DNA from: Pseudoxanthomonas broegbernensis
Lineage (GTDB): Bacteria > Pseudomonadota > Gammaproteobacteria > Xanthomonadales > Xanthomonadaceae
DNA length: 64,000 nt
Direction of reading: 5' to 3'
NCBI RefSeq assembly: GCF_014202435.1
Contig: NZ_JACHGU010000001.1
Coordinates: 496,001 to 560,000 of the forward strand
This document shows, piece by piece, positions 1 through 64,000 of the stretch. Every line of letters begins with the position of its first letter. Within the stretch, counting starts at the first letter, position 1. The notes under the pieces were generated by a model, which was not told where the DNA came from, searched no databases, and saw only the letters and a program-made list of their open reading frames with translations. The translations under genes and the position numbers were made by a program.

Positions 1-996
1 TTTCCCGACCTGGACACCTGGCACCCGTGGCGGCTGGACGCGGACGAGGCCATCGACCTGGCCCTGGCCTGCGAGGCCGCCGGGCGCGAGGCGGACGCGC
101 GAGTGAGCAATTCCGACGGGGCTTCCCTGGGCAGCGGCCAGAGCCTGTCGGTGTACGCCAACAGCCACGGCTTCATCGGCCGCGAGCGCGAGACCCAGCA
201 TTCGCTCGGCGTGGCCCTGATCGCCGGGCAGGGCGAGGGCATGCAGCGCGACGGCTGGTACAGCATCGGCCTGGCCCGCGGCGACCTGGAGGCGCCGGCC
301 GCCATCGGCCGGCGCGCCGCCGAGCGCGCCGCCGCGCGGCTGGCCCCGCGCAGCGTGCCCACCGGCGCGTATCCGGTGCTGTTCGCCGCCGAGGTCGCGC
401 GTTCCCTCATCGGCCACCTGCTCGGCGCGGTGTCCGGCGGCGCGCTGTACCGCCGGGCGAGCTTCCTGCTGGACAGCGCCGGTACCCGGCTGTTCCCGGA
501 GTGGCTGTCCATCGACGAGCGCCCGCTGCTGCGCCACGGCCTGCGCTCCACCGCCTTCGACGCCGACGGCGTGGCCACCGCCGACAACCCGCTGGTGGTG
601 GGCGGCGTGCTGCAGCGCTACGTACTGGGCAGCTATTCGGCGCGCAAGCTGGGCTTGCGGACCACCGCCAACGCCGGCGGCGTGCACAACCTGGAGGTCT
701 CGTCCAATGCCGGCACGCTGGAGGACATGCTGCGCGGCATGGGGCGCGGCCTGCTGGTCACCGAGCTGATGGGGCAGGGCGTCAACGGCGTCACCGGCGA
801 CTATTCGCGCGGCGCGGCCGGGTTCTGGATCGAGGACGGTACGGCGGCGTATGCAGTGGACGGGTTGACCGTCGCCGGCAACCTGCGCGACATGTTCGCC
901 CGGGTCGAAGCGGTGGGCAGCCAGCCCGATCCGCGCTCGCACATCCGCACCGGGCCCATCCTGGTCGGCGAGATGACCGTTGCGGGCGTGGATTGA
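1..996 (+). CDS. pmbA: PmbA/TldE metalloprotease subunit, 3' part
   Basis: C-terminal 331 codons of PmbA (TldE), which pairs with TldD in a cytosolic metalloprotease that degrades unfolded peptides and matures modified peptides such as microcin B17. The frame is open from base 1, beginning FPDLDTWHPW, so the start lies left of the window and about 110-120 residues are missing compared with the usual length near 450. The tail RTGPILVGEMTVAG is typical of the family. No HExxxH zinc motif is seen, as expected for the TldE partner, since TldD carries it. The next gene on this strand starts 69 bp downstream behind its own likely promoter. Confidence 0.93.
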   Translation, partial: FPDLDTWHPWRLDADEAIDLALACEAAGREADARVSNSDGASLGSGQSLSVYANSHGFIGRERETQHSLGVALIAGQGEGMQRDGWYSIGLARGDLEAPAAIGRRAAERAAARLAPRSVPTGAYPVLFAAEVARSLIGHLLGAVSGGALYRRASFLLDSAGTRLFPEWLSIDERPLLRHGLRSTAFDADGVATADNPLVVGGVLQRYVLGSYSARKLGLRTTANAGGVHNLEVSSNAGTLEDMLRGMGRGLLVTELMGQGVNGVTGDYSRGAAGFWIEDGTAAYAVDGLTVAGNLRDMFARVEAVGSQPDPRSHIRTGPILVGEMTVAGVD

Positions 997-998
997 GT

Positions 999-1004
999 AT
1001 CCTC
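999..1004 (+). promoter_or_regulatory. candidate -10 box (TATCCT) for the DUF4870 gene
   Basis: TATCCT lies just after the pmbA stop and 61 bp before the next start codon. The same hexamer occurs upstream of the DUF2058 gene near 26.3 kb. No clear -35 is visible, so this is a weak call. Confidence 0.3.
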
Positions 1005-1065
1005 GGCGGCGGGGCGAGCGCGGGACGCGCGGTGCCCGCCATCACCACAACCACCGGGGAACAAG

Positions 1066-1443
1066 ATGAGCGAATTCGACAACGTCACCGCACCGCCGCC
1101 CGCGCCTGTCGGCGGCTCCTCCAACGACGACCGTACCGTGGCCCTGCTGGTCCACCTGTCGGGGATCATCCTCGGCTTCATCGTCCCGCTGATCGTGTGG
1201 CTGATCAACAAGGACAAGCCGGAGAAGGGGTTCCTCAACGATCAGTCCAAGGAAGCGCTCAACTTCCAGATCACGCTGTTGTTCGTCTACATCGTCGGTA
1301 CTGTGCTGACCATCATTCTGATCGGCGCGCTGATCAACTTCGCTGCCTGGATCGCTTGCATCGTGTTCAGCATCATTGCTGGCCTGGCCGCGAACAAGGG
1401 CGAGGCCTACCGCTATCCGTTCGCGATCCGCCTGATCAAGTAG
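1066..1443 (+). CDS. DUF4870 small membrane protein
   Basis: A 125-residue protein of the DUF4870 family, whose function is unknown. The first 25 residues are polar and Pro/Gly-rich. Then come a hydrophobic segment near residues 27-45, the charged loop NKDKPEKGFL, a family-typical stretch around QSKEALNFQ, and two further hydrophobic segments to about residue 105. That gives three membrane spans ending in YRYPFAIRLIK. ATG 1066 follows GGGGAACAAG, a usable ribosome site. It is monocistronic: a strong terminator follows 23 bp after the stop. Confidence 0.88.
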   Translation: MSEFDNVTAPPPAPVGGSSNDDRTVALLVHLSGIILGFIVPLIVWLINKDKPEKGFLNDQSKEALNFQITLLFVYIVGTVLTIILIGALINFAAWIACIVFSIIAGLAANKGEAYRYPFAIRLIK

Positions 1444-1466
1444 GCCGCCAGCGACATGGATGCCTG

Positions 1467-1498
1467 CGGGGCCCGGGAGACCGGGCCCCGTTTTGTTT
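1467..1498 (+). terminator. Rho-independent terminator after the DUF4870 gene
   Basis: A perfect 10-bp stem (CGGGGCCCGG / CCGGGCCCCG) with a GAGA tetraloop is followed directly by TTTTGTTT. It also insulates this gene from the convergent ispA operon. The remaining ~195 bp to ispA show no gene. Confidence 0.92.
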
Positions 1499-1694
1499 CC
1501 AGACGCCGCCAAACGCCTTGCGGCCTGCGTCGCCTCGACGCCTGCGCGGCCTTGCGTGACCGCCCCGTGGAAATGGCGTCGGCCGGCGGCCTCCAGCGAT
1601 CGGGAAGCCGGGTTTCCTGCAGTTGCATCACGCCGACCGTCGGTTGAAGCCGGCTCCCGCCGCGGCGCTGGGCGGGCTCGCCCGGCGGCCGGGT

Positions 1695-2624
1695 TCAGTA
1701 CGAACGCCGTATCGCCAGTTCGCCCAGCGCGGCCAGTGCATTCGCCCGGTCGCCCAGGACGGCCAGCGTTCCACGCATCTCCTCCGCCAACTCCTCCAGC
1801 CGGGCGCGGGCGCCGTCCACGCCCAGCAGCGCCGGGTAGGTGGACTTGGCCTGGGCCACGTCCTTGCCGGCGGTCTTGCCCAGTTGCTGGGAGCTGGCCT
1901 CGATGTCGAGCAGGTCGTCGCGAACCTGGAAGGCCAGGCCGAGCGCGGCGGCGAAGGCGTCCAGCCGGGACAGGGTGGGCGTGTCCGCCGCGGCGGCCAG
2001 GGCCCCCATCCGTACCGCGGCGCGGATCAGCGCGCCGGTCTTGAGCGCATGCATGCGTTCGAGCAGGCCCAGGTCGCCGGCGCGCCCGTCGGCCGGTACG
2101 GGGCGGTCGGGGACTTCCTGCCGGCCATGGCCGGTGGCGTCGATGTCCAATGCCTGCCCGCCGCACATGCCGGCCACGCCGGAGGCGCCGGCCAGCGTCC
2201 TCACCCAGTCGATGCGCAGCGCCGCGGGCGCATCGGCCTCGGCCAGGGTGGAGAAGGCCAGGGTCTGCAACGCATCGCCGGCGAGGATCGCGGTGGCCTC
2301 GTCGAAGGCCACGTGCACGGTGGGACGGCCCCGGCGCAGGGCGTCGTCGTCCATCGCCGGCAGGTCGTCGTGGACCAGCGAATAGGCATGGACCAGTTCC
2401 ACGGCCGCCGCCGGGGCGTCGAGCAGCGGTTCGTCGGCGCCCAGCGCGCTGCCTGCGGCATAGACCAGCAGCGGTCGCATGCGCTTGCCGCCGCCCAGGG
2501 TGGCGTGGCGCATGGCCGCGTGCAGCCGCGCCGGTTCGGCGGGGCCGCCTGCCGAGGCGGGCAGCCGCCGTTCGAGCGTGGATTCGGTGCGCGCGGCCCA
2601 GCGCGCGAAGACCTCAGGGGCCAT
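1695..2624 (-). CDS. ispA: Farnesyl diphosphate synthase (geranyltranstransferase)
   Basis: Class I polyprenyl synthase of 309 residues that condenses IPP with DMAPP/GPP to farnesyl diphosphate for undecaprenyl phosphate, quinones and hopanoid-type lipids. The first aspartate motif DDLPAMDDD (about residue 85), GGQALDI (about 158) and the second motif DDLLDIE (about 240) are all intact. The stretch [15 protein letters not shown] after GGQALDI is a little longer than in E. coli IspA. The start overlaps the end of xseB by 11 bp, so the two are translationally coupled in the order tilS-xseB-ispA. In many proteobacteria dxs follows, but here the DUF4870 gene converges instead. Confidence 0.95.
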
Positions 2625-2871
2625 CGTCGGCGGCGAAGGGGCGGGCCGCGTCGGGCTGGTCGGGGTCGGCGAGCAGGCGCACGCGCAGTTCGGCCTGTTC
2701 CAGCGCGGTCTGGCAGCGGCGGTAGAGGCCGACGCCGCGCTCGTAGGCGGCCAGCGAATCCTCCAGGCTCATCTCGCCCTGTTCCATCTTTTCGACCAGT
2801 TGTTCCAGTTCGTCCAGCGAGTGCTCGAACTGCGCCACCGGTGAGGCGTCGGGTGGGATTTTGTTGGGCAT
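2614..2871 (-). CDS. xseB: Exodeoxyribonuclease VII small subunit
   Basis: An 85-residue XseB, the small subunit that assembles in several copies on XseA to form the single-strand DNA exonuclease. The typical core [20 protein letters not shown], then [14 protein letters not shown] and CQTALEQAE, covers residues 14-63. The start is placed at ATG 2871 (MPNKIPPD), because the open frame continuing upstream runs inside tilS and gives only low-complexity sequence. It sits 32 bp after tilS and overlaps ispA by 11 bp. xseA is not in the window. Confidence 0.94.
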
Positions 2872-2903
2872 GGGTGCAGTGTGCGCGGTGCGGCGGGGAA
2901 GGG

Positions 2904-4235
2904 TCAACGCGGTGCGGCGGCCGTACGCGGCGGTTGCCAGACCAGGTGCAGGTGGCGGGCGCGCAGCCACCGGGCCAGGTCGTCGGCCCAGGCCACGTCG
3001 CCGGCGGCGAGCAGGCGCCCGCCGGCATCGGACAGCAGGGGCAGGTGCGCGCGCCGCCACGGCGGCACCCCGCGGGCCTGCAGCACGTGCTTGAGCGCAT
3101 GCGAGTGGCCGCGGCCGGGCAGGACGATGCGCTCGCCGCCGCGCCGCGCGTGCACGCGCAACGGGCCGGCGAAGCCGGCGCCGGAGGCATGTCCCTCGTC
3201 GTCGCGCAGGAACAGGCGGCCGCCGCCGGGCAGGTCCAGCGGGTCGCGGCCGTCCCAGGGGGCGCTCCACTCCGGCGGCAGCGGATCGCGCAATACGTCG
3301 GCGTGGAGGAAGCCGCGCCAGCGGGTCATCCGCGCGCCGGCCCAGACGATGGCGGCCTGCGCGTCGGCACGGGCATCGAGCAGTTCACACTCGACCTGCT
3401 CCAGGCTGCGGCCGGGCAGCCGCGGCAGGCCGAGCCGCCGCACCCACAGCCGCAGCACGCGTGCGCGCCGTGCGGCGGGCAGCGTGCCCAGGCCGGCCAG
3501 GCACAGGGTGTGCGGGTCGTCGCCGGCATGCAGGCGCAGCAGGTGGACGTCGTCGGCGTCCAGCAATTCGTCGGCCTGCGCGCACAGGCCCGCGCTGCGC
3601 GCCAGCGCCGCGTCGGCATGGGGCCAGCGCTCGCGCAGCAAGGGCAGCACGTGCAGGCGCAGGTAGTTGCGGTCCGGATCGGGGCGGGCGTTGCTCGGGT
3701 CCTCGATCCATTCCAGCCCGTGCGCGCGTGCGTATTCGTGCAGCGTCTCGCGCGCGAGCGACAGCAGCGGCCGCCAGTGCCAGCCGTGGCCCAGGCGGCG
3801 CAGCGGCCGCATCGCGCCCAGGCCCTCGGGGCCGGAGGCGCGCAGCGCGCGCAGCAGGAAGGTCTCGGCCTGGTCGTCCAGGTGATGGGCGGTGACCAGC
3901 ACGTCGCCGGGCGCCATGGCGGCCCCCAATGCGGCATAGCGTGCCGCGCGGGCGGCGGCCTCCAGCCCTGCGCCTCCACGGTGTGGCACCTCGACGCGGT
4001 ATAGCTCGAACGGTACGCCTAACTGTAGGGCCTGTTGCCGGCAATGCTCGGCCCAGGCGTCGGCTGCCGGTTGCAGCCCGTGGTGCACGTGCACCGCGCG
4101 CAGGGGGCGGCGGCCAGGCTCGGCGGCCAGGCGGTGCAGCAGGGCGGTGGAATCCAGGCCGCCACTGAAACCGACGACCCAGGCGCCCTCCTGTCCCTGC
4201 AGGGTGTCGAGCCCGAGCGGCAGATGCGGTGGCAT
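2904..4235 (-). CDS. tilS: tRNA(Ile)-lysidine synthetase
   Basis: 443-residue TilS, which uses ATP to attach lysine to C34 of tRNA-Ile(CAU) so that it reads AUA. It is essential in most bacteria. The PP-loop [12 protein letters not shown] (residues 22-33) binds ATP. The motif [19 protein letters not shown] follows in the N-terminal domain, and the C-terminal RNA-binding domains extend to the end. First gene of tilS-xseB-ispA. ATG 4235 has no Shine-Dalgarno but has TACGAT 7 nt upstream, so the message may be leaderless. In related genomes tilS usually lies close to accA; here 5.7 kb of kinase/sigma genes intervene. Confidence 0.95.
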
Positions 4236-4242
4236 GGCCGAT

Positions 4243-4248
4243 ATCGTA
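4243..4248 (-). promoter_or_regulatory. candidate -10 box for a leaderless tilS transcript
   Basis: On the minus strand TACGAT is followed by seven bases and then the tilS ATG, which would put +1 at or next to the start codon. No ribosome site is visible. No -35 is recognised. Confidence 0.42.
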
Positions 4249-4323
4249 CCCGTTGCTGGACGCGGGCCCAGCCCCGCGCGATGTGGGATTCGGTCCAGTC
4301 GTCGGGTGTGCCTGGACCGCGGT

Positions 4324-6744
4324 TCAGCGCGGCGCCGACGCGGCCAGCGGCGGGCAGTCCGATGCCGTGGCGACGGGTTGCGCGCATATTCGCGTGCCGA
4401 TGCGCTCCAGGTAGGACATCAGCGACGGAGGAGGCGATTCCAGCCGCGTTGCCAGGGCTTGCGCGTGGCGCAATGCTTCGGCGGCGCCGGCCGCGTCGCC
4501 CGTTGCGAAGCGTGCCTCGGCCAGGGTGGCATGGGTCGAGGGATGGCGCGGATGGGGGCCGGAAAAAACGCGGTCGGCCATCGCGGCGCCGCGCTCGGCC
4601 ATGGTCACGGCCCGGGTGCTGTCGCCGGTGGCCACCAGCAGCCGGGCCACGTTGGCCAGGCCGACCACGGTGGAGGGGTGGTCGCCCGCGAAAACGCGCT
4701 CGCGCACGTCCAGCGATTGCCGGTACAGCGCCAGTGCGCCGGTGAGGTCGTCGCGGTCTTCGGCCAGCATGCCGCGATTGCCCAGGACCACCGCCAGGTC
4801 CGGACTGCCTTGCGGATGCAGGCGTTCAAACTGCGCCTGTGCCTGCCCGTACAACGCTTCGGAGCGCGCCAACTGGCCGCGTGCATGCGCCACCTGGGCC
4901 AGGTTGGAGAGCAGGTTGGCGTGGTCGGCATCGGCCCCCTCGCGCCGGTGGGCGCTTTGCCACAGGGCCAGCGCGCGGTCCAGCATTACCCCGGCGTCCT
5001 CGTAGCGGTCCTGGCTCATGTAGAGCAGGCCCAGGTTGCTGACCAGGTACAGGTAGACCGGGTCGCGCTGCAATTGCGCGCGTTCACTGCGGGCGATGCC
5101 GTCGAGGTAAGCCGCCTCGGCATCGGCAATGCGGCCCTGCGCGTGGCGGAGTCCGGCAAGCCCTTCGACCACGCGCAGCGTGCGCGGGTCGTCGCGGCCG
5201 TACAGGCGCTCGCTGTCGCGCAGCGCACGCTCGATCTGCGGTGCGGCCTGTTCCAGCCGGAAGCGGCTGAGCATGCTGTAGCCGATGCCGAAGCGGACTT
5301 CGGCCGACAGATCGGCGCGGTCGGGGAAGTGTGCGTCGATGCGCGTGGCGGCCATGTCCAGCGCTTGGCTCAGGGTCAGCTCGTGGCCGCTTTCGTAGGG
5401 ATCGGAGGCGGACAGCACTTCCATCAGGAAGGCGTTGACCTGGCGCATGTCGGAGGCTGCGCCTGCGGCCTTGCGTGCCTGCCAGGCGGCCATTCCCGTG
5501 GTACCGGCCACCGCCAGCAGCGCCACGGCCGCGAAGGCGCTGCCCATGCGGTGCCGGCCAACGAATTTGCCAACACGGTACCGGGCCGAATCCGGGTGCG
5601 CATGCACCGGCCGGCCGGCGAGATGGCGGCGCAGGTCGTCACCCAGCTCCTGCGCGGAGCCGTAGCGTTGCCCGGTGTCCCTGTGCATGGCCTTGGCGAC
5701 GATGTGCTCCAGGTCCTGGCCGAGCCGCGCCGCGCGCCGGCGCCGTTCGGCTGCGTCCAGGGACGCCGTGTCCAGGGCCTGCCGCAGGGGCCGTGGCCGG
5801 GTATGGAAGACCGTGCGTTCGGCTTCGGTGCGGTCCAGGCCCGCGAGCGCATAAGGCCGCATGCCGGCGAGCAACTGGTACAGGATCACGCCCAGCGAAT
5901 ACACGTCCGAGCGCGTGGTGGTGGGCTGCCGGCGCAACTGCTCGGGGCTGGCATAGGCGGGGGTCATGGCGCCCAGTGCGGTTGCTGCCTCGTCCACGGG
6001 TTCTTGTTGCGCACACACCCAATCCGGGTATTCCCCGTCGTCACCCCGCATGAGGGCAATGCCGAAGTCCAGCAGCCTGGGCTCGCCATCGGCCCCCACC
6101 AGGATGTTCTCCGGTTTCAGGTCGCGGTGCACGATGAGGTGGCGGTGTGCCTCCTGCACGGCATCGCAGACCTTGCAGAACAGGCGCAGACGCGCGGCCA
6201 CGTCCAGCGCCTGGCGGTCGCAGTACTCGGTCAGCACCACGCCTTCGGCCACGTAGTCCATCGCCAGCCAGGGCATGCCGGCCTCGGTGGTGCCACCGTC
6301 GAGAATGCGGGCGATGTTGGGGTGCGCCAGCCGGGCCAGCAGTGCGCGTTCGTTCTCGAAACGGGCGGCCAGTTGTGCCTGCAGGGTCGGGTCGCTGCCC
6401 AGGCGCGGCGGGCGGATCAGTTTGATGGCGACCTGCTGCGCGTATGCGCCATCGGCGCGGTGAGCGCGGTAGACCACGCCCATGCCGCCGCTGTCGATGC
6501 GGTCGTCGAGCTGGAATGGGCCGATACGCTCGCCCGGCTGGGGCAGGCCATCCGCCGCGGCCTTGGCCGCGGGACGTTCGAGGAAATCGCCGAGGGATGA
6601 TTCGGCATCCAACAGTCGTTCCACGCGTCGGCGCAGGGATTCGGAGGGCACCTGTGCCTGCAGCCAGGCGCGGCGCGTGGGCGCGGGTTGCGCAAGCGCG
6701 CGTTCCAGCCATTGCAGCACCCGGGTTTCGTTCGACGTATCCAT
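4324..6744 (-). CDS. Membrane Ser/Thr protein kinase with C-terminal TPR domain
   Basis: An 806-residue Hanks-type kinase. The N-terminal ~70 residues are helical. The kinase domain (about 75-345) has glycine loop IDSGGMGVVYRA, ATP lysine K108 in VAIK, catalytic HRDLKPEN at 206-213, DFG at 226-228 and SPE at 266-268, so it should be active. A single hydrophobic span follows at about 401-422. Beyond it, tetratricopeptide-like helical repeats (about 440-780) would lie in the periplasm. It is divergent from an ECF sigma gene 105 bp away, an arrangement known for ECF sigma factors that depend on a cognate kinase. I infer that the TPR part senses an envelope signal and the kinase acts on the sigma factor. 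A leader of about 45 nt lies behind TAGCGT. Confidence 0.93.
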   Translation of the reverse strand: MDTSNETRVLQWLERALAQPAPTRRAWLQAQVPSESLRRRVERLLDAESSLGDFLERPAAKAAADGLPQPGERIGPFQLDDRIDSGGMGVVYRAHRADGAYAQQVAIKLIRPPRLGSDPTLQAQLAARFENERALLARLAHPNIARILDGGTTEAGMPWLAMDYVAEGVVLTEYCDRQALDVAARLRLFCKVCDAVQEAHRHLIVHRDLKPENILVGADGEPRLLDFGIALMRGDDGEYPDWVCAQQEPVDEAATALGAMTPAYASPEQLRRQPTTTRSDVYSLGVILYQLLAGMRPYALAGLDRTEAERTVFHTRPRPLRQALDTASLDAAERRRRAARLGQDLEHIVAKAMHRDTGQRYGSAQELGDDLRRHLAGRPVHAHPDSARYRVGKFVGRHRMGSAFAAVALLAVAGTTGMAAWQARKAAGAASDMRQVNAFLMEVLSASDPYESGHELTLSQALDMAATRIDAHFPDRADLSAEVRFGIGYSMLSRFRLEQAAPQIERALRDSERLYGRDDPRTLRVVEGLAGLRHAQGRIADAEAAYLDGIARSERAQLQRDPVYLYLVSNLGLLYMSQDRYEDAGVMLDRALALWQSAHRREGADADHANLLSNLAQVAHARGQLARSEALYGQAQAQFERLHPQGSPDLAVVLGNRGMLAEDRDDLTGALALYRQSLDVRERVFAGDHPSTVVGLANVARLLVATGDSTRAVTMAERGAAMADRVFSGPHPRHPSTHATLAEARFATGDAAGAAEALRHAQALATRLESPPPSLMSYLERIGTRICAQPVATASDCPPLAASAPR

Positions 6745-6849
6745 GTGTTTTCCCGGCCCGGTGTTGCGCCACTGGCGCCCCGACGCTAGCAGACGAGCGT
6801 GGCCTTGCCCACATTCAGGCCGTGGCGGTGGCGCTGCTAGACTCGGGCA
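6745..6849. promoter_or_regulatory. Divergent promoter region, kinase / ECF sigma gene
   Basis: The 105-bp gap holds both promoters. On the plus strand TAGACT at 6838-6843 ends exactly 6 nt before the sigma GTG, suggesting a leaderless message. On the minus strand TAGCGT (about 6783-6788) precedes a leader with GGGAAAA before the kinase ATG. Shared regulation is likely. Confidence 0.45.
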
Positions 6850-7410
6850 GTGAACGGGGAATTCACCACATGGTTGGCGGATTGGCGACGGGGCGACCTG
6901 ACCGCGCGCGACCGGCTGGTCGATGCGGTGTACCCGGAGTTGCGCGCAATCGCGCAGCGCCAGCTACGCAATGAACGCGGGGGGCATACGCTGCAGGCCA
7001 CCGCGCTGGTCAATGAGGCCTACCTGCGGCTGAGCGGGCTGGACCGCATCCAATGGCGCGACCGCGTACATTTCGTCCACCTGGCGGCGCGGGTCATGCG
7101 CGAGGTGCTGGTGGACCATGCGCGCCGGCGCTCGGCGCAGAAGCGCGATGGCGGCGAGCGGGTGTCGTTGACCGCACTCGAACTGGCTGGCGAGGATGCG
7201 GGTGGAGTGGACGTGGCCGCCTTGGACGCCGCGCTCGATGCCCTGCATCGGCTGGACCCGGACAAGGCCAAGCTGGTGGAGCTGCGCTATTTCGGCGGGC
7301 TGACCATCGAGGAGACGGCCGAGGCGCTGGGCAGCTCGCCGGCGACGGTCAAGCGCCACTGGCAGGTGGCGCGTGTCTGGTTGTTCGAGGCGCTGTCGGA
7401 ACCGGGCTGA
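6850..7410 (+). CDS. ECF RNA polymerase sigma factor (kinase-associated type)
   Basis: A 186-residue ECF sigma factor. Region 2 spans about residues 10-85 (core-binding LVNEAYLRLSGLD and YPELRAIAQRQLR). Region 4 spans about 120-180 with the helix-turn-helix GLTIEETAEALGSSPATVKR. The overall pattern is that of the TIGR02999-type sigma factors often encoded next to Ser/Thr kinases. One such system in Vibrio (EcfP/PknT) is known to be activated by sigma phosphorylation. No anti-sigma gene is present, which fits kinase control. The start is GTG 6850 with no Shine-Dalgarno. The three genes downstream on the same strand encode exported proteins and are candidate targets. Confidence 0.92.
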   Translation: MNGEFTTWLADWRRGDLTARDRLVDAVYPELRAIAQRQLRNERGGHTLQATALVNEAYLRLSGLDRIQWRDRVHFVHLAARVMREVLVDHARRRSAQKRDGGERVSLTALELAGEDAGGVDVAALDAALDALHRLDPDKAKLVELRYFGGLTIEETAEALGSSPATVKRHWQVARVWLFEALSEPG

Positions 7411-7559
7411 AGCCGCGAGGGTGCCGAGGCGCCTGCGGAGGTGTGAGCCGGTTGCGTCGCTTCCTGCGCCTTGTCAGGGGAATGCCCCGGTGTGCGATGC
7501 ACTCCACCGGGGGCCCCTTGTCCTGCGCCCGATCGGGCGCCGAGCCGGAGCCGCTCCTC
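7411..7559 (+). other. Intergenic gap after the sigma gene
   Basis: 149 bp. It contains an 8-bp inverted repeat, CCCCGGTG at 7485-7492 and CACCGGGG at 7505-7512, without a T-run. This could be a weak terminator or part of a leader for the rhodanese gene. Confidence 0.3.
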
Positions 7560-8231
7560 ATGACACCCACCCGCCGCCGCGTCGCCGCCATGGCCTTGAT
7601 CTTCAGCGCGTCCTGCCTGCTGCCGGGCGCAATCCTGGCGCAGGACAGTTTCGGTGGACAGACCTCCCAGCGGCCGTCGCCCACGCCGCGTGCGCCTGTA
7701 CCGCCGCCGCCGCGCACCACGCCACCGCCCATGCCGCCGTCCACCCAGGGGAGTGGCAGCCTGGATGAGGCGCAGGATTTCGGCGTGCCTGCGACCCAGA
7801 AATTGCGACCTTCGGATCAGCTTGGCGGGCCGACCCCCACCCGTATTCCAGGTGGCCGTGTCATCGCCACCCAGCAACTGGTGCAGTTGCTGCAGGCGAA
7901 GCAGGGCGCGCCGATGCTGCTGCACGCCTATCACAGCATGGAGCATCTGCCGGGTGCCATCGCGGTGGTGCCGGCGGCGCAAGGCGGGAGTTTCGACGAC
8001 GAGGTACAGCGTGGCTTCGGCCAATACCTGCAGCAGGCCACCAACGGCGACGTTTCGCGGATGCTGGTGTTCTATTGCGGCGGGCCGCAGTGCTGGGGTT
8101 CGTACAACGCCTCACTGCGCGCCATACACCTGGGTTACCGCAACGTGCATTGGTATCGCGGCGGGGTGCAGGCCTGGCGCCAGGCGGGCCTTCCTGTGCA
8201 GACAGCACCGGACCCGGGTGCCCAGCCATGA
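7560..8231 (+). CDS. Exported rhodanese-like protein with a Cx4CW motif
   Basis: A 223-residue secreted protein. Signal peptide: residues 1-27 (cleavage after AILAQ). A Pro-rich linker (about 35-65, runs of P/T/R) leads to a rhodanese-fold domain (about 95-215). The active-site loop reads FYCGGPQCWGSYNASLRA with C173 and C178, close to the CxxCW-type rhodanese family associated with PQQ-dependent periplasmic catabolism but with four residues between the cysteines. The end GVQAWRQAGLPV is classic rhodanese. The start is set at ATG 7560 because it gives the signal peptide directly; the longer frame upstream is the sigma gene read in another phase. Substrate unknown. Confidence 0.82.
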   Translation: MTPTRRRVAAMALIFSASCLLPGAILAQDSFGGQTSQRPSPTPRAPVPPPPRTTPPPMPPSTQGSGSLDEAQDFGVPATQKLRPSDQLGGPTPTRIPGGRVIATQQLVQLLQAKQGAPMLLHAYHSMEHLPGAIAVVPAAQGGSFDDEVQRGFGQYLQQATNGDVSRMLVFYCGGPQCWGSYNASLRAIHLGYRNVHWYRGGVQAWRQAGLPVQTAPDPGAQP

Positions 8232-8322
8232 ATCCCCATCTCCGGTCCTGGCCGTGAGCCTATTGGCCGGCGTCCTGCGCCTTCATGGTCGAGGGCGAAA
8301 TCCATCGCCAGAGTGTGGAGAC

Positions 8323-9540
8323 ATGAAGATGCACATGGGATATCGGATCGTTCCGTGCCTGGCGGCACTGCTGGCGCTGGTCGCATGCGGCAGCGGCCAG
8401 ATGCGGGCGGGCGCTGGCGGTGAGGGCGAGCCTGAGGGCAGCAGTGGTGTGGCGGCCAGCAATGGCGTCGGCATGTGGCGCGTGGTGCGCGACGCGCTGG
8501 ATTCCACGGAAGGCGGCATGGTGGATGTGGAGATCATGGACGAAGCGGGCTTTGGCCAGCCGATCGTGGCGGCGCGCCTGCAGGTACCGGCGGGCTGGCG
8601 GACGGCGGGGGGCATCCGCTGGAACGATGCTGCCGAATGCTTTTCGGGGCAGGTGTACAGCAGTTGGAGCGCAAGCTCACCCGACAACGCCAGCGTGCTG
8701 GAGGTGCTTCCCGGGTTTGCGTGGCAGATCAAGGGCACGCAAATTGCCACCGACCCCTGCCCGGTGGCCACGTACCGCTCGGCACGCGAGTTCCTGGAAG
8801 CGGCGGCGCAGCACATGCGGCCGGGCGCGCGCGTGCTGGATTACAGCGACTGGCCCGAGCTGGTGCAGAAGACGGAGGAGAAGGTGCGCCAGGAAGGCGT
8901 GCCACTGGGCGAGGGGCAGCGGCGCAGGTTTGAGGCCGGCCGGCTTCTGGTCGGGTACCGGGCCGAAGGCGTGGAGATGCGTGAGGTGTTCGCCACCGTG
9001 GTGTCCTTCATGAGCCTGGGCAACAAGCAGGACGGAAGTGCTGGCCGGTTGCTGGCCTATCGTGCGCCCAATGGCCGGTTGGACCTGGGGTTCATGGACG
9101 ATGTTGTCGCTTCGTTCCAGGAAAACCGTCAGTGGACGCCGCTGGCCATGGAACGGGTGAAAGGCAACGTCCAGCGCTATTTCACGACACAGCGCCAAGG
9201 CATCGATAGCTGGCACGCCCGGCGCATGGCGGAAATCAACGCGCGTGGTGAGGCCGACCGGGCGGCAATCCGTTCGCAGACGGTGCGCGACGTGGCCGCC
9301 ATTCGTAGCCAGACCCATGCCAATACCATTGCCACCAACGATGGCATCCATGCGCGCACCATCGACGGCATTTACGAGCGCAACACTTACGCTGGCGCCG
9401 ACGGCAATACGGAGGTGCATAGCTCGATCCACGGGGGGCAGCGGGTGTTCCAGGAGAACAACAACCCGTACAACGCCTGGAGCACCGACGATCCCTATGC
9501 ACAGCCGGCGGATGCGACCGAGTTGTCGCGGATCCGATGA
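8323..9540 (+). CDS. Lipoprotein of unknown function
   Basis: A 405-residue predicted lipoprotein: the N-terminus MGYRIVPCLAALLALVACG carries a lipobox with the cysteine at about residue 21. No family is recognised. The middle has paired cysteines (AECFSG, TDPCPVA). Residues about 315-350 contain the repeated unit AAIRSQT in a charged helix, and the end is Asn/Tyr-rich (NNNPYNAWSTDDPY). Three in-frame ATGs (8323, 8329, 8335) are possible. GGAG at 8317-8320 is best spaced for 8329; the longest is given. It shares ATGA with the next lipoprotein gene. Confidence 0.72.
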   Translation: MKMHMGYRIVPCLAALLALVACGSGQMRAGAGGEGEPEGSSGVAASNGVGMWRVVRDALDSTEGGMVDVEIMDEAGFGQPIVAARLQVPAGWRTAGGIRWNDAAECFSGQVYSSWSASSPDNASVLEVLPGFAWQIKGTQIATDPCPVATYRSAREFLEAAAQHMRPGARVLDYSDWPELVQKTEEKVRQEGVPLGEGQRRRFEAGRLLVGYRAEGVEMREVFATVVSFMSLGNKQDGSAGRLLAYRAPNGRLDLGFMDDVVASFQENRQWTPLAMERVKGNVQRYFTTQRQGIDSWHARRMAEINARGEADRAAIRSQTVRDVAAIRSQTHANTIATNDGIHARTIDGIYERNTYAGADGNTEVHSSIHGGQRVFQENNNPYNAWSTDDPYAQPADATELSRIR

Positions 9541-9920
9541 ATCCGGAGGGCATGGCCCTGCCACGACCAAGGCATGGCGTATGGGTGTTACTGCTGTTGG
9601 GCGCCTGCGTGCAGGCGCCTCCGGCCAGCCCCGGGATGGCCGGAGGCGAGACGTCCGTCCCGGAGGCACCCCTTGTCATGGAGGCGCCGGCTCCCGGCGC
9701 GCCTCATGCGCCTGACGCCTGGGACGCGCCCATGCGGGAATGCATGAGCAATGCCCATATGACCAATCAGATGCAGTACCTGGGGGCACACGAGGACAGC
9801 CAGCGTGCGAAGTCGGCCTGCTACCAGGAGTGGGAATGGCGCATGGGCCCCCAGGCCCCGGTTCGGTTGCCTTACGGCCCGGATGCGGATGCAGGGCCGC
9901 CCGTACCTGCGCCGCGCTGA
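9537..9920 (+). CDS. Small lipoprotein of unknown function
   Basis: 127 residues. The signal segment WVLLLLGACVQAPP has a lipobox (LGAC) near residue 24. A Pro/Ala-rich linker follows, then a short domain with two cysteines (MRECMSNAHM and KSACYQEWEW). No family recognised. The ATG overlaps the stop of the preceding lipoprotein gene (ATGA), so the two are very likely co-translated and may act together at the envelope. Confidence 0.68.
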   Translation: MNPEGMALPRPRHGVWVLLLLGACVQAPPASPGMAGGETSVPEAPLVMEAPAPGAPHAPDAWDAPMRECMSNAHMTNQMQYLGAHEDSQRAKSACYQEWEWRMGPQAPVRLPYGPDADAGPPVPAPR

Positions 9921-9942
9921 CGGCACACGGTTGCCGTCAGCG
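9915..9942. terminator. Hairpin between convergent genes
   Basis: A perfect 11-bp stem, CGCTGACGGCA / TGCCGTCAGCG, with a 6-nt loop overlaps the stop codon of the small lipoprotein gene and lies 12 bp from the end of accA. There is no T-run on either side, so termination efficiency is uncertain. Confidence 0.55.
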
Positions 9943-9953
9943 AGTTGTGGTGC

Positions 9954-10913
9954 TCAGGCAGCCTCGTAGGCGCCATAACCGCGCAGCCGGGCGTAACGCC
10001 GCTGCAGCAGTTGTTCCTGGGGGATGGCTTCCAGGGCGTCCAGCTCGTTGAGCAGCACGGCCTTCAGCCGGCGCGCCATCTGCCGGGGATTGCGGTGGGC
10101 ACCGCCGGTGGGCTCGCGCACGACCTTGTCGACCAGGCCCAGGTTCTTGAGCCGCTTGGCGGTCAGGCCGAGCTGCTCGGCCGCATCCTTGGCCTTGGCC
10201 GAATCCTTCCACAGGATCGAGGCGCAGCCCTCGGGCGAGATCACCGAGTAGGTGCTGTACTCCAGCATCACCGTGCAGTCGCCGACGCCTATCGCCAGCG
10301 CGCCGCCGGAGCCGCCCTCGCCGATCACGGTGCAGATCACCGGGATCTTCAGTTCGGCCATCTCCAGCAGGTTGCGGGCGATGGCCTCGGACTGGCCGCG
10401 CTCCTCGGCGTCGATGCCCGGCCAGGCGCCCATGGTGTCGATGAAGGTCAGCAGCGGCAGACCGAAACGCTCGGCCAGCTTCATCAGGCGCAGCGCCTTG
10501 CGGTAGCCCTCGGGCTTGGGCATGCCGAAGTTGCGCTTGATCTTTTCCTTGTTGTCGCGCCCCTTCTGGTGGCCGATGACCACCACCGGGCGGCCGTCGA
10601 TCCGGGCCAGGCCGCCGACAATGGCCTTGTCGTCGGCGAAGGCGCGGTCGCCGGCCAGTTCCTGGAACTCGTCGCAGATCACCCGCAGGTAGTCCAGGGT
10701 GTAGGGCCGGGCCGGGTGCCGGGAAAGCTGGGAGACCTGCCAGGAGTTGAGGTCGCGGAAGATCTGGGCGGTGCGCTTGCGCAGCTTCTCCCGCAGGGCG
10801 TGCACCTCGGCGTCGACGTTGACGGCCGGGCCGGTGCTGGCGCTGCGAAGTTCCTGGATCTTGGCTTCCAGGTCGGCGATGGGCTGCTCGAAATCGAGGT
10901 AGTTCGGGTTCAT
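9954..10913 (-). CDS. accA: Acetyl-CoA carboxylase carboxyltransferase, alpha subunit
   Basis: 319 residues, the same length as E. coli AccA. With AccD it transfers carboxyl from carboxy-biotin to acetyl-CoA, making malonyl-CoA for fatty acid synthesis. The N-terminal helix [16 protein letters not shown], the crotonase-like core with [19 protein letters not shown], and the oxyanion region [13 protein letters not shown] are intact. The start is ATG 10913 (MNPNYLDFE), matching the family. It lies 100 bp downstream of dnaE on the same strand, the usual dnaE-accA pairing in gammaproteobacteria. Confidence 0.97.
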
Positions 10914-11013
10914 CGGGAACCGGGTCGTACAGGAAGCGGGCAGTGTAGCCGAACGCCCGGAGCGGGACCGGACCATACGGTACGGTGGCGGAGGCGGCCG
11001 GTCGAGCGCCCGC

Positions 11014-14000
11014 TCAGTGCGCCCACGGCCGCGCGATGGCGATCTTCACCGCGCGCACGCCCGGCTGCGCGCGCAGCGCATCGAGCAACTGCGGGGCCAC
11101 GCGCACCGAGTTGGAACCGTTGAGGTCGAGCACGCCGGTGGCGCCCTGGCCCTTGCCGCCCACCTGCAGGTGCAGGCGCAGCGGGGTGGGGCCGGGACGA
11201 TGGCGCGCCAGCATCGCGTCGATGCGCGGCCACATGCCGGGGTCGCGCAGGTCCACCCGCAGCGACAGCCGCTGGGCGTGCTGCGCGCACAACTGCTCGT
11301 AGTCCCAGGCCTGCTTCAGGCGCAGGCTCCAGCCGCCGTTGAACTCGTCCTCGCGCAGCCCGCCCTGCACGATCAGCACCCGGTCGCGCAGCAGCAGGCT
11401 GGACATCTCCTGCGCCGCCTCGGCGAACACGCCGCATTCCAGCCGGCCGCGGCCGTCCTCCAACTGCACGAACACCTGGCTGTCGCCCTTGCGCCGCAGG
11501 CCGACCACCAGGCCGGCCAGCACCACCTGCACTTCCGGCCGCCATCCGCGCTTCTCGCCGCTGCCGCCGGCCGCCCACAGCTTGTCCAGCTCGCCCAGGT
11601 CGTTGCCGACCAGGGCGCGCACCTCGTCGCGGAAGGGGTCGAACGGGTGCCCGCTGAGGTAGTGGCCCAGGGTGTCGCGCTCGCCGTCGAGCTTCTGCCG
11701 CAGCGACCACTCCTCGGCCTCCGGCAGGTCCAGCTTCAGCGTCGGGCCGTCGTCGCCGGAGGGCGCGCCGAACAGCGATACCTGGCCGGCGGCGGCTTCC
11801 CGGGCCATCTGGTCGGTGGCCTTCACCACTTCCGGCAACTGCAGCATCAAGGTGGCGCGGTTGCGGCCCAGCGCGTCCAGCGCGCCGGCATTGACCATCG
11901 CCTCCAGCGCACGCCGGTTGAGCTTGGTCGAGTCCACCCGCCGGCAGAAGTCGAGCAGGTCGGCGTAGCGGCCGCCGCGCTCGCGCTCGGCCACGATCGC
12001 CTCGCACAGGCCGCGGCCCACGCCCTTGATCGCGCCCAGGCCGTAGCGCACGGTGTCGGCGGCCATCGCCTCGAACATGTAGGGCGAGTCGTTGACCTGC
12101 GGCGGCAGCACGGTCAGGCCCAGCTCGCGCGCCTCGGCCAGGAAGCCGACCACCTTGTCGGTGTTGTCCATGTCCGAGGACAGGGTGGCGGCCATGAACT
12201 CGGCCGGGTAGTGGCGCTTGAGCCAGGCGGTCTGGTAGCTGACCAGGGCGTAGGCGGCGGCGTGCGACTTGTTGAAGCCGTAGCCGGCGAACTTCTCCAT
12301 CAGGTCGAAGATCTCGTCGGCCTTGGCCTCGCCGACGCCGCCCCCGGCCGCGCCCTCGCGGAAGATCTCGCGGTGCTTGGCCATCTCCGCCGGCACCTTC
12401 TTGCCCATCGCCCGGCGCAGCAGGTCGGCGCCGCCCAGCGAGTAGCCGCCGACGATCTGCGCCATCTGCATGACCTGTTCCTGGTAGACCATGATTCCGT
12501 AGGTCTCGCTCAGGATCGCCTCGGTGCGCGGGTCGGGGTAGACGATCTCCTGCTGGCCGTGCTTGCGCGCGTTGAAGTCCGGGATCAGGTCCATCGGGCC
12601 GGGGCGGTACAGCGACACCAGCGCGATCAGGTCCTCGAAGCGGTCCGGGCGTGCGTCCTTGAGCAGCCGGCGCATGCCCGCCGATTCGAACTGGAACACC
12701 GCGCCGGTGTTGCCGTTGGCGAAGATGTCCTGGTAGGTCGGGGCGTCGTCCAGCGGCAGCGCGGCGATGTCCAGCGGCGGGATTCCTGCGCGCCCATGCC
12801 GGACATTTATCGCCTTCACCGCCCAGTCGATGATGGTCAGCGTGCGCAGGCCGAGGAAGTCGAACTTCACCAGGCCCACCGCCTCCACGTCGTCCTTGTC
12901 GAACTGGGTGACCGGGTTGCGGCCCAGGCCGTCGTGGTCGTGTTCGGCGAACAGCGGGCAGAAGGTATGCAGCGGGTCGGGCGCGATGACCACGCCGCCG
13001 GCGTGCTTGCCGGCGTTGCGGGTGAGGTCTTCCAACTGGCGCGCCAGGTCGATCAGGTCGCGCACGTCCTCCTCGGCCTGGTAGCGGTCGATCAGCTCGC
13101 CGGAGGCCATCTCGCCGTCGCGTCCCTGCTTGCCCTCGCCCATCGCGTCCTTGAGCGAGATGCCCAGGATGTTGGGGATCAGCTTGGCCACGCCGTCGAC
13201 GAAGCCGTAGGGGAAGCCGAGCACGCGGCCGGTGTCGCGCACCACCGCCTTGGCCGCCATGGTGCCGTAGGTGATGATCTGGCTGACCCGCTCGCGCCCG
13301 TACTTGCCGGCGACGTAGTCGATCACCTCGTCGCGCCGGTCCATGCAGAAGTCGATGTCGAAGTCGGGCATCGACACGCGTTCCGGGTTGAGGAAGCGCT
13401 CGAACAGCAGGTTGTAGGGCAAAGGGTCCAGGTCGGTGATCTGCAGCGCCCAGGCCACCAGCGAGCCGGCGCCGGAGCCGCGGCCCGGGCCGATCGGGAT
13501 GCCCTGCGCCTTCCCCCACTGGATGAAGTCGGCCACGATCAGGAAGTAGCCGGGGAAGCCCATCTCGATGATGGTGTCCAGCTCGAATTCCAGCCGCGCG
13601 GAGTAGTCCTCGCGGGTCTTGCCCGGCGCCAGCGGGTTCTTCGCCAGGCGCGCCTCCAGGCCGTCGCGCGACTGCTTGCGGATCCAACTGTCCAGGGTCT
13701 CGTCGGTCGGCACCGGATAGGCCGGCAGCGCGTACTTGCCCAGGGTCAGTTCCAGGTTGCAGCGGCGCGCCAGCTCGACCGTGTTGGCGATCGCGTCGGG
13801 GGCGTCGGCCGCGAACAGGCCCGCCATTTCCTGCGCCGACTTCAGGTATTGGTCGGGGCTGTAGTCGCGCGGGCGCTTGGGGTCGTCCAGCACCCGGCCC
13901 GAGGCGATGCACACCCGCGCCTCGTGCGCCTCGAAGCCGGCCGCGTCGAGGAAGCGCACGTCGTTGGATGCCACCACCGGGATCCCGCGCGCGGCGGCGG

Positions 14001-14595
14001 CGTGCAGGGCGAAGGCGTTGAACGCCTCCTCGCCGTCGCGGCCGGTGCGCACCAGTTCCAGGCACAGGTTGCCGTCGAAGGCGCGTTGCCAGTCGGCCAG
14101 TTGCTGTTCGGCCAGGTCGTGGCGGTGCTCGGCGGCCAGGCGCCCGGCCAGGCTCTCGCGCCCGGCCAGCAGGATCAGGCCCTGGCCGCATTCGCGCAGC
14201 CACTCGGGCATTACCGCCACTCCGCCCTCGGGCCGGTGGCCCTCCATCCAGGCGCGGGTGAGCAGGCGCGACAGGTTGAGGTAGCCGCCATGGTCGCGGC
14301 ACAGCGCGGTCAGCCGCCAGGGCGCCTCGCCGGGGCCGGCGGCCACCGCCAGGTCGGCGCCGGCGATGGGCTTGATGCCCACGCTCTCGGCCGCCTTGTA
14401 GAACTTGATCAGGGCGAACAGGTTGTTGAGGTCGGTCACCGCCAGCGCGGGCAGGCCCAGCTCCACCGCGCGGCTGAGCAGGTTGGCCTGCTTGGCCTTG
14501 GCTGGATCGGCCTGGTCCGGTTTTTCGGGCACGCGGATGGTCGAGTCCGCAAGCGAAAACTCGGTGTGGACGTGAAGGTGGACGAACCCGGTCAT
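11014..14595 (-). CDS. dnaE: DNA polymerase III alpha subunit
   Basis: 1193 residues, normal length for the replicative polymerase. The N-terminal PHP domain starts [16 protein letters not shown]. The catalytic aspartates lie in [16 protein letters not shown] (about residue 395-410), and the palm/finger region includes [12 protein letters not shown] and [15 protein letters not shown]. The helix-hairpin-helix, OB-fold ([12 protein letters not shown], near residue 1010) and tau-binding tail are present. Start ATG 14595 (MTGFVHLH); the frame open further upstream is low-complexity. A well-formed promoter sits 9 bp upstream, so the leader is very short. accA follows in the same direction. Confidence 0.97.
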
Positions 14596-14604
14596 GCGGC
14601 GACG

Positions 14605-14633
14605 AGGGTACCGGCGGGGGGGAGGGGGGACAA
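14605..14633 (-). promoter_or_regulatory. dnaE promoter (-35 TTGTCC, -10 TACCCT)
   Basis: On the minus strand TTGTCC (14633-14628), a 17-bp spacer and TACCCT (14610-14605) are followed by 9 bases and the dnaE ATG. It is one of the few promoters here with a recognisable -35. The predicted leader is 3 nt or less. The rest of the 244-bp gap to the DUF418 gene shows only GC-rich sequence. Confidence 0.6.
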
Positions 14634-14839
14634 GGCTTGACGGCGGGCGGCACGCCGCTGGCGCCCGCCCTGGCGGCGTGCCGGGCGTTTCCGGCGCCCG
14701 GCGCCCCGGTCGCCGCCCCGCAGGGGGCCTGCAGGCTCCTTCGGGCGCGGGGCGAATCCGTGGGAACCGTGCGGGCGCGGGGTGGTGCGCACGCGGCTTC
14801 CATCGGCCATGATGTGGCGCCCTCGAAAGCCCGGCCACG

Positions 14840-16099
14840 ATGCCCACCCCGCCCTTGCAGCCCATCGCTCCGGACGAACGCATCGCCTTGCTCGATGCCC
14901 TGCGCGGGTTCGCCCTGTGCGGCATCCTGCTGATGAACATGGAGGGCTTCGCCGGGCCGCTGCTGGCCTCCACCACCGGCCTGGACCCGTCCCTGCGCGG
15001 CGCCGACCGGGTGGCCGACGCGCTGGTCTACTTCTTCGTCCAGGGCAAGTTCTTCACCCTGTTCTCGCTGCTGTTCGGCATGGGCTTCGCGGCGATGTCG
15101 CAGCGGGCCGAGGCCGCGGGCCGGCCGTTCGCCGGGGCCTACTGGCGGCGCGGGCTGGCGCTGCTGGGCATCGGGCTGGTCCACGGCGTGCTGGTCTGGT
15201 CCGGCGACATCCTGGTGATGTACGCGCTGCTCTCGTTCTTGCTGCTGGCCTTCCGGCCGGCGCCCTCGCGCTGGCTGGCCTGGCTGGGGGCGCTGGCGTG
15301 CCTGGCGGCTCCGGCAATGATCCTGGCCCTGGGCGGGCTGGCCTGGCTGATGTCGTTGTCGCCGGATTCGGCCGCCGACTGGAACCGGGCCATGGCCGGG
15401 CAGGGCGAGCACATCGAGGCGCTGATCCAGAGCGCGCGCCAGGCCTATGCCGCGGGCGGCTATGCCGATGCGGTGGCCCAGCGCGTTCGCGAACTGGGGA
15501 CGATGCTGTCCGCACTGCCGGTGGTGGGGCCGCTGGTGTTCGGCATGTTCCTGCTGGGCGCGGCCTTCGTCCGCGGCGGCGCGATCGCCGCGCCTGGGCG
15601 CCACGCCGGCCTGTTCGCATGGCTGCGCTGGGGCGCGTTGCCGCTGGGGCTGCTGGCGATGGGTAGTTCCTTCGCCATCGCGCCGAGCATGCCGCCGGAC
15701 CGCTTCGACCCGGGCCTGGCGCTGGCCCAGGCGCTGGGGATGCTGGCCGGGGGACTGATGTGCCTGGGCTACGTGGGCTGGCTGGTGCGCGCGTTCGGCA
15801 CCCGCATCGGCGCGCGCGTGGCGGCATGGCTGGCGCCGGCCGGGCGCATGGCGCTGACCAACTACCTGATGCAGTCGGTGGTGTGCACGCTGGTGTTCTA
15901 TCACTATGGCCTGGGTTTCTTCGAGCGCTTGCCGCGCGCCTGGCAGGTGCCGTTCGCGCTGGTGCTGTTCGCGCTGCAGGTGCCGGCCAGCCGCCTGTGG
16001 CTGGCGCGCTTCCGGTTCGGCCCGGCCGAGTGGCTGTGGCGCTCGCTGATCTACCTGTGCTGGCAGCCGATGCGCGTGCGCGGGGCCGCGCCGCGCTGA
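14840..16099 (+). CDS. DUF418 multi-pass membrane protein
   Basis: 419 residues with about ten hydrophobic segments. The N-terminus RIALLDALRGFALCGILLMN, then GKFFTLFSLLFGMGFA and the C-terminal GRMALTNYLMQSVVCTLVFY are diagnostic of the DUF418 family (YeiB-like inner membrane proteins, related to acyltransferase-3 folds). Function unknown. Start ATG 14840 gives MPTPPLQPIAPDERI directly before the family signature. It is transcribed away from dnaE, and the following oxidoreductase has its own promoter. Confidence 0.9.
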   Translation: MPTPPLQPIAPDERIALLDALRGFALCGILLMNMEGFAGPLLASTTGLDPSLRGADRVADALVYFFVQGKFFTLFSLLFGMGFAAMSQRAEAAGRPFAGAYWRRGLALLGIGLVHGVLVWSGDILVMYALLSFLLLAFRPAPSRWLAWLGALACLAAPAMILALGGLAWLMSLSPDSAADWNRAMAGQGEHIEALIQSARQAYAAGGYADAVAQRVRELGTMLSALPVVGPLVFGMFLLGAAFVRGGAIAAPGRHAGLFAWLRWGALPLGLLAMGSSFAIAPSMPPDRFDPGLALAQALGMLAGGLMCLGYVGWLVRAFGTRIGARVAAWLAPAGRMALTNYLMQSVVCTLVFYHYGLGFFERLPRAWQVPFALVLFALQVPASRLWLARFRFGPAEWLWRSLIYLCWQPMRVRGAAPR

Positions 16100-16260
16100 T
16101 CGCTGCGCCTGGCGCGGCTGCGGTGCGCGCGAAGCGGCCTCTCCCGGATTGGCCCGCCGCACGCGCGGTGGCCAGGGGCGGTGGCCCGCGTCGGGAGGAA
16201 GGCGCACGCCAGGCGGGTGTTTCCCAGGCAACCACGCGCGGGCGGCCGCGCGCGGTCCGC

Positions 16261-16266
16261 TAGAAT
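16261..16266 (+). promoter_or_regulatory. -10 box (TAGAAT) of a probable leaderless transcript
   Basis: TAGAAT ends exactly 6 nt before the GTG start of the DadA-like gene, placing the expected +1 at the start codon. No Shine-Dalgarno is present in between. Confidence 0.5.
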
Positions 16267-16272
16267 CGGCGA

Positions 16273-17526
16273 GTGAATTCCCCCCCAGACGATGTCCTCA
16301 TCCTCGGCGGCGGCGCCATCGGCCTGACCACCGCCCTGGCCCTGCTCGAATCCGGCCGCGGCGTGCGCATACTGGAAGCGGCGACCGTCGGCGGCGCCAC
16401 CTCCCACGGCAACTGCGGCACCATCACGCCCAGCCATGCGCCGCCGCTGGCCGCGCCCGGCGTGCCCTTGCGCGCGCTGCGCTGGATGCTCACGCCCGAT
16501 GCGCCGTTGTACCTGAAGCCGCGCATGGACCCGGGGCTGTGGCGCTGGCTGCTGCGCTTCGCCGGGCGCTGCAATGCGCGCCACTGGCTGGCCGGCACGC
16601 GGGCGCGGGCGGCGATCCTCAACGACTCGCGCGCGCGGCTGAAGGACTGGGTCGGCCGCTATGGGCTGCAGTGCGAATTCGGCGAGGCCGGGCTGGACTA
16701 CGTGTTCCGCGACCGCGCCAACTTCGACCACTACGCCGCCGAATGCGCCACGCTCAATGCGCTGGACATCGCCACCGAGGTGATCGGCGGCGCCGAATAC
16801 CTGCGCCAGGAGCCGGCGCTGCGCGAGGGCGTGGTGGGCGCGATCCGCTTCCCCGACGACGCCCACCTGCGCCCGGACCGCTACGTGGCCGAGCTGGCGC
16901 GCGCGGTGCGCGAGCGCGGCGGGGTCGTCGAGGAGGGCGCCCGGGCCGAATCGCTGCACCCCCGGGACGATGGCGTGTGCGTGCGCCTGGCCGGCGGCGG
17001 CGAGCGCCACGGCCGCGACGCGGTGGTGGCGATGGCCGCCTGGACCCCTGCGTTCGTCCGCCGGCTCGGCCTGCGCCTGCCGATCCAGCCGGGCAAGGGC
17101 TACTCGATCACCTACCCGCGCCCGGCGCTGGCGCCGCGGCGGCCGCTGGTGCTCAAGGACCGCTGGACGTTCGTCACCCCCTGGTCCGACGGCCTGAGGC
17201 TGGGCGGCACCATGGAGTTCTCCGGCCAGGACCGCAGCCTCAACCCGGTGCGCCTGGCCGCGCTGGAGCGCGCGGCGAGCGAATACCTGCGCGAACCGAT
17301 GGGCCAGGCGGTGCAGGAGAAATGGTGCGGCTGGCGCCCCATGACCTGGGACGACCTGCCGGCGCTGGGCCGCTCGCCGCAGCATCCTCACGTGTGGTTG
17401 GCGGCCGGGCACGGCATGCTGGGCATCAGCATGAGCGCGGCCACCGGCCAGCTCATGGCCGACCTGATGACCGGGCGCACGCCGTCCATCGACCCCGCGC
17501 CCTACCGGGTGGAACGCTTCCAGTAA
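16273..17526 (+). CDS. FAD-dependent oxidoreductase, D-amino-acid dehydrogenase (DadA) like
   Basis: 417 residues of the DAO superfamily. The Rossmann FAD motif VLILGGGAIGLTTALALLE begins at residue 8. The middle contains RFPDDAHLRPDRYVAELARA. The C-terminal FAD-contacting segment is GHGMLGISMSAATG (about residue 376). Family members oxidise D-amino or imino acids and feed electrons to quinone; the exact substrate cannot be read from sequence. GTG 16273 is the only sensible start and has a -10 box 6 nt upstream. The gene ends 9 bp before gor with its strong ribosome site, so both are probably one transcript. Confidence 0.88.
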   Translation: MNSPPDDVLILGGGAIGLTTALALLESGRGVRILEAATVGGATSHGNCGTITPSHAPPLAAPGVPLRALRWMLTPDAPLYLKPRMDPGLWRWLLRFAGRCNARHWLAGTRARAAILNDSRARLKDWVGRYGLQCEFGEAGLDYVFRDRANFDHYAAECATLNALDIATEVIGGAEYLRQEPALREGVVGAIRFPDDAHLRPDRYVAELARAVRERGGVVEEGARAESLHPRDDGVCVRLAGGGERHGRDAVVAMAAWTPAFVRRLGLRLPIQPGKGYSITYPRPALAPRRPLVLKDRWTFVTPWSDGLRLGGTMEFSGQDRSLNPVRLAALERAASEYLREPMGQAVQEKWCGWRPMTWDDLPALGRSPQHPHVWLAAGHGMLGISMSAATGQLMADLMTGRTPSIDPAPYRVERFQ

Positions 17527-17535
17527 GGAGATCCC

Positions 17536-18921
17536 ATGAGCCAGCGCCGCGATGCAGCCCCTGTGCAGGCGGGTTTCGACCTGGTGGTGATCGGCGGCGG
17601 GTCCGGCGGGCTGGCCGCGGCGTTCCGCGCCGCCGAGCACGGCGCGCGGGTGGCGCTGCTGGAGCCGCGCGAACTCGGCGGCACCTGCGTCAACACCGGC
17701 TGCGTGCCGAAGAAGGCGATGTGGCTGGCCGCCGACCTGGCCGGGAAGATCGCGCTGGCCGCCGACCTGGGCTTCGAGGCGCCGCCGCCGGCGCTGGACT
17801 GGGAAGTGCTGGTGGCGCACCGGCAGCGCTACATCGGCAACATCCACGCCAGCTACCGCCGCCGCCTGGACGAGGCCGGCATCGCATGGATGCCGTGCCG
17901 CGGCCGCCTGCTCGATGCGCACACGGTCGATACGGACAGCGGCATGCGCCTGCGCACCGGGCACGTGCTCGTGGCCACCGGCGGGCGCCCGCTGCGCCCG
18001 GACATGCCCGGCGCGGAACTGGGCGGGGTATCCGACGATTTCTTCGACCTGCGCCAGGCGCCGGCGCGCGTGGCCATCGTCGGCGGCGGCTACGTCGCGG
18101 TGGAACTGGCCGGCGTGCTGCAGGGGCTGGGCAGCCGGGTGGAGGTCTTCGCCCGCGGCCCGCGGCTGCTGTCGGAGATGGATGCCCAGGTGGTGGCGCA
18201 ACTGCAGGAGGACATGCGCGCCCAGGGCGTGCGCCTGCACCTGGAGGCGCCGGTCCACGCGCTGGAGGCCCGGGACGGCCGCGTGCGCGTGCTGCAGAAG
18301 GGCAGCCTCGAAGGCGCGCCGCCCGATGCGTTCGACACCGTGCTTTTCGCCACCGGCCGCCGTCCCAACAGCGATGGGATGGGCCTTGAGGAGGCCGGCG
18401 TGCGCATCGGCGAGCGCCACCAGGTCGAGGTGGACGACTACGAGAACACCTCGCTCGACGGCGTGTACGCCGTTGGCGACGTCACCGGCAAGCTGGCGCT
18501 GACGCCGGTGGCCATCGCCGCCGCGCGGCGGCTGATGGACCGCCTGTTCGGCGGCCGGCCCGAGGCGCGGCTGGACTACGACCAGGTCGCCACCGTGGTG
18601 TTCTCGCATCCGCCGCTGGGCACCGTGGGCCTGACCGAGGAACGCGCGCGCGCGCGGCACGGCGACGCGGTGAAGGTGTTCACCGCCGGCTTCCGGCCGA
18701 TGCTGCATGCCCTGGCCGACTCGCCCCGGCGCAGCCTGTTCAAGCTGGTGTGCGTGGGCGAGGAGGAGCGGGTGGCCGGCATCCACCTGCTCGGCGATGC
18801 GGCCGACGAGATCCTGCAGGGCTTCGCGGTGGCGCTGAAGCTGGGCGTGACCCGGCGCCAGTTGGAGGACACCGTGGCGATCCACCCGACCTCGGCCGAG
18901 GAAGTGGTGCTGATGCACTAG
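17536..18921 (+). CDS. gor: Glutathione-disulfide reductase
   Basis: 461 residues, class I pyridine nucleotide-disulfide reductase; keeps glutathione reduced using NADPH. FAD motif VVIGGGSGGLAAAFRAAEHG, redox-active disulfide GGTCVNTGCVPKK (about residues 50-62), NAD(P) motif VAIVGGGYVAVELAGVL with Arg residues in VFARGPRL consistent with NADPH preference, central GDVTGKLALTPVAIAAAR, and the catalytic His-Glu pair in IHPTSAEEVV at the end. Preceded by AAGGAGAT, the best ribosome site of the region, 9 bp behind the DadA-like gene. Confidence 0.93.
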   Translation: MSQRRDAAPVQAGFDLVVIGGGSGGLAAAFRAAEHGARVALLEPRELGGTCVNTGCVPKKAMWLAADLAGKIALAADLGFEAPPPALDWEVLVAHRQRYIGNIHASYRRRLDEAGIAWMPCRGRLLDAHTVDTDSGMRLRTGHVLVATGGRPLRPDMPGAELGGVSDDFFDLRQAPARVAIVGGGYVAVELAGVLQGLGSRVEVFARGPRLLSEMDAQVVAQLQEDMRAQGVRLHLEAPVHALEARDGRVRVLQKGSLEGAPPDAFDTVLFATGRRPNSDGMGLEEAGVRIGERHQVEVDDYENTSLDGVYAVGDVTGKLALTPVAIAAARRLMDRLFGGRPEARLDYDQVATVVFSHPPLGTVGLTEERARARHGDAVKVFTAGFRPMLHALADSPRRSLFKLVCVGEEERVAGIHLLGDAADEILQGFAVALKLGVTRRQLEDTVAIHPTSAEEVVLMH

Positions 18922-19014
18922 GTGTGCCGCGCCTGCCCGTGCGGGCGGTGGAAAACCGGGATCGACGGCACGTCCCCGCCGCCGCGGCCTGGGGGAGCGA
19001 TCCCGGCCCAAGCC

Positions 19015-19020
19015 TACAAT
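19015..19020 (+). promoter_or_regulatory. -10 box (TACAAT) of a probable leaderless transcript
   Basis: TACAAT ends exactly 6 nt before ATG 19027 of the DMT transporter gene, with no ribosome site between. Same geometry as at 16.26 and 57.92 kb. Confidence 0.5.
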
Positions 19021-19026
19021 CGCGCC

Positions 19027-20085
19027 ATGGACGACCGCCGCCGCCCCGATGCCGGAAGCGCACGCGTGCCCGCGAACGCGGCGCATGCGGGTGCCGTCCG
19101 CGGTATGCCGCGCCACGCGCCCGCGCGGCAGGACGCATCCGGGCCGGCGCCGCGCGCCGCGGACGCGGCTCAGCGCCGGCGCCGGCTGTCCGGCGCGCTG
19201 CTGGCGGCGGCCGGCGCGATCCTGTTCTCGGGCAAGGCGATCATCGTCAAGCTCTGCTTCCGCCATGGGGTGGACGCGGTCACCCTGCTGGCGCTGCGGA
19301 TGCTGGTCGCCTTTCCGTTCTTCCTGCTCATGGCAGGGTGGGCCGCGCGCCGCGCGCCGGCGCCGCTGCCGGCGGGCGACCGCTGGCGTGTGGCGCTGCT
19401 GGGCTTCGTCGGCTACTACCTGGCCAGCTTCCTCGACTTCGCCGGGCTGGCTTACATCACCGCCACCCTGGAGCGGCTGATCCTGTACCTCACCCCGACC
19501 CTGGTGCTGCTGATCGGCTGGGCGGCGTTCGGCCGCCGTCCGGGCCGCCTGCAGTGGGTGGCGCTGGGCGTGAGCTACCTGGGCGTGGCGCTGGCCTTCG
19601 GCCACGACCTGCAGACCGGTGGCGACGACATCGTGCTGGGCGGGGCGCTGGTGTTCGGCAGCACGCTGGCCTATGCGTTCTACCTGGCCGGCAGCGGCGA
19701 GGCGGTGGCGCGCGTGGGCGCGGTGCGGCTGACGGCCTACGCCAGCAGCGTGGCCTGCGTGCTGTGCATCGGCCAGTTCCTGCTGCTGCGGCCGCTCGCG
19801 GCGTTGGCGCTGCCGCCGCAGGTGTACTGGCTGTCGCTGCTCAACGGCACGCTGTGCACCGCGGTGCCGATGCTCATGGTGATGCTGGGCGTGGCCCGGA
19901 TCGGCTCCGGGCCGGCCTCGCAGATCGGCATGCTCGGCCCGGTATCCACCATCGTCCTGAGCGTGTTGATCCTGGGCGAGCCGATGGGGCCGTGGCAGGT
20001 GGCCGGCACCCTGCTGGTGCTGGGCGGCGTGCTGCTGGTCACGCGCGCACCGGTTTCCGCACCGCGGCCGCCACGCGCCGCCTGA
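19027..20085 (+). CDS. DMT/EamA-family transporter
   Basis: 352 residues. An Arg/Ala-rich N-terminus (about 50 residues) precedes ten hydrophobic segments in two EamA halves: the first around ILFSGKAIIVKLCFRHGVD and LALRMLVAFPFFLLM, the second around GALVFGSTLAYAFYLAG and MLGPVSTIVLSVLILGEP. Such proteins export or exchange amino acids and other small metabolites; the substrate is unknown. ATG 19027 is preferred over the GTG right after gor because of the -10 box 6 nt upstream. If it is leaderless, this gene is not part of the gor transcript. Confidence 0.88.
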   Translation: MDDRRRPDAGSARVPANAAHAGAVRGMPRHAPARQDASGPAPRAADAAQRRRRLSGALLAAAGAILFSGKAIIVKLCFRHGVDAVTLLALRMLVAFPFFLLMAGWAARRAPAPLPAGDRWRVALLGFVGYYLASFLDFAGLAYITATLERLILYLTPTLVLLIGWAAFGRRPGRLQWVALGVSYLGVALAFGHDLQTGGDDIVLGGALVFGSTLAYAFYLAGSGEAVARVGAVRLTAYASSVACVLCIGQFLLLRPLAALALPPQVYWLSLLNGTLCTAVPMLMVMLGVARIGSGPASQIGMLGPVSTIVLSVLILGEPMGPWQVAGTLLVLGGVLLVTRAPVSAPRPPRAA

Positions 20086-20173
20086 CCGGGCGGCGGCGTC
20101 CGTGCCACGGCCACGGGACGCTAACGAACGCATCGCTACGCTGGCAATTCCCCCACAGACCGAGGCAACCGCC

Positions 20174-20608
20174 ATGGGCATTTCGCGCCACGCCACCGCG
20201 CATTGGGACGGCGACTTCAAGAGCGGCCGGGGTACCCTCGGCACCCCCCAGAGCGGCTTGCTGTCCGGCACCCGCTACGGCTTCAACAGCCGCTTCGGCC
20301 AGGAGAAGGGCACCAACCCCGAGGAGTTGATCGCCGCCGCCCACGCCGGCTGCTTCGCCATGGCGCTGTCGGCCAACCTGACCGAGGCCGGCTTCCCGCC
20401 GGAGACGATCGACGCCCGCGCCGAGGTCGACCTGTCGATGGAAGGCGGCCCCACGCTGTCGCAGATCCGGCTGAAGGTGGAGGCCAAGGTGCCCGGCATC
20501 GACGAGACCAGGTTCCGCGCCGTGGCCGACGACACCAAGCGCAACTGCCCGGTCTCCAAGGCCCTGTCGGCCGTGCCGATCTCGATGGAAGCGACGCTGG
20601 CCGGCTGA
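20174..20608 (+). CDS. osmC: OsmC family peroxiredoxin
   Basis: 144 residues, closely matching E. coli OsmC throughout. The start region is HATAHWDGDFKSGRGTL, then YGFNSRFGQEKGTNPEELIA. The peroxidatic Cys60 lies in AAHAGCFAMALS and the resolving Cys125 in RNCPVSKAL. It reduces organic hydroperoxides in the cytosol, usually with lipoylated proteins as reductant. The start is ATG 20174 (MGISRHAT), 7 nt after CGAGGC. TACGCT about 35 bp upstream is a candidate -10. Confidence 0.94.
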   Translation: MGISRHATAHWDGDFKSGRGTLGTPQSGLLSGTRYGFNSRFGQEKGTNPEELIAAAHAGCFAMALSANLTEAGFPPETIDARAEVDLSMEGGPTLSQIRLKVEAKVPGIDETRFRAVADDTKRNCPVSKALSAVPISMEATLAG

Positions 20609-22366
<1,758 letters not shown>

Positions 22367-22401
22367 GTGGCGTCTGGCCCGGCGGGCCCGCAATCGACAC
22401 G

Positions 22402-22430
22402 AAAGCCCCGCGGAAGCGGGGCTTTTCCTT
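22402..22430 (+). terminator. Rho-independent terminator of purA
   Basis: Perfect 10-bp stem AAAGCCCCGC / GCGGGGCTTT with a GGAA loop, followed by TCCTT. Confidence 0.9.
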
Positions 22431-22524
22431 GTCCGCGCCGGCCCGTCCGCGCCTGCACCGGCGGCCCGCGGATTCAGCTACGCTCCGCCCCAACGAACCA
22501 CGGATCGATTCCAGGGGAAAGGCG

Positions 22525-24030
22525 ATGAAGCGGATCCTGGCAGTGCTGCTTGGCTGGGCGTGTATTGCTTCGCCTGGGCGTGCCGCCGACGCGCCGGCCG
22601 CGCCGGAACCGATCCCGCCCATGCCCGCGGAACTGAAGGAATACTTCGATGCGGCACTGAAGGCCGAGCGCCTTGCCGATCCGCTGCAGCGGTGTCTTGC
22701 CTATCCGGACCTTCCCGGCCACCCATGGCCCGAGCATGTGGTCATGGCCCATTGCACCCGGGTGGCGCGGCCCAAGGCACTGACGCTCGACGAGCTCGAG
22801 CAGATGCTCGGCCAGCCCGACGGCGCCACGGCCATCGATGCGCGCCTGTCCGGCCTGCTGGACGCCCACTTCCAGGACCCAGAGCAGCGCGACCGCATCC
22901 ACGAGTTCTTCCGCCAGTTCGACAGGAACGAGCGCAGCGGTGCCATCGCCACGCGCTGGGTGCGCGCGGCCCCGGAGAGCGCCTTCGCCATGGCGGCGCT
23001 GGGCAGCCATCGCGCCAGGCTCGGGTGGGAGGCACGTGGCACCGCCCTCAGCAAGGACACCTCCCGCCAGCAGCTCAAGCGCATGGAGCAGCATTTCCTC
23101 GCCGCGATCCCGCTGCTCGATGGCGCGCTCGCCCGGGAGCCGCGCCTGGGCCCGGCCTGCGTGGGCCTGTCCCAGATCGGGCGCATGTCTTCCGATGCGC
23201 TGAAGTGGCATGCGCTGGAACACTGCCAGACCATCGACCCCCTCTCGTACTACGTGGTGTCCGAGCTGGTGTACGTGGCGATGCCCAAGTGGGGCGGATC
23301 GGAAGCGGCCCTCGACGCGATGACCGCCTACATCCGTGAGCACATGGACCGGAACCCCGCGCTGCAGGCACAGTTGGCCGTGGTGGAGATGGAGCGCCTG
23401 AAGGCACGGGGGCACGAGGGTGTTGACGCATACATCGCCGCTGCGCGGCTGGCGCCGCAGGCCGACGTGCTCTACGAGGCGAGCTACAGGACCCACCAGT
23501 GGACGAGGGCGGTCTACCTGGCCCAGACCCTGCGCTTCTGGCCCGACTACCGGAACGCCCGCGAGGGACGCTACGCCCACATGTCCAACGCCGAACTGTG
23601 GGACTGGGTGGAGGTGGACCTGGCATGGCTGGTGGAGCACGTTCCCCAGGATCCGGTGTACCGCAACAACTACGTATGGTTGCTGATGAACCAGGAGCGG
23701 TTTGGCGAGGCAGTGCCGCACCTGCGCGTCATGCTCGCGTTGCCCGATCCGACTCCAGGTACGGACCTGACGCTGTGCATCGCCTTGGCGCGGGACCCCA
23801 GGACGGCGGACAGCGACGAAGTCGGCGAGTGCGGTGCAAGGATGATCGTGGCGTATCCGCAGGAAGAGGCCCCGTGGCACTGGCGCGCCCGCTACCTGGC
23901 GGAGCGCGGACAGCGCGAGGCCTTGGTGGAGCTGGTCGCCGAGCTCAGGAAGGTGAGGTTCAAGGGACCCAGTGCATACCGGAGCCTGCTCATTCGCGGT
24001 ATCGAGCGCTACCTGGAGGACACCCAGTGA
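22525..24030 (+). CDS. Exported helical-repeat protein of unknown function
   Basis: 501 residues. Signal peptide about 1-20 (AVLLGWACIASPGRAAD). The remainder is mostly alpha-helical with alternating short helices that look TPR/Sel1-like, for example in the last 150 residues (WDWVEVDLAWLVEHVPQD, NNYVWLLMNQERFGEAVPHL). Cysteines recur (QRCLAYPD, MAHCTRVAR, GECGARM), possibly disulfides in the periplasm. I do not recognise the family. ATG 22525 follows AGGGGAAAGGCG. The stop overlaps the GTG of the next gene (GTGA), so both are co-translated. Confidence 0.75.
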   Translation: MKRILAVLLGWACIASPGRAADAPAAPEPIPPMPAELKEYFDAALKAERLADPLQRCLAYPDLPGHPWPEHVVMAHCTRVARPKALTLDELEQMLGQPDGATAIDARLSGLLDAHFQDPEQRDRIHEFFRQFDRNERSGAIATRWVRAAPESAFAMAALGSHRARLGWEARGTALSKDTSRQQLKRMEQHFLAAIPLLDGALAREPRLGPACVGLSQIGRMSSDALKWHALEHCQTIDPLSYYVVSELVYVAMPKWGGSEAALDAMTAYIREHMDRNPALQAQLAVVEMERLKARGHEGVDAYIAAARLAPQADVLYEASYRTHQWTRAVYLAQTLRFWPDYRNAREGRYAHMSNAELWDWVEVDLAWLVEHVPQDPVYRNNYVWLLMNQERFGEAVPHLRVMLALPDPTPGTDLTLCIALARDPRTADSDEVGECGARMIVAYPQEEAPWHWRARYLAERGQREALVELVAELRKVRFKGPSAYRSLLIRGIERYLEDTQ

Positions 24031-24791
24031 GGCGGCGCAGGCTGCTCGCCTGGACATGCCTGCTCGGCGCGCTGTATCCAGCCGCGGCCTTTGCCGCTGC
24101 CATGGCCGAACCGCCGGACGGCCCGCCTGCGGAAGCACCGGTCGTCGAAGCTTCACCCGATGCGCCCATGCCTGCAGACCAGGATGACGATGCACTGGAC
24201 CCGGCCACGCTGACGGTCGCCTGGTGGCAGTGGGCCATGGCACTGCCCATCGAACCGATGCTCGACGTCGACGGCAGCATGTGCGAGCTGGGTGACTTCG
24301 GGCCGGTCTGGTTCCTCGCCGGGACCGACGGCATCCGCGACGACATCACCCGCACCTGCCAGATCCCGCTGGGCGCGCGCCTGCTGGTGCCCGTGGCCAC
24401 CCGCTACATCGCGCGGACATTCGCGCCACGCAAGGGCGATCCGGTTCCCGGGTGCGAGCACTTGCAGGACCAGGCCGCCATGCCGCCGGAAGGCCTGCTG
24501 CAGGCGACGGTGACGCTTGACGGCGTGGACGTCGGCCCGGTCGCCGAGCGCCGCATCCGCAGTCCTGGCTGCTTCGATCCCTATCCCTGGCTGCCCGCGC
24601 CGGAGGACAAGCCGCCGCCGCTGGCCGCCAGCGATGGCTACTGGTTCCTGCTCGAACCGCTGCCACCTGGCGAGCACGTGCTGGAGGTGAACGCGCATTA
24701 CCGCCGCGAAGGGCAGAGCGGGTTCGAGATCGTGCAGCGTTACCGCTATGTCCTGCGCGCCGGGATGGGCGCGCGCTACGTGGGGCTTTGA
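24027..24791 (+). CDS. Exported protein of unknown function
   Basis: 254 residues, translationally coupled to the preceding gene. Signal peptide about 1-26 (LLAWTCLLGALYPAAAFAAA) and an acidic/Pro-rich linker to about residue 55. Then comes a beta-rich domain starting TVAWWQWAMALPIE, with cysteines at MCELGDFG, RTCQIPLG, GCEHLQDQ and GCFDPYPW that could form two disulfides. It ends in VLEVNAHYRREG and a YRYVLR strand. I do not recognise the family. The GTG start at 24027 overlaps the upstream TGA. Confidence 0.72.
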   Translation: MRRRRLLAWTCLLGALYPAAAFAAAMAEPPDGPPAEAPVVEASPDAPMPADQDDDALDPATLTVAWWQWAMALPIEPMLDVDGSMCELGDFGPVWFLAGTDGIRDDITRTCQIPLGARLLVPVATRYIARTFAPRKGDPVPGCEHLQDQAAMPPEGLLQATVTLDGVDVGPVAERRIRSPGCFDPYPWLPAPEDKPPPLAASDGYWFLLEPLPPGEHVLEVNAHYRREGQSGFEIVQRYRYVLRAGMGARYVGL

Positions 24792-24858
24792 CCTGCGGCG
24801 CAGGAGGCGCCCAAGGCCCCACATCCCGCCACCAAGCGCACGTCTCCGCAGGCCCGCC

Positions 24859-25464
24859 ATGACCCCTCGCACCACCCCCGGCTTCCTGGCCGCAGCCCTG
24901 GTTCTCCTCGCCGGCTGCACCACCGCGCCCGCCACCACGGTCGCGCCATCCCGCGATCCCGGCACCGCCGCGCAGGCCCGGGTACTCGACCGCTTCGCCA
25001 CCCCCGTCCCCGGCATCCACACCGGCGGCCGCATCACCGTCGAGGACCTGCCCGCCCTGCGCGCCGCCGGCATCACCCGCGTCATCGACCTGACCCCCGA
25101 CGCCGAGACCCCCGGCCTGGACGAAGCCGCCGCCGTGCGCGCCGCCGGCCTGTCCTACGACAACCTGCCCATCGCCAGCGCCGCCGACCTCAACCACGAA
25201 TCCGTCGCCGCCTTCGACCAACTGCTGCGCGCCGCCGACGGTTCGACCCTGGTCCACTGCGCCAGCGGCAACCGCGTCGGCGCGCTGGCCGCGCTGCGCG
25301 CCGCCTGGCTGCAGGGTGCCGGCGAGGAGGTTGCCATTGCAGAAGGCCGGCGCTGGGGGTTGCGCAGCCTCGAAGGCGAGGTGCGCAAGCGCCTGGCACG
25401 GGAGCGCTGCCTGGCGTCGGCGCTGCCCAGCAGCGCGATCGAGCAGTGCGGACCGGATGGCTGA
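24859..25464 (+). CDS. Lipoprotein with DUF442/tyrosine-phosphatase-like domain
   Basis: 201 residues. The lipoprotein signal is GFLAAALVLLAGCTT with the lipidated Cys near residue 18. The domain (about 45-165) begins with IHTGGRITVEDLPALRAAGI and carries the loop VHCASGNRVGALAALR. The Cys-x4-Arg spacing is that of the DUF442 / TIGR01244 phosphatase-rhodanese family, whose members are usually cytosolic or fused to metallo-beta-lactamase-like sulfur dioxygenases. Here the domain is anchored in the envelope. ATG 24859 is chosen because it starts the signal sequence directly. Substrate unknown. Confidence 0.8.
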   Translation: MTPRTTPGFLAAALVLLAGCTTAPATTVAPSRDPGTAAQARVLDRFATPVPGIHTGGRITVEDLPALRAAGITRVIDLTPDAETPGLDEAAAVRAAGLSYDNLPIASAADLNHESVAAFDQLLRAADGSTLVHCASGNRVGALAALRAAWLQGAGEEVAIAEGRRWGLRSLEGEVRKRLARERCLASALPSSAIEQCGPDG

Positions 25465-25990
25465 CCGACGACGAGCCTGCCCGCAAGCGTGCCTGCTCTG
25501 GAACAGGCGTGCCTATGTGGGCCTGGAGTACCTGGGTATCACCGGGCTTCCCAAGTACAACTACCAGTTGACGGGCAGGAAATATGCCGAACTTTGCGAG
25601 GTCGGCAAGGGGTTGGCCGAGGAGCTGCGTGGCCTTGGGCTCGAGGGGGCCGGCCTGCTTGATGTGGACTACTTCATCTGGGAGGAGCTCCAGGTCGAGG
25701 AGAACCTGAGCCGGATCGGCCACCAGGAATCGCCCGCGCAGATGTCGCGGGAGGTCGCGCAGGCTGACCCGGAGACGGCGGAGTTCATCCACAACGAGGT
25801 CAAGGACAAGCTGGCGGTATGCCCTGTCCCAATGGCGCGGCGTGTATTACATCTTCGACACTGCATTGAAGCAGGGATACGTTGGGTCGGCCTGTGGTTC
25901 GGAGAATATTCTCGGCCGATGGAAGGACTATGCCGCGCGCGGGCATGGGGGCAACAGTCTGCTGAGAAGGCGGAACCCCGAGGATTTTGA
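25457..25990 (+). pseudogene. Fragment of an unrecognised protein, overlapping a nuclease remnant
   Basis: An open frame whose middle part looks protein-like: RAYVGLEYLGITGLPKYNY, RKYAELCEVGKGLAEELRGL and GAGLLDVDYFIWEEL (about 25505-25720). Codon use and GC are clearly lower than in neighbours. The N-terminal residues overlap the end of the lipoprotein gene and lack a ribosome site. The last third (after about 25820) is the GIY-YIG domain read in the wrong phase. I take it as the C-terminal end of a lost gene, so the given start is nominal. Confidence 0.5.
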
Positions 25991-26108
25991 GTTCAGCGTC
26001 CTGCAGCTCGTCGCACCGTCAATGGAGGCGGGGGAAGTGGTGGCAATCGAGGGTTGCTGGAAACGTCGCCTGCACACGCGCGCGCCGACGGGATTGAACG
26101 ACAACTGA
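25809..26108 (+). pseudogene. GIY-YIG nuclease remnant (C-terminal domain only)
   Basis: Reads SWRYALSQWRGVYYIFDT, then YVGSACGSENILGRW, GHGGNSLLRRRNP and WKRRLHTRAPTGLNDN. This is the full C-terminal GIY-YIG domain of a nuclease family that normally has an N-terminal domain of about 180 residues. That domain is absent: the frame has no start codon before GTG 25842, inside the domain, and the upstream bases code for something else in another phase. Composition is AT-richer than the flanks, so the piece was probably imported and then broken. Confidence 0.75.
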
Positions 26109-26280
26109 CGGCAGTCTCTACACACCCGGGCGGCGCAGCCGTGCGGCACCTCTGATGGGCCCGCGGTTGCGATGCGATCGAAGATAGCGTCCCGCGGTTG
26201 CAGGAACGGCCTGAACGGAGCCCCCCCGGCGTTCACCGCGACGCGATGGGCAATCCATGGTGGCGGGGCACCCACCCCGG

Positions 26281-26286
26281 TATCCT
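26281..26286 (+). promoter_or_regulatory. candidate -10 box (TATCCT) for the DUF2058 gene
   Basis: TATCCT lies 31 nt before ATG 26318. The 209-bp gap after the nuclease remnant otherwise holds no recognisable feature. Confidence 0.3.
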
Positions 26287-26317
26287 GACTTTCCCCGACA
26301 AACCCCTCGGTGCCCCC

Positions 26318-26872
26318 ATGGCCAAGGCCAACCCCCTCCAGGAACAGCTGCTCAAGGCCGGGCTGGTCAAGAAGTCCAAGGTGGCGCAGGTCGCGCGCGA
26401 GCAGGCCAAGGCGCGCGCGGGCAAGGCGCCGCCTGCGGCGGGCGGGATCGAGCGCGAGGCGCAGCGGGCGCGGGCGGAGAAGGCCGAGCGCGACCGCGCC
26501 CTGGAGGCGGAGCGCCGGGCCAGCCTGCGCCAGCGCGAGCTGCAGGCGCAGGCGCGGCAGATCATCCGCGACCGGCGGGTGCCGCGCAGTGGGGAGAGCG
26601 AGTACCGCTTCACGGCCGACGGCGTGATCCGTACGCTGCTGGTGGACGATGAGTTGCGGCAGAAGCTGGCCGCCGGCGTGCTGGTGATCGTGCGCGGCGA
26701 GGGCGATGGCTTCGAGCTGCTGCCACGTGCCGCCGCCGACCAGGTGCGTGAGCGCGACGCGTCGATGGTCATGCTGGACCACGGCCAGGCGGATGCGGCG
26801 GTGGAGCTGCCCACCGACGAGGACGCGGCCTACTACGCGCAGTTCAAGGTACCGGACGACCTGGTCTGGTAG
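26318..26872 (+). CDS. DUF2058 family protein (YaiL-like)
   Basis: 184 residues. The N-terminus NPLQEQLLKAGLVKKSKVAQ and the Lys/Arg/Glu-rich helical middle (about 25-85) are typical of DUF2058, a family of nucleoid- or polynucleotide-associated proteins of unclear role. The C-terminal part is a compact domain with YRFTADGVIRTLLVDDELRQ, and the protein ends AAYYAQFKVPDDLVW. ATG 26318 is the natural start; the frame upstream is not family-like. Confidence 0.9.
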   Translation: MAKANPLQEQLLKAGLVKKSKVAQVAREQAKARAGKAPPAAGGIEREAQRARAEKAERDRALEAERRASLRQRELQAQARQIIRDRRVPRSGESEYRFTADGVIRTLLVDDELRQKLAAGVLVIVRGEGDGFELLPRAAADQVRERDASMVMLDHGQADAAVELPTDEDAAYYAQFKVPDDLVW

Positions 26873-26967
26873 CCGCGGTGCGGTGCATCCACCGGGCGCG
26901 GGCAGGCTCGGAGCCCGGCACGGCATGGCGCGCGGTCCGGGGCGTGAAAGCGCGGCCGACCGGGTTC

Positions 26968-26981
26968 GTCAATAGATTGGC
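26968..26981. promoter_or_regulatory. FleQ-like box
   Basis: GTCAATAGATTGGC matches the FleQ consensus GTCAATAAATTGAC at 12 of 14 positions. It lies about 180 bp upstream of the start site predicted from the sigma-54-type promoter at 27.13 kb. Similarity only; binding is not shown. Confidence 0.35.
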
Positions 26982-27052
26982 GTCAGTCGGTCGGGTCGGA
27001 CGTCCGCGCGCCGACATGCGCTGGATGGGCGGAGGAGCGGAGGAAATGCCTT

Positions 27053-27080
27053 CAAGATCGGGTGCTTGCTGCCGATCTTG
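27053..27080. promoter_or_regulatory. Inverted repeat upstream of a sigma-54-type promoter
   Basis: CAAGATCGG - 10 nt - CCGATCTTG, a perfect 9-bp inverted repeat centred about 90 bp before the predicted start site. That is where enhancer-binding activators of sigma-54 usually sit. It has no T-run, so a terminator role is unlikely. Confidence 0.4.
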
Positions 27081-27127
27081 CAGACGAAGGCTCGGCAATT
27101 CCCATGATTCCCGGGCTGGCGGTTCAC

Positions 27128-27144
27128 CTGGCACGAATCCTGCT
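27128..27144 (+). promoter_or_regulatory. Sigma-54 (RpoN) type promoter
   Basis: CTGGCACGAATCCTGCT matches the consensus YTGGCACGRNNNTTGCW at all but one position, with the required GG-N10-GC spacing. The start site would be near 27155, 65 bp before ATG 27220. Confidence 0.6.
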
Positions 27145-27219
27145 TGGATATCCGTGCGTCCAGGCTCAACCCTTTTGGGGCGGCCCCGGCGCAGGCCCAT
27201 CGGCCGACGGAGTACCCCT

Positions 27220-27534
27220 ATGTCCCGCAATGCAGCCCAATCCACCGTCGTTTCAGGGCCCTGGCCCTCGTCCCCGGCCGTGCTGCCCAAGGGCAAGCCG
27301 GAGCGCCGCGCGCCGCCGCCGGCCGACCCGGCGGCGGCGCGTGCCGGGCTCACCCCGGCGCAACTGAACACGCTCGAGGCGATGGAGATCTTCCGCTGGC
27401 GCCTGGCATTCGTGCGCCGGCCGATGTTCATGGCGCCGATCCCGGTGCTGTTCGACGCGGACAACACCCGCTACGTCGTGATCCAGGAAGACGGCTCGCT
27501 CGACGAGCATCCCACGCTCAAGCTCCGGAGCTGA
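27220..27534 (+). CDS. Conserved hypothetical protein behind a sigma-54-type promoter
   Basis: 104 residues. A disordered Pro/Ala/Arg-rich N-terminus (to about residue 40) precedes a small domain: LNTLEAMEIFRWRLAFVRRP, then PIPVLFDADNTRYVVIQEDG. That motif (a helix, an FVRRP turn, a beta-strand with Phe-Asp and a final EDGS-L-E) belongs to a widespread but uncharacterised family in xanthomonads and pseudomonads. ATG 27220 is used; no strong Shine-Dalgarno is seen. Regulation by RpoN is the best functional hint. Confidence 0.75.
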   Translation: MSRNAAQSTVVSGPWPSSPAVLPKGKPERRAPPPADPAAARAGLTPAQLNTLEAMEIFRWRLAFVRRPMFMAPIPVLFDADNTRYVVIQEDGSLDEHPTLKLRS

Positions 27535-27576
27535 CGCCGGATCTGGCACTGGCAGTCGCCGCTGCGGCGCCGGTTC

Positions 27577-27690
27577 TCAGGGCGTGGCGATGTGGTAGCG
27601 GTTGCGCCCCGTGTTCTTGGCTACGTACAGCGCGGCATCGGCCTCACGCAGGAAGCCGATGATCTGCGCTTCGGTAAAGCGCTTCTTCAC
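27577..27690 (-). pseudogene. Chimera: IS3-type transposase start fused to a GGDEF-protein end
   Basis: 37 codons from GTG 27690, which has GAGGAGATTGGAC upstream. Residues 1-17, VKKRFTEAQIIGFLREA, are the N-terminus of IS3-family OrfA transposases. Residues 16-37, EADAALYVAKNTGRNRY and HIATP, are the C-terminus of a diguanylate cyclase GGDEF domain, followed by TGA. The join falls in a READA-type stretch common to both. It is a scar of an insertion followed by deletion. Not expected to be functional. Confidence 0.82.
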
Positions 27691-27752
27691 GTCCAATCTC
27701 CTCGTGTTGGGGAATTGGGCTCCAGATCGTCGCGCTACTCAAAACCGGGGGG
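27640..27752 (-). mobile_element. Left-end remnant of an IS3-family insertion sequence
   Basis: Covers the 5' end of the transposase orfA (17 codons) and its leader, which reads on the minus strand GGTTTTGAGTAGCGCGACG ... GGAGCCCAATTCCCC ... ACGAGGAGATTGGAC. Such leaders occur at the left end of IS3-family elements. The outer border (about 27752) is a guess, since the terminal repeat and the rest of the element are gone. Confidence 0.5.
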
Positions 27753-27836
27753 CGTCGTGGCGGGCCGCTGACGCCGGCATCGGAGCGTTCATGCCCCGGC
27801 CGCCACAATGGCGGCCCCGCGCGTCATTGGTCGCAT

Positions 27837-29267
27837 GTGAGCCCTCAACGCCTGCTTCCCCTCATCGTCGCCACCGCCCTGTTCATCGAGAACATGGATT
27901 CCACGGCGATTTCCACTTCGCTGCCGCAGATCGCGGCGGACCTGGGAGTGGCGCCGGTCGCGCTGAAACTGGCGCTGACCACCTACATGCTGGCGCTGGC
28001 GATATTCATCCCGGTCAGCGGCTGGGTGGCGGACCGGTTCGGGGCACGGCCCACGTTCGTGAGCGCCATCGCCGTGTTCCTGCTCGGCTCGCTGGGCTGC
28101 GCGGCCAGCGACGGGCTGGGCCAACTGGTGGCCGGCCGCTTCGTGCAAGGCGTGGGCGGGGCGATGATGGTGCCGGTCGGGCGGCTGGTGCTGCTGCGCA
28201 GCGTGGAGAAGTCCGACCTGGTGCGGGCGCTGAGCTGGCTGACGGTGCCAGCCATGCTCGGGCCGATGCTCGGGCCGGTGCTGGGCGGGGCGATCACCAC
28301 CTATACGCACTGGCGCTTCATCTTCCTCATCAACCTGCCGATGGGGCTGCTGGGCATGTGGCTGGCGTGGCGGCACATCCCGATGCTGCGGCAGCCGGTG
28401 GGGCCGCTGGACGGGCGCGGTTTCCTGCTGTCGGCCGGCGGGCTGGCGCTGGCGATGTTCGGGCTGACGGCGATCGGGCACGGGCTGGTGCCGAATGCGG
28501 CGCTCGCCGCGTGCGTGCTGGCCGGCGCCGGACTGATGGCCGGCTACGTGCGGCATGCGCGCCGCCACCCGTATCCGCTGCTGCGGCTGGACTTGTTCCG
28601 CGTGCCGACCTTCCGCGCCGGCGTGCTGGGCGGCCTGTTGTTCCGCGTCGGCATCGGCGCCACGCCGTTCCTGCTGCCGCTGATGCTGCAGCTCGGCTTC
28701 GGCCTGGACCCGCTGCAGTCGGGCCTGGTCACCTTCACCTCCACCGCGGGGGCGATGTTCATGAAGGTGGTGGCGCCGCGCATCATCCACCGTTTCGGCT
28801 TCCGTCCGGTGCTGGTGTGGAACGGGCTGCTGGCCTCGCTGCTGCTGTGCGTCTTTGGCCTGTTCCGCGCCGATACGCCGTATCCGCTGATGGTGGGCGT
28901 GCTGCTGGTCAGCGGCTGCTTCCGTTCGTTGCAATTCACCGGCATCAACGCCATCGCCTATGCCGACATCGGCCAGGAGCGGATGAGCCAGGCCAGCAGC
29001 TTGGCGGCCATGGCGCAGCAGGTGTCGCTGGCGCTGGGGGTGACCATCGGCGGCTATGCGCTGAGCGTGGCCGGCGTGCTGACCGGGCGGCCGGACGGCG
29101 CGGCGATCAACTTCACCTTCGCCTTCCTCACGGTGGGCCTGGTCTCGGCGGTGTCGGTGCTGCAGATGCGCCGGCTCGCGCCCGATGCCGGCGCGGAGAT
29201 GGCCGGCCACGCCGAGACCGGACGCGAGGTGGCCGAGCCGAAGGCGGAAGTGCGCCCGCAGGCGTGA
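27837..29267 (+). CDS. MFS multidrug efflux transporter, DHA2 (14-TM, EmrB/QacA) type
   Basis: 476 residues with 13-14 hydrophobic segments. First helix motif ENMDSTAISTSLPQIAADLG (motif D1), antiporter motif A GWVADRFGARPTF after helix 2, and motif C-like LGPMLGPVLGGAITTYTHWR in helix 5 indicate a drug:proton antiporter. The tail is charged. GTG 27837 is the start (an overlapping ATG is followed at once by a stop). CACAAT about 25 nt upstream may be the -10. It ends 43 bp before the convergent LacI-type gene. Confidence 0.9.
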   Translation: MSPQRLLPLIVATALFIENMDSTAISTSLPQIAADLGVAPVALKLALTTYMLALAIFIPVSGWVADRFGARPTFVSAIAVFLLGSLGCAASDGLGQLVAGRFVQGVGGAMMVPVGRLVLLRSVEKSDLVRALSWLTVPAMLGPMLGPVLGGAITTYTHWRFIFLINLPMGLLGMWLAWRHIPMLRQPVGPLDGRGFLLSAGGLALAMFGLTAIGHGLVPNAALAACVLAGAGLMAGYVRHARRHPYPLLRLDLFRVPTFRAGVLGGLLFRVGIGATPFLLPLMLQLGFGLDPLQSGLVTFTSTAGAMFMKVVAPRIIHRFGFRPVLVWNGLLASLLLCVFGLFRADTPYPLMVGVLLVSGCFRSLQFTGINAIAYADIGQERMSQASSLAAMAQQVSLALGVTIGGYALSVAGVLTGRPDGAAINFTFAFLTVGLVSAVSVLQMRRLAPDAGAEMAGHAETGREVAEPKAEVRPQA

Positions 29268-29309
29268 GGATGGGGGGCTCGCGGGTGCCCGTGGGCAGGC
29301 CGGTGCTTC

Positions 29310-30314
29310 CTACGATGCGGGCGCCGCGGTCGACGCGCGCAGCATCAGGCTGAAATCCAATGTTTGTTGATGCGGCACTTCCACGGCCTCGATGATGGCG
29401 AGCAGGAGGTTGACGGCCCGGATGCCGATCTCCCGCATGGGCTGGGCAATGGTCGTCAGCGGCGGGGTGAGATAGCGGGACGACGCCAGGTCGTCGAAAC
29501 CGACGATCGAAAAGTCCTCCGGCACGCGGATTCCCAAGTCCCTGCACGCGGCGAGAACGCCCAGCGCCATCTGGTCGCTGAAACAGAACGCGGCGGTGGG
29601 CGCGGACGCGCGGCCCAGCAGCTTTCTTGCGGCGGCATAGCCGGACTCGACCGAAAAGTCGCCCGGCGTGATCGTCAGCATGCGCAGGCGACCCCGCGCC
29701 CTGGCAGCGGCCCTGGCCCCTTCCAGCCGTTGCCGGTGCAAGGGGTTGTCGGGAGGCCCCCCCACCACGGCGATCCGCTCGTGCCCCAGTCCATACAGAT
29801 GCTCCATCGCGGTGCGCGAGGCGGCCGCGTTGTCGATGTGGACGCTGGGAATGCCCAGCGCCGGGTCGAATTCGCATCCGTTGACCACCGGCGCGGCGGC
29901 GCCAAGCTGCTTGACGATATCCCGCGCCGTCGGCGGAAGCCGGTGTCCCAGGACGATCAGGCCGTCCGCCTCGTTGCGGGGAAGCATCTGCGCGTAGCGT
30001 TCCTCCCGTTCCGGCTGGTGCTGGGTATCGCCGAGCAGAACGGCGTAGTCGGCGGCCTGTGCGGCTTCTTCCGCCCCCTGGAGTATCTTGGCGAAGAACG
30101 GGTTGGCGATGTCCGGGACCGTGACCAGGATCTTGCCGCTTCGCTGGGTCTTGAGCGTCCTGGCCACCGTGTTGGGGACGTAGCCCAGCGCGGCGGCCGC
30201 CCGCTCGATGCGCTCGCGCGTGGCCGGCAGGACTTTCTCCGGCCGGGAGAGCGCGCGAGACACGGTGCCTGCCGAGACGCCGACGTGCCTTGCGATGTCG
30301 TAGATGGTCGCCAT
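29310..30314 (-). CDS. LacI-family transcriptional regulator of the sugar operons
   Basis: 334 residues. DNA-binding domain 1-50: TIYDIARHVGVSAGTVSRAL, then the hinge helix region NTVARTLKTQRSG. The periplasmic-binding-protein-like effector domain follows (DIANPFFAKILQGAEEAA, GLGHERIAVVGGPPDN, IVGFDDLASSRYLTPPLTTI). Members usually repress and are released by a sugar or sugar derivative. It is divergent from the TIM-barrel operon, and the perfect palindrome ATGCAATCGATTGCAT lies at that promoter. The same core is found before the convergent operon 9 kb away, so it probably controls both. Confidence 0.93.
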   Translation of the reverse strand: MATIYDIARHVGVSAGTVSRALSRPEKVLPATRERIERAAAALGYVPNTVARTLKTQRSGKILVTVPDIANPFFAKILQGAEEAAQAADYAVLLGDTQHQPEREERYAQMLPRNEADGLIVLGHRLPPTARDIVKQLGAAAPVVNGCEFDPALGIPSVHIDNAAASRTAMEHLYGLGHERIAVVGGPPDNPLHRQRLEGARAAARARGRLRMLTITPGDFSVESGYAAARKLLGRASAPTAAFCFSDQMALGVLAACRDLGIRVPEDFSIVGFDDLASSRYLTPPLTTIAQPMREIGIRAVNLLLAIIEAVEVPHQQTLDFSLMLRASTAAPAS

Positions 30315-30371
30315 GGATCAGGCCGATGTTCCCCGATGCGGTGCACAACGCGTGTCCCGAGCGTCCCATGC

Positions 30372-30377
30372 TAGGAT
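30372..30377 (+). promoter_or_regulatory. -10 box (TAGGAT) of the plus-strand sugar operon
   Basis: TAGGAT immediately precedes the operator, so +1 (about 30384) falls inside the palindrome. A bound regulator would block initiation. Confidence 0.45.
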
Positions 30378-30378
30378 G

Positions 30379-30394
30379 ATGCAATCGATTGCAT
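30379..30394. promoter_or_regulatory. LacI-type operator
   Basis: ATGCAATCGATTGCAT, a perfect 16-bp palindrome with central CG typical of LacI-family operators, 9 bp before ATG 30403. The core TGCAATCGATTGCA is repeated exactly at 39329. Confidence 0.8.
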
Positions 30395-30402
30395 GAAAGC
30401 GG

Positions 30403-31461
30403 ATGACCGTGAAGACACTCAAGGGTCCAGCGCTGTTCCTGGCGCAGTTCATCGGTGAAAAGCCTCCTTTCGATCGGTTGGACACCCTGGCCGAGTGGGC
30501 CGCCGGGCTTGGCTATTCTGGCGTACAAGTGCCGACCGGCGCGCCCCACATCTTCGATCTCGCCCAGGCGGCGCAGAGCCAGGCCTACTGCGACGACGTC
30601 GCCGGCGCGCTGGCCCGGCACGGCATCCGGATCACCGAGCTGTCCACGCACCTGCAGGGACAGTTGGTCGCCGTCCACCCAGCCTACGACACCTTGTTCG
30701 ACGGTTTCGCCCCGCAGGAGCGACGCGGCGACCCGGCGGCCCGGCAGGCCTGGGCCGTCGAGCAGGTGACGCTGGCGGCCAAGGCCAGCCAGCGCCTGGG
30801 GCTCACGGCGCACGCCACGTTTTCCGGTGCGCTGGCCTGGCCGTATCTCTACCCCTGGCCGCAGCGGCCGGCCGGGCTGGTGGAAGAGGCCTTCGCCGAG
30901 CTCGGCCGGCGCTGGCGTCCCATCCTGGACGCCTTCGACGCCTGCGGCGTGGACCTGTGCTACGAGATCCATCCGGGCGAAGACCTGCACGACGGTGCGA
31001 CCTTCGAGCGGTTCCTCGACGCCGTCGACCACCACCCGCGCGCCAGGATCCTCTACGACCCCAGCCACCTGCTGCTGCAGCAGATGGACTACCTGGGCTT
31101 CATCGACCGGTATCACGACCGCATCGGCATCTTCCACGTCAAGGACGCCGAATACCGCGCCAACGCGCGCAGCGGCGTCTATGGCGGCTACCAGGACTGG
31201 ATCGACCGGCCGGGCAGGTTCCGCTCGCTCGGCGACGGACAGATCGATTTCAAGGCGATCTTCTCCAAGCTGGCCCAGTACGACTTCCCGGGCTGGGCCG
31301 TGCTGGAGTGGGAGTGCTGCCTGAAGCATCCGGAGGACGGCGCGCGCGAGGGGGCGGCCTTCATCCGCGAGCATCTCATCCGCGTGACCGAGCACGCGTT
31401 CGACGATTTTGCCGGCAGCGGCGCCAGTCCGCAGGCGCTGCGCGGCATGCTGGGGATCTGA
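30403..31461 (+). CDS. Sugar isomerase/epimerase-like TIM-barrel protein, cytosolic
   Basis: 352 residues of the xylose-isomerase-like TIM-barrel (AP endonuclease 2) superfamily, without a signal peptide. The metal ligands expected in this fold are in LCYEIHPGEDLHDG, RILYDPSHLLLQQ, GIFHVKDAEYR and WAVLEWECCLKHPEDG. Related proteins in oxidative glycoside pathways act on 3-keto sugars as isomerases, lyases or hydratases; the exact reaction is not readable. First gene of a five-gene operon, with its start 9 bp after the operator. The MFS gene follows after 28 bp. Confidence 0.88.
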   Translation: MTVKTLKGPALFLAQFIGEKPPFDRLDTLAEWAAGLGYSGVQVPTGAPHIFDLAQAAQSQAYCDDVAGALARHGIRITELSTHLQGQLVAVHPAYDTLFDGFAPQERRGDPAARQAWAVEQVTLAAKASQRLGLTAHATFSGALAWPYLYPWPQRPAGLVEEAFAELGRRWRPILDAFDACGVDLCYEIHPGEDLHDGATFERFLDAVDHHPRARILYDPSHLLLQQMDYLGFIDRYHDRIGIFHVKDAEYRANARSGVYGGYQDWIDRPGRFRSLGDGQIDFKAIFSKLAQYDFPGWAVLEWECCLKHPEDGAREGAAFIREHLIRVTEHAFDDFAGSGASPQALRGMLGI

Positions 31462-31489
31462 TCCGACACCGACCTGGGAGGGGGAAGCC

Positions 31490-32713
31490 ATGACGTCCAC
31501 CATGTCGCGCCTGGGCGCGATGATGTTCCTGCAGTTCTTCATCTGGGGCGCGTGGTTCGTGACCCTGGGCACGTACCTGGTCAATGGCCCGCTGCAGGCC
31601 AGTGCGAGCCAGGTGGCGACGGCATTCCTCAGCCAGTCCGTCGGTGCGATCGTCGCGCCGTTCCTGGTCGGGTTGATCGCCGATCGCTACTTCGCGGCGC
31701 AACGCATCCTGGCGCTGCTGCACCTGGCCGGCGCGGCGCTGATGTGGGGCGCATCGACGGCCGCCAGCTTCAACGCCTTCTCCGGGTTCGTCTTCGGCTA
31801 CATGCTCCTGTTCATGCCCACCCTGGCGCTGGCCACCAGCATCGCGATGCGGCACATGCAGTCGCCCGAGAAGCAGTTCCCGCCGGTGCGCGTGGCCGGC
31901 AGCATCGGCTGGATCATCGCCGGCGTGCTGATCGGCTGGCTGGGCTGGGAGCAGGCCCAGCGCCTGGACTTGACCTTCAAGATGGCGGCCATCGCCTCGG
32001 CGGCACTGGGCCTGTACGCGCTGACCCTGCCGCACACCCCGCCGCTGGCGCGCGACCGCAATGCGCGGCTGGGCGAGATACTGGGGCTGGACGCGGCGCT
32101 GCACCTGCTCAAGTCGCGCGCCTACCTGGTGTTCTTCCTGGCCTCGATCGCGATCTGCATCCCGCTGTCGTTCTACTACAACTTCACCAATCCCTACCTC
32201 AACGACCTGGGCGTGCGCGGTGCGGCCGGGCTGCAGTCGCTCGGCCAGGTGTCGGAAGTGCTGCTGATGCTGGCCATGCCGTTCCTGTTCGTACGCCTGG
32301 GGGTGAAGGCCATGCTCGCGGTGGGCATGGCCGCATGGGTGCTGCGCTACGCGATGTTCGCCTTCGGCGACGCGGATGCGGGCTTCTCCCTGCTGGTGAT
32401 CGGCATCGTGCTGCACGGCATCTGCTACGACTTCTTCTTCGTCACCGGGCAGATCTACACCGATACCCACGCCGGCCCGGCGTTCCGCAGCAGCGCCCAG
32501 GGCTTCATCACCCTGGCGACCTACGGCGTCGGCATGCTGATCGGCACCTTCCTGTCCGGGGCGGTGGTGGAGCACTACACCACCGCGGCGGGCAGGGACT
32601 GGCAGCAGATCTGGCTGTTCCCTGCGGGTGTCGCGCTGGTGGTGCTGGTGGCCTTCCTGTTCCTGTTCCGCGAACGGCCGGCCGCCACGGCCGCCAACCC
32701 ATCCGCGCACTGA
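31490..32713 (+). CDS. MFS importer, nucleoside:H+ symporter (NupG) like
   Basis: 407 residues with 12 hydrophobic segments. The start MFLQFFIWGAWFVTLGTYL and QSVGAIVAPFLVGLIADRYF are typical of the nucleoside:proton symporter branch of the MFS. Members that sit in sugar operons often carry sugars or keto-sugars rather than nucleosides. ATG 31490 has the strong site GGGAGGGGGAAG. Placed between a cytosolic isomerase and a reductase, it most likely imports the product of the periplasmic steps. Confidence 0.85.
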   Translation: MTSTMSRLGAMMFLQFFIWGAWFVTLGTYLVNGPLQASASQVATAFLSQSVGAIVAPFLVGLIADRYFAAQRILALLHLAGAALMWGASTAASFNAFSGFVFGYMLLFMPTLALATSIAMRHMQSPEKQFPPVRVAGSIGWIIAGVLIGWLGWEQAQRLDLTFKMAAIASAALGLYALTLPHTPPLARDRNARLGEILGLDAALHLLKSRAYLVFFLASIAICIPLSFYYNFTNPYLNDLGVRGAAGLQSLGQVSEVLLMLAMPFLFVRLGVKAMLAVGMAAWVLRYAMFAFGDADAGFSLLVIGIVLHGICYDFFFVTGQIYTDTHAGPAFRSSAQGFITLATYGVGMLIGTFLSGAVVEHYTTAAGRDWQQIWLFPAGVALVVLVAFLFLFRERPAATAANPSAH

Positions 32714-32724
32714 GGATCAGGCAG

Positions 32725-33888
32725 ATGAGCAAGCTTGGGGTCGCCATCGTGGGTACCGGGATGATCGGCGCCGTGCATCGCCGTGCGGCGATCCTGGCCG
32801 GCGCCGTCATCAGGGGCGTGGGCGCCTCGTCGCCGGAGCGTGCCAGGGACGTGGCGCAGGCCTGGAACGTGCCGCGCGCCTACCGCGACATCGAAGAAGT
32901 CGTCGCCGATCCGCAGGTGCAGGTCGTGCATGTGTGCACCCCCAACCACCTGCACCGGGCGATGGCACAGGCCGCGCTGGAGGCGGGCAAGCACGTGGTC
33001 TGCGAAAAGCCGCTGGCCACGACGCTGGAAGACGCCATGGCCCTGGCGGCGCTGGCCGCTTCCACCGGGCAGGTGGCGACGGTGCCCTTCGTCTACCGCT
33101 ACCACCCGGTCGTGCGCGAGGCGCGCGCCCGCATCGCCCAGGGCGAACTGGGGCCGCTGCGCCTCATCCACGGCAGCTACCTGCAGGACTGGCTGCTGGA
33201 CCCCGCCAGCAACAACTGGCGCGTGGACCCGGCGCTCGGCGGCGCTTCCCGCGTGTTCGCCGATATCGGCTCGCACTGGTGCGACCTGGTGGAATGGGTC
33301 GCCGGCGAGCGGTTCGCCGAGGTCAGCGCCGCATTCGAAACCGTGATCGCCGAGCGGGGCGCCGCGACCGGCCGGAGTTTCGTCGCGCCGGCGGCGGGCG
33401 TCGAGATGCGCGCCGTGTCGAGCGAGGACGTCGCGGCGGCCCTGTTCAAGACCGGGAGCGGCACCCTGGCTTCGTTGACCGTCAGCCAGGTGTCGGCCGG
33501 GCGCAGGAACCGCCTCTGGTTCGAGATCGACGGCGCCAAGGCCAGCGTGGCGTTCGACCAGGAAGACAGCGAGCGGCTCTGGATGGGGTTTCCCGACCAG
33601 CGCGAAGAGATCTTCGTCCGCGGCCCGGCCGCGGGAAGCGCCGAGCAGCGCAGGCTCGCGGTGCTGCCGGCCGGCCATGCGCAAGGCTACGGCGACTGCT
33701 TCGGGGCCTTCGTCGCGGATACCTACCGTGCCATCGCGGCCGAGCGGCCAGAAGGCCTGCCGACGTTCGACGACGGGCTGCGCTCGGCCCTGATCGTCGA
33801 CCGCGTCATCGCATCGGCCAGGTCGCGCGCCTGGACCCCCATCGGTGGGGAGCGTCGCGAGAATCGCGCAAGCAAGATGGACGACTGA
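32725..33888 (+). CDS. Gfo/Idh/MocA family NAD(P)-dependent oxidoreductase
   Basis: 387 residues. N-terminal Rossmann motif LGVAIVGTGMIGAVHRRAA, then VVHVCTPNHLHRAMAQAALE and the hallmark HVVCEKPLATTLEDA (Lys of EKP is catalytic). C-terminal alpha/beta sheet domain with RVFADIGSHWCDLVEW. The conserved His/Asp of the family are present (DIGSHW). Cytosolic. In this operon it may reduce 3-keto-glucose or a related ketose to the normal sugar. ATG 32725 is 11 bp after the transporter gene; GAGGATCAG precedes it. Confidence 0.9.
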   Translation: MSKLGVAIVGTGMIGAVHRRAAILAGAVIRGVGASSPERARDVAQAWNVPRAYRDIEEVVADPQVQVVHVCTPNHLHRAMAQAALEAGKHVVCEKPLATTLEDAMALAALAASTGQVATVPFVYRYHPVVREARARIAQGELGPLRLIHGSYLQDWLLDPASNNWRVDPALGGASRVFADIGSHWCDLVEWVAGERFAEVSAAFETVIAERGAATGRSFVAPAAGVEMRAVSSEDVAAALFKTGSGTLASLTVSQVSAGRRNRLWFEIDGAKASVAFDQEDSERLWMGFPDQREEIFVRGPAAGSAEQRRLAVLPAGHAQGYGDCFGAFVADTYRAIAAERPEGLPTFDDGLRSALIVDRVIASARSRAWTPIGGERRENRASKMDD

Positions 33889-33968
33889 ACCTGTACCCCC
33901 TCGCTGCAAGTGCACCCTGCACGCGAGCCATTTCCCGTCCGCAGCCACCAGAATCCCGGGAGGAAACA

Positions 33969-34826
33969 ATGACCATCGCCACTCCGCGCAGAATCGCGAC
34001 CGCCGCACTTCTGCTCTGTGCCGCCCTGCCTGTCTTCGCGCAGGATGCCGGAACCCAGGCCGAACCCATCGCGGTGCAGATGTATACGCTGCGCAGCATC
34101 GCTTCGCTCGAGGACCGGTTGAAGGTCGTCCACGACGCGGGCATCCATGCCGTGGAGACCGTCGGCACGCAGAACGTCTCGGCCGAGGAGCTGAAACGGC
34201 TTCTGGACAAGTATTCGATCAAGGCGATCTCGACCCACGCGCAGTTGTCCGACCTGCGCGACAACCTCGACGACGTGGTGGCGTTCAACACGTCGATCGG
34301 CAACGCCACGCTCGTGGTGCCCTACCTGCAGGAAGGGGAGCGCCCGGCCGATGCCGCTGGCTGGATCGCGCTGGGCAAGGAGCTGGGCGGGATCTCGGAC
34401 AAGGTCCAGGCCAAGGGCATGACGCTGGCCTATCACAACCACGACTTCGAGATCGTCGATTTCGATGGCAAGACGGGCCTCGAGCTCATGTTCGAGGCGG
34501 CCGGCCCCGGCGTCGAGGCCGAGCTCGACCTGGCCTGGATCGCGCGTGCCGGCTACGATCCGGCGGCGTTTCTCGACAAGTTCCGCGGGCGCGTGTTTGC
34601 GGTCCACGCCAAGGACAACGCTCCGGAAGGCCAGGCCGAGGATGAGAAGGGCTTCGCCGCGTTGGGCAAGGGCGTCCTGGACTGGGATGCGATTCTCCCC
34701 GCGGCCGCGGCCGCGGGCGTGAAGTGGTACATCATCGAGCACGACCATCCGCTCGATCCAGCCGCCGTCGTCGAGACCGGCGCGGCCTACCTCAACGAGC
34801 ACCTTCCCGCGGGTACGGGTCGCTAG
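33969..34826 (+). CDS. Periplasmic sugar isomerase/epimerase-like TIM-barrel protein
   Basis: 285 residues. Signal peptide residues 1-25 (IATAALLLCAALPVFAQD). Xylose-isomerase-like TIM barrel: IAVQMYTLRSIASLEDRLK, TLAYHNHDFEIVDFDG, VEAELDLAWIARAGYDP, VFAVHAKDN and WYIIEHDHP hold the expected His/Glu/Asp metal ligands. Several homologues in glycoside-oxidising operons are exported like this one. I infer action on a 3-keto glycoside in the periplasm. ATG 33969 follows GGGAGGAAACA. The 80-bp gap to the upstream gene shows no terminator, so it is probably in the same operon. Confidence 0.88.
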   Translation: MTIATPRRIATAALLLCAALPVFAQDAGTQAEPIAVQMYTLRSIASLEDRLKVVHDAGIHAVETVGTQNVSAEELKRLLDKYSIKAISTHAQLSDLRDNLDDVVAFNTSIGNATLVVPYLQEGERPADAAGWIALGKELGGISDKVQAKGMTLAYHNHDFEIVDFDGKTGLELMFEAAGPGVEAELDLAWIARAGYDPAAFLDKFRGRVFAVHAKDNAPEGQAEDEKGFAALGKGVLDWDAILPAAAAAGVKWYIIEHDHPLDPAAVVETGAAYLNEHLPAGTGR

Positions 34827-34856
34827 CACGCGGGGGGCAATGCCGAATCCATCTTG

Positions 34857-35135
34857 ATGGCTGCCCTTCCCCCCCTCGCTGCGGCGCTTGCGAGCGCACC
34901 GGCTTCATCGCAGGATGCCGAGACGGGCGCCAAGCTCTACGCCGCCCACTGCGTGGCCTGCCATGGCGCCGATCGCGCTGGCGTGGCCGGAACGTTCGCT
35001 GCCCCGACCGACGTGGGCAAACGGCTCGATCGAAAGAAGATCAAGGAAGCGATCAGGAATGGGGGAGGGCTGATGCCGCCCTTCGGCCACCTGTCGGAGA
35101 AGGATGTCGAAGACCTCGCTGCCCTGCCTTCCTGA
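34857..35135 (+). CDS. Small c-type cytochrome
   Basis: 92 residues. Short signal peptide (about 1-19, AALPPLAAALASAPASSQD). Haem motif CVACH at 32-36, and axial Met73 in GGGLMPPFGHLSEKD. A one-haem class I cytochrome, exported to the periplasm. Last gene of the plus-strand operon; its likely partner, the GMC dehydrogenase, is in the convergent operon. A TTG three codons... just before the ATG could also serve as start, and no strong ribosome site is seen. Confidence 0.88.
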   Translation: MAALPPLAAALASAPASSQDAETGAKLYAAHCVACHGADRAGVAGTFAAPTDVGKRLDRKKIKEAIRNGGGLMPPFGHLSEKDVEDLAALPS

Positions 35136-35146
35136 AGCGGTGACAA

Positions 35147-35175
35147 CGGGCGCGGAGGATCGCTCCGCGCCCGTC
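35147..35175. terminator. Hairpin between the two convergent sugar operons
   Basis: 11-bp perfect stem ACGGGCGCGGA / TCCGCGCCCGT with a 7-nt loop in the 42-bp gap between the cytochrome and DUF1080 genes. Pyrimidine-rich CTCTC follows on the plus strand. Likely a shared terminator. Confidence 0.7.
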
Positions 35176-35177
35176 TC

Positions 35178-35921
35178 TCACAGCTCGCGCACCCAGACGT
35201 TGCGGAAACTGACCTTGGAATCGTGGTCCTGCAGGTAGATCGGCGCGCAGCCGTGCGGCGAGTAGGACGGCGCTCCGATGTATTCGGTCTTGCCCGACAC
35301 GATGACGGCGTCCTGCACCAGGACGCCGTTGTGCATCACGGTGATGCGGGCGGGCGAGGCGAGTCCGCCGCCTTCGGAGAAGCGCGGCGCCTTCCAGATG
35401 ACGTCGTACTCCTGCCAGAGGCCCGGGGGGCGCGAGGCGTTCACCAGCGGGATGGCCTGCTTGTAGATCGAGGCCGCCTGGCCGTTGGCATAGGTGGGGT
35501 TGTCGTAGCTGTCGAGCACCTGCAGTTCGTAAAGCTCCTGCAGGAAGATCCCGCTGTTCCCCCGGTTCTGGCCATCGAACCCTTCGATCTCGGCGGGGCT
35601 GCGCCATTCGACATGGAGCTGGATGTCGCAGAAGCGCTGCTTCGTGCGGATTCCCTTGCTGCCCGGCACCACGGTGAAGGCCCCATCGGCTACGGCCCAG
35701 GGGGCATGGCCGCCCTGTTCTCCCTCCCAGGCCGAGAGGTCCGTGCCGTCGAACAACACCACGGCATCGGATGGAGCGGCGCCCTTGGGCGTGGCGACCG
35801 CCACCGGGACCGGCGTCCACACTTCGGTCTTCGCCGGCTCGCCGCGCCGGTCGCCCTGCGCCTGTGCGAGCGCGGGCGCTGCGGCCAGGACGCAGGCCGC
35901 CATCACGATCGATCTGGTCAT
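35178..35921 (-). CDS. DUF1080 protein (3-keto-disaccharide hydrolase family)
   Basis: 247 residues. Signal peptide about 1-21 (MAACVLAAAPALAQAQ). One DUF1080 (PF06439) domain with a concanavalin-like jelly-roll fold: VVLFDGTDLSAWEGE at its start, then CDIQLHVEWRSPAEIEG, GNSGIFLQELYELQVLDSY and PIYLQDHDSKVSFRNVWVRE at the end. The family name comes from members that cleave oxidised (3-keto) disaccharides. ATG 35921 has GGAGGGAAAGACG upstream. Last gene of the minus-strand operon, 74 bp after the dehydrogenase small subunit. Confidence 0.9.
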   Translation of the reverse strand: MTRSIVMAACVLAAAPALAQAQGDRRGEPAKTEVWTPVPVAVATPKGAAPSDAVVLFDGTDLSAWEGEQGGHAPWAVADGAFTVVPGSKGIRTKQRFCDIQLHVEWRSPAEIEGFDGQNRGNSGIFLQELYELQVLDSYDNPTYANGQAASIYKQAIPLVNASRPPGLWQEYDVIWKAPRFSEGGGLASPARITVMHNGVLVQDAVIVSGKTEYIGAPSYSPHGCAPIYLQDHDSKVSFRNVWVREL

Positions 35922-35995
35922 CGTCTTTCCCTCCAGGAAGGTCGGCTCAAGCGAGCCGCGGCCTGTATCGGCTGGCCTGCACCGGCCGTCCCGCA

Positions 35996-36574
35996 TCAGC
36001 GGGTGGCCCAGGCAGGCGTGCCGGGTTCATAGGCCAGGTCGCCGTCGTAGTGGCCCGGCACGGCGACGTATCGCAGTACCTCCGTCGCGCCCACCTCGGA
36101 GGTGAAGAAGCCGAAGAGGACCAGTTGCTTGATCATCGTGAAGTAGTGCGGCTTCGCCGGCCCCGGGCTGGAACCGTCCGAGGCCACCCATGCGTTGCCG
36201 GACCGCGCCTTGGCCTCCGCGTCCAGGGTACGCAGCAGCGCGGCGCGGGCTTCGGGCGTCATCGCCATGAAGCGGCCGCCCGCGCGCTTGTCGAGATCGG
36301 CCAGGCCCGAGCGGAAGATGGCCTGGTCCTCGGGCGTGTAGCAGTCGGTCACGAACCGCGCCATGAACGGGCCTACGCCCGCATCCCTGGCCCCGGGCGT
36401 GCTGGTCCGCGGCAGGATCGTCTCCGCGATCTCGTCCAGCAGGGCCACCTCGCCCTCGGAGAAGGCACCTTCCGTGGCCGGGACCGTGGACTGCCCGTAG
36501 ACGAAGGCCGGCATGCCGATCATCGCCGCGCCGGTGGCGGCGGCGATCATTTTCAGAAGCTCGCGACGTTCCAT
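35996..36574 (-). CDS. Dehydrogenase small subunit (gluconate 2-dehydrogenase subunit 3 family), Tat-exported
   Basis: 192 residues. Twin-arginine signal: ERRELLKMIAAATGAAMIG, cleavage near FVYGQ. The domain has LLDEIAETILPRTSTPGARD, VTDCYTPEDQAIFRSGLADL and HYFTMIKQLVLFGFFTSEVG. It is a structural partner of GMC-type membrane dehydrogenases; the large subunit has no signal of its own and is carried through Tat on this one. The start overlaps the GMC stop (TGATG), giving coupled translation in equal amounts. Confidence 0.92.
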   Translation of the reverse strand: MERRELLKMIAAATGAAMIGMPAFVYGQSTVPATEGAFSEGEVALLDEIAETILPRTSTPGARDAGVGPFMARFVTDCYTPEDQAIFRSGLADLDKRAGGRFMAMTPEARAALLRTLDAEAKARSGNAWVASDGSSPGPAKPHYFTMIKQLVLFGFFTSEVGATEVLRYVAVPGHYDGDLAYEPGTPAWATR

Positions 36575-38259
36575 CACAGGTTCCCCGCTTTGAGTTCGCG
36601 CACGGCATGGTCCGCGGCCCGCGCCGTCAGCGCCATGTAGGTCAGCGACGGGTTGACGCAGCCACTGGAGGTCATGCAGGCCCCGTCGGTGACATAGACG
36701 TTCGGCGCGTCCCAGACCTGGTTGTGCATGTTCAGTACCGAACTGTTCCGGTCGCGGCCCATCCGTGCCGTGCCCATCTCGTGGATGCCCATGCCCGGGG
36801 CGTAGTCGCCCTCCACCACCCTGACGTTCTTGACGCCGGCGGCCTCCAGCATCTCGGCGGCGTCGGCGCCCATGTCCTTGCGCATGGTCAGCTCGTTTTG
36901 GCGGAGGGACACATCCATCGCCAGCACCGGCAGGCCCCACTTGTCCTTGCGGTCCGGATCGAGCCCGATGGTGTTGTCGTGGTAGGGCAGCATCTCGCCG
37001 AAGGCGGTCATGCCTATGGTCCAGTCTCCTGGCACGCTCAGCGCGTCCTTCAGGCCGGCGCCGATGTTCAGTTCGGCGATGTCGCGCGCCCAGCCGGTGC
37101 GGCTGGCCGAGCCTTGGTAACCGAATCCACGGACGTAGCCGCGCCTGTCGTCGCCGACGTTTCGGAAGCGCGGGATGTAGAAGCCGCAGGGGCGGCGACC
37201 GAAGTAGTACTTGTCCTCGTACCCCTCGACCGTGCCGGAGGCGCCCCTCTGGAAATGATGGTCCATGACGTTGTGGCCCAGCTCGCCCGAGGAGGACCCC
37301 AGGCCGCCTTCCCAGACGTCGGTGGCCGAATTCATCAGCACCCACGTCGAGTTGAAGGCCGATGCGTTGAGGAAGATCACGTTGGCCGTGTACCGGTAGG
37401 TCTGGCCGTTCTCGGCATCGATGATCTCGACCCCGCGCGCGCGCCTGCGGTCCTTGTCGTAGAGCACCTCCTTGACGATCGAGAACGGGCGCAGCGTCAG
37501 GTTGCCTGTTTTCATCGCCGCGGGTAGCGTCGCCGACTGGGTCGAGAAGTAGGCGCCGAACGGGCAGCCCAGGACGCACTTGTTGCGGTACTGGCAATTG
37601 ACGCGGCCCTGCTCGATCTTGGGCTCGGTGATGTTCGCGGTACGGGAGTGGATCAGGTGGCGGGTGCCACCGAACGCTTTCTCGATCCGCGCCGCCACGT
37701 CCTTCTCGACGACGTTCAGCGGGATGGGCGGCAGGAACTGGCCGTCGGGCAGGACGTCCAGTCCCTCGACGGTGCCGGCGATGCCCGCGAACCTCTCGAC
37801 GTGGTCGTACCAGGGCGCGATGTCGGCGTAGCGGATCGGCCAGTCGGTGGCGATGCCTTCCCGGGCGTTGGCCTCGAAGTCCAGGTCCGAGAGGCGATAG
37901 CTCTGCCGGCCCCACAGCAGCGAGCGGCCGCCGACGTGATAGCCGCGGAACCAGTCGAAGCGCTTGGTTTCCGTGTAGGGGCAGTCCTTTTCGTCGGCCC
38001 ACATGCCCAGGGTGTTCTCAGCCAGGACGTAGTCGCGCTTCAGGACCGGGTAGTCCGCCTTCATCGCCTGGGTCGGAATGTTGCGGTGCGGGAAGTCCCA
38101 CGGCTCCTTCGCCGCGTTTACGTAGTCCTTGGCGTGCTCGATGTTCCGGCCGCGCTCGAGCATCAGGACCTTGAGCCCCTTCTCGGTCAGTTCCTTGGCG
38201 GCCCAGCCGCCGCTGATTCCCGACCCAACGACGATGGCATCGTAGTGATTGTCTGCCAC
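36574..38259 (-). CDS. GMC-family dehydrogenase large subunit (glucoside 3-dehydrogenase like)
   Basis: 561 residues. FAD motif YDAIVVGSGISGGWAAKELT at residues 6-25. GYHVGGRSLLWGRQSYR and TDWPIRYADIAPWYDHVERF follow. CQYRNKCVLGCPFGAY is a cysteine cluster common in this branch and a possible Fe-S site. The C-terminal catalytic parts are GIHEMGTARMG (His) and GCVNPSLTYMALTARAAD (Asn). No signal peptide, so export depends on the Tat-bearing small subunit encoded next. The set large subunit + small subunit + cytochrome c is that of quinone/cytochrome-linked sugar dehydrogenases, including glucoside 3-dehydrogenases. Substrate position is inferred from context. Confidence 0.92.
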   Translation of the reverse strand: MADNHYDAIVVGSGISGGWAAKELTEKGLKVLMLERGRNIEHAKDYVNAAKEPWDFPHRNIPTQAMKADYPVLKRDYVLAENTLGMWADEKDCPYTETKRFDWFRGYHVGGRSLLWGRQSYRLSDLDFEANAREGIATDWPIRYADIAPWYDHVERFAGIAGTVEGLDVLPDGQFLPPIPLNVVEKDVAARIEKAFGGTRHLIHSRTANITEPKIEQGRVNCQYRNKCVLGCPFGAYFSTQSATLPAAMKTGNLTLRPFSIVKEVLYDKDRRRARGVEIIDAENGQTYRYTANVIFLNASAFNSTWVLMNSATDVWEGGLGSSSGELGHNVMDHHFQRGASGTVEGYEDKYYFGRRPCGFYIPRFRNVGDDRRGYVRGFGYQGSASRTGWARDIAELNIGAGLKDALSVPGDWTIGMTAFGEMLPYHDNTIGLDPDRKDKWGLPVLAMDVSLRQNELTMRKDMGADAAEMLEAAGVKNVRVVEGDYAPGMGIHEMGTARMGRDRNSSVLNMHNQVWDAPNVYVTDGACMTSSGCVNPSLTYMALTARAADHAVRELKAGNL

Positions 38260-38289
38260 GGGTGTTCCTCCCTTGGTGGATACTCGAAC

Positions 38290-39162
38290 TCAGGCGTCGC
38301 AGAGGCGGATCGCATCGCGCAGCGAGGCGACCGGATCGGGCGCCTCCGGAATGAATTCCTGCGCCAGGTAGCCGTCGAAGCCGGTCTGGCGGATTGCGCG
38401 GCAGATGGCCGGATAGTTGAGCTCCTGGCCCTCGCCGATCTCGTGCCGGCCCGGCACGCCTGCAGTGTGGTAGTGCACGAAGAACGGATGGTTCTTGCGG
38501 ATGGTGGCGATGATGTCGCCCTCCATGATCTGCATGTGATAGATGTCGTAGAGCAGGCCGAAGTTGCCCGATCCGATCCGCTTGCACAGCTCGACGCCCC
38601 ACGCGGAGCGATCGCAGAGGTAGTCGGGGTGGTCCACCTTGGAATTCAGGAGTTCCATCACCAGCACGACGCCGCGCTTCTCGGCATGCCCGAGGATGCG
38701 TTTGAGCCCCGCCTCGGCGTTCGCCAGCCCCTCCCCGGGGTCCATGCCGTTGCGATTGCCGGAGAAGCAGATGAGGTTGCGGTAGCCGGCATCGGCCACC
38801 AGGTCGATGTGGCGGGTGTAGCGCTCCACCAGCTCGTCGTGGAACTGGGTGGCAGCGAAGCCTTTTTCCAGGCCCATCTCCGCGCCATTGCACATCGAGC
38901 TGAACACGCCATGCGCCTTCAATGCGGGCCAGTCTTCCGGGCCGACCAGGTCGATGGCGGAAAAGCCGATGCGCCGCACTATCCGGCAAAGCTCGGCGAC
39001 GGAATACCGCTGGAACGTCCAGCGGGCAACGGAATGCTTCAGGTTGGCCCTCAGCGGTTCCACGGCGCCCGCCCGCGCGGAAACGACCCCGGGTGCGGCC
39101 AGCCCCATCCCGCCGATCATTGCGGCGCGCAGCGCGTCGCGCCGGGTGAATTTATGGTTCAA
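38290..39162 (-). CDS. Tat-exported TIM-barrel protein, hydroxypyruvate-isomerase-like
   Basis: 290 residues. Tat signal FTRRDALRAAMIGGMGLAAPG. Xylose-isomerase-like barrel of the hydroxypyruvate isomerase group: HSVARWTFQRYSVAELCRIV, GVVLVMELLNSKVDHPDYL, FGLLYDIYHMQIMEGD, FVHYHTAGVPGRHEIG and YLAQEFIPEAPDP supply the metal ligands. With a Tat signal the true substrate is a periplasmic sugar derivative rather than hydroxypyruvate. The only possible start is TTG 39162, with GAGG about 9 nt upstream. First gene of the minus-strand operon; the GMC gene follows after 30 bp. Confidence 0.88.
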   Translation of the reverse strand: MNHKFTRRDALRAAMIGGMGLAAPGVVSARAGAVEPLRANLKHSVARWTFQRYSVAELCRIVRRIGFSAIDLVGPEDWPALKAHGVFSSMCNGAEMGLEKGFAATQFHDELVERYTRHIDLVADAGYRNLICFSGNRNGMDPGEGLANAEAGLKRILGHAEKRGVVLVMELLNSKVDHPDYLCDRSAWGVELCKRIGSGNFGLLYDIYHMQIMEGDIIATIRKNHPFFVHYHTAGVPGRHEIGEGQELNYPAICRAIRQTGFDGYLAQEFIPEAPDPVASLRDAIRLCDA

Positions 39163-39328
39163 GGCAGGCCGCCTCGGCCGCGCCCAGGGCCCCAGCCGCT
39201 GTCGAACGCCAGAGCCATCCCGGTGCCGACGGCAGGCGCCGTCTCCTGACCCGCCTCAATCCGCCCGATCGAAAAGTACTCATCCTCTATCGGCCTCCCA
39301 CCGGTACAGGTAAGCAAATTCACGTTGA

Positions 39329-39342
39329 TGCAATCGATTGCA
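39329..39342. promoter_or_regulatory. LacI-type operator, main copy
   Basis: TGCAATCGATTGCA, a perfect 14-bp palindrome identical to the core of the operator at 30379-30394. Confidence 0.8.
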
Positions 39343-39354
39343 CGATAACAGCCG

Positions 39355-39368
39355 CGCGATCGATTGCA
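39355..39368. promoter_or_regulatory. LacI-type operator, degenerate second copy
   Basis: CGCGATCGATTGCA: right half identical to the main operator, left half 5 of 7. Its centre is 26 bp from that of the main copy, about 2.5 helical turns. Confidence 0.55.
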
Positions 39369-39625
39369 AGGCCCTGAATGAACCCTTGGCGCTCCGTTCG
39401 GCGAGAAAGTGCGACGGGGTTTGGAGATAGGCCCGATGCGGCAATCCCGTCCCGCACCCCTGCCATGGTTTCCGTCCGCGCCTGGCCGAGGCTTGCTGCA
39501 TTGCACCACCGAAGCGGCGCTCCCAAGCCTTGCAGCCCCGCAGGGCAGGGCGAGCCGGGCGGGCGGGGCGTGGGCGCTGTAGCCCGTGCCGGCCGGCATC
39601 GAAGGGCCGGCTTCGCCCGCGCGGG

Positions 39626-39631
39626 CATAAT
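39626..39631 (+). promoter_or_regulatory. candidate -10 box (CATAAT) for the patatin gene
   Basis: CATAAT 69 nt before ATG 39701. The message would have a leader of about 60 nt. Confidence 0.35.
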
Positions 39632-39700
39632 CCGCTGCGATGCGTGCGATCGCCCCGGGGGCGGGCCGCATCCACTCTTCTTTCGACGCGGATACGACGC

Positions 39701-42046
39701 ATGGACGACGGCAGCCCGGGGCAGTGCAGGAACGCATGGAAGAGGGTGCGATACCCGTGGGCCGGCGCCTGCATGCTGGGGACGCTGCTGGCGATGGCCG
39801 GGGGCACGGCTTCCGCGGCCGAGCCGCGGCCAGATGAATCCGCCGCCGCCGCGATGGCCGCCCGGCCCGGACCTGCACTGGCCGCAAGCGAGGATGCCCC
39901 GCCCCCGGGGCGCTCCTGCCCCCAGCGCGACGGCGATACCGCTCGCCCGCGCGTGGGCCTGGCCTTGGGCGGCGGCGGCGCGCGCGGCATGGCCCATATC
40001 GGCGTGCTGCGCAAGCTGGAGCAGATGCGCATCCCGGTGGACTGCATCGCCGGCACCAGCATGGGCTCGCTGGTCGGCGGGCTGTACGCGGCGGGCATGC
40101 AGGTGGATGCGCTGGAGAAGCTGGTGCTGGACACCGACTGGAAGGGGATCTTCGACGACTCCATCGAGCGCCGCGAGCGCACCTACCGGCGCAAGCAGGA
40201 CGACCGCGACGGCATGGCCCGGGTCGGCGTGGGCATGCGCGAGGGCAAGTGGAGCGTATCGCCCGGCGTGCTGCAGGGCGGGCGCATCCTCTCGCTGATC
40301 GAGCGCAGCACGCTGGGAGTGAGCGGCATCGACGATTTCGACGAGCTGCCGGTGCCGTTCCGCGCGGTGGCCACCGACCTCAACACCGGCGAATCGGTGG
40401 AACTGGGCGCGGGCAGCCTGTCCCGCGCGATGCGCGCATCGATGTCGCTGCCGGGCATCTTCCAGCCGCTGGAGATCGACGGACGGGTCCTGGTGGATGG
40501 CGGCATCGCCGAGCAGGTGCCGGTGGATACGGTGCGGCGGATGGGCGCGGACATCGTCGTCGCCGTGGACGTGGGCACGCCGCTGGAGGTGCTGGACGCC
40601 GACGCGGGCGTGCTGCAGGTGATGTACCAGCTCACCGGGCTGCTCACCGTGCGCAATACCGCGGCCTCCACCGATGGCCTGGGGCCGGCCGACGTGCTGG
40701 TGGTGCCGGAACTGGGCGGGGACGTTTCCACCGGCGATTTCGCCAAGGCCGCCGACGCCCTGCGCATCGGCCGGGAGGCCGCCGACGCGGCCGAGCCGCG
40801 GCTGGCGGCGCTGCCGCGCTGGCGCGGCGACGTGCCGCGGCGCGACCCGGGCGATGCGCGGCCGGTGATCGAGTTCGTGCGCCTGGAGAACGACAGCGGC
40901 TACGCCGACGCGGTGCTGGAGTCGATCATCGACGTGCCGCTGGGCAGGCTGCTGGACGCCGGCCGGCTGGAGACGACCACGCTGCGCATCTACAGCCTGG
41001 GCACCTTCGCCAGCGTCGGCTACGACGTGGTCCGCGAAGGCGGGCGCACCGGCGTGGTGGTGCGTGCACGCGAGAAGGCACAGGGGCCCAACTACCTGCA
41101 GCTCGGCTACCGGCTGCAGACCGACTTCGGCGGCACCTACGACTCCAGCCTGCGCGCGGCGCTGGTGCGCGCGCCGGCATCGCCGCTGGGCGCCGAGGCG
41201 CGGGTGATGGTGGACCTGGGCAGCGAGCCGGCCCTGCGCGGCGAGTACTACCATCCGTTCGATCCGCAGGCGCGCTGGTACTTCCACGGCATCGCCAGCG
41301 CCTGGAACGACAACGTCCCGCTGTTCGACGCCGGTGGCCACCGCATCGCCACCTACGATGCGCGGCTGGCCAGCCTGCGCCTGGGCCTGGGGCGCACCCT
41401 CGGCCGCTACGGCGCGCTGGACGCGGGCATCGAGCGCACGGTGGGCAATGCCAGCGTGGAAGTCGGCGACCCGGCCCTGCCCAAGGTGGAGGTGGCCTCG
41501 GGGGTCTGGTTCGCCACCGGCATCATCGACCGCCTGGACAGCCTCTACTTCCCGCGCCATGGCCATGCGCTGCGGCTGGGCTACCGTGCCACCAGCGGCT
41601 GGCTGGGCGGCGAGGCCGATTTCTCGCTGGCCAGCCTGGAACTGCTGGCCGCGCGCAGTTTCGGCCGCGGCGCGGTGCAGGCGGGCTGGTCCTGGCGCAG
41701 CACCCTGTCGGGGGCGCTGCCGCTGCACGAGCGCATCGCCATGGGCGGGCGCGGCAACCTGGTCGGCTTCCGCTACAACGAGTTGACCGGCCAGCATGCC
41801 TCGGTGCTGATGCTGGGCTACAGCTACCAGTTGGCCACGGTCTTCGGGCGCTCGGCGGTGGTGGGCGCCACGCTGGAATACGGCAACGCCTGGGAGCGAC
41901 GGCGCGACATGCGCTGGTCCGACGGCGTGGCCAACGGCAGCGCCTACATCGGTTTCGATTCCTGGATCGGGCCGATGCTGTTCGGCTATGGCGCGCGCGA
42001 AGGCGGCCAGGACCTGTTCTTCCTGGAGATCGGGCAGCCGTTCTGA
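39701..42046 (+). CDS. Patatin-like phospholipase autotransporter (type Vd, PlpD-like)
   Basis: 781 residues. N-terminal hydrophobic signal about 19-40 (WAGACMLGTLLAMAGGTASA) and a low-complexity stretch to about 80. The patatin domain (84-285) has oxyanion loop LGGGGARGMAH, nucleophile Ser120 in GTSMG and Asp266 in VDGG, so the Ser-Asp dyad is complete. A POTRA-like segment (about 385-465) leads to a 16-strand Omp85-type barrel ending FFLEIGQPF with terminal Phe. This is the build of Pseudomonas PlpD, in which the barrel puts the lipase on the outer surface. ATG 39701 gives a suitable signal peptide. Confidence 0.92.
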   Translation: MDDGSPGQCRNAWKRVRYPWAGACMLGTLLAMAGGTASAAEPRPDESAAAAMAARPGPALAASEDAPPPGRSCPQRDGDTARPRVGLALGGGGARGMAHIGVLRKLEQMRIPVDCIAGTSMGSLVGGLYAAGMQVDALEKLVLDTDWKGIFDDSIERRERTYRRKQDDRDGMARVGVGMREGKWSVSPGVLQGGRILSLIERSTLGVSGIDDFDELPVPFRAVATDLNTGESVELGAGSLSRAMRASMSLPGIFQPLEIDGRVLVDGGIAEQVPVDTVRRMGADIVVAVDVGTPLEVLDADAGVLQVMYQLTGLLTVRNTAASTDGLGPADVLVVPELGGDVSTGDFAKAADALRIGREAADAAEPRLAALPRWRGDVPRRDPGDARPVIEFVRLENDSGYADAVLESIIDVPLGRLLDAGRLETTTLRIYSLGTFASVGYDVVREGGRTGVVVRAREKAQGPNYLQLGYRLQTDFGGTYDSSLRAALVRAPASPLGAEARVMVDLGSEPALRGEYYHPFDPQARWYFHGIASAWNDNVPLFDAGGHRIATYDARLASLRLGLGRTLGRYGALDAGIERTVGNASVEVGDPALPKVEVASGVWFATGIIDRLDSLYFPRHGHALRLGYRATSGWLGGEADFSLASLELLAARSFGRGAVQAGWSWRSTLSGALPLHERIAMGGRGNLVGFRYNELTGQHASVLMLGYSYQLATVFGRSAVVGATLEYGNAWERRRDMRWSDGVANGSAYIGFDSWIGPMLFGYGAREGGQDLFFLEIGQPF

Positions 42047-42207
42047 GCGCGCGCAACGTCGTACGCCGGCAGGCCGGCGCGCGAGGCCGCGCGTTTCGCA
42101 GCCCGCCCACGCGCCGTCATCGTCATCGTTGCCATGTGAGCGATATCAGTCCCCGCGCCGGATGCGGCCGGGTTACCCTCGGCCATCCACGCAATGGGGA
42201 GAGAATC
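42047..42207 (+). other. Gap between patatin and GH30 genes
   Basis: 161 bp with GC-rich inverted repeats (for example GCCGGCAGGCCGGC near 42066). TTACCCTCGG about 37 nt before the GH30 start is a candidate -10. No terminator with a T-run. Confidence 0.35.
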
Positions 42208-43653
42208 GTGAAGCCGATTTTTCTGACGGCGCTGGCCATGCTGCAGGCGATGCCGGCGCTGGCCGCGGAAAGCGCGCAGCCGGCGGCCGCCGGGGATGCG
42301 GTGGTGGTCTACACCACCGCGCAGGGCGCGCAACGGCAGATGGTCCGCAGCGAGCTCGTGCCGCTGCAGCCGGGCCACGCGCTGACCGAGGCCGAGAACT
42401 CGGTCTTCGTCGAGCCGGGCACGCGCTTCCAGGCCTTCCTCGGCATCGGCGGCGCGATCACCGACGCCACGGCCGAGACCTTCGCCAAGCTCGACGATGC
42501 GCGCCAGGCCGAACTGCTGCGCGCCTACTACGACCCCGAGCAGGGCATCGGCTACACCCTGGCCCGCACCACCATCCATAGCTCGGACTTCAGCAGCGGC
42601 AGCTATACCTACGTCGAGGAAGGCGATGGCGAGCTGAAGACCTTCTCGGTCGAGCACGACCGCCGGTACCGCATCCCGATGATCAAGCGCGCCATCGCCG
42701 CGGCGGGCGGCACGCTGCCGATGATGGCCAGCCCGTGGAGCGCGCCGGCCTTCATGAAGGACAACCGCCACATGCTCCAGGGCGGCAGCCTGTTGCCCGA
42801 GTACGCGCAAGCCTGGGCGCGCTACTACACCAGGTTCATCGCCGCCTACGAGGCCGAGGGCATCCCGATCTGGTCCATCAGCCTGCAGAACGAGCCGATG
42901 GCCCGGCAGACCTGGGAGTCGATGCTGTACACCGCCGAGCAGGAGCGCGACTTCCTCAAGTACCACCTCGGCCCGGCCATGCACGCGGCCGGCTACGCGG
43001 ACAGGAAGATCGTGGTGTGGGACCACAACCGCGACATGATGGTCCACCGCGCCAACGTGATCTTCGGCGACCCGGAGGCCTCCAAGTACGCCTGGGGCAT
43101 GGGCTTCCACTGGTACGAGACCTGGGCCGGGTTCGATCCCATGTTCGAGAACGTCGGCAAGGTGCACGCGGCGTACCCGGACAAGGTGCTGCTGCTGACC
43201 GAGGCCACGGTGGAAGGATTCGACTGGTCGCAGGTGCAGCGCTGGGCCAACGGCGAGCGCTACGGCACCTCCATCATCCACGACCTCAACAACGGCGCCT
43301 CGGCCTGGATCGACTGGAACATGCTGCTGGACGAGCGCGGCGGGCCGAACCACGTCGGCAACTACTGTTTCTCGCCGGTGCATGCCGACACCCGCAGCGG
43401 CGAGCTGGTCTACACGCCCAGCTACTGGTACATCGGCCACTTCTCCCGGTTCCTGCGCCCGGGCGCGCAGCGGGTCGGCGCGGCAAGCAGCCGCAGCAAC
43501 CTGCTGGCCACGTCCTTCCTCAACGAGGACGGCACCCTGGCCACGGTGGTGATGAACCCGACCGACGTGGCGATCGACTACAACTTCTACGTCGGCGCGG
43601 CCTCCACGCGGGCGACCATCCCGGCCCACGCGATCCAGACCTTGCTGCATTGA
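42208..43653 (+). CDS. Glycoside hydrolase family 30 (glucosylceramidase-like)
   Basis: 481 residues. Signal peptide about 1-20 (FLTALAMLQAMPALAAE). GH30 (beta/alpha)8 barrel with a side beta-domain: FLGIGGAITDATAETFAKL, PMMASPWSAPAFMKDN, acid/base Glu229 in ISLQNEPM and nucleophile Glu332 in LLTEATVEGFDW. C-terminal part YIGHFSRFLRPGAQRV. It cleaves beta-linked glycosides such as glucosylceramide or beta-1,6-glucan; substrate preference cannot be told. GTG 42208 follows GGGGAGAGAATC. Periplasmic or secreted. Confidence 0.93.
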   Translation: MKPIFLTALAMLQAMPALAAESAQPAAAGDAVVVYTTAQGAQRQMVRSELVPLQPGHALTEAENSVFVEPGTRFQAFLGIGGAITDATAETFAKLDDARQAELLRAYYDPEQGIGYTLARTTIHSSDFSSGSYTYVEEGDGELKTFSVEHDRRYRIPMIKRAIAAAGGTLPMMASPWSAPAFMKDNRHMLQGGSLLPEYAQAWARYYTRFIAAYEAEGIPIWSISLQNEPMARQTWESMLYTAEQERDFLKYHLGPAMHAAGYADRKIVVWDHNRDMMVHRANVIFGDPEASKYAWGMGFHWYETWAGFDPMFENVGKVHAAYPDKVLLLTEATVEGFDWSQVQRWANGERYGTSIIHDLNNGASAWIDWNMLLDERGGPNHVGNYCFSPVHADTRSGELVYTPSYWYIGHFSRFLRPGAQRVGAASSRSNLLATSFLNEDGTLATVVMNPTDVAIDYNFYVGAASTRATIPAHAIQTLLH

Positions 43654-43661
43654 TCCGGGAG

Positions 43662-43679
43662 CGCAGGCCGCGGCCTGCG
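43662..43679. repeat. Perfect 18-bp palindrome between convergent genes
   Basis: CGCAGGCCGCGGCCTGCG, with no loop, in the 37-bp gap between the GH30 stop and the stop of the spermidine-synthase-like gene. It may act as a transcription end point for both, although no T-run follows. Confidence 0.6.
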
Positions 43680-43690
43680 GGCGGCGGCCT

Positions 43691-44449
43691 TCAGCCCGGC
43701 TTGCGCGCGCTCAGGAAGGTCCACAGGTCGCGGTAGGACGGAACCAGCACGTCCTGCTCGCAGCGGTCGGTGAAGTGCGCGTCCACCGCTTGGCGGATCA
43801 GCGGCAGCAGGCGCCGCCGGTGCGCACGGTCGCCCGCGTCCTCGCGCCCATGGCCGCAGCACTGCATGCTGAACACCCCGCCCGGCCGCAGCGCGCGCGC
43901 CACCAGGGCCACGATGCCGGCGACGAAGTCGTCGCGCGACTGGCCTTCGCGCACCGGGTCCATGGTCAGGTCGTAGATCACCGCATCCAGGTCCCGCGCC
44001 CGGGCGAGCCAGGCGAAGGCATCGCCGATCTCCAGCCGCGCGCGCGGGTGCGCGTAGGCATCGCCGCACACCGCCGGCAGGTGCCGCCGGCAAAGCTCCA
44101 CCACGCGCGCGTCGATCTCCACCATGGTCACCTCCGGCGCGTGGGCCAGCGGCTCCAGGCTGCGCAGCAGTTCGCGCAGCACCCCGCCATCGCCGCCGCC
44201 GAGGATGGCCACGCGCGACATGCGCGACAGGCCCAGCAGGGGGCTGACCATGGCCACGCCGTAGGCGGAATCGGATTCGGAGATTTGCAGGTCGCCATCG
44301 AGGAACAACTGGCCGCCGAACACGGGGTGGCGGGCGATGCGGACCTGCTGCAGGCCGGTGTGCTCCTCGGCCAGGACGATGGGAGCAGGGGGGAGCAGCA
44401 TAGAGGGACGGGGCTGGAGGCCGGCTCGGTGGCCGTGGAGTAGTGGCAT
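43691..44449 (-). CDS. Spermidine synthase (SpeE)-like protein
   Basis: 252 residues of the polyamine synthase methyltransferase-like fold. VLAEEHTGLQQVRIARHP and the small N-terminal beta domain (QLFLDGDLQISESDSAYG) precede the nucleotide-binding motif VAILGGGDGGVLRELLRS, the acidic loop TMVEIDARVVELCRRHLP and DAVIYDLTMDP. E. coli-type SpeE has Asp in place of Ile/Tyr at some sites, so a role in polyamine aminopropylation is likely but not certain. ATG 44449 is the longest start; ATG 44401 (MLLPPAPI) is equally possible, as neither has a Shine-Dalgarno. Confidence 0.8.
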   Translation of the reverse strand: MPLLHGHRAGLQPRPSMLLPPAPIVLAEEHTGLQQVRIARHPVFGGQLFLDGDLQISESDSAYGVAMVSPLLGLSRMSRVAILGGGDGGVLRELLRSLEPLAHAPEVTMVEIDARVVELCRRHLPAVCGDAYAHPRARLEIGDAFAWLARARDLDAVIYDLTMDPVREGQSRDDFVAGIVALVARALRPGGVFSMQCCGHGREDAGDRAHRRRLLPLIRQAVDAHFTDRCEQDVLVPSYRDLWTFLSARKPG

Positions 44450-44614
44450 CGGGTATCCGGTTCCGCGCGATCGGGATCACATGCATCCTGTGCAAACTCG
44501 CCCGCGGTTGCAAGTTCGCGCCCGCCACGCGCGGGTGCTGCATGGCGGCGATGCCCGCTGACTCGTTCATCCGCCGGGCTGGGCATTGCCCGTTGCGGTC
44601 CCCATCTTTCGCCG
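44450..44614. other. Divergent gap, speE-like / alkB
   Basis: 165 bp. CATCTT at 44603-44608 ends 6 nt before the alkB ATG, the same geometry as the leaderless promoters elsewhere but a poorer hexamer. Nothing else recognised. Confidence 0.3.
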
Positions 44615-45247
44615 ATGGATCTTTTCCCCCACGGACCGCTGCGCCTGGTCGAGGATGCCGAAGGCGGCATCCGCTACTGGCCCGATGCCGTGCCGGCGGC
44701 GGGCGCGCAGGCCTGGTTCGACGCGCTGCGCGCGCACGCCGGCTGGGAACTGCAGCGGCGGCCGATGTACGACCGCCAGGTCGAGGTGCCGCGGCTGCTG
44801 GCCGCTTATCGCCTGGACGCGCCCTGGCCCGAGGCGCTGCCGCTGGGCGAAATACTGGAACGGGTGCAGGCGCGGGTTGCCGCGCCCTACAACGCCGTCG
44901 GATTGAACCTGTACCGCGACGGCCGCGACAGCGTGGCCATGCACCACGACAAGCTGCACACCCTGGTGCCCGGGCAGCCCATCGCGCTGGTGTCGCTCGG
45001 CGCGCCGCGGCGGATGAACATCCGCGCCAAGGCCGGCGGCCGCGCGCAGGCGGTCGAGCTGGCGCCGGGCAGCGTGCTGGCGATGAGCCACGCTTCGCAG
45101 CTCACCCACGAACATGGCATTCCCAAGACCGCGCGCGCGGTGGGCGAGCGGGTGAGCGTGGTGTTCCGGGTACGCCCGGCCCGCGACCTGGCACGCGGCC
45201 GCCACGGCCCGTATTGGCGGGCGTCCACCGCGATGGAGGGTCGATGA
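44615..45247 (+). CDS. alkB: Alpha-ketoglutarate-dependent dioxygenase AlkB
   Basis: 210 residues, Fe(II)/2-oxoglutarate oxygenase that removes methyl groups from 1-methyladenine and 3-methylcytosine in DNA. Iron ligands: His-x-Asp in MHHDKLH, distal His in THEHGIPKT. 2-oxoglutarate Arg in RVSVVFRVRP. Substrate-recognition part YNAVGLNLYRDGRDSV. ATG 44615 (MDLFPHGPLRL) fits family length. It is followed in the same direction by the DUF763 gene after 118 bp. Confidence 0.93.
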   Translation: MDLFPHGPLRLVEDAEGGIRYWPDAVPAAGAQAWFDALRAHAGWELQRRPMYDRQVEVPRLLAAYRLDAPWPEALPLGEILERVQARVAAPYNAVGLNLYRDGRDSVAMHHDKLHTLVPGQPIALVSLGAPRRMNIRAKAGGRAQAVELAPGSVLAMSHASQLTHEHGIPKTARAVGERVSVVFRVRPARDLARGRHGPYWRASTAMEGR

Positions 45248-45365
45248 GGCCCGTGCGCGCCATCGTTCCCGCCGGTATCGGGCCATCGTGCGGGGCGGCA
45301 CGCCGCATCGCAGCCGCTGCGATCGCTCGCCGGCAGGCTCGGCCGATGTCGAGGGAGCGCACGCC

Positions 45366-46847
45366 ATGAGCCGCCGCGGCGGCAGCGCCGACCTGCCCCT
45401 GCACGGCGGCCGGGTACCGCCCTGGCTGGCCGCGCGCATGTCCGCGCTGGGCGCGGTGCTGTGCCAGGCCATCGTCATCGAGTACGGCCGCGACGAACTG
45501 CTGCGCCGGCTTGCGCATCCGTTCTGGTTCCAGAGCTTCGGCGCGATGATGGGCATGGACTGGCATTCCTCCGGCATCACCACCAGCGTGATCGGTGCGC
45601 TCAAGCGCGGCCTGGCGCCGCTGTCGGCCGAGCTGGGGCTGCACGTGTGCGGCGGCCGTGGCCGCCATTCGCGCGCCACCCCGGCCGAGCTGCTGGCGGT
45701 GGGCGAGCGCACCGGCCTGGACGGCGCGGCGCTGGCGCAGGCCAGCCGCCTGGTGGCCAAGGTCGACAGCGCCGCGGTGCAGGACGGCTTCGACCTGTAC
45801 CTGCACGGCTTCATCGTCGCCGACGACGGCCGCTGGGTGGTGGTGCAGCAGGGCATGAACGGCGCGCGCGGGCAGGCGCGCCGCTACCACTGGCTGTCCG
45901 AAGGCCTGGAAAGCTTCGTCGACGCGCCGCACGCGGCCATCGATGGGCCGGGGCAGGGACGCATCGTCAACCTTGCCGACCGCCGTGCGGCGGCCTCGCG
46001 CAGTGCGCAGGCGCGGTTGCTGGCCGACCTGGGACCGGACGGACTGGTGCGCGCGTACGCGAAACTGCCGGCGGCCAGGTCCGTGCCGCGCACGTCGCCG
46101 GAAGCGCCGCGCGGCGGCCACGGACGTGCCGATGCCGACGCGGTGACCGGCTCAATCCGCTCGCGCGCATCCGCACGTGCCAGGAAGGCGCGGACGGATG
46201 CCGCCGCGCCGCCGACCACCGGCGACCTGTTCGCGCCATCCTCGATGCGCGACGCCTCCATCGCCCCGACCGCCTCCACCGCCCCGTTGCCGGCATGGAG
46301 CCCGTCCCGCGTGCCGCACCTGTCGCTGCCCGACCACCACGACGTGCGCGCCGGCGACGTGGTCCTGCGTCGCCTGCACGGCGCCCTGGCCGCCGCCGCC
46401 GAGTGCGGGCCGCGGGATTTTCCCGAGCTGCTGCAGGTGCCCGGCGTGGGCGCGCGCACCGTGCGCGCGCTCGCCCTGGTGGCCGAGGTGCTGCACGGCA
46501 CGCCCTGCAGGTTCACCGACCCGGCGCGCTTCTCGCTGGCCCACGGCGGCAAGGACCGGCAGCCGTTCCCGGTGCCGACGCGGGTTTTCGACCACACCCT
46601 GGGCGTGCTCAAGGCCGCGGTGGCGCAGGCGAAGCTGGGCAACGAGGAGAAGCTGCGCGCCATCGCCCGGCTGGATGCGCAGGCGCGGCGGCTGGAGTCG
46701 GTGGCCGGCGGGCCTTCGCTGGAGGCGCACATCGCCGGCGAGCGGCGCGACGCGCACCGCTACGGCGGGCGCAGCGTGTTCGGCTGGGAGAAGCCGCAGG
46801 CCCCGGCCGGGCCCGCGGCCGCCGGTGCGCCCGACAAGGCGGGCTGA
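45366..46847 (+). CDS. DUF763 family protein
   Basis: 493 residues. The first ~240 residues are the DUF763 core: RRGGSADLPLHGGRVPPWLA, FGAMMGMDWHSSGITTSVIG and DLYLHGFIVADDGRWVVVQQ. A Ser/Ala/Arg-rich linker (about 250-320) follows. Then LPDHHDVRAGDVVLRRLHGA and a helix-hairpin-helix-like LQVPGVGARTVRALALVAEV suggest nucleic acid contact. The family is widespread in archaea and bacteria but uncharacterised. TCGAGGGAGC before ATG 45366 is a fair ribosome site. Neighbouring alkB hints at DNA repair. Confidence 0.88.
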   Translation: MSRRGGSADLPLHGGRVPPWLAARMSALGAVLCQAIVIEYGRDELLRRLAHPFWFQSFGAMMGMDWHSSGITTSVIGALKRGLAPLSAELGLHVCGGRGRHSRATPAELLAVGERTGLDGAALAQASRLVAKVDSAAVQDGFDLYLHGFIVADDGRWVVVQQGMNGARGQARRYHWLSEGLESFVDAPHAAIDGPGQGRIVNLADRRAAASRSAQARLLADLGPDGLVRAYAKLPAARSVPRTSPEAPRGGHGRADADAVTGSIRSRASARARKARTDAAAPPTTGDLFAPSSMRDASIAPTASTAPLPAWSPSRVPHLSLPDHHDVRAGDVVLRRLHGALAAAAECGPRDFPELLQVPGVGARTVRALALVAEVLHGTPCRFTDPARFSLAHGGKDRQPFPVPTRVFDHTLGVLKAAVAQAKLGNEEKLRAIARLDAQARRLESVAGGPSLEAHIAGERRDAHRYGGRSVFGWEKPQAPAGPAAAGAPDKAG

Positions 46848-46849
46848 AG

Positions 46850-47053
46850 GTGCCCGGCGCCGCGTCCGGCGACGATGTGCCGATCGACGGCCGCTGCTTC
46901 GCCTATGTCTTCCTCTGTCGCGGGGAGGACCGCTGCAAGATCGGTTTCTCCCGCGATCCGCTGGCCCGCATCGGTGCGCTGCATCCGCGCGGGCCGCCAC
47001 CTGCCGCCCTCCGTGCTCGCCTGGTACGTGCGCGGCTGATCGCCGTGCCGTAA
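46850..47053 (+). pseudogene. Truncated GIY-YIG nuclease gene
   Basis: 67 codons from GTG 46850, directly behind the DUF763 stop. CFAYVFLCRGEDRCKIGFSR and DPLARIGALHPR form the first half of a GIY-YIG domain of the small T5orf172-like type. After LHPR the expected Trp/Phe-rich strand and catalytic Glu helix are missing and the rest (PPPAALRARLVRARLIAVP) is unrelated. Hence truncated, probably non-functional. The 133 bp to the gcvP stop hold no further part of it that I can read. Confidence 0.7.
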
Positions 47054-47186
47054 GAGGACGGCGGCATCGACCACGCCCCGGGGGCTGCGCCTGCGCCGTT
47101 GACGCGCCTGCCGTCGCGGCGCATGCACGGCGGCTGCCCCCGGGCAGGCGCCGCCGCGCGGTGCGGCGGGCGCCGGCCCGGACCGC

Positions 47187-50111
<2,925 letters not shown>

Positions 50112-50164
50112 GGCAATGGGCACCGGAGAGAGGAGGGTCGTCCCGACATCCGGATCCTTCGCCG

Positions 50165-50274
50165 GTCGTCCCCGTGGATGCGGGAGTCCAGTGCCTCTGC
50201 CCTCGCGGCCCGTCGGTCCGGTCCGGGGAAAGGGGGAAGCGCAAGCCACTGGGCCCCGCCTGCGCGGGAACGAC
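50165..50274. repeat. MITE-like inverted-repeat element in the gcvP leader
   Basis: Arms of 28-29 bp, GTCGTCCCCGTGGATGCGGG AGTCCAGTG at 50165-50193 and CACTGGGCCCCGCCTGCG CGGGAACGAC at 50247-50274, are imperfect inverted repeats (about 75% identical) around 53 bp. Short elements ending in CGTCGTTCCCGCG are common in xanthomonad intergenic regions. It is transcribed as part of the gcvP leader. Confidence 0.65.
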
Positions 50275-50306
50275 GCACGAAAGCCGGTCTCGGCCTGTGC
50301 CCCTCT

Positions 50307-50490
50307 GTCCTTTTGCCTGAGAGTTTGGAAGCTGCGGACGAGGACGCGGCTTCGTGCCCCTTCGGCGCCGGCGCGGCCCTGGCGGGCGGCCGATCTCTCC
50401 AGAGTGTTTGGAACGGCGGTGGTATCGGGCCTGAGCGATTACGGGCGTTGCGCCTTCGGCAGCCGGCCGGGGCCGGCTTCTCCCACCTGT
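50307..50490 (-). ncRNA. Tandem glycine riboswitch controlling gcvP
   Basis: On the minus strand two glycine aptamers follow each other. Aptamer 1 (about 50490-50421) has GTGGGAGAAGCC, the core GCCGAAGGCGCAA and the 3' side GCTCAGGCCCGATACC. Aptamer 2 (about 50408-50307) has CTGGAGAGATCGG, the core GCGCCGAAGGGGCA and the signature end CTCTCAGGCAAAAGGAC. The core CCGAAGG and CTCAGG-A-AAGGAC are the family hallmarks. Glycine binding normally turns gcv genes on. The expression platform would lie in the 195 nt before the ATG, which include the MITE-like repeat. Confidence 0.92.
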
Positions 50491-50501
50491 GCAGCGTGGC
50501 G

Positions 50502-50507
50502 ATTATA
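50502..50507 (-). promoter_or_regulatory. -10 box (TATAAT) of the gcvP riboswitch transcript
   Basis: Perfect TATAAT on the minus strand, 11 bp before the start of aptamer 1, so transcription should begin at about 50495. No clear -35. Confidence 0.65.
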
Positions 50508-50653
50508 GCCGAGCGCCGGCGGGGCGCGGGGCGGTGCGCCGCATGGCTTAACATGTCGGCGGCGCGGCCGTCCGTGCCGCCCGGTACCTTCCCCCCACCG
50601 CCCGCCGGCACCGCCGCGGGCGGGCGCCCCCGCCGCCACGATCGCCCGCCGCA

Positions 50654-51913
50654 ATGAGCCCAACCCCCGCTCCGAGAACCGGGATCAGCACGCGACGCCT
50701 GGCCCTGCTGCTGGCCGGGCTGGCGATGTTCGGCCCGTTCTCCATCGACACCATCTTCCCCGCCTTCCTGCAGATGGGCGCGCAACTGGGCGCGGACAAG
50801 GTGGCGATGCAGCAGACCATCAGCGTCTACCTGATCGCCTATGCGCTGATGAGCGTGGTCCACGGGCCGCTGTCGGACGCCATCGGCCGGCGCCGGGTGA
50901 TCCTGGGCGGGCTGGCGGTGTTCACCCTGGCCTCGGCCGGCTGCGCGCTGTCGCGCGACCTGGGCACGCTGCTGGCGTTCCGCGCGCTGCAGGGATTGTC
51001 GGCGGGCGTGGGCCTGATCGTGGGCCGCGCGGTCATCCGCGACGTGCTGCACGGCGACGACGCGCAGCGGCTGATGAGCCAGGTGTCGATGATCTTCGGC
51101 ATCGCCCCGGCGATCGCGCCGATCATCGGCGGCTGGATGCTGGGCGCGGGGCGGTGGCCGCTGATCTTCTGGTTCCTGGTCGCGTTCGGCGTGCTGCTGC
51201 TGGGCAGCGTCGGCCGCTGGCTGCCGGAGACGCACCCGGCCGAGCTGCGCCTGCCGCTGCGGCCGCGCGGGCTGCTGCGCGATTACCTGGCCATCGGCGC
51301 CAACCCGCGCTTCCAGCGCCTGGCCGCGGCCGGTGCGCTGAACTTCGCCGGGCTGTTCCTGTACATCGCCTCGGCGCCGGCCTTCGTGATGGACCTGCTG
51401 AAGCTGGGCGAGCGCGATTTCGCCTGGCTGTTCATCCCCACCATCGGCGGCATGACCGTGGGCGCGTTCCTCTCGGGACGCCTGGCCGGGCGCTGGCCGC
51501 CGATGCGGCAGGTGGAGGCCGGCTTCGTCTGTTCCGGCCTGGCCGCGCTGGCCAACGTGGCCTACAACGCCCTGGCGCCCTCCATCGCGATTCCCTGGGC
51601 GGTGCTGCCGATGACCCTGGCCGCGTTCGGCGTGGCCCTGGTGTTCCCGGTGCTCACCCTGGCGATCCTGGACATGTACCCGCGCCAGCGCGGCTCGGCC
51701 TCCTCGCTGCAGGCCTTCTTCCAGTTGCTGCTCAACTCGGCCGTGGCCGGGTTGCTGTCGCCACTGCTCAGCCACCGCGGGCTGCATCTGGCGCTGGGCA
51801 TGGCCGGGTTCGTGGCCGCCGGCTGGCTGTTCTGGCGCTGGGAGGCGAGGATGGCGCGGCGTTTCCCGCCGCCGGCGTCCTCGCCGATGATCGAGCCCGG
51901 CGAACAACTCTGA
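50654..51913 (+). CDS. MFS efflux transporter, Bcr/CflA subfamily
   Basis: 419 residues, 12 hydrophobic segments. First helix LAMFGPFSIDTIFPAFLQMG and motif GPLSDAIGRRRVILGGL (motif A) after helix 2, RALQGLSAGVGLIVGRAVIRD in helix 4 and IAPIIGGWMLGAGRWPLIF in helix 5 (motif C region) are typical of Bcr/CflA drug-resistance exporters. Proton-driven, inner membrane. ATG 50654 is the first in frame; no good ribosome site. The gene lies divergent from the gcvP riboswitch, 146 bp from its promoter. Confidence 0.9.
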   Translation: MSPTPAPRTGISTRRLALLLAGLAMFGPFSIDTIFPAFLQMGAQLGADKVAMQQTISVYLIAYALMSVVHGPLSDAIGRRRVILGGLAVFTLASAGCALSRDLGTLLAFRALQGLSAGVGLIVGRAVIRDVLHGDDAQRLMSQVSMIFGIAPAIAPIIGGWMLGAGRWPLIFWFLVAFGVLLLGSVGRWLPETHPAELRLPLRPRGLLRDYLAIGANPRFQRLAAAGALNFAGLFLYIASAPAFVMDLLKLGERDFAWLFIPTIGGMTVGAFLSGRLAGRWPPMRQVEAGFVCSGLAALANVAYNALAPSIAIPWAVLPMTLAAFGVALVFPVLTLAILDMYPRQRGSASSLQAFFQLLLNSAVAGLLSPLLSHRGLHLALGMAGFVAAGWLFWRWEARMARRFPPPASSPMIEPGEQL

Positions 51914-51949
51914 CCCCCGCGGCCTGCCGCGCCAAGACAGGAAGCCCCC

Positions 51950-52369
51950 ATGTCTGTCCAATCCAAGGCCCGCCGCGATGCGCGCAAGCGCAAGGCCGTG
52001 CGCGAGCGCAACCAGGCCCGAGCCGACGCTCCACGGATCGAGCCGCACGCCGAGCTGCGCGACCGGGAGGGCAACCTGCTGGCCGGCATCGTCCGCCAGT
52101 CCGGGGTCTGGGTACTGGGCATGGACGGGCGCATCGCCGGCAGCACCGACAGCGCGGCCCAGGTGTTGATGCTGATCCGCCGCGCCCAGCGGCTGCACGA
52201 CGCGCAGGGCGTGCCGGTGAAGCTGGTGTACTCGGACGCGCTGCGCGACGAGGCCGAGCTGGAGGCGGCTGCGCAGGGGCTGTCGCTGGCCGATCACGAA
52301 AAGCGGCTGGAGGAGGAGATGGCCGCGGCCCGGCCGGCCGGGCAGGACGGGAGCGACACCACACATTGA
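51950..52369 (+). CDS. Conserved hypothetical protein
   Basis: 139 residues. Very basic helical N-terminus (SKARRDARKRKAVRERNQAR, residues 5-24). A small domain with HAELRDREGNLLAGIVRQSG, VWVLGMDGRIAGSTDSAAQV and VPVKLVYSDALRDEAELEA follows, then an acidic helical tail. It is a compact protein known from xanthomonad genomes without assigned function; the basic start suggests nucleic acid or ribosome contact. It follows the exporter gene by 36 bp and may be co-transcribed with it. Confidence 0.78.
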   Translation: MSVQSKARRDARKRKAVRERNQARADAPRIEPHAELRDREGNLLAGIVRQSGVWVLGMDGRIAGSTDSAAQVLMLIRRAQRLHDAQGVPVKLVYSDALRDEAELEAAAQGLSLADHEKRLEEEMAAARPAGQDGSDTTH

Positions 52370-52461
52370 GCCACGGAGAGGGGGATTTTCTTCGGCAATG
52401 CGGTGGCATCGACGGCAGTCCTCGTTGCATTGTCGTTGCCGTCGCGGCCGGGAGAAGAACC

Positions 52462-52493
52462 AAAAAGATAACGGGCGCCCGAAGGCGCCCGTT
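52462..52493 (-). terminator. Rho-independent terminator of the M2 peptidase gene
   Basis: On the minus strand AACGGGCGCC-TTCG-GGCGCCCGTT, a 10-bp stem with a stable UUCG loop, is followed by ATCTTTTT. It lies 29 bp after the peptidase stop. Confidence 0.9.
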
Positions 52494-52521
52494 CCGTGTC
52501 GTGGTGGCCCGGGAGGCCGCC

Positions 52522-54522
52522 TCAGGTCTGCGGTTGCGGTGCCGCCGGCGGGGGCGCGGTGGCCGTGGTGCCGCCGGTCTGCCAGCCGCAGGACCTGCCT
52601 TCGTTCTGCTGCTGCAGCCATTCCTGCAGCGGCGCGAAGTATTCCAGCACCGCGCCGCCGTCGATCTGCTCGCTGCCGGTCAGCTCCTTCAGCGTGGCCT
52701 GCCACGGCTGGCCGGCGCCCTTGGCCAGCATCGTCTGGAACTTCCGGCCGGCCTCGGCGTTGTCGTAGAAGGTGCATTCGTACAGCGGGCCGGTATGGCC
52801 GGCGGCCTCGCACAGCGACTTGTAGAACTGGAACTGCAGCACGTGCGAGAGGAAGTAGCGCGTGTACGGCGTGTTGCCGGGCACGTGGTACTTGGCGCCC
52901 GGGTCGAAGAACTCCTCGCCGCGCGGGGTGGCCGGCGCCACGCCCTGGTACCGGGCCTTCAGCTCCCACCAGGCCTGGTTGTAGTGGTCCGGGGCGATGG
53001 AGCCGTCGAACACGCCCCAGCGCCAGCGGTCGATCATCAGCCCGAACGGCAGGAACGCCACCTTGGCCAGGGCCATGCGCATCTGCGCGTTGATCAGCGC
53101 CTGCCGGCTCTGGCCCTGGCTCTGGACCAGGCCGATCGACTCCAGGTAACTGGGGGTCATCGCCAGCACGATGGTGTCGCCGATGGCCTCGTGGAAGCCG
53201 TCGTTGGCGCCGTTCTGGAACAGCGGCGGCTGCCCGTTGTAGGCCAGGTAGTAATAGACGTGGCCCAGCTCGTGATAGATGGTGGTGAAGTCCTCTTCGT
53301 TGGGCTTGATGCACATCTTGGTGCGCACGTCGCCCTCCATGTCCATGTCCCAGGCGCTGGCGTGGCAGACCACGTCGCGGTCCAGCGGCTTGATGAACTG
53401 GGTCTTCTGCCAATAGCTCTCGGGCAGCCTGGGCATGCCCAGGGAGACGTAGAAGTCCTGGGCGCGCTCGGTCATCTGCCGGGCCACCTGCGCCTGCGCC
53501 TCGCGCTCGGCCTCGAAGCGGGCCTTGGCGTCGGCGCCGGGGCCGCGCCGGTACAGCGCGGCGCCCAGGTCGCGCTGGTACTGGCGCTCCAGCGCGCCGG
53601 TGATGTCCAGGTTGCCGGCGCCCTTGTACGGCTCCAGCATGTCCCACAGGTTGCCCCAGTCCTGCTGCCACATGTTGCCCATCAGGTGCGCCGGCAGCAG
53701 GCCCTCGCCGACCCGGCCGCGTTCCACGCCGTAGGTCTGCTGCAGCCGTTCGCGGGCATAGCAGTGCAACTGCTCGTACAGCGGCCGCACCTGCTCCCAA
53801 AGCCGGTCGGTCTCGGCGGCGAAGGCGTCGGCCGGCATGTCGTAGCCGCTGCGCCACATCGTGCCGGCGTCGGCATAGCCCATCTCCCGCGCGCCCTCGT
53901 TGACCAGTTCGACGAAGCGCGCGTAGTCCGGGCGCATCGGCTGGGCGATGGAATGCCAGCCCTGCCAGGCATCCAGTTGCGCGTCGTAGTCGCGGCTGGC
54001 GCGCAGCACGTCCTCCAGTTGGCCGAGCTGGCGGCACTGCCGGGCCGGGCCCTCGCCGGTGCAGTAGGCGCCCTTGCCGTAGGTGCCCTCCATGCGCGCG
54101 GCGATCCGGGTCAGCTCGGACAGCTTGGCCGGGTCCTTGGGCGCCGGCATCGCGGTCATCAGCTTCAGTTGCGCCAGCGCGCGGGCGCTGTCCGGGCTCA
54201 TCGGCCGCCCTTCGAACCGCCCGGCCTCCTCGATCCACCCGTTGAGCGTGCCCAGCCAGCGCTCCTGCGCCTTGGCCGCCAGGCGCTCGCTGTCGTCGTT
54301 GATGTAGGTGGAGGAAAGCCACTGCGCGGAGGACAGCTCCGGGTACATGGCCTTGTACTCGGCATTGACCCGGGCGACGAAGGCGTCGGCGTCCTCGCCG
54401 TCCTGCGCGGTGCCGGGGGAGGCGGTCGCGGCCGGGTCCGGCGGCGCCGGCGTGTTGCAGGCGGACAGCGACAGCAGGCCCGCGACGAGGGCGAGCGAGG
54501 GCAGCAGGTGGCGGTGGTTCAC
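52522..54522 (-). CDS. M2 family peptidase (angiotensin-converting-enzyme-like), lipoprotein
   Basis: 666 residues. Lipoprotein signal LALVAGLLSLSACN with Cys22. The rest is one M2 catalytic domain: zinc motif HELGH at 417-421 in TIYHELGHVYYYLAYNGQP, third ligand Glu445 in GFHEAIGD. WWELKARYQGVAP and TPYTRYFLSHVLQFQFYKSL are typical ACE segments. Xanthomonas ACE homologues are active dipeptidyl carboxypeptidases, so this is expected to cut C-terminal dipeptides in the envelope. GTG 54522 follows CCGGGGAATCCAC; the longer frame upstream has no signal sequence. Transcription likely begins at TAGCCT about 40 nt upstream. Confidence 0.94.
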   Translation of the reverse strand: MNHRHLLPSLALVAGLLSLSACNTPAPPDPAATASPGTAQDGEDADAFVARVNAEYKAMYPELSSAQWLSSTYINDDSERLAAKAQERWLGTLNGWIEEAGRFEGRPMSPDSARALAQLKLMTAMPAPKDPAKLSELTRIAARMEGTYGKGAYCTGEGPARQCRQLGQLEDVLRASRDYDAQLDAWQGWHSIAQPMRPDYARFVELVNEGAREMGYADAGTMWRSGYDMPADAFAAETDRLWEQVRPLYEQLHCYARERLQQTYGVERGRVGEGLLPAHLMGNMWQQDWGNLWDMLEPYKGAGNLDITGALERQYQRDLGAALYRRGPGADAKARFEAEREAQAQVARQMTERAQDFYVSLGMPRLPESYWQKTQFIKPLDRDVVCHASAWDMDMEGDVRTKMCIKPNEEDFTTIYHELGHVYYYLAYNGQPPLFQNGANDGFHEAIGDTIVLAMTPSYLESIGLVQSQGQSRQALINAQMRMALAKVAFLPFGLMIDRWRWGVFDGSIAPDHYNQAWWELKARYQGVAPATPRGEEFFDPGAKYHVPGNTPYTRYFLSHVLQFQFYKSLCEAAGHTGPLYECTFYDNAEAGRKFQTMLAKGAGQPWQATLKELTGSEQIDGGAVLEYFAPLQEWLQQQNEGRSCGWQTGGTTATAPPPAAPQPQT

Positions 54523-54634
54523 GTGGATTCCCCGGTGGGATGCGGTTGCCGGCAGGCTAGTGGGGCCGCGTGCGCCGGGCAAGTGGACGTTCGCCGATGC
54601 CGTGCCCGCCGGTGAGGAGGGACAGGGGCCGGCG

Positions 54635-55117
54635 TCAGGCCGGCAGCAGGCCGCGCTCAAGCAGCCAGGCGCGCGTATCGCTGGCATCCTGCTCGAACCA
54701 CGCCCGTGTCGATCCCAGCCGGTAGGTGTAGCCCCAGGCGTCCATGTCGGCCATCAGCCGTGCTCTGCCGACGCCGGGCAAGGCATCGGCGAGCACGATC
54801 TGCAGGTAGCAGGCGGCGTCCTCCTCGGCGACCGAGTCGGTGGCATCGGTGTGGACCGCGGCGCGGCGCTCGGGCGGCAGCACGATCAGGTGGCAGGCTT
54901 CGTGCAGCATCGAGTGCACGGGGGTGTCGCCGCGCACGTGGACGGTGCCGCCGATGATGCCGGCCTCCGGCTCGCCCCAGTAGCTGCCGGGGATCGGCGC
55001 GCCGTCGGCCACCGTTTCCAGCCGCAGGCCGTGGCCGGCGAGCAGGGCGGCGGCATCGGCGAAGGCGATGTCGCGCAGGCACAGGACGTCGGGGGCGGGG
55101 ACGGATTGCATCGGCAT
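54635..55117 (-). CDS. Conserved hypothetical protein with a HEACH motif
   Basis: 160 residues. The segment THVRG... VHSMLHEACHLIVLPPERRA contains HEACH, which matches the HExxH zinc-peptidase pattern. AEEDAACYLQIVLADALPG and a C-terminal helical part with DAWGYTYRLGSTRAWFEQDA follow. A Glu pair in AEED could complete the site. No signal peptide, so cytosolic. Starts at 55117 (MPMQSVPA) or 55111 are both possible and neither has a ribosome site. I know similar proteins in xanthomonads but no function. Confidence 0.75.
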   Translation of the reverse strand: MPMQSVPAPDVLCLRDIAFADAAALLAGHGLRLETVADGAPIPGSYWGEPEAGIIGGTVHVRGDTPVHSMLHEACHLIVLPPERRAAVHTDATDSVAEEDAACYLQIVLADALPGVGRARLMADMDAWGYTYRLGSTRAWFEQDASDTRAWLLERGLLPA

Positions 55118-55156
55118 GTACGTGGTGCGGGAACCGCGGCGGCGCTGTCGCGTCCC

Positions 55157-55184
55157 TGTAGGAGCCGGCAGGACCGGCCCTACA
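55157..55184. repeat. TGTAGGAGCCGG-type inverted repeat
   Basis: TGTAGGAGCCGG and CCGGCCCTACA around a 5-nt loop, with one bulged base. Same motif as at 20691 and 62389. Lies between minE and the HEACH gene. Confidence 0.6.
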
Positions 55185-55275
55185 AAGGGCCGGCGGCCAG
55201 GCCAGGGAAGCGCCCGGACCGGCCGGCGGCATCGTCCGCCGCGGCTCGCCGGGACAGCCGGCCCGCGGGATGGCC

Positions 55276-55530
55276 TCAGGCCGGTCCTTCCGGCAGCGCC
55301 ACCGAGATGTCCAGCACGTCGTGCTCGCCGTCCTTGATCAGGTCGACCTTGACCGCGTCGGCATCGACGTTGACGTACTTCTTGATCACTTCCAACAGCT
55401 CCCGCCGCAGCAGCGGCAGGTAGTCCGGCGCGCCGCGGCTGCTGCGCTCCTGGGCGATGATGATCTGCAGGCGGTTCTTTGCCGTCTCCGCGGTGTTCTT
55501 CTTGGTCTTGAGGAAGTCGAACAGGCCCAT
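55276..55530 (-). CDS. minE: Cell division topological specificity factor MinE
   Basis: 84 residues. The N-terminal membrane/MinD-binding part [22 protein letters not shown] is followed by the anti-MinCD helix, and the C-terminal dimer domain has [20 protein letters not shown]. It stimulates MinD ATPase and makes the MinCD oscillation that keeps the Z ring at mid-cell. ATG 55530 is chosen over GTG 55536 because GGAGG lies 6 nt before it and the protein then begins as in E. coli. Only 2 bp separate it from the minD stop. Confidence 0.95.
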
Positions 55531-55532
55531 GC

Positions 55533-56342
55533 TCACCCTCCAAACAGCTTGCTGAAGAAGCCCTTCTTCTCCAGGGTGGTGAAGCGCATCGGCCGTTCCT
55601 CGCCCAGCAGGCGTGCCACCGCGTCTTCGTAGGCCTGGCCGGCCTCGGATTCGGCCTCCAGGATCACCGGCTCGCCCTTGTTGGAGGCATTGAGCACGTC
55701 GGTCGATTCGGGGACCACGCCCAGGGCCTTGAGCCCCAGCACCTCCTCCACGTCGGTGATGCTGAGCATCTCGCCGGTGTCCACCCGCCCGGGGCTGTAG
55801 CGGGTCAGCAGCAGGTGCGCCGGCAGCGGCTCGCCGCCCTCGGCGCGGCGGGTCTTGGAGTCGAGCAGGCCGATGATGCGGTCCGAGTCGCGCACCGAGG
55901 ACACTTCCGGGTTGACCACCACCACCGCCTTGTCGGCGAAGTACATGGCCAGGAACGCGCCCTTCTCGATGCCCGCCGGCGAGTCGCAGACGATGTATTC
56001 GAACCCGTCGGCGGCCAGGTCCTTGAGCACCTTCTCCACGCCTTCCTTGGTCAGCGCGTCCTTGTCGCGGGTCTGCGAGGCGGCCAGCACGAACAGGTTG
56101 TCGAAGCGCTTGTCCTTGATCAGCGCCTGCTTGAGCGTGGCCTCGCCCTGGACGACGTTGACGAAGTCGTACACCACGCGGCGCTCGCAGCCCATGATGA
56201 GGTCCAGGTTGCGCAGGCCGACGTCGAAGTCGATCACCGCGGTCCGGTGCCCGCGCCGGGCCAGGCCGATGGCGATGCTGGCGCTGGAGGTGGTCTTGCC
56301 CACGCCGCCCTTGCCGGATGTGACTACGATGATTTCAGCCAA
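55533..56342 (-). CDS. minD: Septum site-determining ATPase MinD
   Basis: 269 residues. Deviant Walker [20 protein letters not shown] (residues 9-27), switch segments [20 protein letters not shown] and [16 protein letters not shown], and a C-terminal amphipathic helix ([20 protein letters not shown]) for membrane binding. ATP-bound dimers recruit MinC and MinE to the membrane. The start is TTG 56342 with AAGGAGA 7 nt upstream; no ATG fits. Lies between minC (84 bp upstream) and minE in the usual order. Confidence 0.96.
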
Positions 56343-56426
56343 TGGATGTCTCCTTGACGCCGTGTGCGGGGTCGTGTCGGGTGGGAACGCGCGCCTGGCG
56401 TCCGGGGGATGCCGGCGCGCGCCGGG

Positions 56427-57200
56427 TCATTCGAGGGCGGCCAGCCGGAGCTGGTCGTTTTCCAGCCAGACCTGCACGGCCTTGCCGCGCAACTGGTCGG
56501 GGATATCGTCCAGTACCTTGTAGTGGCCGGCAATGGCCACCAGTTCGGCGTGGAACTGGTGGCAGAAGATGCGGGCCTCGGCGTTGCCGCGGGCGCCGGC
56601 CAGGGCGCGCCCACGCAGGGTGCCGTAGACGTGGATGGAGCCGTCGGCGATCACCTCGGCACCGGCGCCCACCGTGGACAGCACGGTCAGGTCGCAGCCT
56701 TCGGCATACAGTTGCTGGCCGGAGCGCACGGCGGTCTTCTGCATCCGGCCCGGCGGCCGCGGCGCTTCGACGGCCTTTGCGGGCGCGGGCTTGCGCGCCG
56801 CCGGCGCGGGTTCGCGAGCCGGCGGCGGGGCCGGGGCCGGCTCGGCGCGCCCGGCCTGTTCGTATTGGGCGCGGAACTTGGCCAGCACCGGCAGGCCCAG
56901 GCGTTCGGCCAGGGCGTCGTTGTCGCGGGTGCCGTAGGCCAGCGCCACCGGCAGCACGCCGGCGTCGCGCAGGCCGTCGATCAGCGCACGGGCGCTGGCC
57001 TCGTCCGGGGTCTGCGCCAGGCCGCCGAAGTCGACGATGACCGCCGCGCGGCCGAACAGCTTGGGCGCGCGCTGCACCCGCTCGCGCATCTCGCGCACCA
57101 ACTGCGCCACGTCCAGGGTGCGCACGCGCAGGTTGGCGATGCCGACCTGGCCGATCTTCAGTTCGCCCGCCTGCTCGTAGTCGTTCGCCGCCAGCGCCAC
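56427..57200 (-). CDS. minC: Septum site-determining protein MinC
   Basis: 257 residues. N-terminal FtsZ-inhibiting domain (about 1-105: FGRAAVIVDFGGLAQTPDEA, LPVALAYGTRDNDALAERLG). A long Pro/Ala linker (about 115-150). C-terminal beta-helix domain with VRSGQQLYAEGCDLTVLSTV, GAEVIADGSIHVYGTLRGRA and FCHQFHAELVAIAGHYKVLD, which binds MinD. The start is GTG 57200, 1 bp after the stop of the acetyltransferase gene, so the two are cotranscribed. Confidence 0.95.
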   Translation of the reverse strand: MALAANDYEQAGELKIGQVGIANLRVRTLDVAQLVREMRERVQRAPKLFGRAAVIVDFGGLAQTPDEASARALIDGLRDAGVLPVALAYGTRDNDALAERLGLPVLAKFRAQYEQAGRAEPAPAPPPAREPAPAARKPAPAKAVEAPRPPGRMQKTAVRSGQQLYAEGCDLTVLSTVGAGAEVIADGSIHVYGTLRGRALAGARGNAEARIFCHQFHAELVAIAGHYKVLDDIPDQLRGKAVQVWLENDQLRLAALE

Positions 57201-57201
57201 G

Positions 57202-57798
57202 TCAGGTCCCCGTGGCGCGGCTGTCGCGCGGCTGTGGCCGGCGCGGGCGGCCGACCCAGGGCAGGTCGGGCAGGGCGTCGCCGTAGGTCTGGCGGATCCA
57301 CGGGTAGCTGCACAGTTCCTTCATCATCATGCTGGCGCGCACGTCGACCTCAGGCATCACGTTCTGGCCCGCCTCGTGGAAGCCGAAGCTGCCGTGGAAC
57401 AGCAGCGCCGAGTCGGCGCCGTGGTCGAGGAACACCTCGCTGCACAGCAGCGGGTAGCGCAGCTCGGCATAGCTCTGCACGTCGGCGTAGAAGGCCCGGC
57501 CCACGCCGCCGCCGCGGCGGCGGCTGGCCACCACGATGCGGTCGATGTAGAAGAAGTGCGGGTAGCGCTGCTTGAACCAGGCGAAGTTGCAACTGTCGTG
57601 GCCGCTGGCGCTGCCGAAGCCCACCAGGAAGCCGGCCAGGTTGCCGTCGCGCTCGGCCACGCGGAAGTATTCGGCGTTGTCGTAGAAATCGTGCAGCTTG
57701 GCCGGGTCCAGCGGCAGGATCGCCGAGCCGGCGTTGTTGTTGAGCGCCAGGACCGAGTCCAGCTCGTGTTCGCGCACGTCGCGGATGACGAAGGACAT
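57202..57798 (-). CDS. GNAT family N-acetyltransferase, first gene of the min operon
   Basis: 198 residues. GNAT fold: VIRDVREHELDSVLALNNNA at the start, acetyl-CoA loop VVASRRRGGGVGRAFYADVQ (motif A), and LLCSEVFLDHGADSALLFHG with SFGFHEAGQ (motif B). The substrate is unknown. This gene stands directly before minC, 1 bp apart. It has its own promoter: GATAAT on the minus strand at 57857-57852, with a leader of about 50 nt carrying GGAGGGCGG. The last ~15 residues are disordered. Confidence 0.88.
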   Translation of the reverse strand: MSFVIRDVREHELDSVLALNNNAGSAILPLDPAKLHDFYDNAEYFRVAERDGNLAGFLVGFGSASGHDSCNFAWFKQRYPHFFYIDRIVVASRRRGGGVGRAFYADVQSYAELRYPLLCSEVFLDHGADSALLFHGSFGFHEAGQNVMPEVDVRASMMMKELCSYPWIRQTYGDALPDLPWVGRPRRPQPRDSRATGT

Positions 57799-57851
57799 TG
57801 GGTGGAAAAACCGGTTCCAGGAGGGCGGATGGCCGCTGTCGCGACCGCGGG

Positions 57852-57857
57852 ATTATC
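57852..57857 (-). promoter_or_regulatory. -10 box (GATAAT) of the GNAT-minCDE operon
   Basis: GATAAT on the minus strand, about 54 nt before the GNAT ATG. The divergent kinase promoter lies 62 bp to the right. Confidence 0.45.
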
Positions 57858-57918
57858 GCATGGGTCGCGGGGCGGCGGGCATGACTTCCGGCGCAGCGCG
57901 GCGCCGTGCCGGCGGCCG

Positions 57919-57924
57919 TAAGAT
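57919..57924 (+). promoter_or_regulatory. -10 box (TAAGAT) of a probable leaderless kinase transcript
   Basis: TAAGAT ends exactly 6 nt before ATG 57931 of the histidine kinase gene; no ribosome site lies between. Confidence 0.5.
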
Positions 57925-57930
57925 GCGGGC

Positions 57931-59133
57931 ATGCTCGGATCCATCAGCCATACCCGCCTGCTGCGCTATGCCGGCCTGTTCACCTGGGCCATGGTGGGCG
58001 TGCCGCTGGTCTACTCGCAGTACGTGCCGGCCTACGGCAGCGAGGAATCGGAGAGCGCCGCCGAGGGCGCGCGCGCGGTGTGGCTGTTCGCCTGCTACCT
58101 GGGCTTCGGCGCCTGCTACTGGTGGCTGACCCGCGGCCCGGGCTACGCGCGGCAGCGCTGGCACGACCGCCTGCTGCTGGTGGTGCTGACCGTGCTGGCC
58201 CTGGCGGTGAGCTATTTCAACGGCTCGGGCCTGGGCAGCATCCTGCTGATGGTGGCCGCCGGCGCGATCCCCTGGCTGCTGCCGGCCGGCTCGGGCGTGC
58301 TGCTGCTGCTGGTCAGCCAACTGGCGGTGCTGCCGATCTACTACAGCGTGTTCCTGATGCCGCTGTTCGAGGCGCTCATGCAGTCGCTGCTGTACGGCGG
58401 CTTCTCCATGTTCATCTACGTGACCAGCCTGGTGGCGCGGCAGCAGGCCCAGGCCCGCGACGAGCAGCGCCGGCTCAATGCCGAATTGCGCGCCACCCGC
58501 GCCCTGCTGGCCGACAGCGCGCGGGTCAACGAGCGCACCCGCATCTCGCGCGAGCTGCACGACCTGCTGGGCCACCACCTGACCGCGCTGAGCCTGAACC
58601 TGGAAGTGGCCGGGCACATGACCGAGGGCCGGCCGCAGGAGCACGTGCGCCAGGCCCATGCCCTGGCCAAGCTGCTGCTGACCGACGTGCGCGAGGCGGT
58701 GAGCCAGTTGCGCGACGCCAGCGGCGGCATCGACCTGGCCGCGGCCCTGCGCCCGCTGGCCGACCACGTCCCGGCGCTGCACATCGACCTGCAGATCGAG
58801 TCGCCGCTGGCCGTGGACGACCCCGAGCGCGCCCACGTGGTACTGCGCTGTACCCAGGAGATCATCACCAACGCGGTGCGCCACGCCGGCGCGCAGCGGC
58901 TGCGGATCCGGGTCTGGCGCCAGGACGGCGCGATCCGCCTGGAGGCGCGCGACGACGGCCAGGGCGCCGACGGCCCGGTGCCCGGCAACGGCCTGCGCGG
59001 CATGCGCGAGCGCCTGCAGCACTGTGGCGGTACGCTCGACATCCAGACCCGGCGCGGCGCCGGGTTCGGCCTGAACCTTTCCGTTCCCCTCTCCGTCCCG
59101 GCCCGGCCCGCCATCGAAGGAACGCTGCCATGA
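57931..59133 (+). CDS. Sensor histidine kinase, DesK/NarL-type (HisKA_3)
   Basis: 400 residues. Five to six membrane segments (about 12-168) form a small membrane sensor without a large periplasmic loop, as in the thermosensor DesK. A coiled-coil linker (about 169-200) leads to the H-box RTRISRELHDLLGHHLTALS with His210. The ATPase domain has the N-box CTQEIITNAVRHAG (Asn314), G-box ARDDGQGADG and GNGLRGMRERL. It phosphorylates the response regulator encoded next, whose ATG overlaps this stop (ATGA). Signal unknown; membrane state is a reasonable guess. Confidence 0.93.
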   Translation: MLGSISHTRLLRYAGLFTWAMVGVPLVYSQYVPAYGSEESESAAEGARAVWLFACYLGFGACYWWLTRGPGYARQRWHDRLLLVVLTVLALAVSYFNGSGLGSILLMVAAGAIPWLLPAGSGVLLLLVSQLAVLPIYYSVFLMPLFEALMQSLLYGGFSMFIYVTSLVARQQAQARDEQRRLNAELRATRALLADSARVNERTRISRELHDLLGHHLTALSLNLEVAGHMTEGRPQEHVRQAHALAKLLLTDVREAVSQLRDASGGIDLAAALRPLADHVPALHIDLQIESPLAVDDPERAHVVLRCTQEIITNAVRHAGAQRLRIRVWRQDGAIRLEARDDGQGADGPVPGNGLRGMRERLQHCGGTLDIQTRRGAGFGLNLSVPLSVPARPAIEGTLP

Positions 59134-59771
59134 TCCGAGTCTGCCTGGTCGACGACCAGACCCTGGTGCGCCAGGGCATCCGTTCCCTGCTGGCGCTGGA
59201 CGGCGGCATCGAGGTGGTCGCCGAGGCCGGCGACGGCCGCCAGGCGGTGGAGCTGATCCCGCAGGCGAAGCCGGACGTGGTCCTGATGGACATGCGCATG
59301 CCGGCGATGTCCGGCCTGGAGGCGCTGCAGGTGCTCTCGCGCGACGGCCTGCTGCCTCCGACCATCATCCTCACCACCTTCGACGACGACCAACTGGTGC
59401 TGGCGGGCCTGAAGGCCGGGGCCAAGGGCTACCTGCTCAAGGACGTGTCGCTGGAGCAACTGGTCGGCGCCATCCGCACCGTGGCCGGGGGCGGCTCGCT
59501 GGTGCAGCCGGCGGTGACCCAGCGCCTGCTCTCGGGCCTGGAGCACATGCGCAACGACTTCGTCAGCCTGGACCGGCCGGACCCGCTGACCGACCGCGAG
59601 ACCGAGATCCTGCGGCTGATGGCCTCGGGCTTCTCCAACAAGGAGATCGCCAACTCGCTGGGCGTGGCCGAGGGCACGATCAAGAACCACGTCTCCAACA
59701 TATTGAGCAAGCTCGGCGTGCGCGACCGCACCCGGGCGGTGCTCAAGGCGTTCGAGCTGCAACTGGTCTGA
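59130..59771 (+). CDS. Response regulator, NarL/FixJ family
   Basis: 213 residues. Receiver domain 1-118: acidic pocket VCLVDDQTLVRQ, phospho-acceptor Asp54 in VLMDMRMPAMSG, switch LTTFDDD and Lys in GAKGYLLKD. The LuxR-type DNA-binding domain (about 145-210) is LTDRETEILRLMASGFSNKE followed by the recognition helix GVAEGTIKNHVSNILSKLGV. Partner of the kinase encoded immediately upstream (4-bp overlap). Its targets are not known; no obvious operator is repeated nearby. Confidence 0.95.
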   Translation: MIRVCLVDDQTLVRQGIRSLLALDGGIEVVAEAGDGRQAVELIPQAKPDVVLMDMRMPAMSGLEALQVLSRDGLLPPTIILTTFDDDQLVLAGLKAGAKGYLLKDVSLEQLVGAIRTVAGGGSLVQPAVTQRLLSGLEHMRNDFVSLDRPDPLTDRETEILRLMASGFSNKEIANSLGVAEGTIKNHVSNILSKLGVRDRTRAVLKAFELQLV

Positions 59772-60015
59772 GGCCGGCCGGTTCCCGCGCATGCCTTGCG
59801 CTGCGGGGCCCTCCGGCCCGCGCACGGCTCCGCGCCGGGCACCGGTCCGCTGCGCCGGCCCGGCTGTCCGCTGGACAGCGTGCCCGCCGGGAATGTAAGA
59901 ATTCCGTTCTATCGCCCGCCACGGCACTTCCTGGCTGCGCGTGGGCGGCGAAGCCTGTTAGGATTCGCGTTTCGCATCGACAACTTGCCGTGGAATCGGC
60001 CCCGGAGACTCCCGA
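59772..60015 (+). other. Intergenic region with promoter of the SRPBCC gene
   Basis: 244 bp. Several GC-rich inverted repeats follow the regulator gene, without a T-run. TAGGAT at 59959-59964 is the likely -10 of the downstream gene, giving a leader of about 45 nt with CCCGGAGA before ATG 60016. Confidence 0.45.
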
Positions 60016-61191
60016 ATGACCCGCATTATCGAGTTCCTGATCGCCTTGGGGATCGTGGCTGTCCTGTTCCTGGTGGTCGGCGTGGTCCTGCCGTCGCACC
60101 AACACATCTCCGAGAGCGTGGAGACCAACCGCAAGATGACCATCGTGTACGACACGGTGAACAACCTGCGCCGCTTCAAGGACTGGAACCCGCTGGTGCT
60201 GCGCGATCCGAAGGCACAGCTCAACGTCACCGGCCCCGAGGCCGGCGTCGGGGCGCGCCTGGAGTACGTCTCCAACGAAGGCTACATCGGCAAGGGCAAC
60301 TGGGAGATCGTGGAAAGCGTCCCCAACCAGAAGGTGGTGATCAAGATCGAGGACGAGCGCCGCGGCCACGACAAGACCACCCAGTTCCTGCTGGAGCCGA
60401 CCGGCAAGAACAACCGCAACGTCAAGATCACCCAGACCTACGACGTCGAGTACGGCTGGAACCTGCTGGGCCGCTACGCCGGCCTGTACGTGAGCCGCCA
60501 CGTCGGCGACGACATCAAGCTGGGCCTGAGCCGCATGAGCAACATGCTGGCCACCGTGCCGAACTTCGACTACCGCGGCGAAGGCGTGACCCTGCGCGAC
60601 CTGAAGCTGGTCGACGTCCCGGCCGAGGACCTGCTGGTGGTCAACGCCGGCAACATCGACCGCAGCAACGATGCGATCAAGCAGTCGATCAAGAACAATC
60701 AGGAGTGGATCAAGCGCACGCTCGAGGCCAACAACCTGGAGCCGGCCGGCCCGGTGCGCATCATCACCACCGATTTCGGCGCCGAGAAGTACGCCTTCGA
60801 CGTGGCCGTGCCGGTGCGCCGCAAGGGCTCGGGCAGCGCCGCCGCGCCGGCCGCGGGCGAGGGCGAGGCCGCCGACGAGGCCGCCGCCAAGGCCAAGGCC
60901 GAGCAGGCGGCCGCGTTCGCCGCGCCGGCGCCCGCGCAGGGCGAGCCGCTGAAGGTCGCCATTCCCGCCGGCGCGCCGGTGGAGTACCTGCGCACCGCCG
61001 CGCATCGTGCCGCCTTCGGTTCCTACTCCGGCTACATGGCCGAGCTGGACGCCGTGCGCAACTCGATCCGTGCCTGGTCGCTGACCAACGGCTACGAAGT
61101 CACCGACCGTCCGTACGAGGTGTGGGAAGGCGGCGTGGACAAGGCATTCACCGCCGAGGGCGAGTACGACGTCTACTGGGCGATCAAGTAA
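60016..61191 (+). CDS. SRPBCC (polyketide cyclase-like) membrane-anchored protein with GyrI-like tail
   Basis: 391 residues. One N-terminal transmembrane segment (residues 4-26, IIEFLIALGIVAVLFLVVGV). The START/SRPBCC domain (about 35-180) has VETNRKMTIVYDTVNNLRRF, DWNPLVLRDP and GNWEIVESVPNQKVVIKIED. The second half (about 195-391) resembles GyrI/effector-binding folds, interrupted by an Ala/Glu/Lys linker near 280-310, and ends AEGEYDVYWAIK. Ligand unknown; such folds bind hydrophobic small molecules. Known as a conserved protein in xanthomonads. Monocistronic, with a strong terminator after it. Confidence 0.86.
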   Translation: MTRIIEFLIALGIVAVLFLVVGVVLPSHQHISESVETNRKMTIVYDTVNNLRRFKDWNPLVLRDPKAQLNVTGPEAGVGARLEYVSNEGYIGKGNWEIVESVPNQKVVIKIEDERRGHDKTTQFLLEPTGKNNRNVKITQTYDVEYGWNLLGRYAGLYVSRHVGDDIKLGLSRMSNMLATVPNFDYRGEGVTLRDLKLVDVPAEDLLVVNAGNIDRSNDAIKQSIKNNQEWIKRTLEANNLEPAGPVRIITTDFGAEKYAFDVAVPVRRKGSGSAAAPAAGEGEAADEAAAKAKAEQAAAFAAPAPAQGEPLKVAIPAGAPVEYLRTAAHRAAFGSYSGYMAELDAVRNSIRAWSLTNGYEVTDRPYEVWEGGVDKAFTAEGEYDVYWAIK

Positions 61192-61231
61192 CGCGACCGG
61201 CGCTGTCGATGGCCGGGCATGGCCGCCTCGT

Positions 61232-61259
61232 GAAAAGCGCCGCGCAAGCGGCGCTTTTC
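61232..61259. terminator. Rho-independent terminator after the SRPBCC gene
   Basis: Perfect 12-bp stem GAAAAGCGCCGC / GCGGCGCTTTTC with a GCAA loop. It carries A- and T-runs within the stem, so it may work in both directions. Confidence 0.88.
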
Positions 61260-61324
61260 CGTTCGAGGGCCGGGCAGGATCGAGAAAGGGGCCGGCGCCG
61301 GGGCCGTGCGGGCCTGGAGGAGCG

Positions 61325-61693
61325 ATGGACGTGAACGCGGGCGGGACGGGGCAAGGCTGGGCCGGGGCGGCCGGCGGCGTGCTGGCGGCGCTGGCGATCG
61401 GCCTGTCGGCCTATGCCGCGCACGGCATCGACGATGCGCACGCGCGCGCCGGCGTCCAGACCGCCAGCCTCTACGCGTTCGGGCACGGGGTCGCACTGGC
61501 GGCGCTGGCGCGTGCCGCGGTGCGGCGCCTGGGCGCGGCGGCGCTGGCGGTGCTGCTGCTGGGCACGGTGCTGTTCTGCGGCAGCGTGGCCGGCGGCGCG
61601 CTGCTGGGCTGGCCGACGCGGCTGGCGCCGGTGGGCGGCAGCCTGATGATGCTCGGCTGGCTGCTGTGGGCGGCCGACGCGGTCAGGCGCTGA
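61325..61693 (+). CDS. DUF423 small membrane protein
   Basis: 122 residues, four hydrophobic segments. VLAALAIGLSAYAAHG at the start, QTASLYAFGHGVALAALA, LFCGSVAGGALLGWP and LAPVGGSLMMLGWLLWA are typical of DUF423 (YwdK/YgdD-like) proteins, whose function is unknown. GGAGGAGCG precedes ATG 61325. The next gene starts 2 bp after the stop, so both are one transcript. Confidence 0.9.
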   Translation: MDVNAGGTGQGWAGAAGGVLAALAIGLSAYAAHGIDDAHARAGVQTASLYAFGHGVALAALARAAVRRLGAAALAVLLLGTVLFCGSVAGGALLGWPTRLAPVGGSLMMLGWLLWAADAVRR

Positions 61694-61695
61694 CC

Positions 61696-62370
61696 ATGGC
61701 GCGCCACGCCCGCGGCTTCGACGTGCAGGCCGCCTACGCGCACCTGGCGCGCCGCGACCGCAGGCTCGCGGCCTGGATGAAGCGCCTGGGCCCGCTGCCG
61801 GCCGAGCCGCGCTGGCGCAAGTCCTTCGATCCGGTCGATGCGCTGGCCCGGGCGATCCTGTTCCAGCAATTGTCCGGCAAGGCCGCTTCCACCATTGTCC
61901 GGCGGGTGGAGGCGGCGATCGCCAGCGACCGCCTGCACCACGACACCCTGGGCCGCATCGACGACGCGGCGCTGCGCGCCTGCGGCGTATCCGGCAACAA
62001 GACCCTGGCTCTGCGCGACCTGGCCGCGCGCGAGGCGCGCGGCGAGATCCCGGACCTGCGGCGGATGTCGCTCATGCACCAGGACGAGATCGTCGCCGCG
62101 TTGGTGCCGGTGCGCGGCATCGGCCGCTGGACGGTGGAGATGATGCTCATGTTCCGCCTCGGCCGCCCGGATGTGCTGCCGGTGGACGACCTGGGCATCC
62201 GCAAGGGCGCGCAGAAGGTGGACCGGCTGGAGGCCATGCCCATGCCGAGGGAACTGGCCGCGCGTGGCGAGAAGTGGGGGCCGTACCGCACCTACGCCAG
62301 CCTGTACCTGTGGAAGATCGCCGACTTGGCCGGCGCGGCGAAGGCGGCCACCCCGCGCTCGCAGGAATGA
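61696..62370 (+). CDS. DNA-3-methyladenine glycosylase II (AlkA-like, short form)
   Basis: 224 residues, HhH-GPD superfamily. DPVDALARAILFQQLSGKAA is the helical entry, the helix-hairpin-helix is VPVRGIGRWTVEMMLMFRLG, and the catalytic Asp lies in VLPVDDLGIRKG. The extra N-terminal domain of E. coli AlkA is missing, as in the short yeast Mag-like forms. It removes alkylated purines in base excision repair. ATG 61696 lies 2 bp behind the DUF423 gene. Confidence 0.9.
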   Translation: MARHARGFDVQAAYAHLARRDRRLAAWMKRLGPLPAEPRWRKSFDPVDALARAILFQQLSGKAASTIVRRVEAAIASDRLHHDTLGRIDDAALRACGVSGNKTLALRDLAAREARGEIPDLRRMSLMHQDEIVAALVPVRGIGRWTVEMMLMFRLGRPDVLPVDDLGIRKGAQKVDRLEAMPMPRELAARGEKWGPYRTYASLYLWKIADLAGAAKAATPRSQE

Positions 62371-62388
62371 CCTCTCTTCTCGTAGGAG

Positions 62389-62400
62389 TGTAGGAGCCGG
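62389..62400 (+). repeat. TGTAGGAGCCGG repeat motif
   Basis: TGTAGGAGCCGG, preceded by a partial copy CGTAGGAG at 62381. Third occurrence in the window. It lies in the 159-bp gap between the glycosylase gene and the convergent M15 peptidase gene; the rest of that gap shows nothing clear. Confidence 0.55.
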
Positions 62401-62529
62401 TCTTGCGGCGCCGCCTGGGTATACAGCCCGTCTTCGGCCCACGAGGCGGTGCGGCCGATGCTGCGCCGCCTCCAGCGTCCGCCAGGCCGACACAGCGCTT
62501 CGATGCCGGCGTCGGCCATGCCGCCCGGG

Positions 62530-63351
62530 TCAGCCACCGCGGTAGCGCCAGTGCCAGGGTTCGTAGACGATGCCATGGGCGTTGTCGCGGGGATAGCTGA
62601 GGGCGAAGCCATGGCCGCCGGCATGCGCCTGCAGCCAGGCGAACGCGGCGGTGCGCTCGAACGATTCCTCCGCCGGCGGTTCGCCGGGCGTGCCGATGTC
62701 CAGCGCGTCGCCGCCGTGGTGCTCGCTGTAGCCCGGCGCCGCATTGACCTGGAGGATGTCCGGCACGCACTGGCCGCGCGCGATCTTCCGCTCGAAGATG
62801 CCCAACTGGTAGTCGTGGCTGCGGTAGCCGGAGATCGCGTCCAGCGCCACGCCCTCGCCGCCGGCCGCGCGCCGCATCGCCTCCCATGCCCGTGACGCGC
62901 CCAGGGTCAGCCATAGCGGGCGCCGCCAGCGGTCGAAGCCGGCGAAGGCCAGCCAGTCCGGCTCGGCGACCCGCGGCAGGGCGGTGCGCGCGGCATACGT
63001 TTGGGCGTCGATGCCCAGCGCCTGCAGGCGTTCGTGCAGGCGCAGCACGGGAAGCTCGGCCGGCGGCGGGGGCGGGCCGCGGCGGACGGAGGGCGCCTGG
63101 TGCGCGTCCAGCGCATCCAGCGCGGCGTCGATGCCCGGTTCGCGTGCGAGCCGTGGCACCAGTGCGAGCAGGCCGTCGTCCCGCGCGGCAGCCAGATAGC
63201 GGCCGTCGCGCTTGCGCCGCAGCACCAGGCGGGCGCGTGCCAGCGCCCGCGCATCGGCGTTGCCGCGCGCGCGCAGCAGCGCGCAGGGCCACAGTTCGAT
63301 CTCGGGCGTGTTGAGCAGCCGCGTGCGCAGCCGGACCGGAGGCAGGTGCAT
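62530..63351 (-). CDS. M15 family D-alanyl-D-alanine carboxypeptidase (VanY-like)
   Basis: 273 residues. C-terminal peptidase domain (about 145-273): GVALDAISGYRSHDYQLGIF, zinc site GYSEHHGGDALDIG (His ... Asp) and YEPWHWRYRGG with the last His ligand and catalytic Glu. The N-terminal ~130 residues are variable and Arg/Ala-rich. No signal peptide is recognised, which is odd for a peptidoglycan-trimming enzyme. ATG 63351 has TAAGCT 6 nt upstream, a likely leaderless start that reuses the TAA stop of the preceding gene. Confidence 0.86.
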   Translation of the reverse strand: MHLPPVRLRTRLLNTPEIELWPCALLRARGNADARALARARLVLRRKRDGRYLAAARDDGLLALVPRLAREPGIDAALDALDAHQAPSVRRGPPPPPAELPVLRLHERLQALGIDAQTYAARTALPRVAEPDWLAFAGFDRWRRPLWLTLGASRAWEAMRRAAGGEGVALDAISGYRSHDYQLGIFERKIARGQCVPDILQVNAAPGYSEHHGGDALDIGTPGEPPAEESFERTAAFAWLQAHAGGHGFALSYPRDNAHGIVYEPWHWRYRGG

Positions 63352-63357
63352 GCGCGC

Positions 63358-63363
63358 AGCTTA
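63358..63363 (-). promoter_or_regulatory. candidate -10 box (TAAGCT) overlapping a stop codon
   Basis: On the minus strand TAAGCT is followed by GCGCGC and the M15 ATG. The TAA is the stop of the PH-like gene. Same 6-nt spacing as the other leaderless candidates. Confidence 0.35.
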
Positions 63364-63954
63364 GTGGCGCGTGCGTGCGTCCGCCAGTTCGCGCAGGCGC
63401 GCGAGCAGGGCCGCCGGGTCGCGCGGTTCGATCAGCAGGTCGGCGCGTCCATGGGTGGGCAGCCACAGCTTGCGGCGCCCGTCCTGGAGGGCGACGAAGG
63501 CGCGGCGCCGGTTGCCCAGGCGGAACCAGCCGGCGCGAAAACCCGGCAGGGTCATGGTGTTGTTGCACCACAGGCTGGGGCGCAGCTCGACCCGTTCGTC
63601 CAGGTCGACCACCCGTGCCCGCGCCAGGTCCAGTTCCGCCAGCGGGACGCGGTGCCGGTAGAACGCCGACCATACCTTCAGGCCGTCGCCGTCGAGCGCG
63701 ATCCCCTGCCGGTTCATCATCATGGCCAGGAACCGCCATAGCACCGTCAGCACCACCAGCGCGCCGCCGAGGTGGACCGCGATGGTCAGCGCCGGGCCGC
63801 CGGCCACCAGCACGATGGTGCCGTCCCGCACCGCCAACGGCACGGCGGTGGCGACGAACGCGAGGGGCATGCCGACGCACAGCCAGAACAGCCAGCGCCG
63901 GCTGCGCGCGCCGGGTGCGGCCGGTTGCAGGCGCGGATCGTCCAGGGCGGTCAT
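63361..63954 (-). CDS. Membrane protein with bacterial PH-like domain
   Basis: 197 residues. Two membrane helices (about 22-42 and 56-78) are followed by a beta-rich domain starting GIALDGDGLKVWSAFYRHRV, with LARARVVDLDERVELRPSLW and GNRRRAFVALQDGRRKLWLP. This is the layout of proteins with a cytosolic PH domain behind a helical hairpin. Function unknown. ATG 63954 overlaps the stop of an upstream minus-strand gene, and the M15 gene follows after 9 bp. Confidence 0.75.
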   Translation of the reverse strand: MTALDDPRLQPAAPGARSRRWLFWLCVGMPLAFVATAVPLAVRDGTIVLVAGGPALTIAVHLGGALVVLTVLWRFLAMMMNRQGIALDGDGLKVWSAFYRHRVPLAELDLARARVVDLDERVELRPSLWCNNTMTLPGFRAGWFRLGNRRRAFVALQDGRRKLWLPTHGRADLLIEPRDPAALLARLRELADARTRH

Positions 63955-64000
63955 GGCGCGGTTCCGGGCAGCAGGACGGGGGCGAGGACGTGCAGCACCA
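63951..64000 (-). CDS. C-terminal end of an unidentified gene
   Basis: The minus strand reads VLHVLAPVLLPGTAP and a TGA overlapping the ATG of the PH-like gene (ATGA). It is open to the right edge. The tight overlap suggests a real upstream gene of the same operon, but the ~15 residues do not allow identification. Confidence 0.4.
   Translation of the reverse strand, partial: VLHVLAPVLLPGTAP

Follow-up and report, generated by a model that had tools for sequence, protein, structure and literature searches.

A LacI-linked gene cluster in Xanthomonadaceae predicted to divide non-hydrolytic glucoside use between periplasm and cytosol

Introduction

The non-hydrolytic cleavage of glycosides has only lately been worked out. 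In Agrobacterium tumefaciens, the O-glycoside beta-eliminase AtOGE (structure code 8bvk) converts 3-keto-phlorizin to phloretin and 2-hydroxy-3-keto-glucal, and its gene forms a putative operon with those of GlycDH, AtHYD and a further oxidoreductase (Bitter et al. 2023, PMC10628242). The metal ligands of AtOGE are His132, Asp163 and His189, with Glu233 binding weakly, and its catalytic residue is His134; for a Rhizobium homologue of GlycDH, a TAT-pathway partner is named (PMC10628242). The lactose 3-dehydrogenase of Caulobacter, LacABC, is membrane-bound and periplasmic, and the DUF1080 protein of that system has a putative signal peptide (PMC9007349). In Bacillus smithii, levoglucosan is used through LgdA/B1/B2/C, a pathway that employs Gfo and TIM-barrel enzymes and has a LacI gene close to its own genes (PMC7676230), and roles have been described for YcjQRS of Escherichia coli (PMC11543891).

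Here we analyse a window of 64,000 nucleotides from Pseudoxanthomonas broegbernensis, the whole stretch of DNA under study, which contains a cluster of ten genes. This locus has in common with the Agrobacterium operon an eliminase orthologue, a hydratase-type TIM barrel, a flavin-type glycoside dehydrogenase and a Gfo reductase, and the four-step chemistry proposed for that operon is the same as the one that we propose below (PMC10628242).

Results

Open reading frames and a Pfam scan delimit a LacI-family repressor gene (29310-30314, minus strand; PF00356 and PF13377, with the HTH motif GVSAGTVSR) and two convergent operons. The plus operon (30403-35135) encodes, in order, the TIM barrel TIM1 (30403-31461), an MFS importer of the nucleoside-H+ symporter (NupG-like) family (31490-32713; PF03825, 369 bits), a Gfo/Idh/MocA oxidoreductase (32725-33888; PF01408), TIM3 (33969-34826) and a small c-type cytochrome with a CVACH motif (34854-35135; PF13442). 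The minus operon (39162-35178) encodes TIM2 (38290-39162; PF01261), a GMC flavoprotein dehydrogenase (36574-38259; PF05199/PF00732), its small subunit (35996-36574; PF13618) and a DUF1080 protein (35178-35921). The genes and their order are those of the original prediction, with two small corrections. The conserved start of TIM1 is probably codon 3, a GTG at 30409 that coincides with the beginning of the 8ro4 protein; and some 170 bases separate the minus operator from the annotated TTG start of TIM2 downstream, an interval with a short leader frame of 43 codons (39283-39152) that overlaps the TIM2 start.

Two of the three TIM barrels, all described as isomerase-like in that prediction, turn out to be orthologues of other enzymes. 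TIM1 is similar over its full length (residues 3-352) to the solved protein 8ro4, which is named 2-hydroxy-3-keto-glucal hydratase and which we take to be the Agrobacterium form of that enzyme (E = 5.7e-180; 253 of 350 residues identical, 72.3%). TIM3 matches 8bvk over nearly its full length (E = 5.7e-97; 144/251 identical, 57.4%), and it keeps the metal ligands and the catalytic histidine of the eliminase: His132, His134, Asp163, His189 and Glu233 of AtOGE correspond to H156, H158, D187, H213 and E257. Hydratase and eliminase activities are accordingly predicted for the two proteins from their orthology. Given both orthologies, the cleavage is probably an elimination, and the imported species may be a glucal.

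The GMC protein aligns with the large subunits of fructose and glucose dehydrogenases, its closest solved relatives, and it contains the motif residues C222/C228/C232, H493 and N536. The three cysteines, which we take to be ligands of an Fe-S cluster, align with those of fructose dehydrogenase, a cytochrome-linked enzyme. GlycDH of Agrobacterium is presumably of the GMC type as well. As had been predicted, the GMC domains, a Tat small subunit and a c-type cytochrome occur together in one locus, the composition expected of a multi-subunit GMC sugar dehydrogenase, and the cytochrome is the likely electron acceptor. It is the operon partners of the GMC protein that suggest oxidation at C3.

The remaining enzymes are less closely related to described proteins. 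TIM2 resembles hydroxypyruvate isomerases and ketose 3-epimerases; its score against the NCBIfam hydroxypyruvate isomerase model (96.8 bits, below the cut-off of 353.45) makes it a relative of that family rather than a member, and its resemblance to 2-oxo-tetronate isomerases is likewise below the NCBIfam cut-off. Residues E170, D206 and E269 are invariant in 13 aligned proteins, whereas H232 is present in the seven of set A1 but not in all 13. The TIM2 profile reaches 6wn6, a 3-keto-D-glucoside 4-epimerase that we take to be YcjR, with 49.6 bits; of the solved proteins, however, 3ngf and 1k77 are nearest (109.1 and 69.2 bits). The DUF1080 protein belongs clearly to PF06439 (143.3 bits, against a gathering score of 26.8) and has a solved relative in 4qhz (246 bits); NCBIfam yielded no match to it. 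The Gfo protein scores far under every NCBIfam cut-off that it meets, its best match being levoglucosan dehydrogenase (194.7 bits versus 650), and its subfamily differs from that of the Gfo proteins adjoining TIM1 outside the family Xanthomonadaceae (28-35% identical, 71 loci).

The gene set and its operator, which it had been proposed to look for in relatives, do recur there. The TIM1 marker is found in 81 of the 395 Xanthomonadaceae genomes sampled, our own included, and in one of 17 genomes of the genus; all ten genes are present in 65 of these 81, and the cluster sits at a variable genomic spot. Here presence denotes at least 50% identity (40% for the cytochrome) at 35% coverage. Four further loci (L003-L006) are left out of the 81, being probably from the same genomes as L132, L169, L181 and L191. 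A cytochrome match at 40% or more is lacking in 13 of the 81 loci, and one relative (L196) retains just the LacI gene and the plus-operon genes from TIM1 to TIM3. Among 297 genomes from the order to which genome G803 belongs, a set that perhaps does not include Agrobacterium, none had an Agrobacterium-like eliminase at 1e-70. Within our literature searches, we found no paper joining this gene set with Xanthomonas, and the wider search gave nothing on target among the matches listed.

Export leaders in the 81 family loci were counted by an anchored search, using a simple hydrophobicity rule and an RR motif in place of a trained predictor, together with reading by eye. Hydrophobic leaders occur on 80/80 orthologues of TIM3 and on 77/79 of DUF1080, the other two being marginally below threshold; the RR motif occurs on 79/79 small subunits and on 77/78 TIM2 proteins, the 78th sequence being cut. 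Hydrophobic upstream frames are rare for TIM1 (11/81), Gfo (2/80) and GMC (0/79). A stricter count by fixed motifs is lower (58/81 for TIM2, 73/81 for the small subunit, 76/81 for TIM3 and 28 for DUF1080) because those motifs are too strict and miss many loci. Leaders are thus seen on the small subunit (twin-arginine motif ERRELLKM), TIM2 (twin-arginine), TIM3 and DUF1080 (both Sec-like) and the cytochrome (hydrophobic), and none on the hydratase orthologue TIM1 or the probable reductase Gfo; the GMC protein also has no leader of its own. Since some proteins bear leaders and others do not, the pathway appears to be divided between periplasm and cytosol. This part of the original split-compartment model stands, whereas its import of a keto sugar is called into question: with a leader on the eliminase and none on the hydratase, the NupG-like transporter may instead import the unsaturated glucal.

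An identical palindrome had been reported at the two operon starts, with a LacI gene at one end. Indeed, TGCAATCGATTGCA occurs exactly at 30380-30393, just downstream of an extended -10-like element TGCTAGGAT (30369-30377), and again at 39329-39342; at up to one mismatch it occurs nowhere else in the 3.47-Mb genome, in which the reversed-palindrome control has 0 matches. Allowing two mismatches, there are three matches in the window versus 0.18 expected, a number reached in 0 of 100 shuffles. The weakest of these (39355-39368, two mismatches) overlaps a -35-like TTGCAA box and is probably not a separate operator. We also considered an Rfam riboswitch in the operon leaders, a candidate that we reject: the lone match in a scan of the whole window at the gathering threshold is a glycine riboswitch at 50295-50412.

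At up to two mismatches, the operator precedes TIM1 in all 81 family loci with the marker and TIM2 in all 77 that are testable; the latter count omits L174, which ends inside the TIM2 start, L188 and L211, which are cut at contig ends, and L196, which is without the minus operon. The flanks were compared in 22 rows (the window, 20 genomes and X. sacchari), and they seem less conserved than they really are because the comparison was ungapped. Outside the family, the operator is absent at up to two mismatches from the Paracoccus (L094) and Ketogulonicigenium (L096) loci, and a locus of an uncultured alphaproteobacterium (L011) has two-mismatch sites before MFS and before GMC.

Across the 81 genomes, residue 14 of LacI (Ser or Thr) varies in step with both operators. 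The substitutions G2T and/or C13A are found in the TIM1-side operator of 18/18 Thr14 genomes versus 0/63 Ser14 genomes, and in the TIM2-side operator of 16/16 versus 0/61. Each trait changes three times on the tree; the covariation has two to three independent pairs behind it, and for the sign test (p = 0.5) significance is out of reach. A palindrome conserved at both promoters, with few copies elsewhere, is what a LacI regulon with predicted binding should present. The claim of a shared operator is thereby supported in the own genome and in the 81 family loci, and one LacI circuit probably spans both operons, in which this protein would act as the repressor.

Discussion

Since TIM1 is orthologous to a hydratase and TIM3 to an eliminase, the most likely route is C3 oxidation, beta-elimination, hydration and reduction, and not hydrolysis by DUF1080 alone. 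On the evidence of sequence, we consider it quite probable that the cluster is a self-contained, LacI-controlled regulon for the non-hydrolytic use of glucosides by these four steps, with plant-type glycosides, probably beta-O-glucosides, as the likely substrates. In the periplasm, the GMC flavoprotein, exported by its Tat small subunit, would oxidise the glycosyl C3-OH and pass the electrons to the cytochrome c. The aglycone would next be split off by TIM3 in a metal-dependent beta-elimination that yields 2-hydroxy-3-keto-glucal. Either this glucal, or 3-keto-glucose formed from it before entry, would be taken up by the MFS protein. TIM1 would hydrate the glucal to 3-keto-glucose in the cytosol, where the Gfo protein, a probable 3-keto-sugar reductase, would reduce the latter to glucose. 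DUF1080 would probably act on other linkages, as a further cleaving or hydrating enzyme in the periplasm, and TIM2 is probably an epimerase or isomerase that reshapes keto-glycosides, or a further lyase. LacI bound at the start sites would block both promoters until a sugar of the pathway frees it.

A more specific version of this scheme is tentative, and we rate it as possible rather than probable: that the inner membrane lies between eliminase and hydratase, so that the NupG-like protein imports a reactive enone, 2-hydroxy-3-keto-glucal, and that the Tat-leader TIM2 is an undescribed periplasmic keto-glycoside epimerase or isomerase widening the range of glycosides.

It is important to weigh this elimination route against other readings of the same genes. 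DUF1080 shares an operon with GMC, and it could hydrolyse the 3-keto-glycoside in the periplasm, as originally predicted, with 3-keto-glucose being imported and reduced and the TIM barrels only isomerising. Such hydrolysis is possible, though not necessarily as the main step. As a full account of the cluster we find it unlikely, because two of the three TIM barrels are orthologues of a demonstrated eliminase, with its active-site residues kept, and of a named hydratase, and because the genes of both share the plus operon, and its operator, with MFS and Gfo.

The Pfam name of the small subunit, gluconate 2-dehydrogenase subunit 3, raises the further thought that the GMC protein belongs with the gluconate/2-keto-type or other sugar dehydrogenases and attacks a carbon other than C3 in a free sugar, the cluster then serving to break down a keto-aldonate or some other ketose; the resemblance of TIM2 to hydroxypyruvate and 2-oxo-tetronate isomerases, although below cut-offs, would fit. 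Yet TIM1 and TIM3 come from families whose names or characterised activities concern 3-keto-glycosides and the product of their elimination, and no aldonate kinase, aldolase or dehydratase is seen among the Pfam matches of the ten proteins. We therefore hold this reading to be very improbable, and simple gluconate oxidation is rejected. Least probable of all is cyclitol (inositol-type) catabolism, which we likewise reject. TIM1 and TIM3 do match the IolE model, and Gfo matches IolG, but all three scores are weak (67.6 and 46.8 bits against a cut-off of 290, and 109.2 against 355), whereas the hydratase and eliminase matches are strong and near full length.

The elimination route is published chemistry, and the TIM1 marker is found in about a fifth of the sampled family genomes, with the full gene set in most of those; the possible novelty suggested for this version does not extend to the pathway as such, but its division between periplasm and cytosol may be new. 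Judging from this locus, many Xanthomonadaceae may cleave glycosides in the periplasm and complete the pathway inside the cell. Identified along with it are a candidate transporter, an exported TIM-barrel protein and a regulator that offers a simple handle on the pathway.

Among known systems, Caulobacter LacABC and our locus are alike in joining a periplasmic dehydrogenase with DUF1080 (PMC9007349). A 21-kb stretch of C. vibrioides (L015), which we infer to be the Caulobacter lac locus, has relatives of LacI (52%), DUF1080 (50%), TIM1 (76%), GMC (58%) and the small subunit (34%); its counterparts of TIM3, MFS and Gfo are only 28-33% identical, its gene order differs, no TIM2 match is found in the stretch, and its best operator-like match has three mismatches. 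The Bacillus smithii pathway shares oxidation, elimination, hydration and reduction by Gfo and TIM-barrel enzymes, but it uses NAD-dependent oxidation by LgdA and has ABC transporter genes, in contrast to the exported GMC complex of the window (PMC7676230). The leader of TIM3 is a possible difference from AtOGE: in 8bvk, only six residues of the chain precede the aligned region, and the main text on AtOGE mentions neither a signal peptide nor a truncation (PMC10628242). Compared with the Agrobacterium operon as described there, the window adds the cytochrome c, DUF1080, a Tat-type TIM2, a NupG-like importer and a two-operator LacI circuit (PMC10628242).

Gene content and enzymes

The genes and palindromes of the original prediction are all present in the window as it described them. 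The plus operon (30403-35135) encodes two TIM-barrel proteins, TIM1 (a putative hydratase) and TIM3 (a putative beta-eliminase), together with a NupG-like MFS transporter, the Gfo/Idh/MocA oxidoreductase Gfo, and a cytochrome c. The convergent minus operon (39162-35178) encodes TIM2, a TIM-barrel protein with a Tat leader, the flavoprotein dehydrogenase GMC, its small subunit, and a DUF1080 protein. The LacI gene is divergent to the plus operon, with 88 bases to the annotated TIM1 start and an operator in between. Before TIM2 lies a 43-codon leader frame (39152-39283) with GGGAGG ahead of it; several relatives have an ATG at the equivalent place that shares its reading frame with TIM2's Tat leader.

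The predicted pathway, in which a sugar is oxidized at C3, cleaved, and reduced, holds in part, but its central step is corrected, with TIM3 matching an eliminase and TIM1 a hydratase. TIM1 matches over its whole length 8ro4, deposited as a 2-hydroxy-3-keto-glucal hydratase. TIM3 matches the Agrobacterium tumefaciens O-glycoside beta-eliminase AtOGE (8bvk) and keeps both its reported ligands and its catalytic His. According to passages of PMC10628242, AtOGE releases the aglycone and 2-hydroxy-3-keto-glucal, prefers beta-configured substrates, and leaves 3'-keto-maltose uncleaved; for its neighbour AtHYD, a role as hydratase is there termed preliminary. GMC is similar to the large subunits of fructose and glucose dehydrogenases, and the DUF1080 protein belongs clearly to PF06439; one relative of solved structure, 4qhz, was deposited as a putative glycosyl hydrolase.

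TIM2 is nearest to 3ngf and to hydroxypyruvate-isomerase-like and ketose 3-epimerase structures, 6wn6 being more distant. All 13 aligned proteins share its residues E170, D206 and E269, while H232 is invariant only in the seven of one alignment and not across the 13. Because a GMC gene adjoins six of the seven TIM2 relatives outside the family (the seventh has none in its stretch), TIM2 is tied to the dehydrogenase.

A Gfo relative lies at most 3 kb away in 76 of the 80 loci with a TIM1 relative, and thus TIM1 and a Gfo reductase form a standing pair. Window Gfo (32725-33888) is 84-93% identical to the Gfo proteins of the family loci compared, and 28-35% identical to those of 71 such loci outside the close family set. 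The window's family seems to use a different Gfo subfamily, apparently recruited here.

Operators and the proposed LacI circuit

The palindrome TGCAATCGATTGCA occurs at 30380-30393 and 39329-39342, and, with at most one mismatch, at those two places only in the organism's own genome (3,472,589 bases, 32 contigs). A second family genome likewise has exactly two such sites, both within its cluster copy, and another, G022, has three sites, including one before TIM1. Allowing at most two mismatches, the operator stands before TIM1 in 81/81 family loci (63 perfect) and before TIM2 in all 77 testable loci (56 perfect). Across 22 rows, the columns of the two operators average 98% and 97% identity, versus 64% and 67% for those of the ungapped flanks.

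Residue 14 of the LacI helix-turn-helix is Thr in 18 genomes and otherwise Ser. The operator change G2T and/or C13A is found at TIM1 in 18/18 Thr14 genomes versus 0/63 Ser14 genomes, and at TIM2 in 16/16 testable Thr14 genomes versus 0/61. On the tree, each of the three traits (residue 14 and the two operators) must have changed three times. There are two independent pairs on supported branches and three overall, all in the same direction; a sign test yields p = 0.5, significance being out of reach with so few pairs. Against perfect coupling, one Ser14 genome (L129) has a different single change at position 13 of the TIM2 site, and four Ser14 genomes of genus g15 have a single change at position 1. 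Taken together, conservation, covariation with Ser/Thr14, and the small number of genomic sites strongly, but indirectly, support binding of both operators by the cluster's LacI.

In five Pseudomonas, Salinicola and Halomonas relatives (L052, L066, L068, L071, L075), the Gfo-TIM1-MFS genes have another perfect palindrome upstream, TGTAACCGGTTACA, which may be bound by a different LacI subfamily.

Export leaders and compartments

Leaders were scored only by eye and by a simple hydrophobicity rule. Hydrophobic leaders are found on TIM3 in 80/80 family loci and on DUF1080 in 77/79, the other two falling slightly below threshold; twin-arginine pairs are found on TIM2 in 77/78 (the 78th is cut) and on the small subunit in 79/79. 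The window cytochrome has a hydrophobic stretch at its start. The rule is positive in TIM1 at 11/81 loci, in Gfo at 2/80, and in GMC at 0/79, with upstream frames mostly non-coding.

Relatives of TIM3 occur in 17 of 398 genomes of the phylum, five of them within the family. All six of the same class outside the family (39-61% identical) carry leaders; of the six in other classes (37-40%), four have a plainly leaderless start and two are ambiguous. Leaders are also present in the relatives from Pseudomonas L066 and L076 (49%, 52%), Paracoccus L094 (59%) and Ketogulonicigenium L096 (61%). Because in 8bvk the chain of AtOGE (57% identical to TIM3) has just six residues ahead of the match, and the main text of PMC10628242 says nothing of a signal peptide or truncation, export may vary even between close eliminases.

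The window hydratase TIM1 stays inside, and therefore the glucal would be either imported or hydrated by another exported protein, for which DUF1080 and TIM2 are candidates.

Distribution and history

TIM1 orthologues (E <= 1e-100) occur in 81 of 395 family genomes, own genome counted, and in 8 of 54 genera; stretches from all 80 other genomes were examined. The predicted gene set and operator do recur in relatives: all ten genes are present in 65 of the 81 loci, and the operator is kept at both operons wherever testable. Thirteen loci have all except the cytochrome, and two cut by contig ends lack TIM2 only or retain three genes only. The uncut stretch L196 has five genes, LacI to TIM3; the plus operon is kept up to TIM3, and no minus operon was found in its 15 kb. 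In three loci of genus g47 (L129, L135, L145), the space between the two operons holds a further DUF1080 and GMC pair that is only distantly related (26-34% identical).

Within the organism's own genus, the TIM1 marker occurs in 1 of 17 genomes. When the stretches that follow the upstream MFS gene (27837-29267) in eight congeners were compared at the DNA level, none matched the cluster. In G009 that gene is followed by about 740 bases and then the sequence of 43678; in G007, where the patatin and GH30 genes are present, 4.2 kb of other DNA takes the cluster's place; four more have several kb of other DNA and then sequence near 44610; of the remaining two, one has the upstream MFS gene only and one ends early. 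A tree of TIM1, MFS, Gfo and GMC places the window among genus g47 (support 99). A cluster copy lies on a large plasmid record of Xanthomonas sacchari, and rearranged copies lie on those of Paracoccus and Ketogulonicigenium, where the examined stretch contains ABC transporter genes and lacks an MFS gene. Gain by transfer and repeated loss both fit.

The patatin/Omp85 protein and GH30 glycosidase genes (39620-43653) adjoin the cluster at a spot variable among congeners. A glycine riboswitch (50295-50412, minus strand; Rfam RF00504, 59.2 bits) lies upstream of a glycine dehydrogenase gene.

Comparison with known systems

The interpretation is partly supported, and the cluster represents a known pathway in variant form. 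Research on the pathway in Bacteroides was reportedly published in 2024. From the passages considered, the same chemistry is already known in Agrobacterium (PMC10628242), in Bacillus smithii (PMC7676230), and, with DUF1080, in Caulobacter (PMC9007349), and a lyase of Bacteroides thetaiotaomicron that also hydrates is mentioned in a 2026 paper (PMC13273386). In the portions of the open-licence literature considered, we did not find described the arrangement of a leader-bearing eliminase, a leader-bearing TIM2, a cytosolic hydratase, a NupG-like importer, and a LacI switch with two operators. The cluster is of moderate interest, chiefly for the division of the pathway between periplasm and cytosol, for TIM2, and for a LacI circuit that is well supported.
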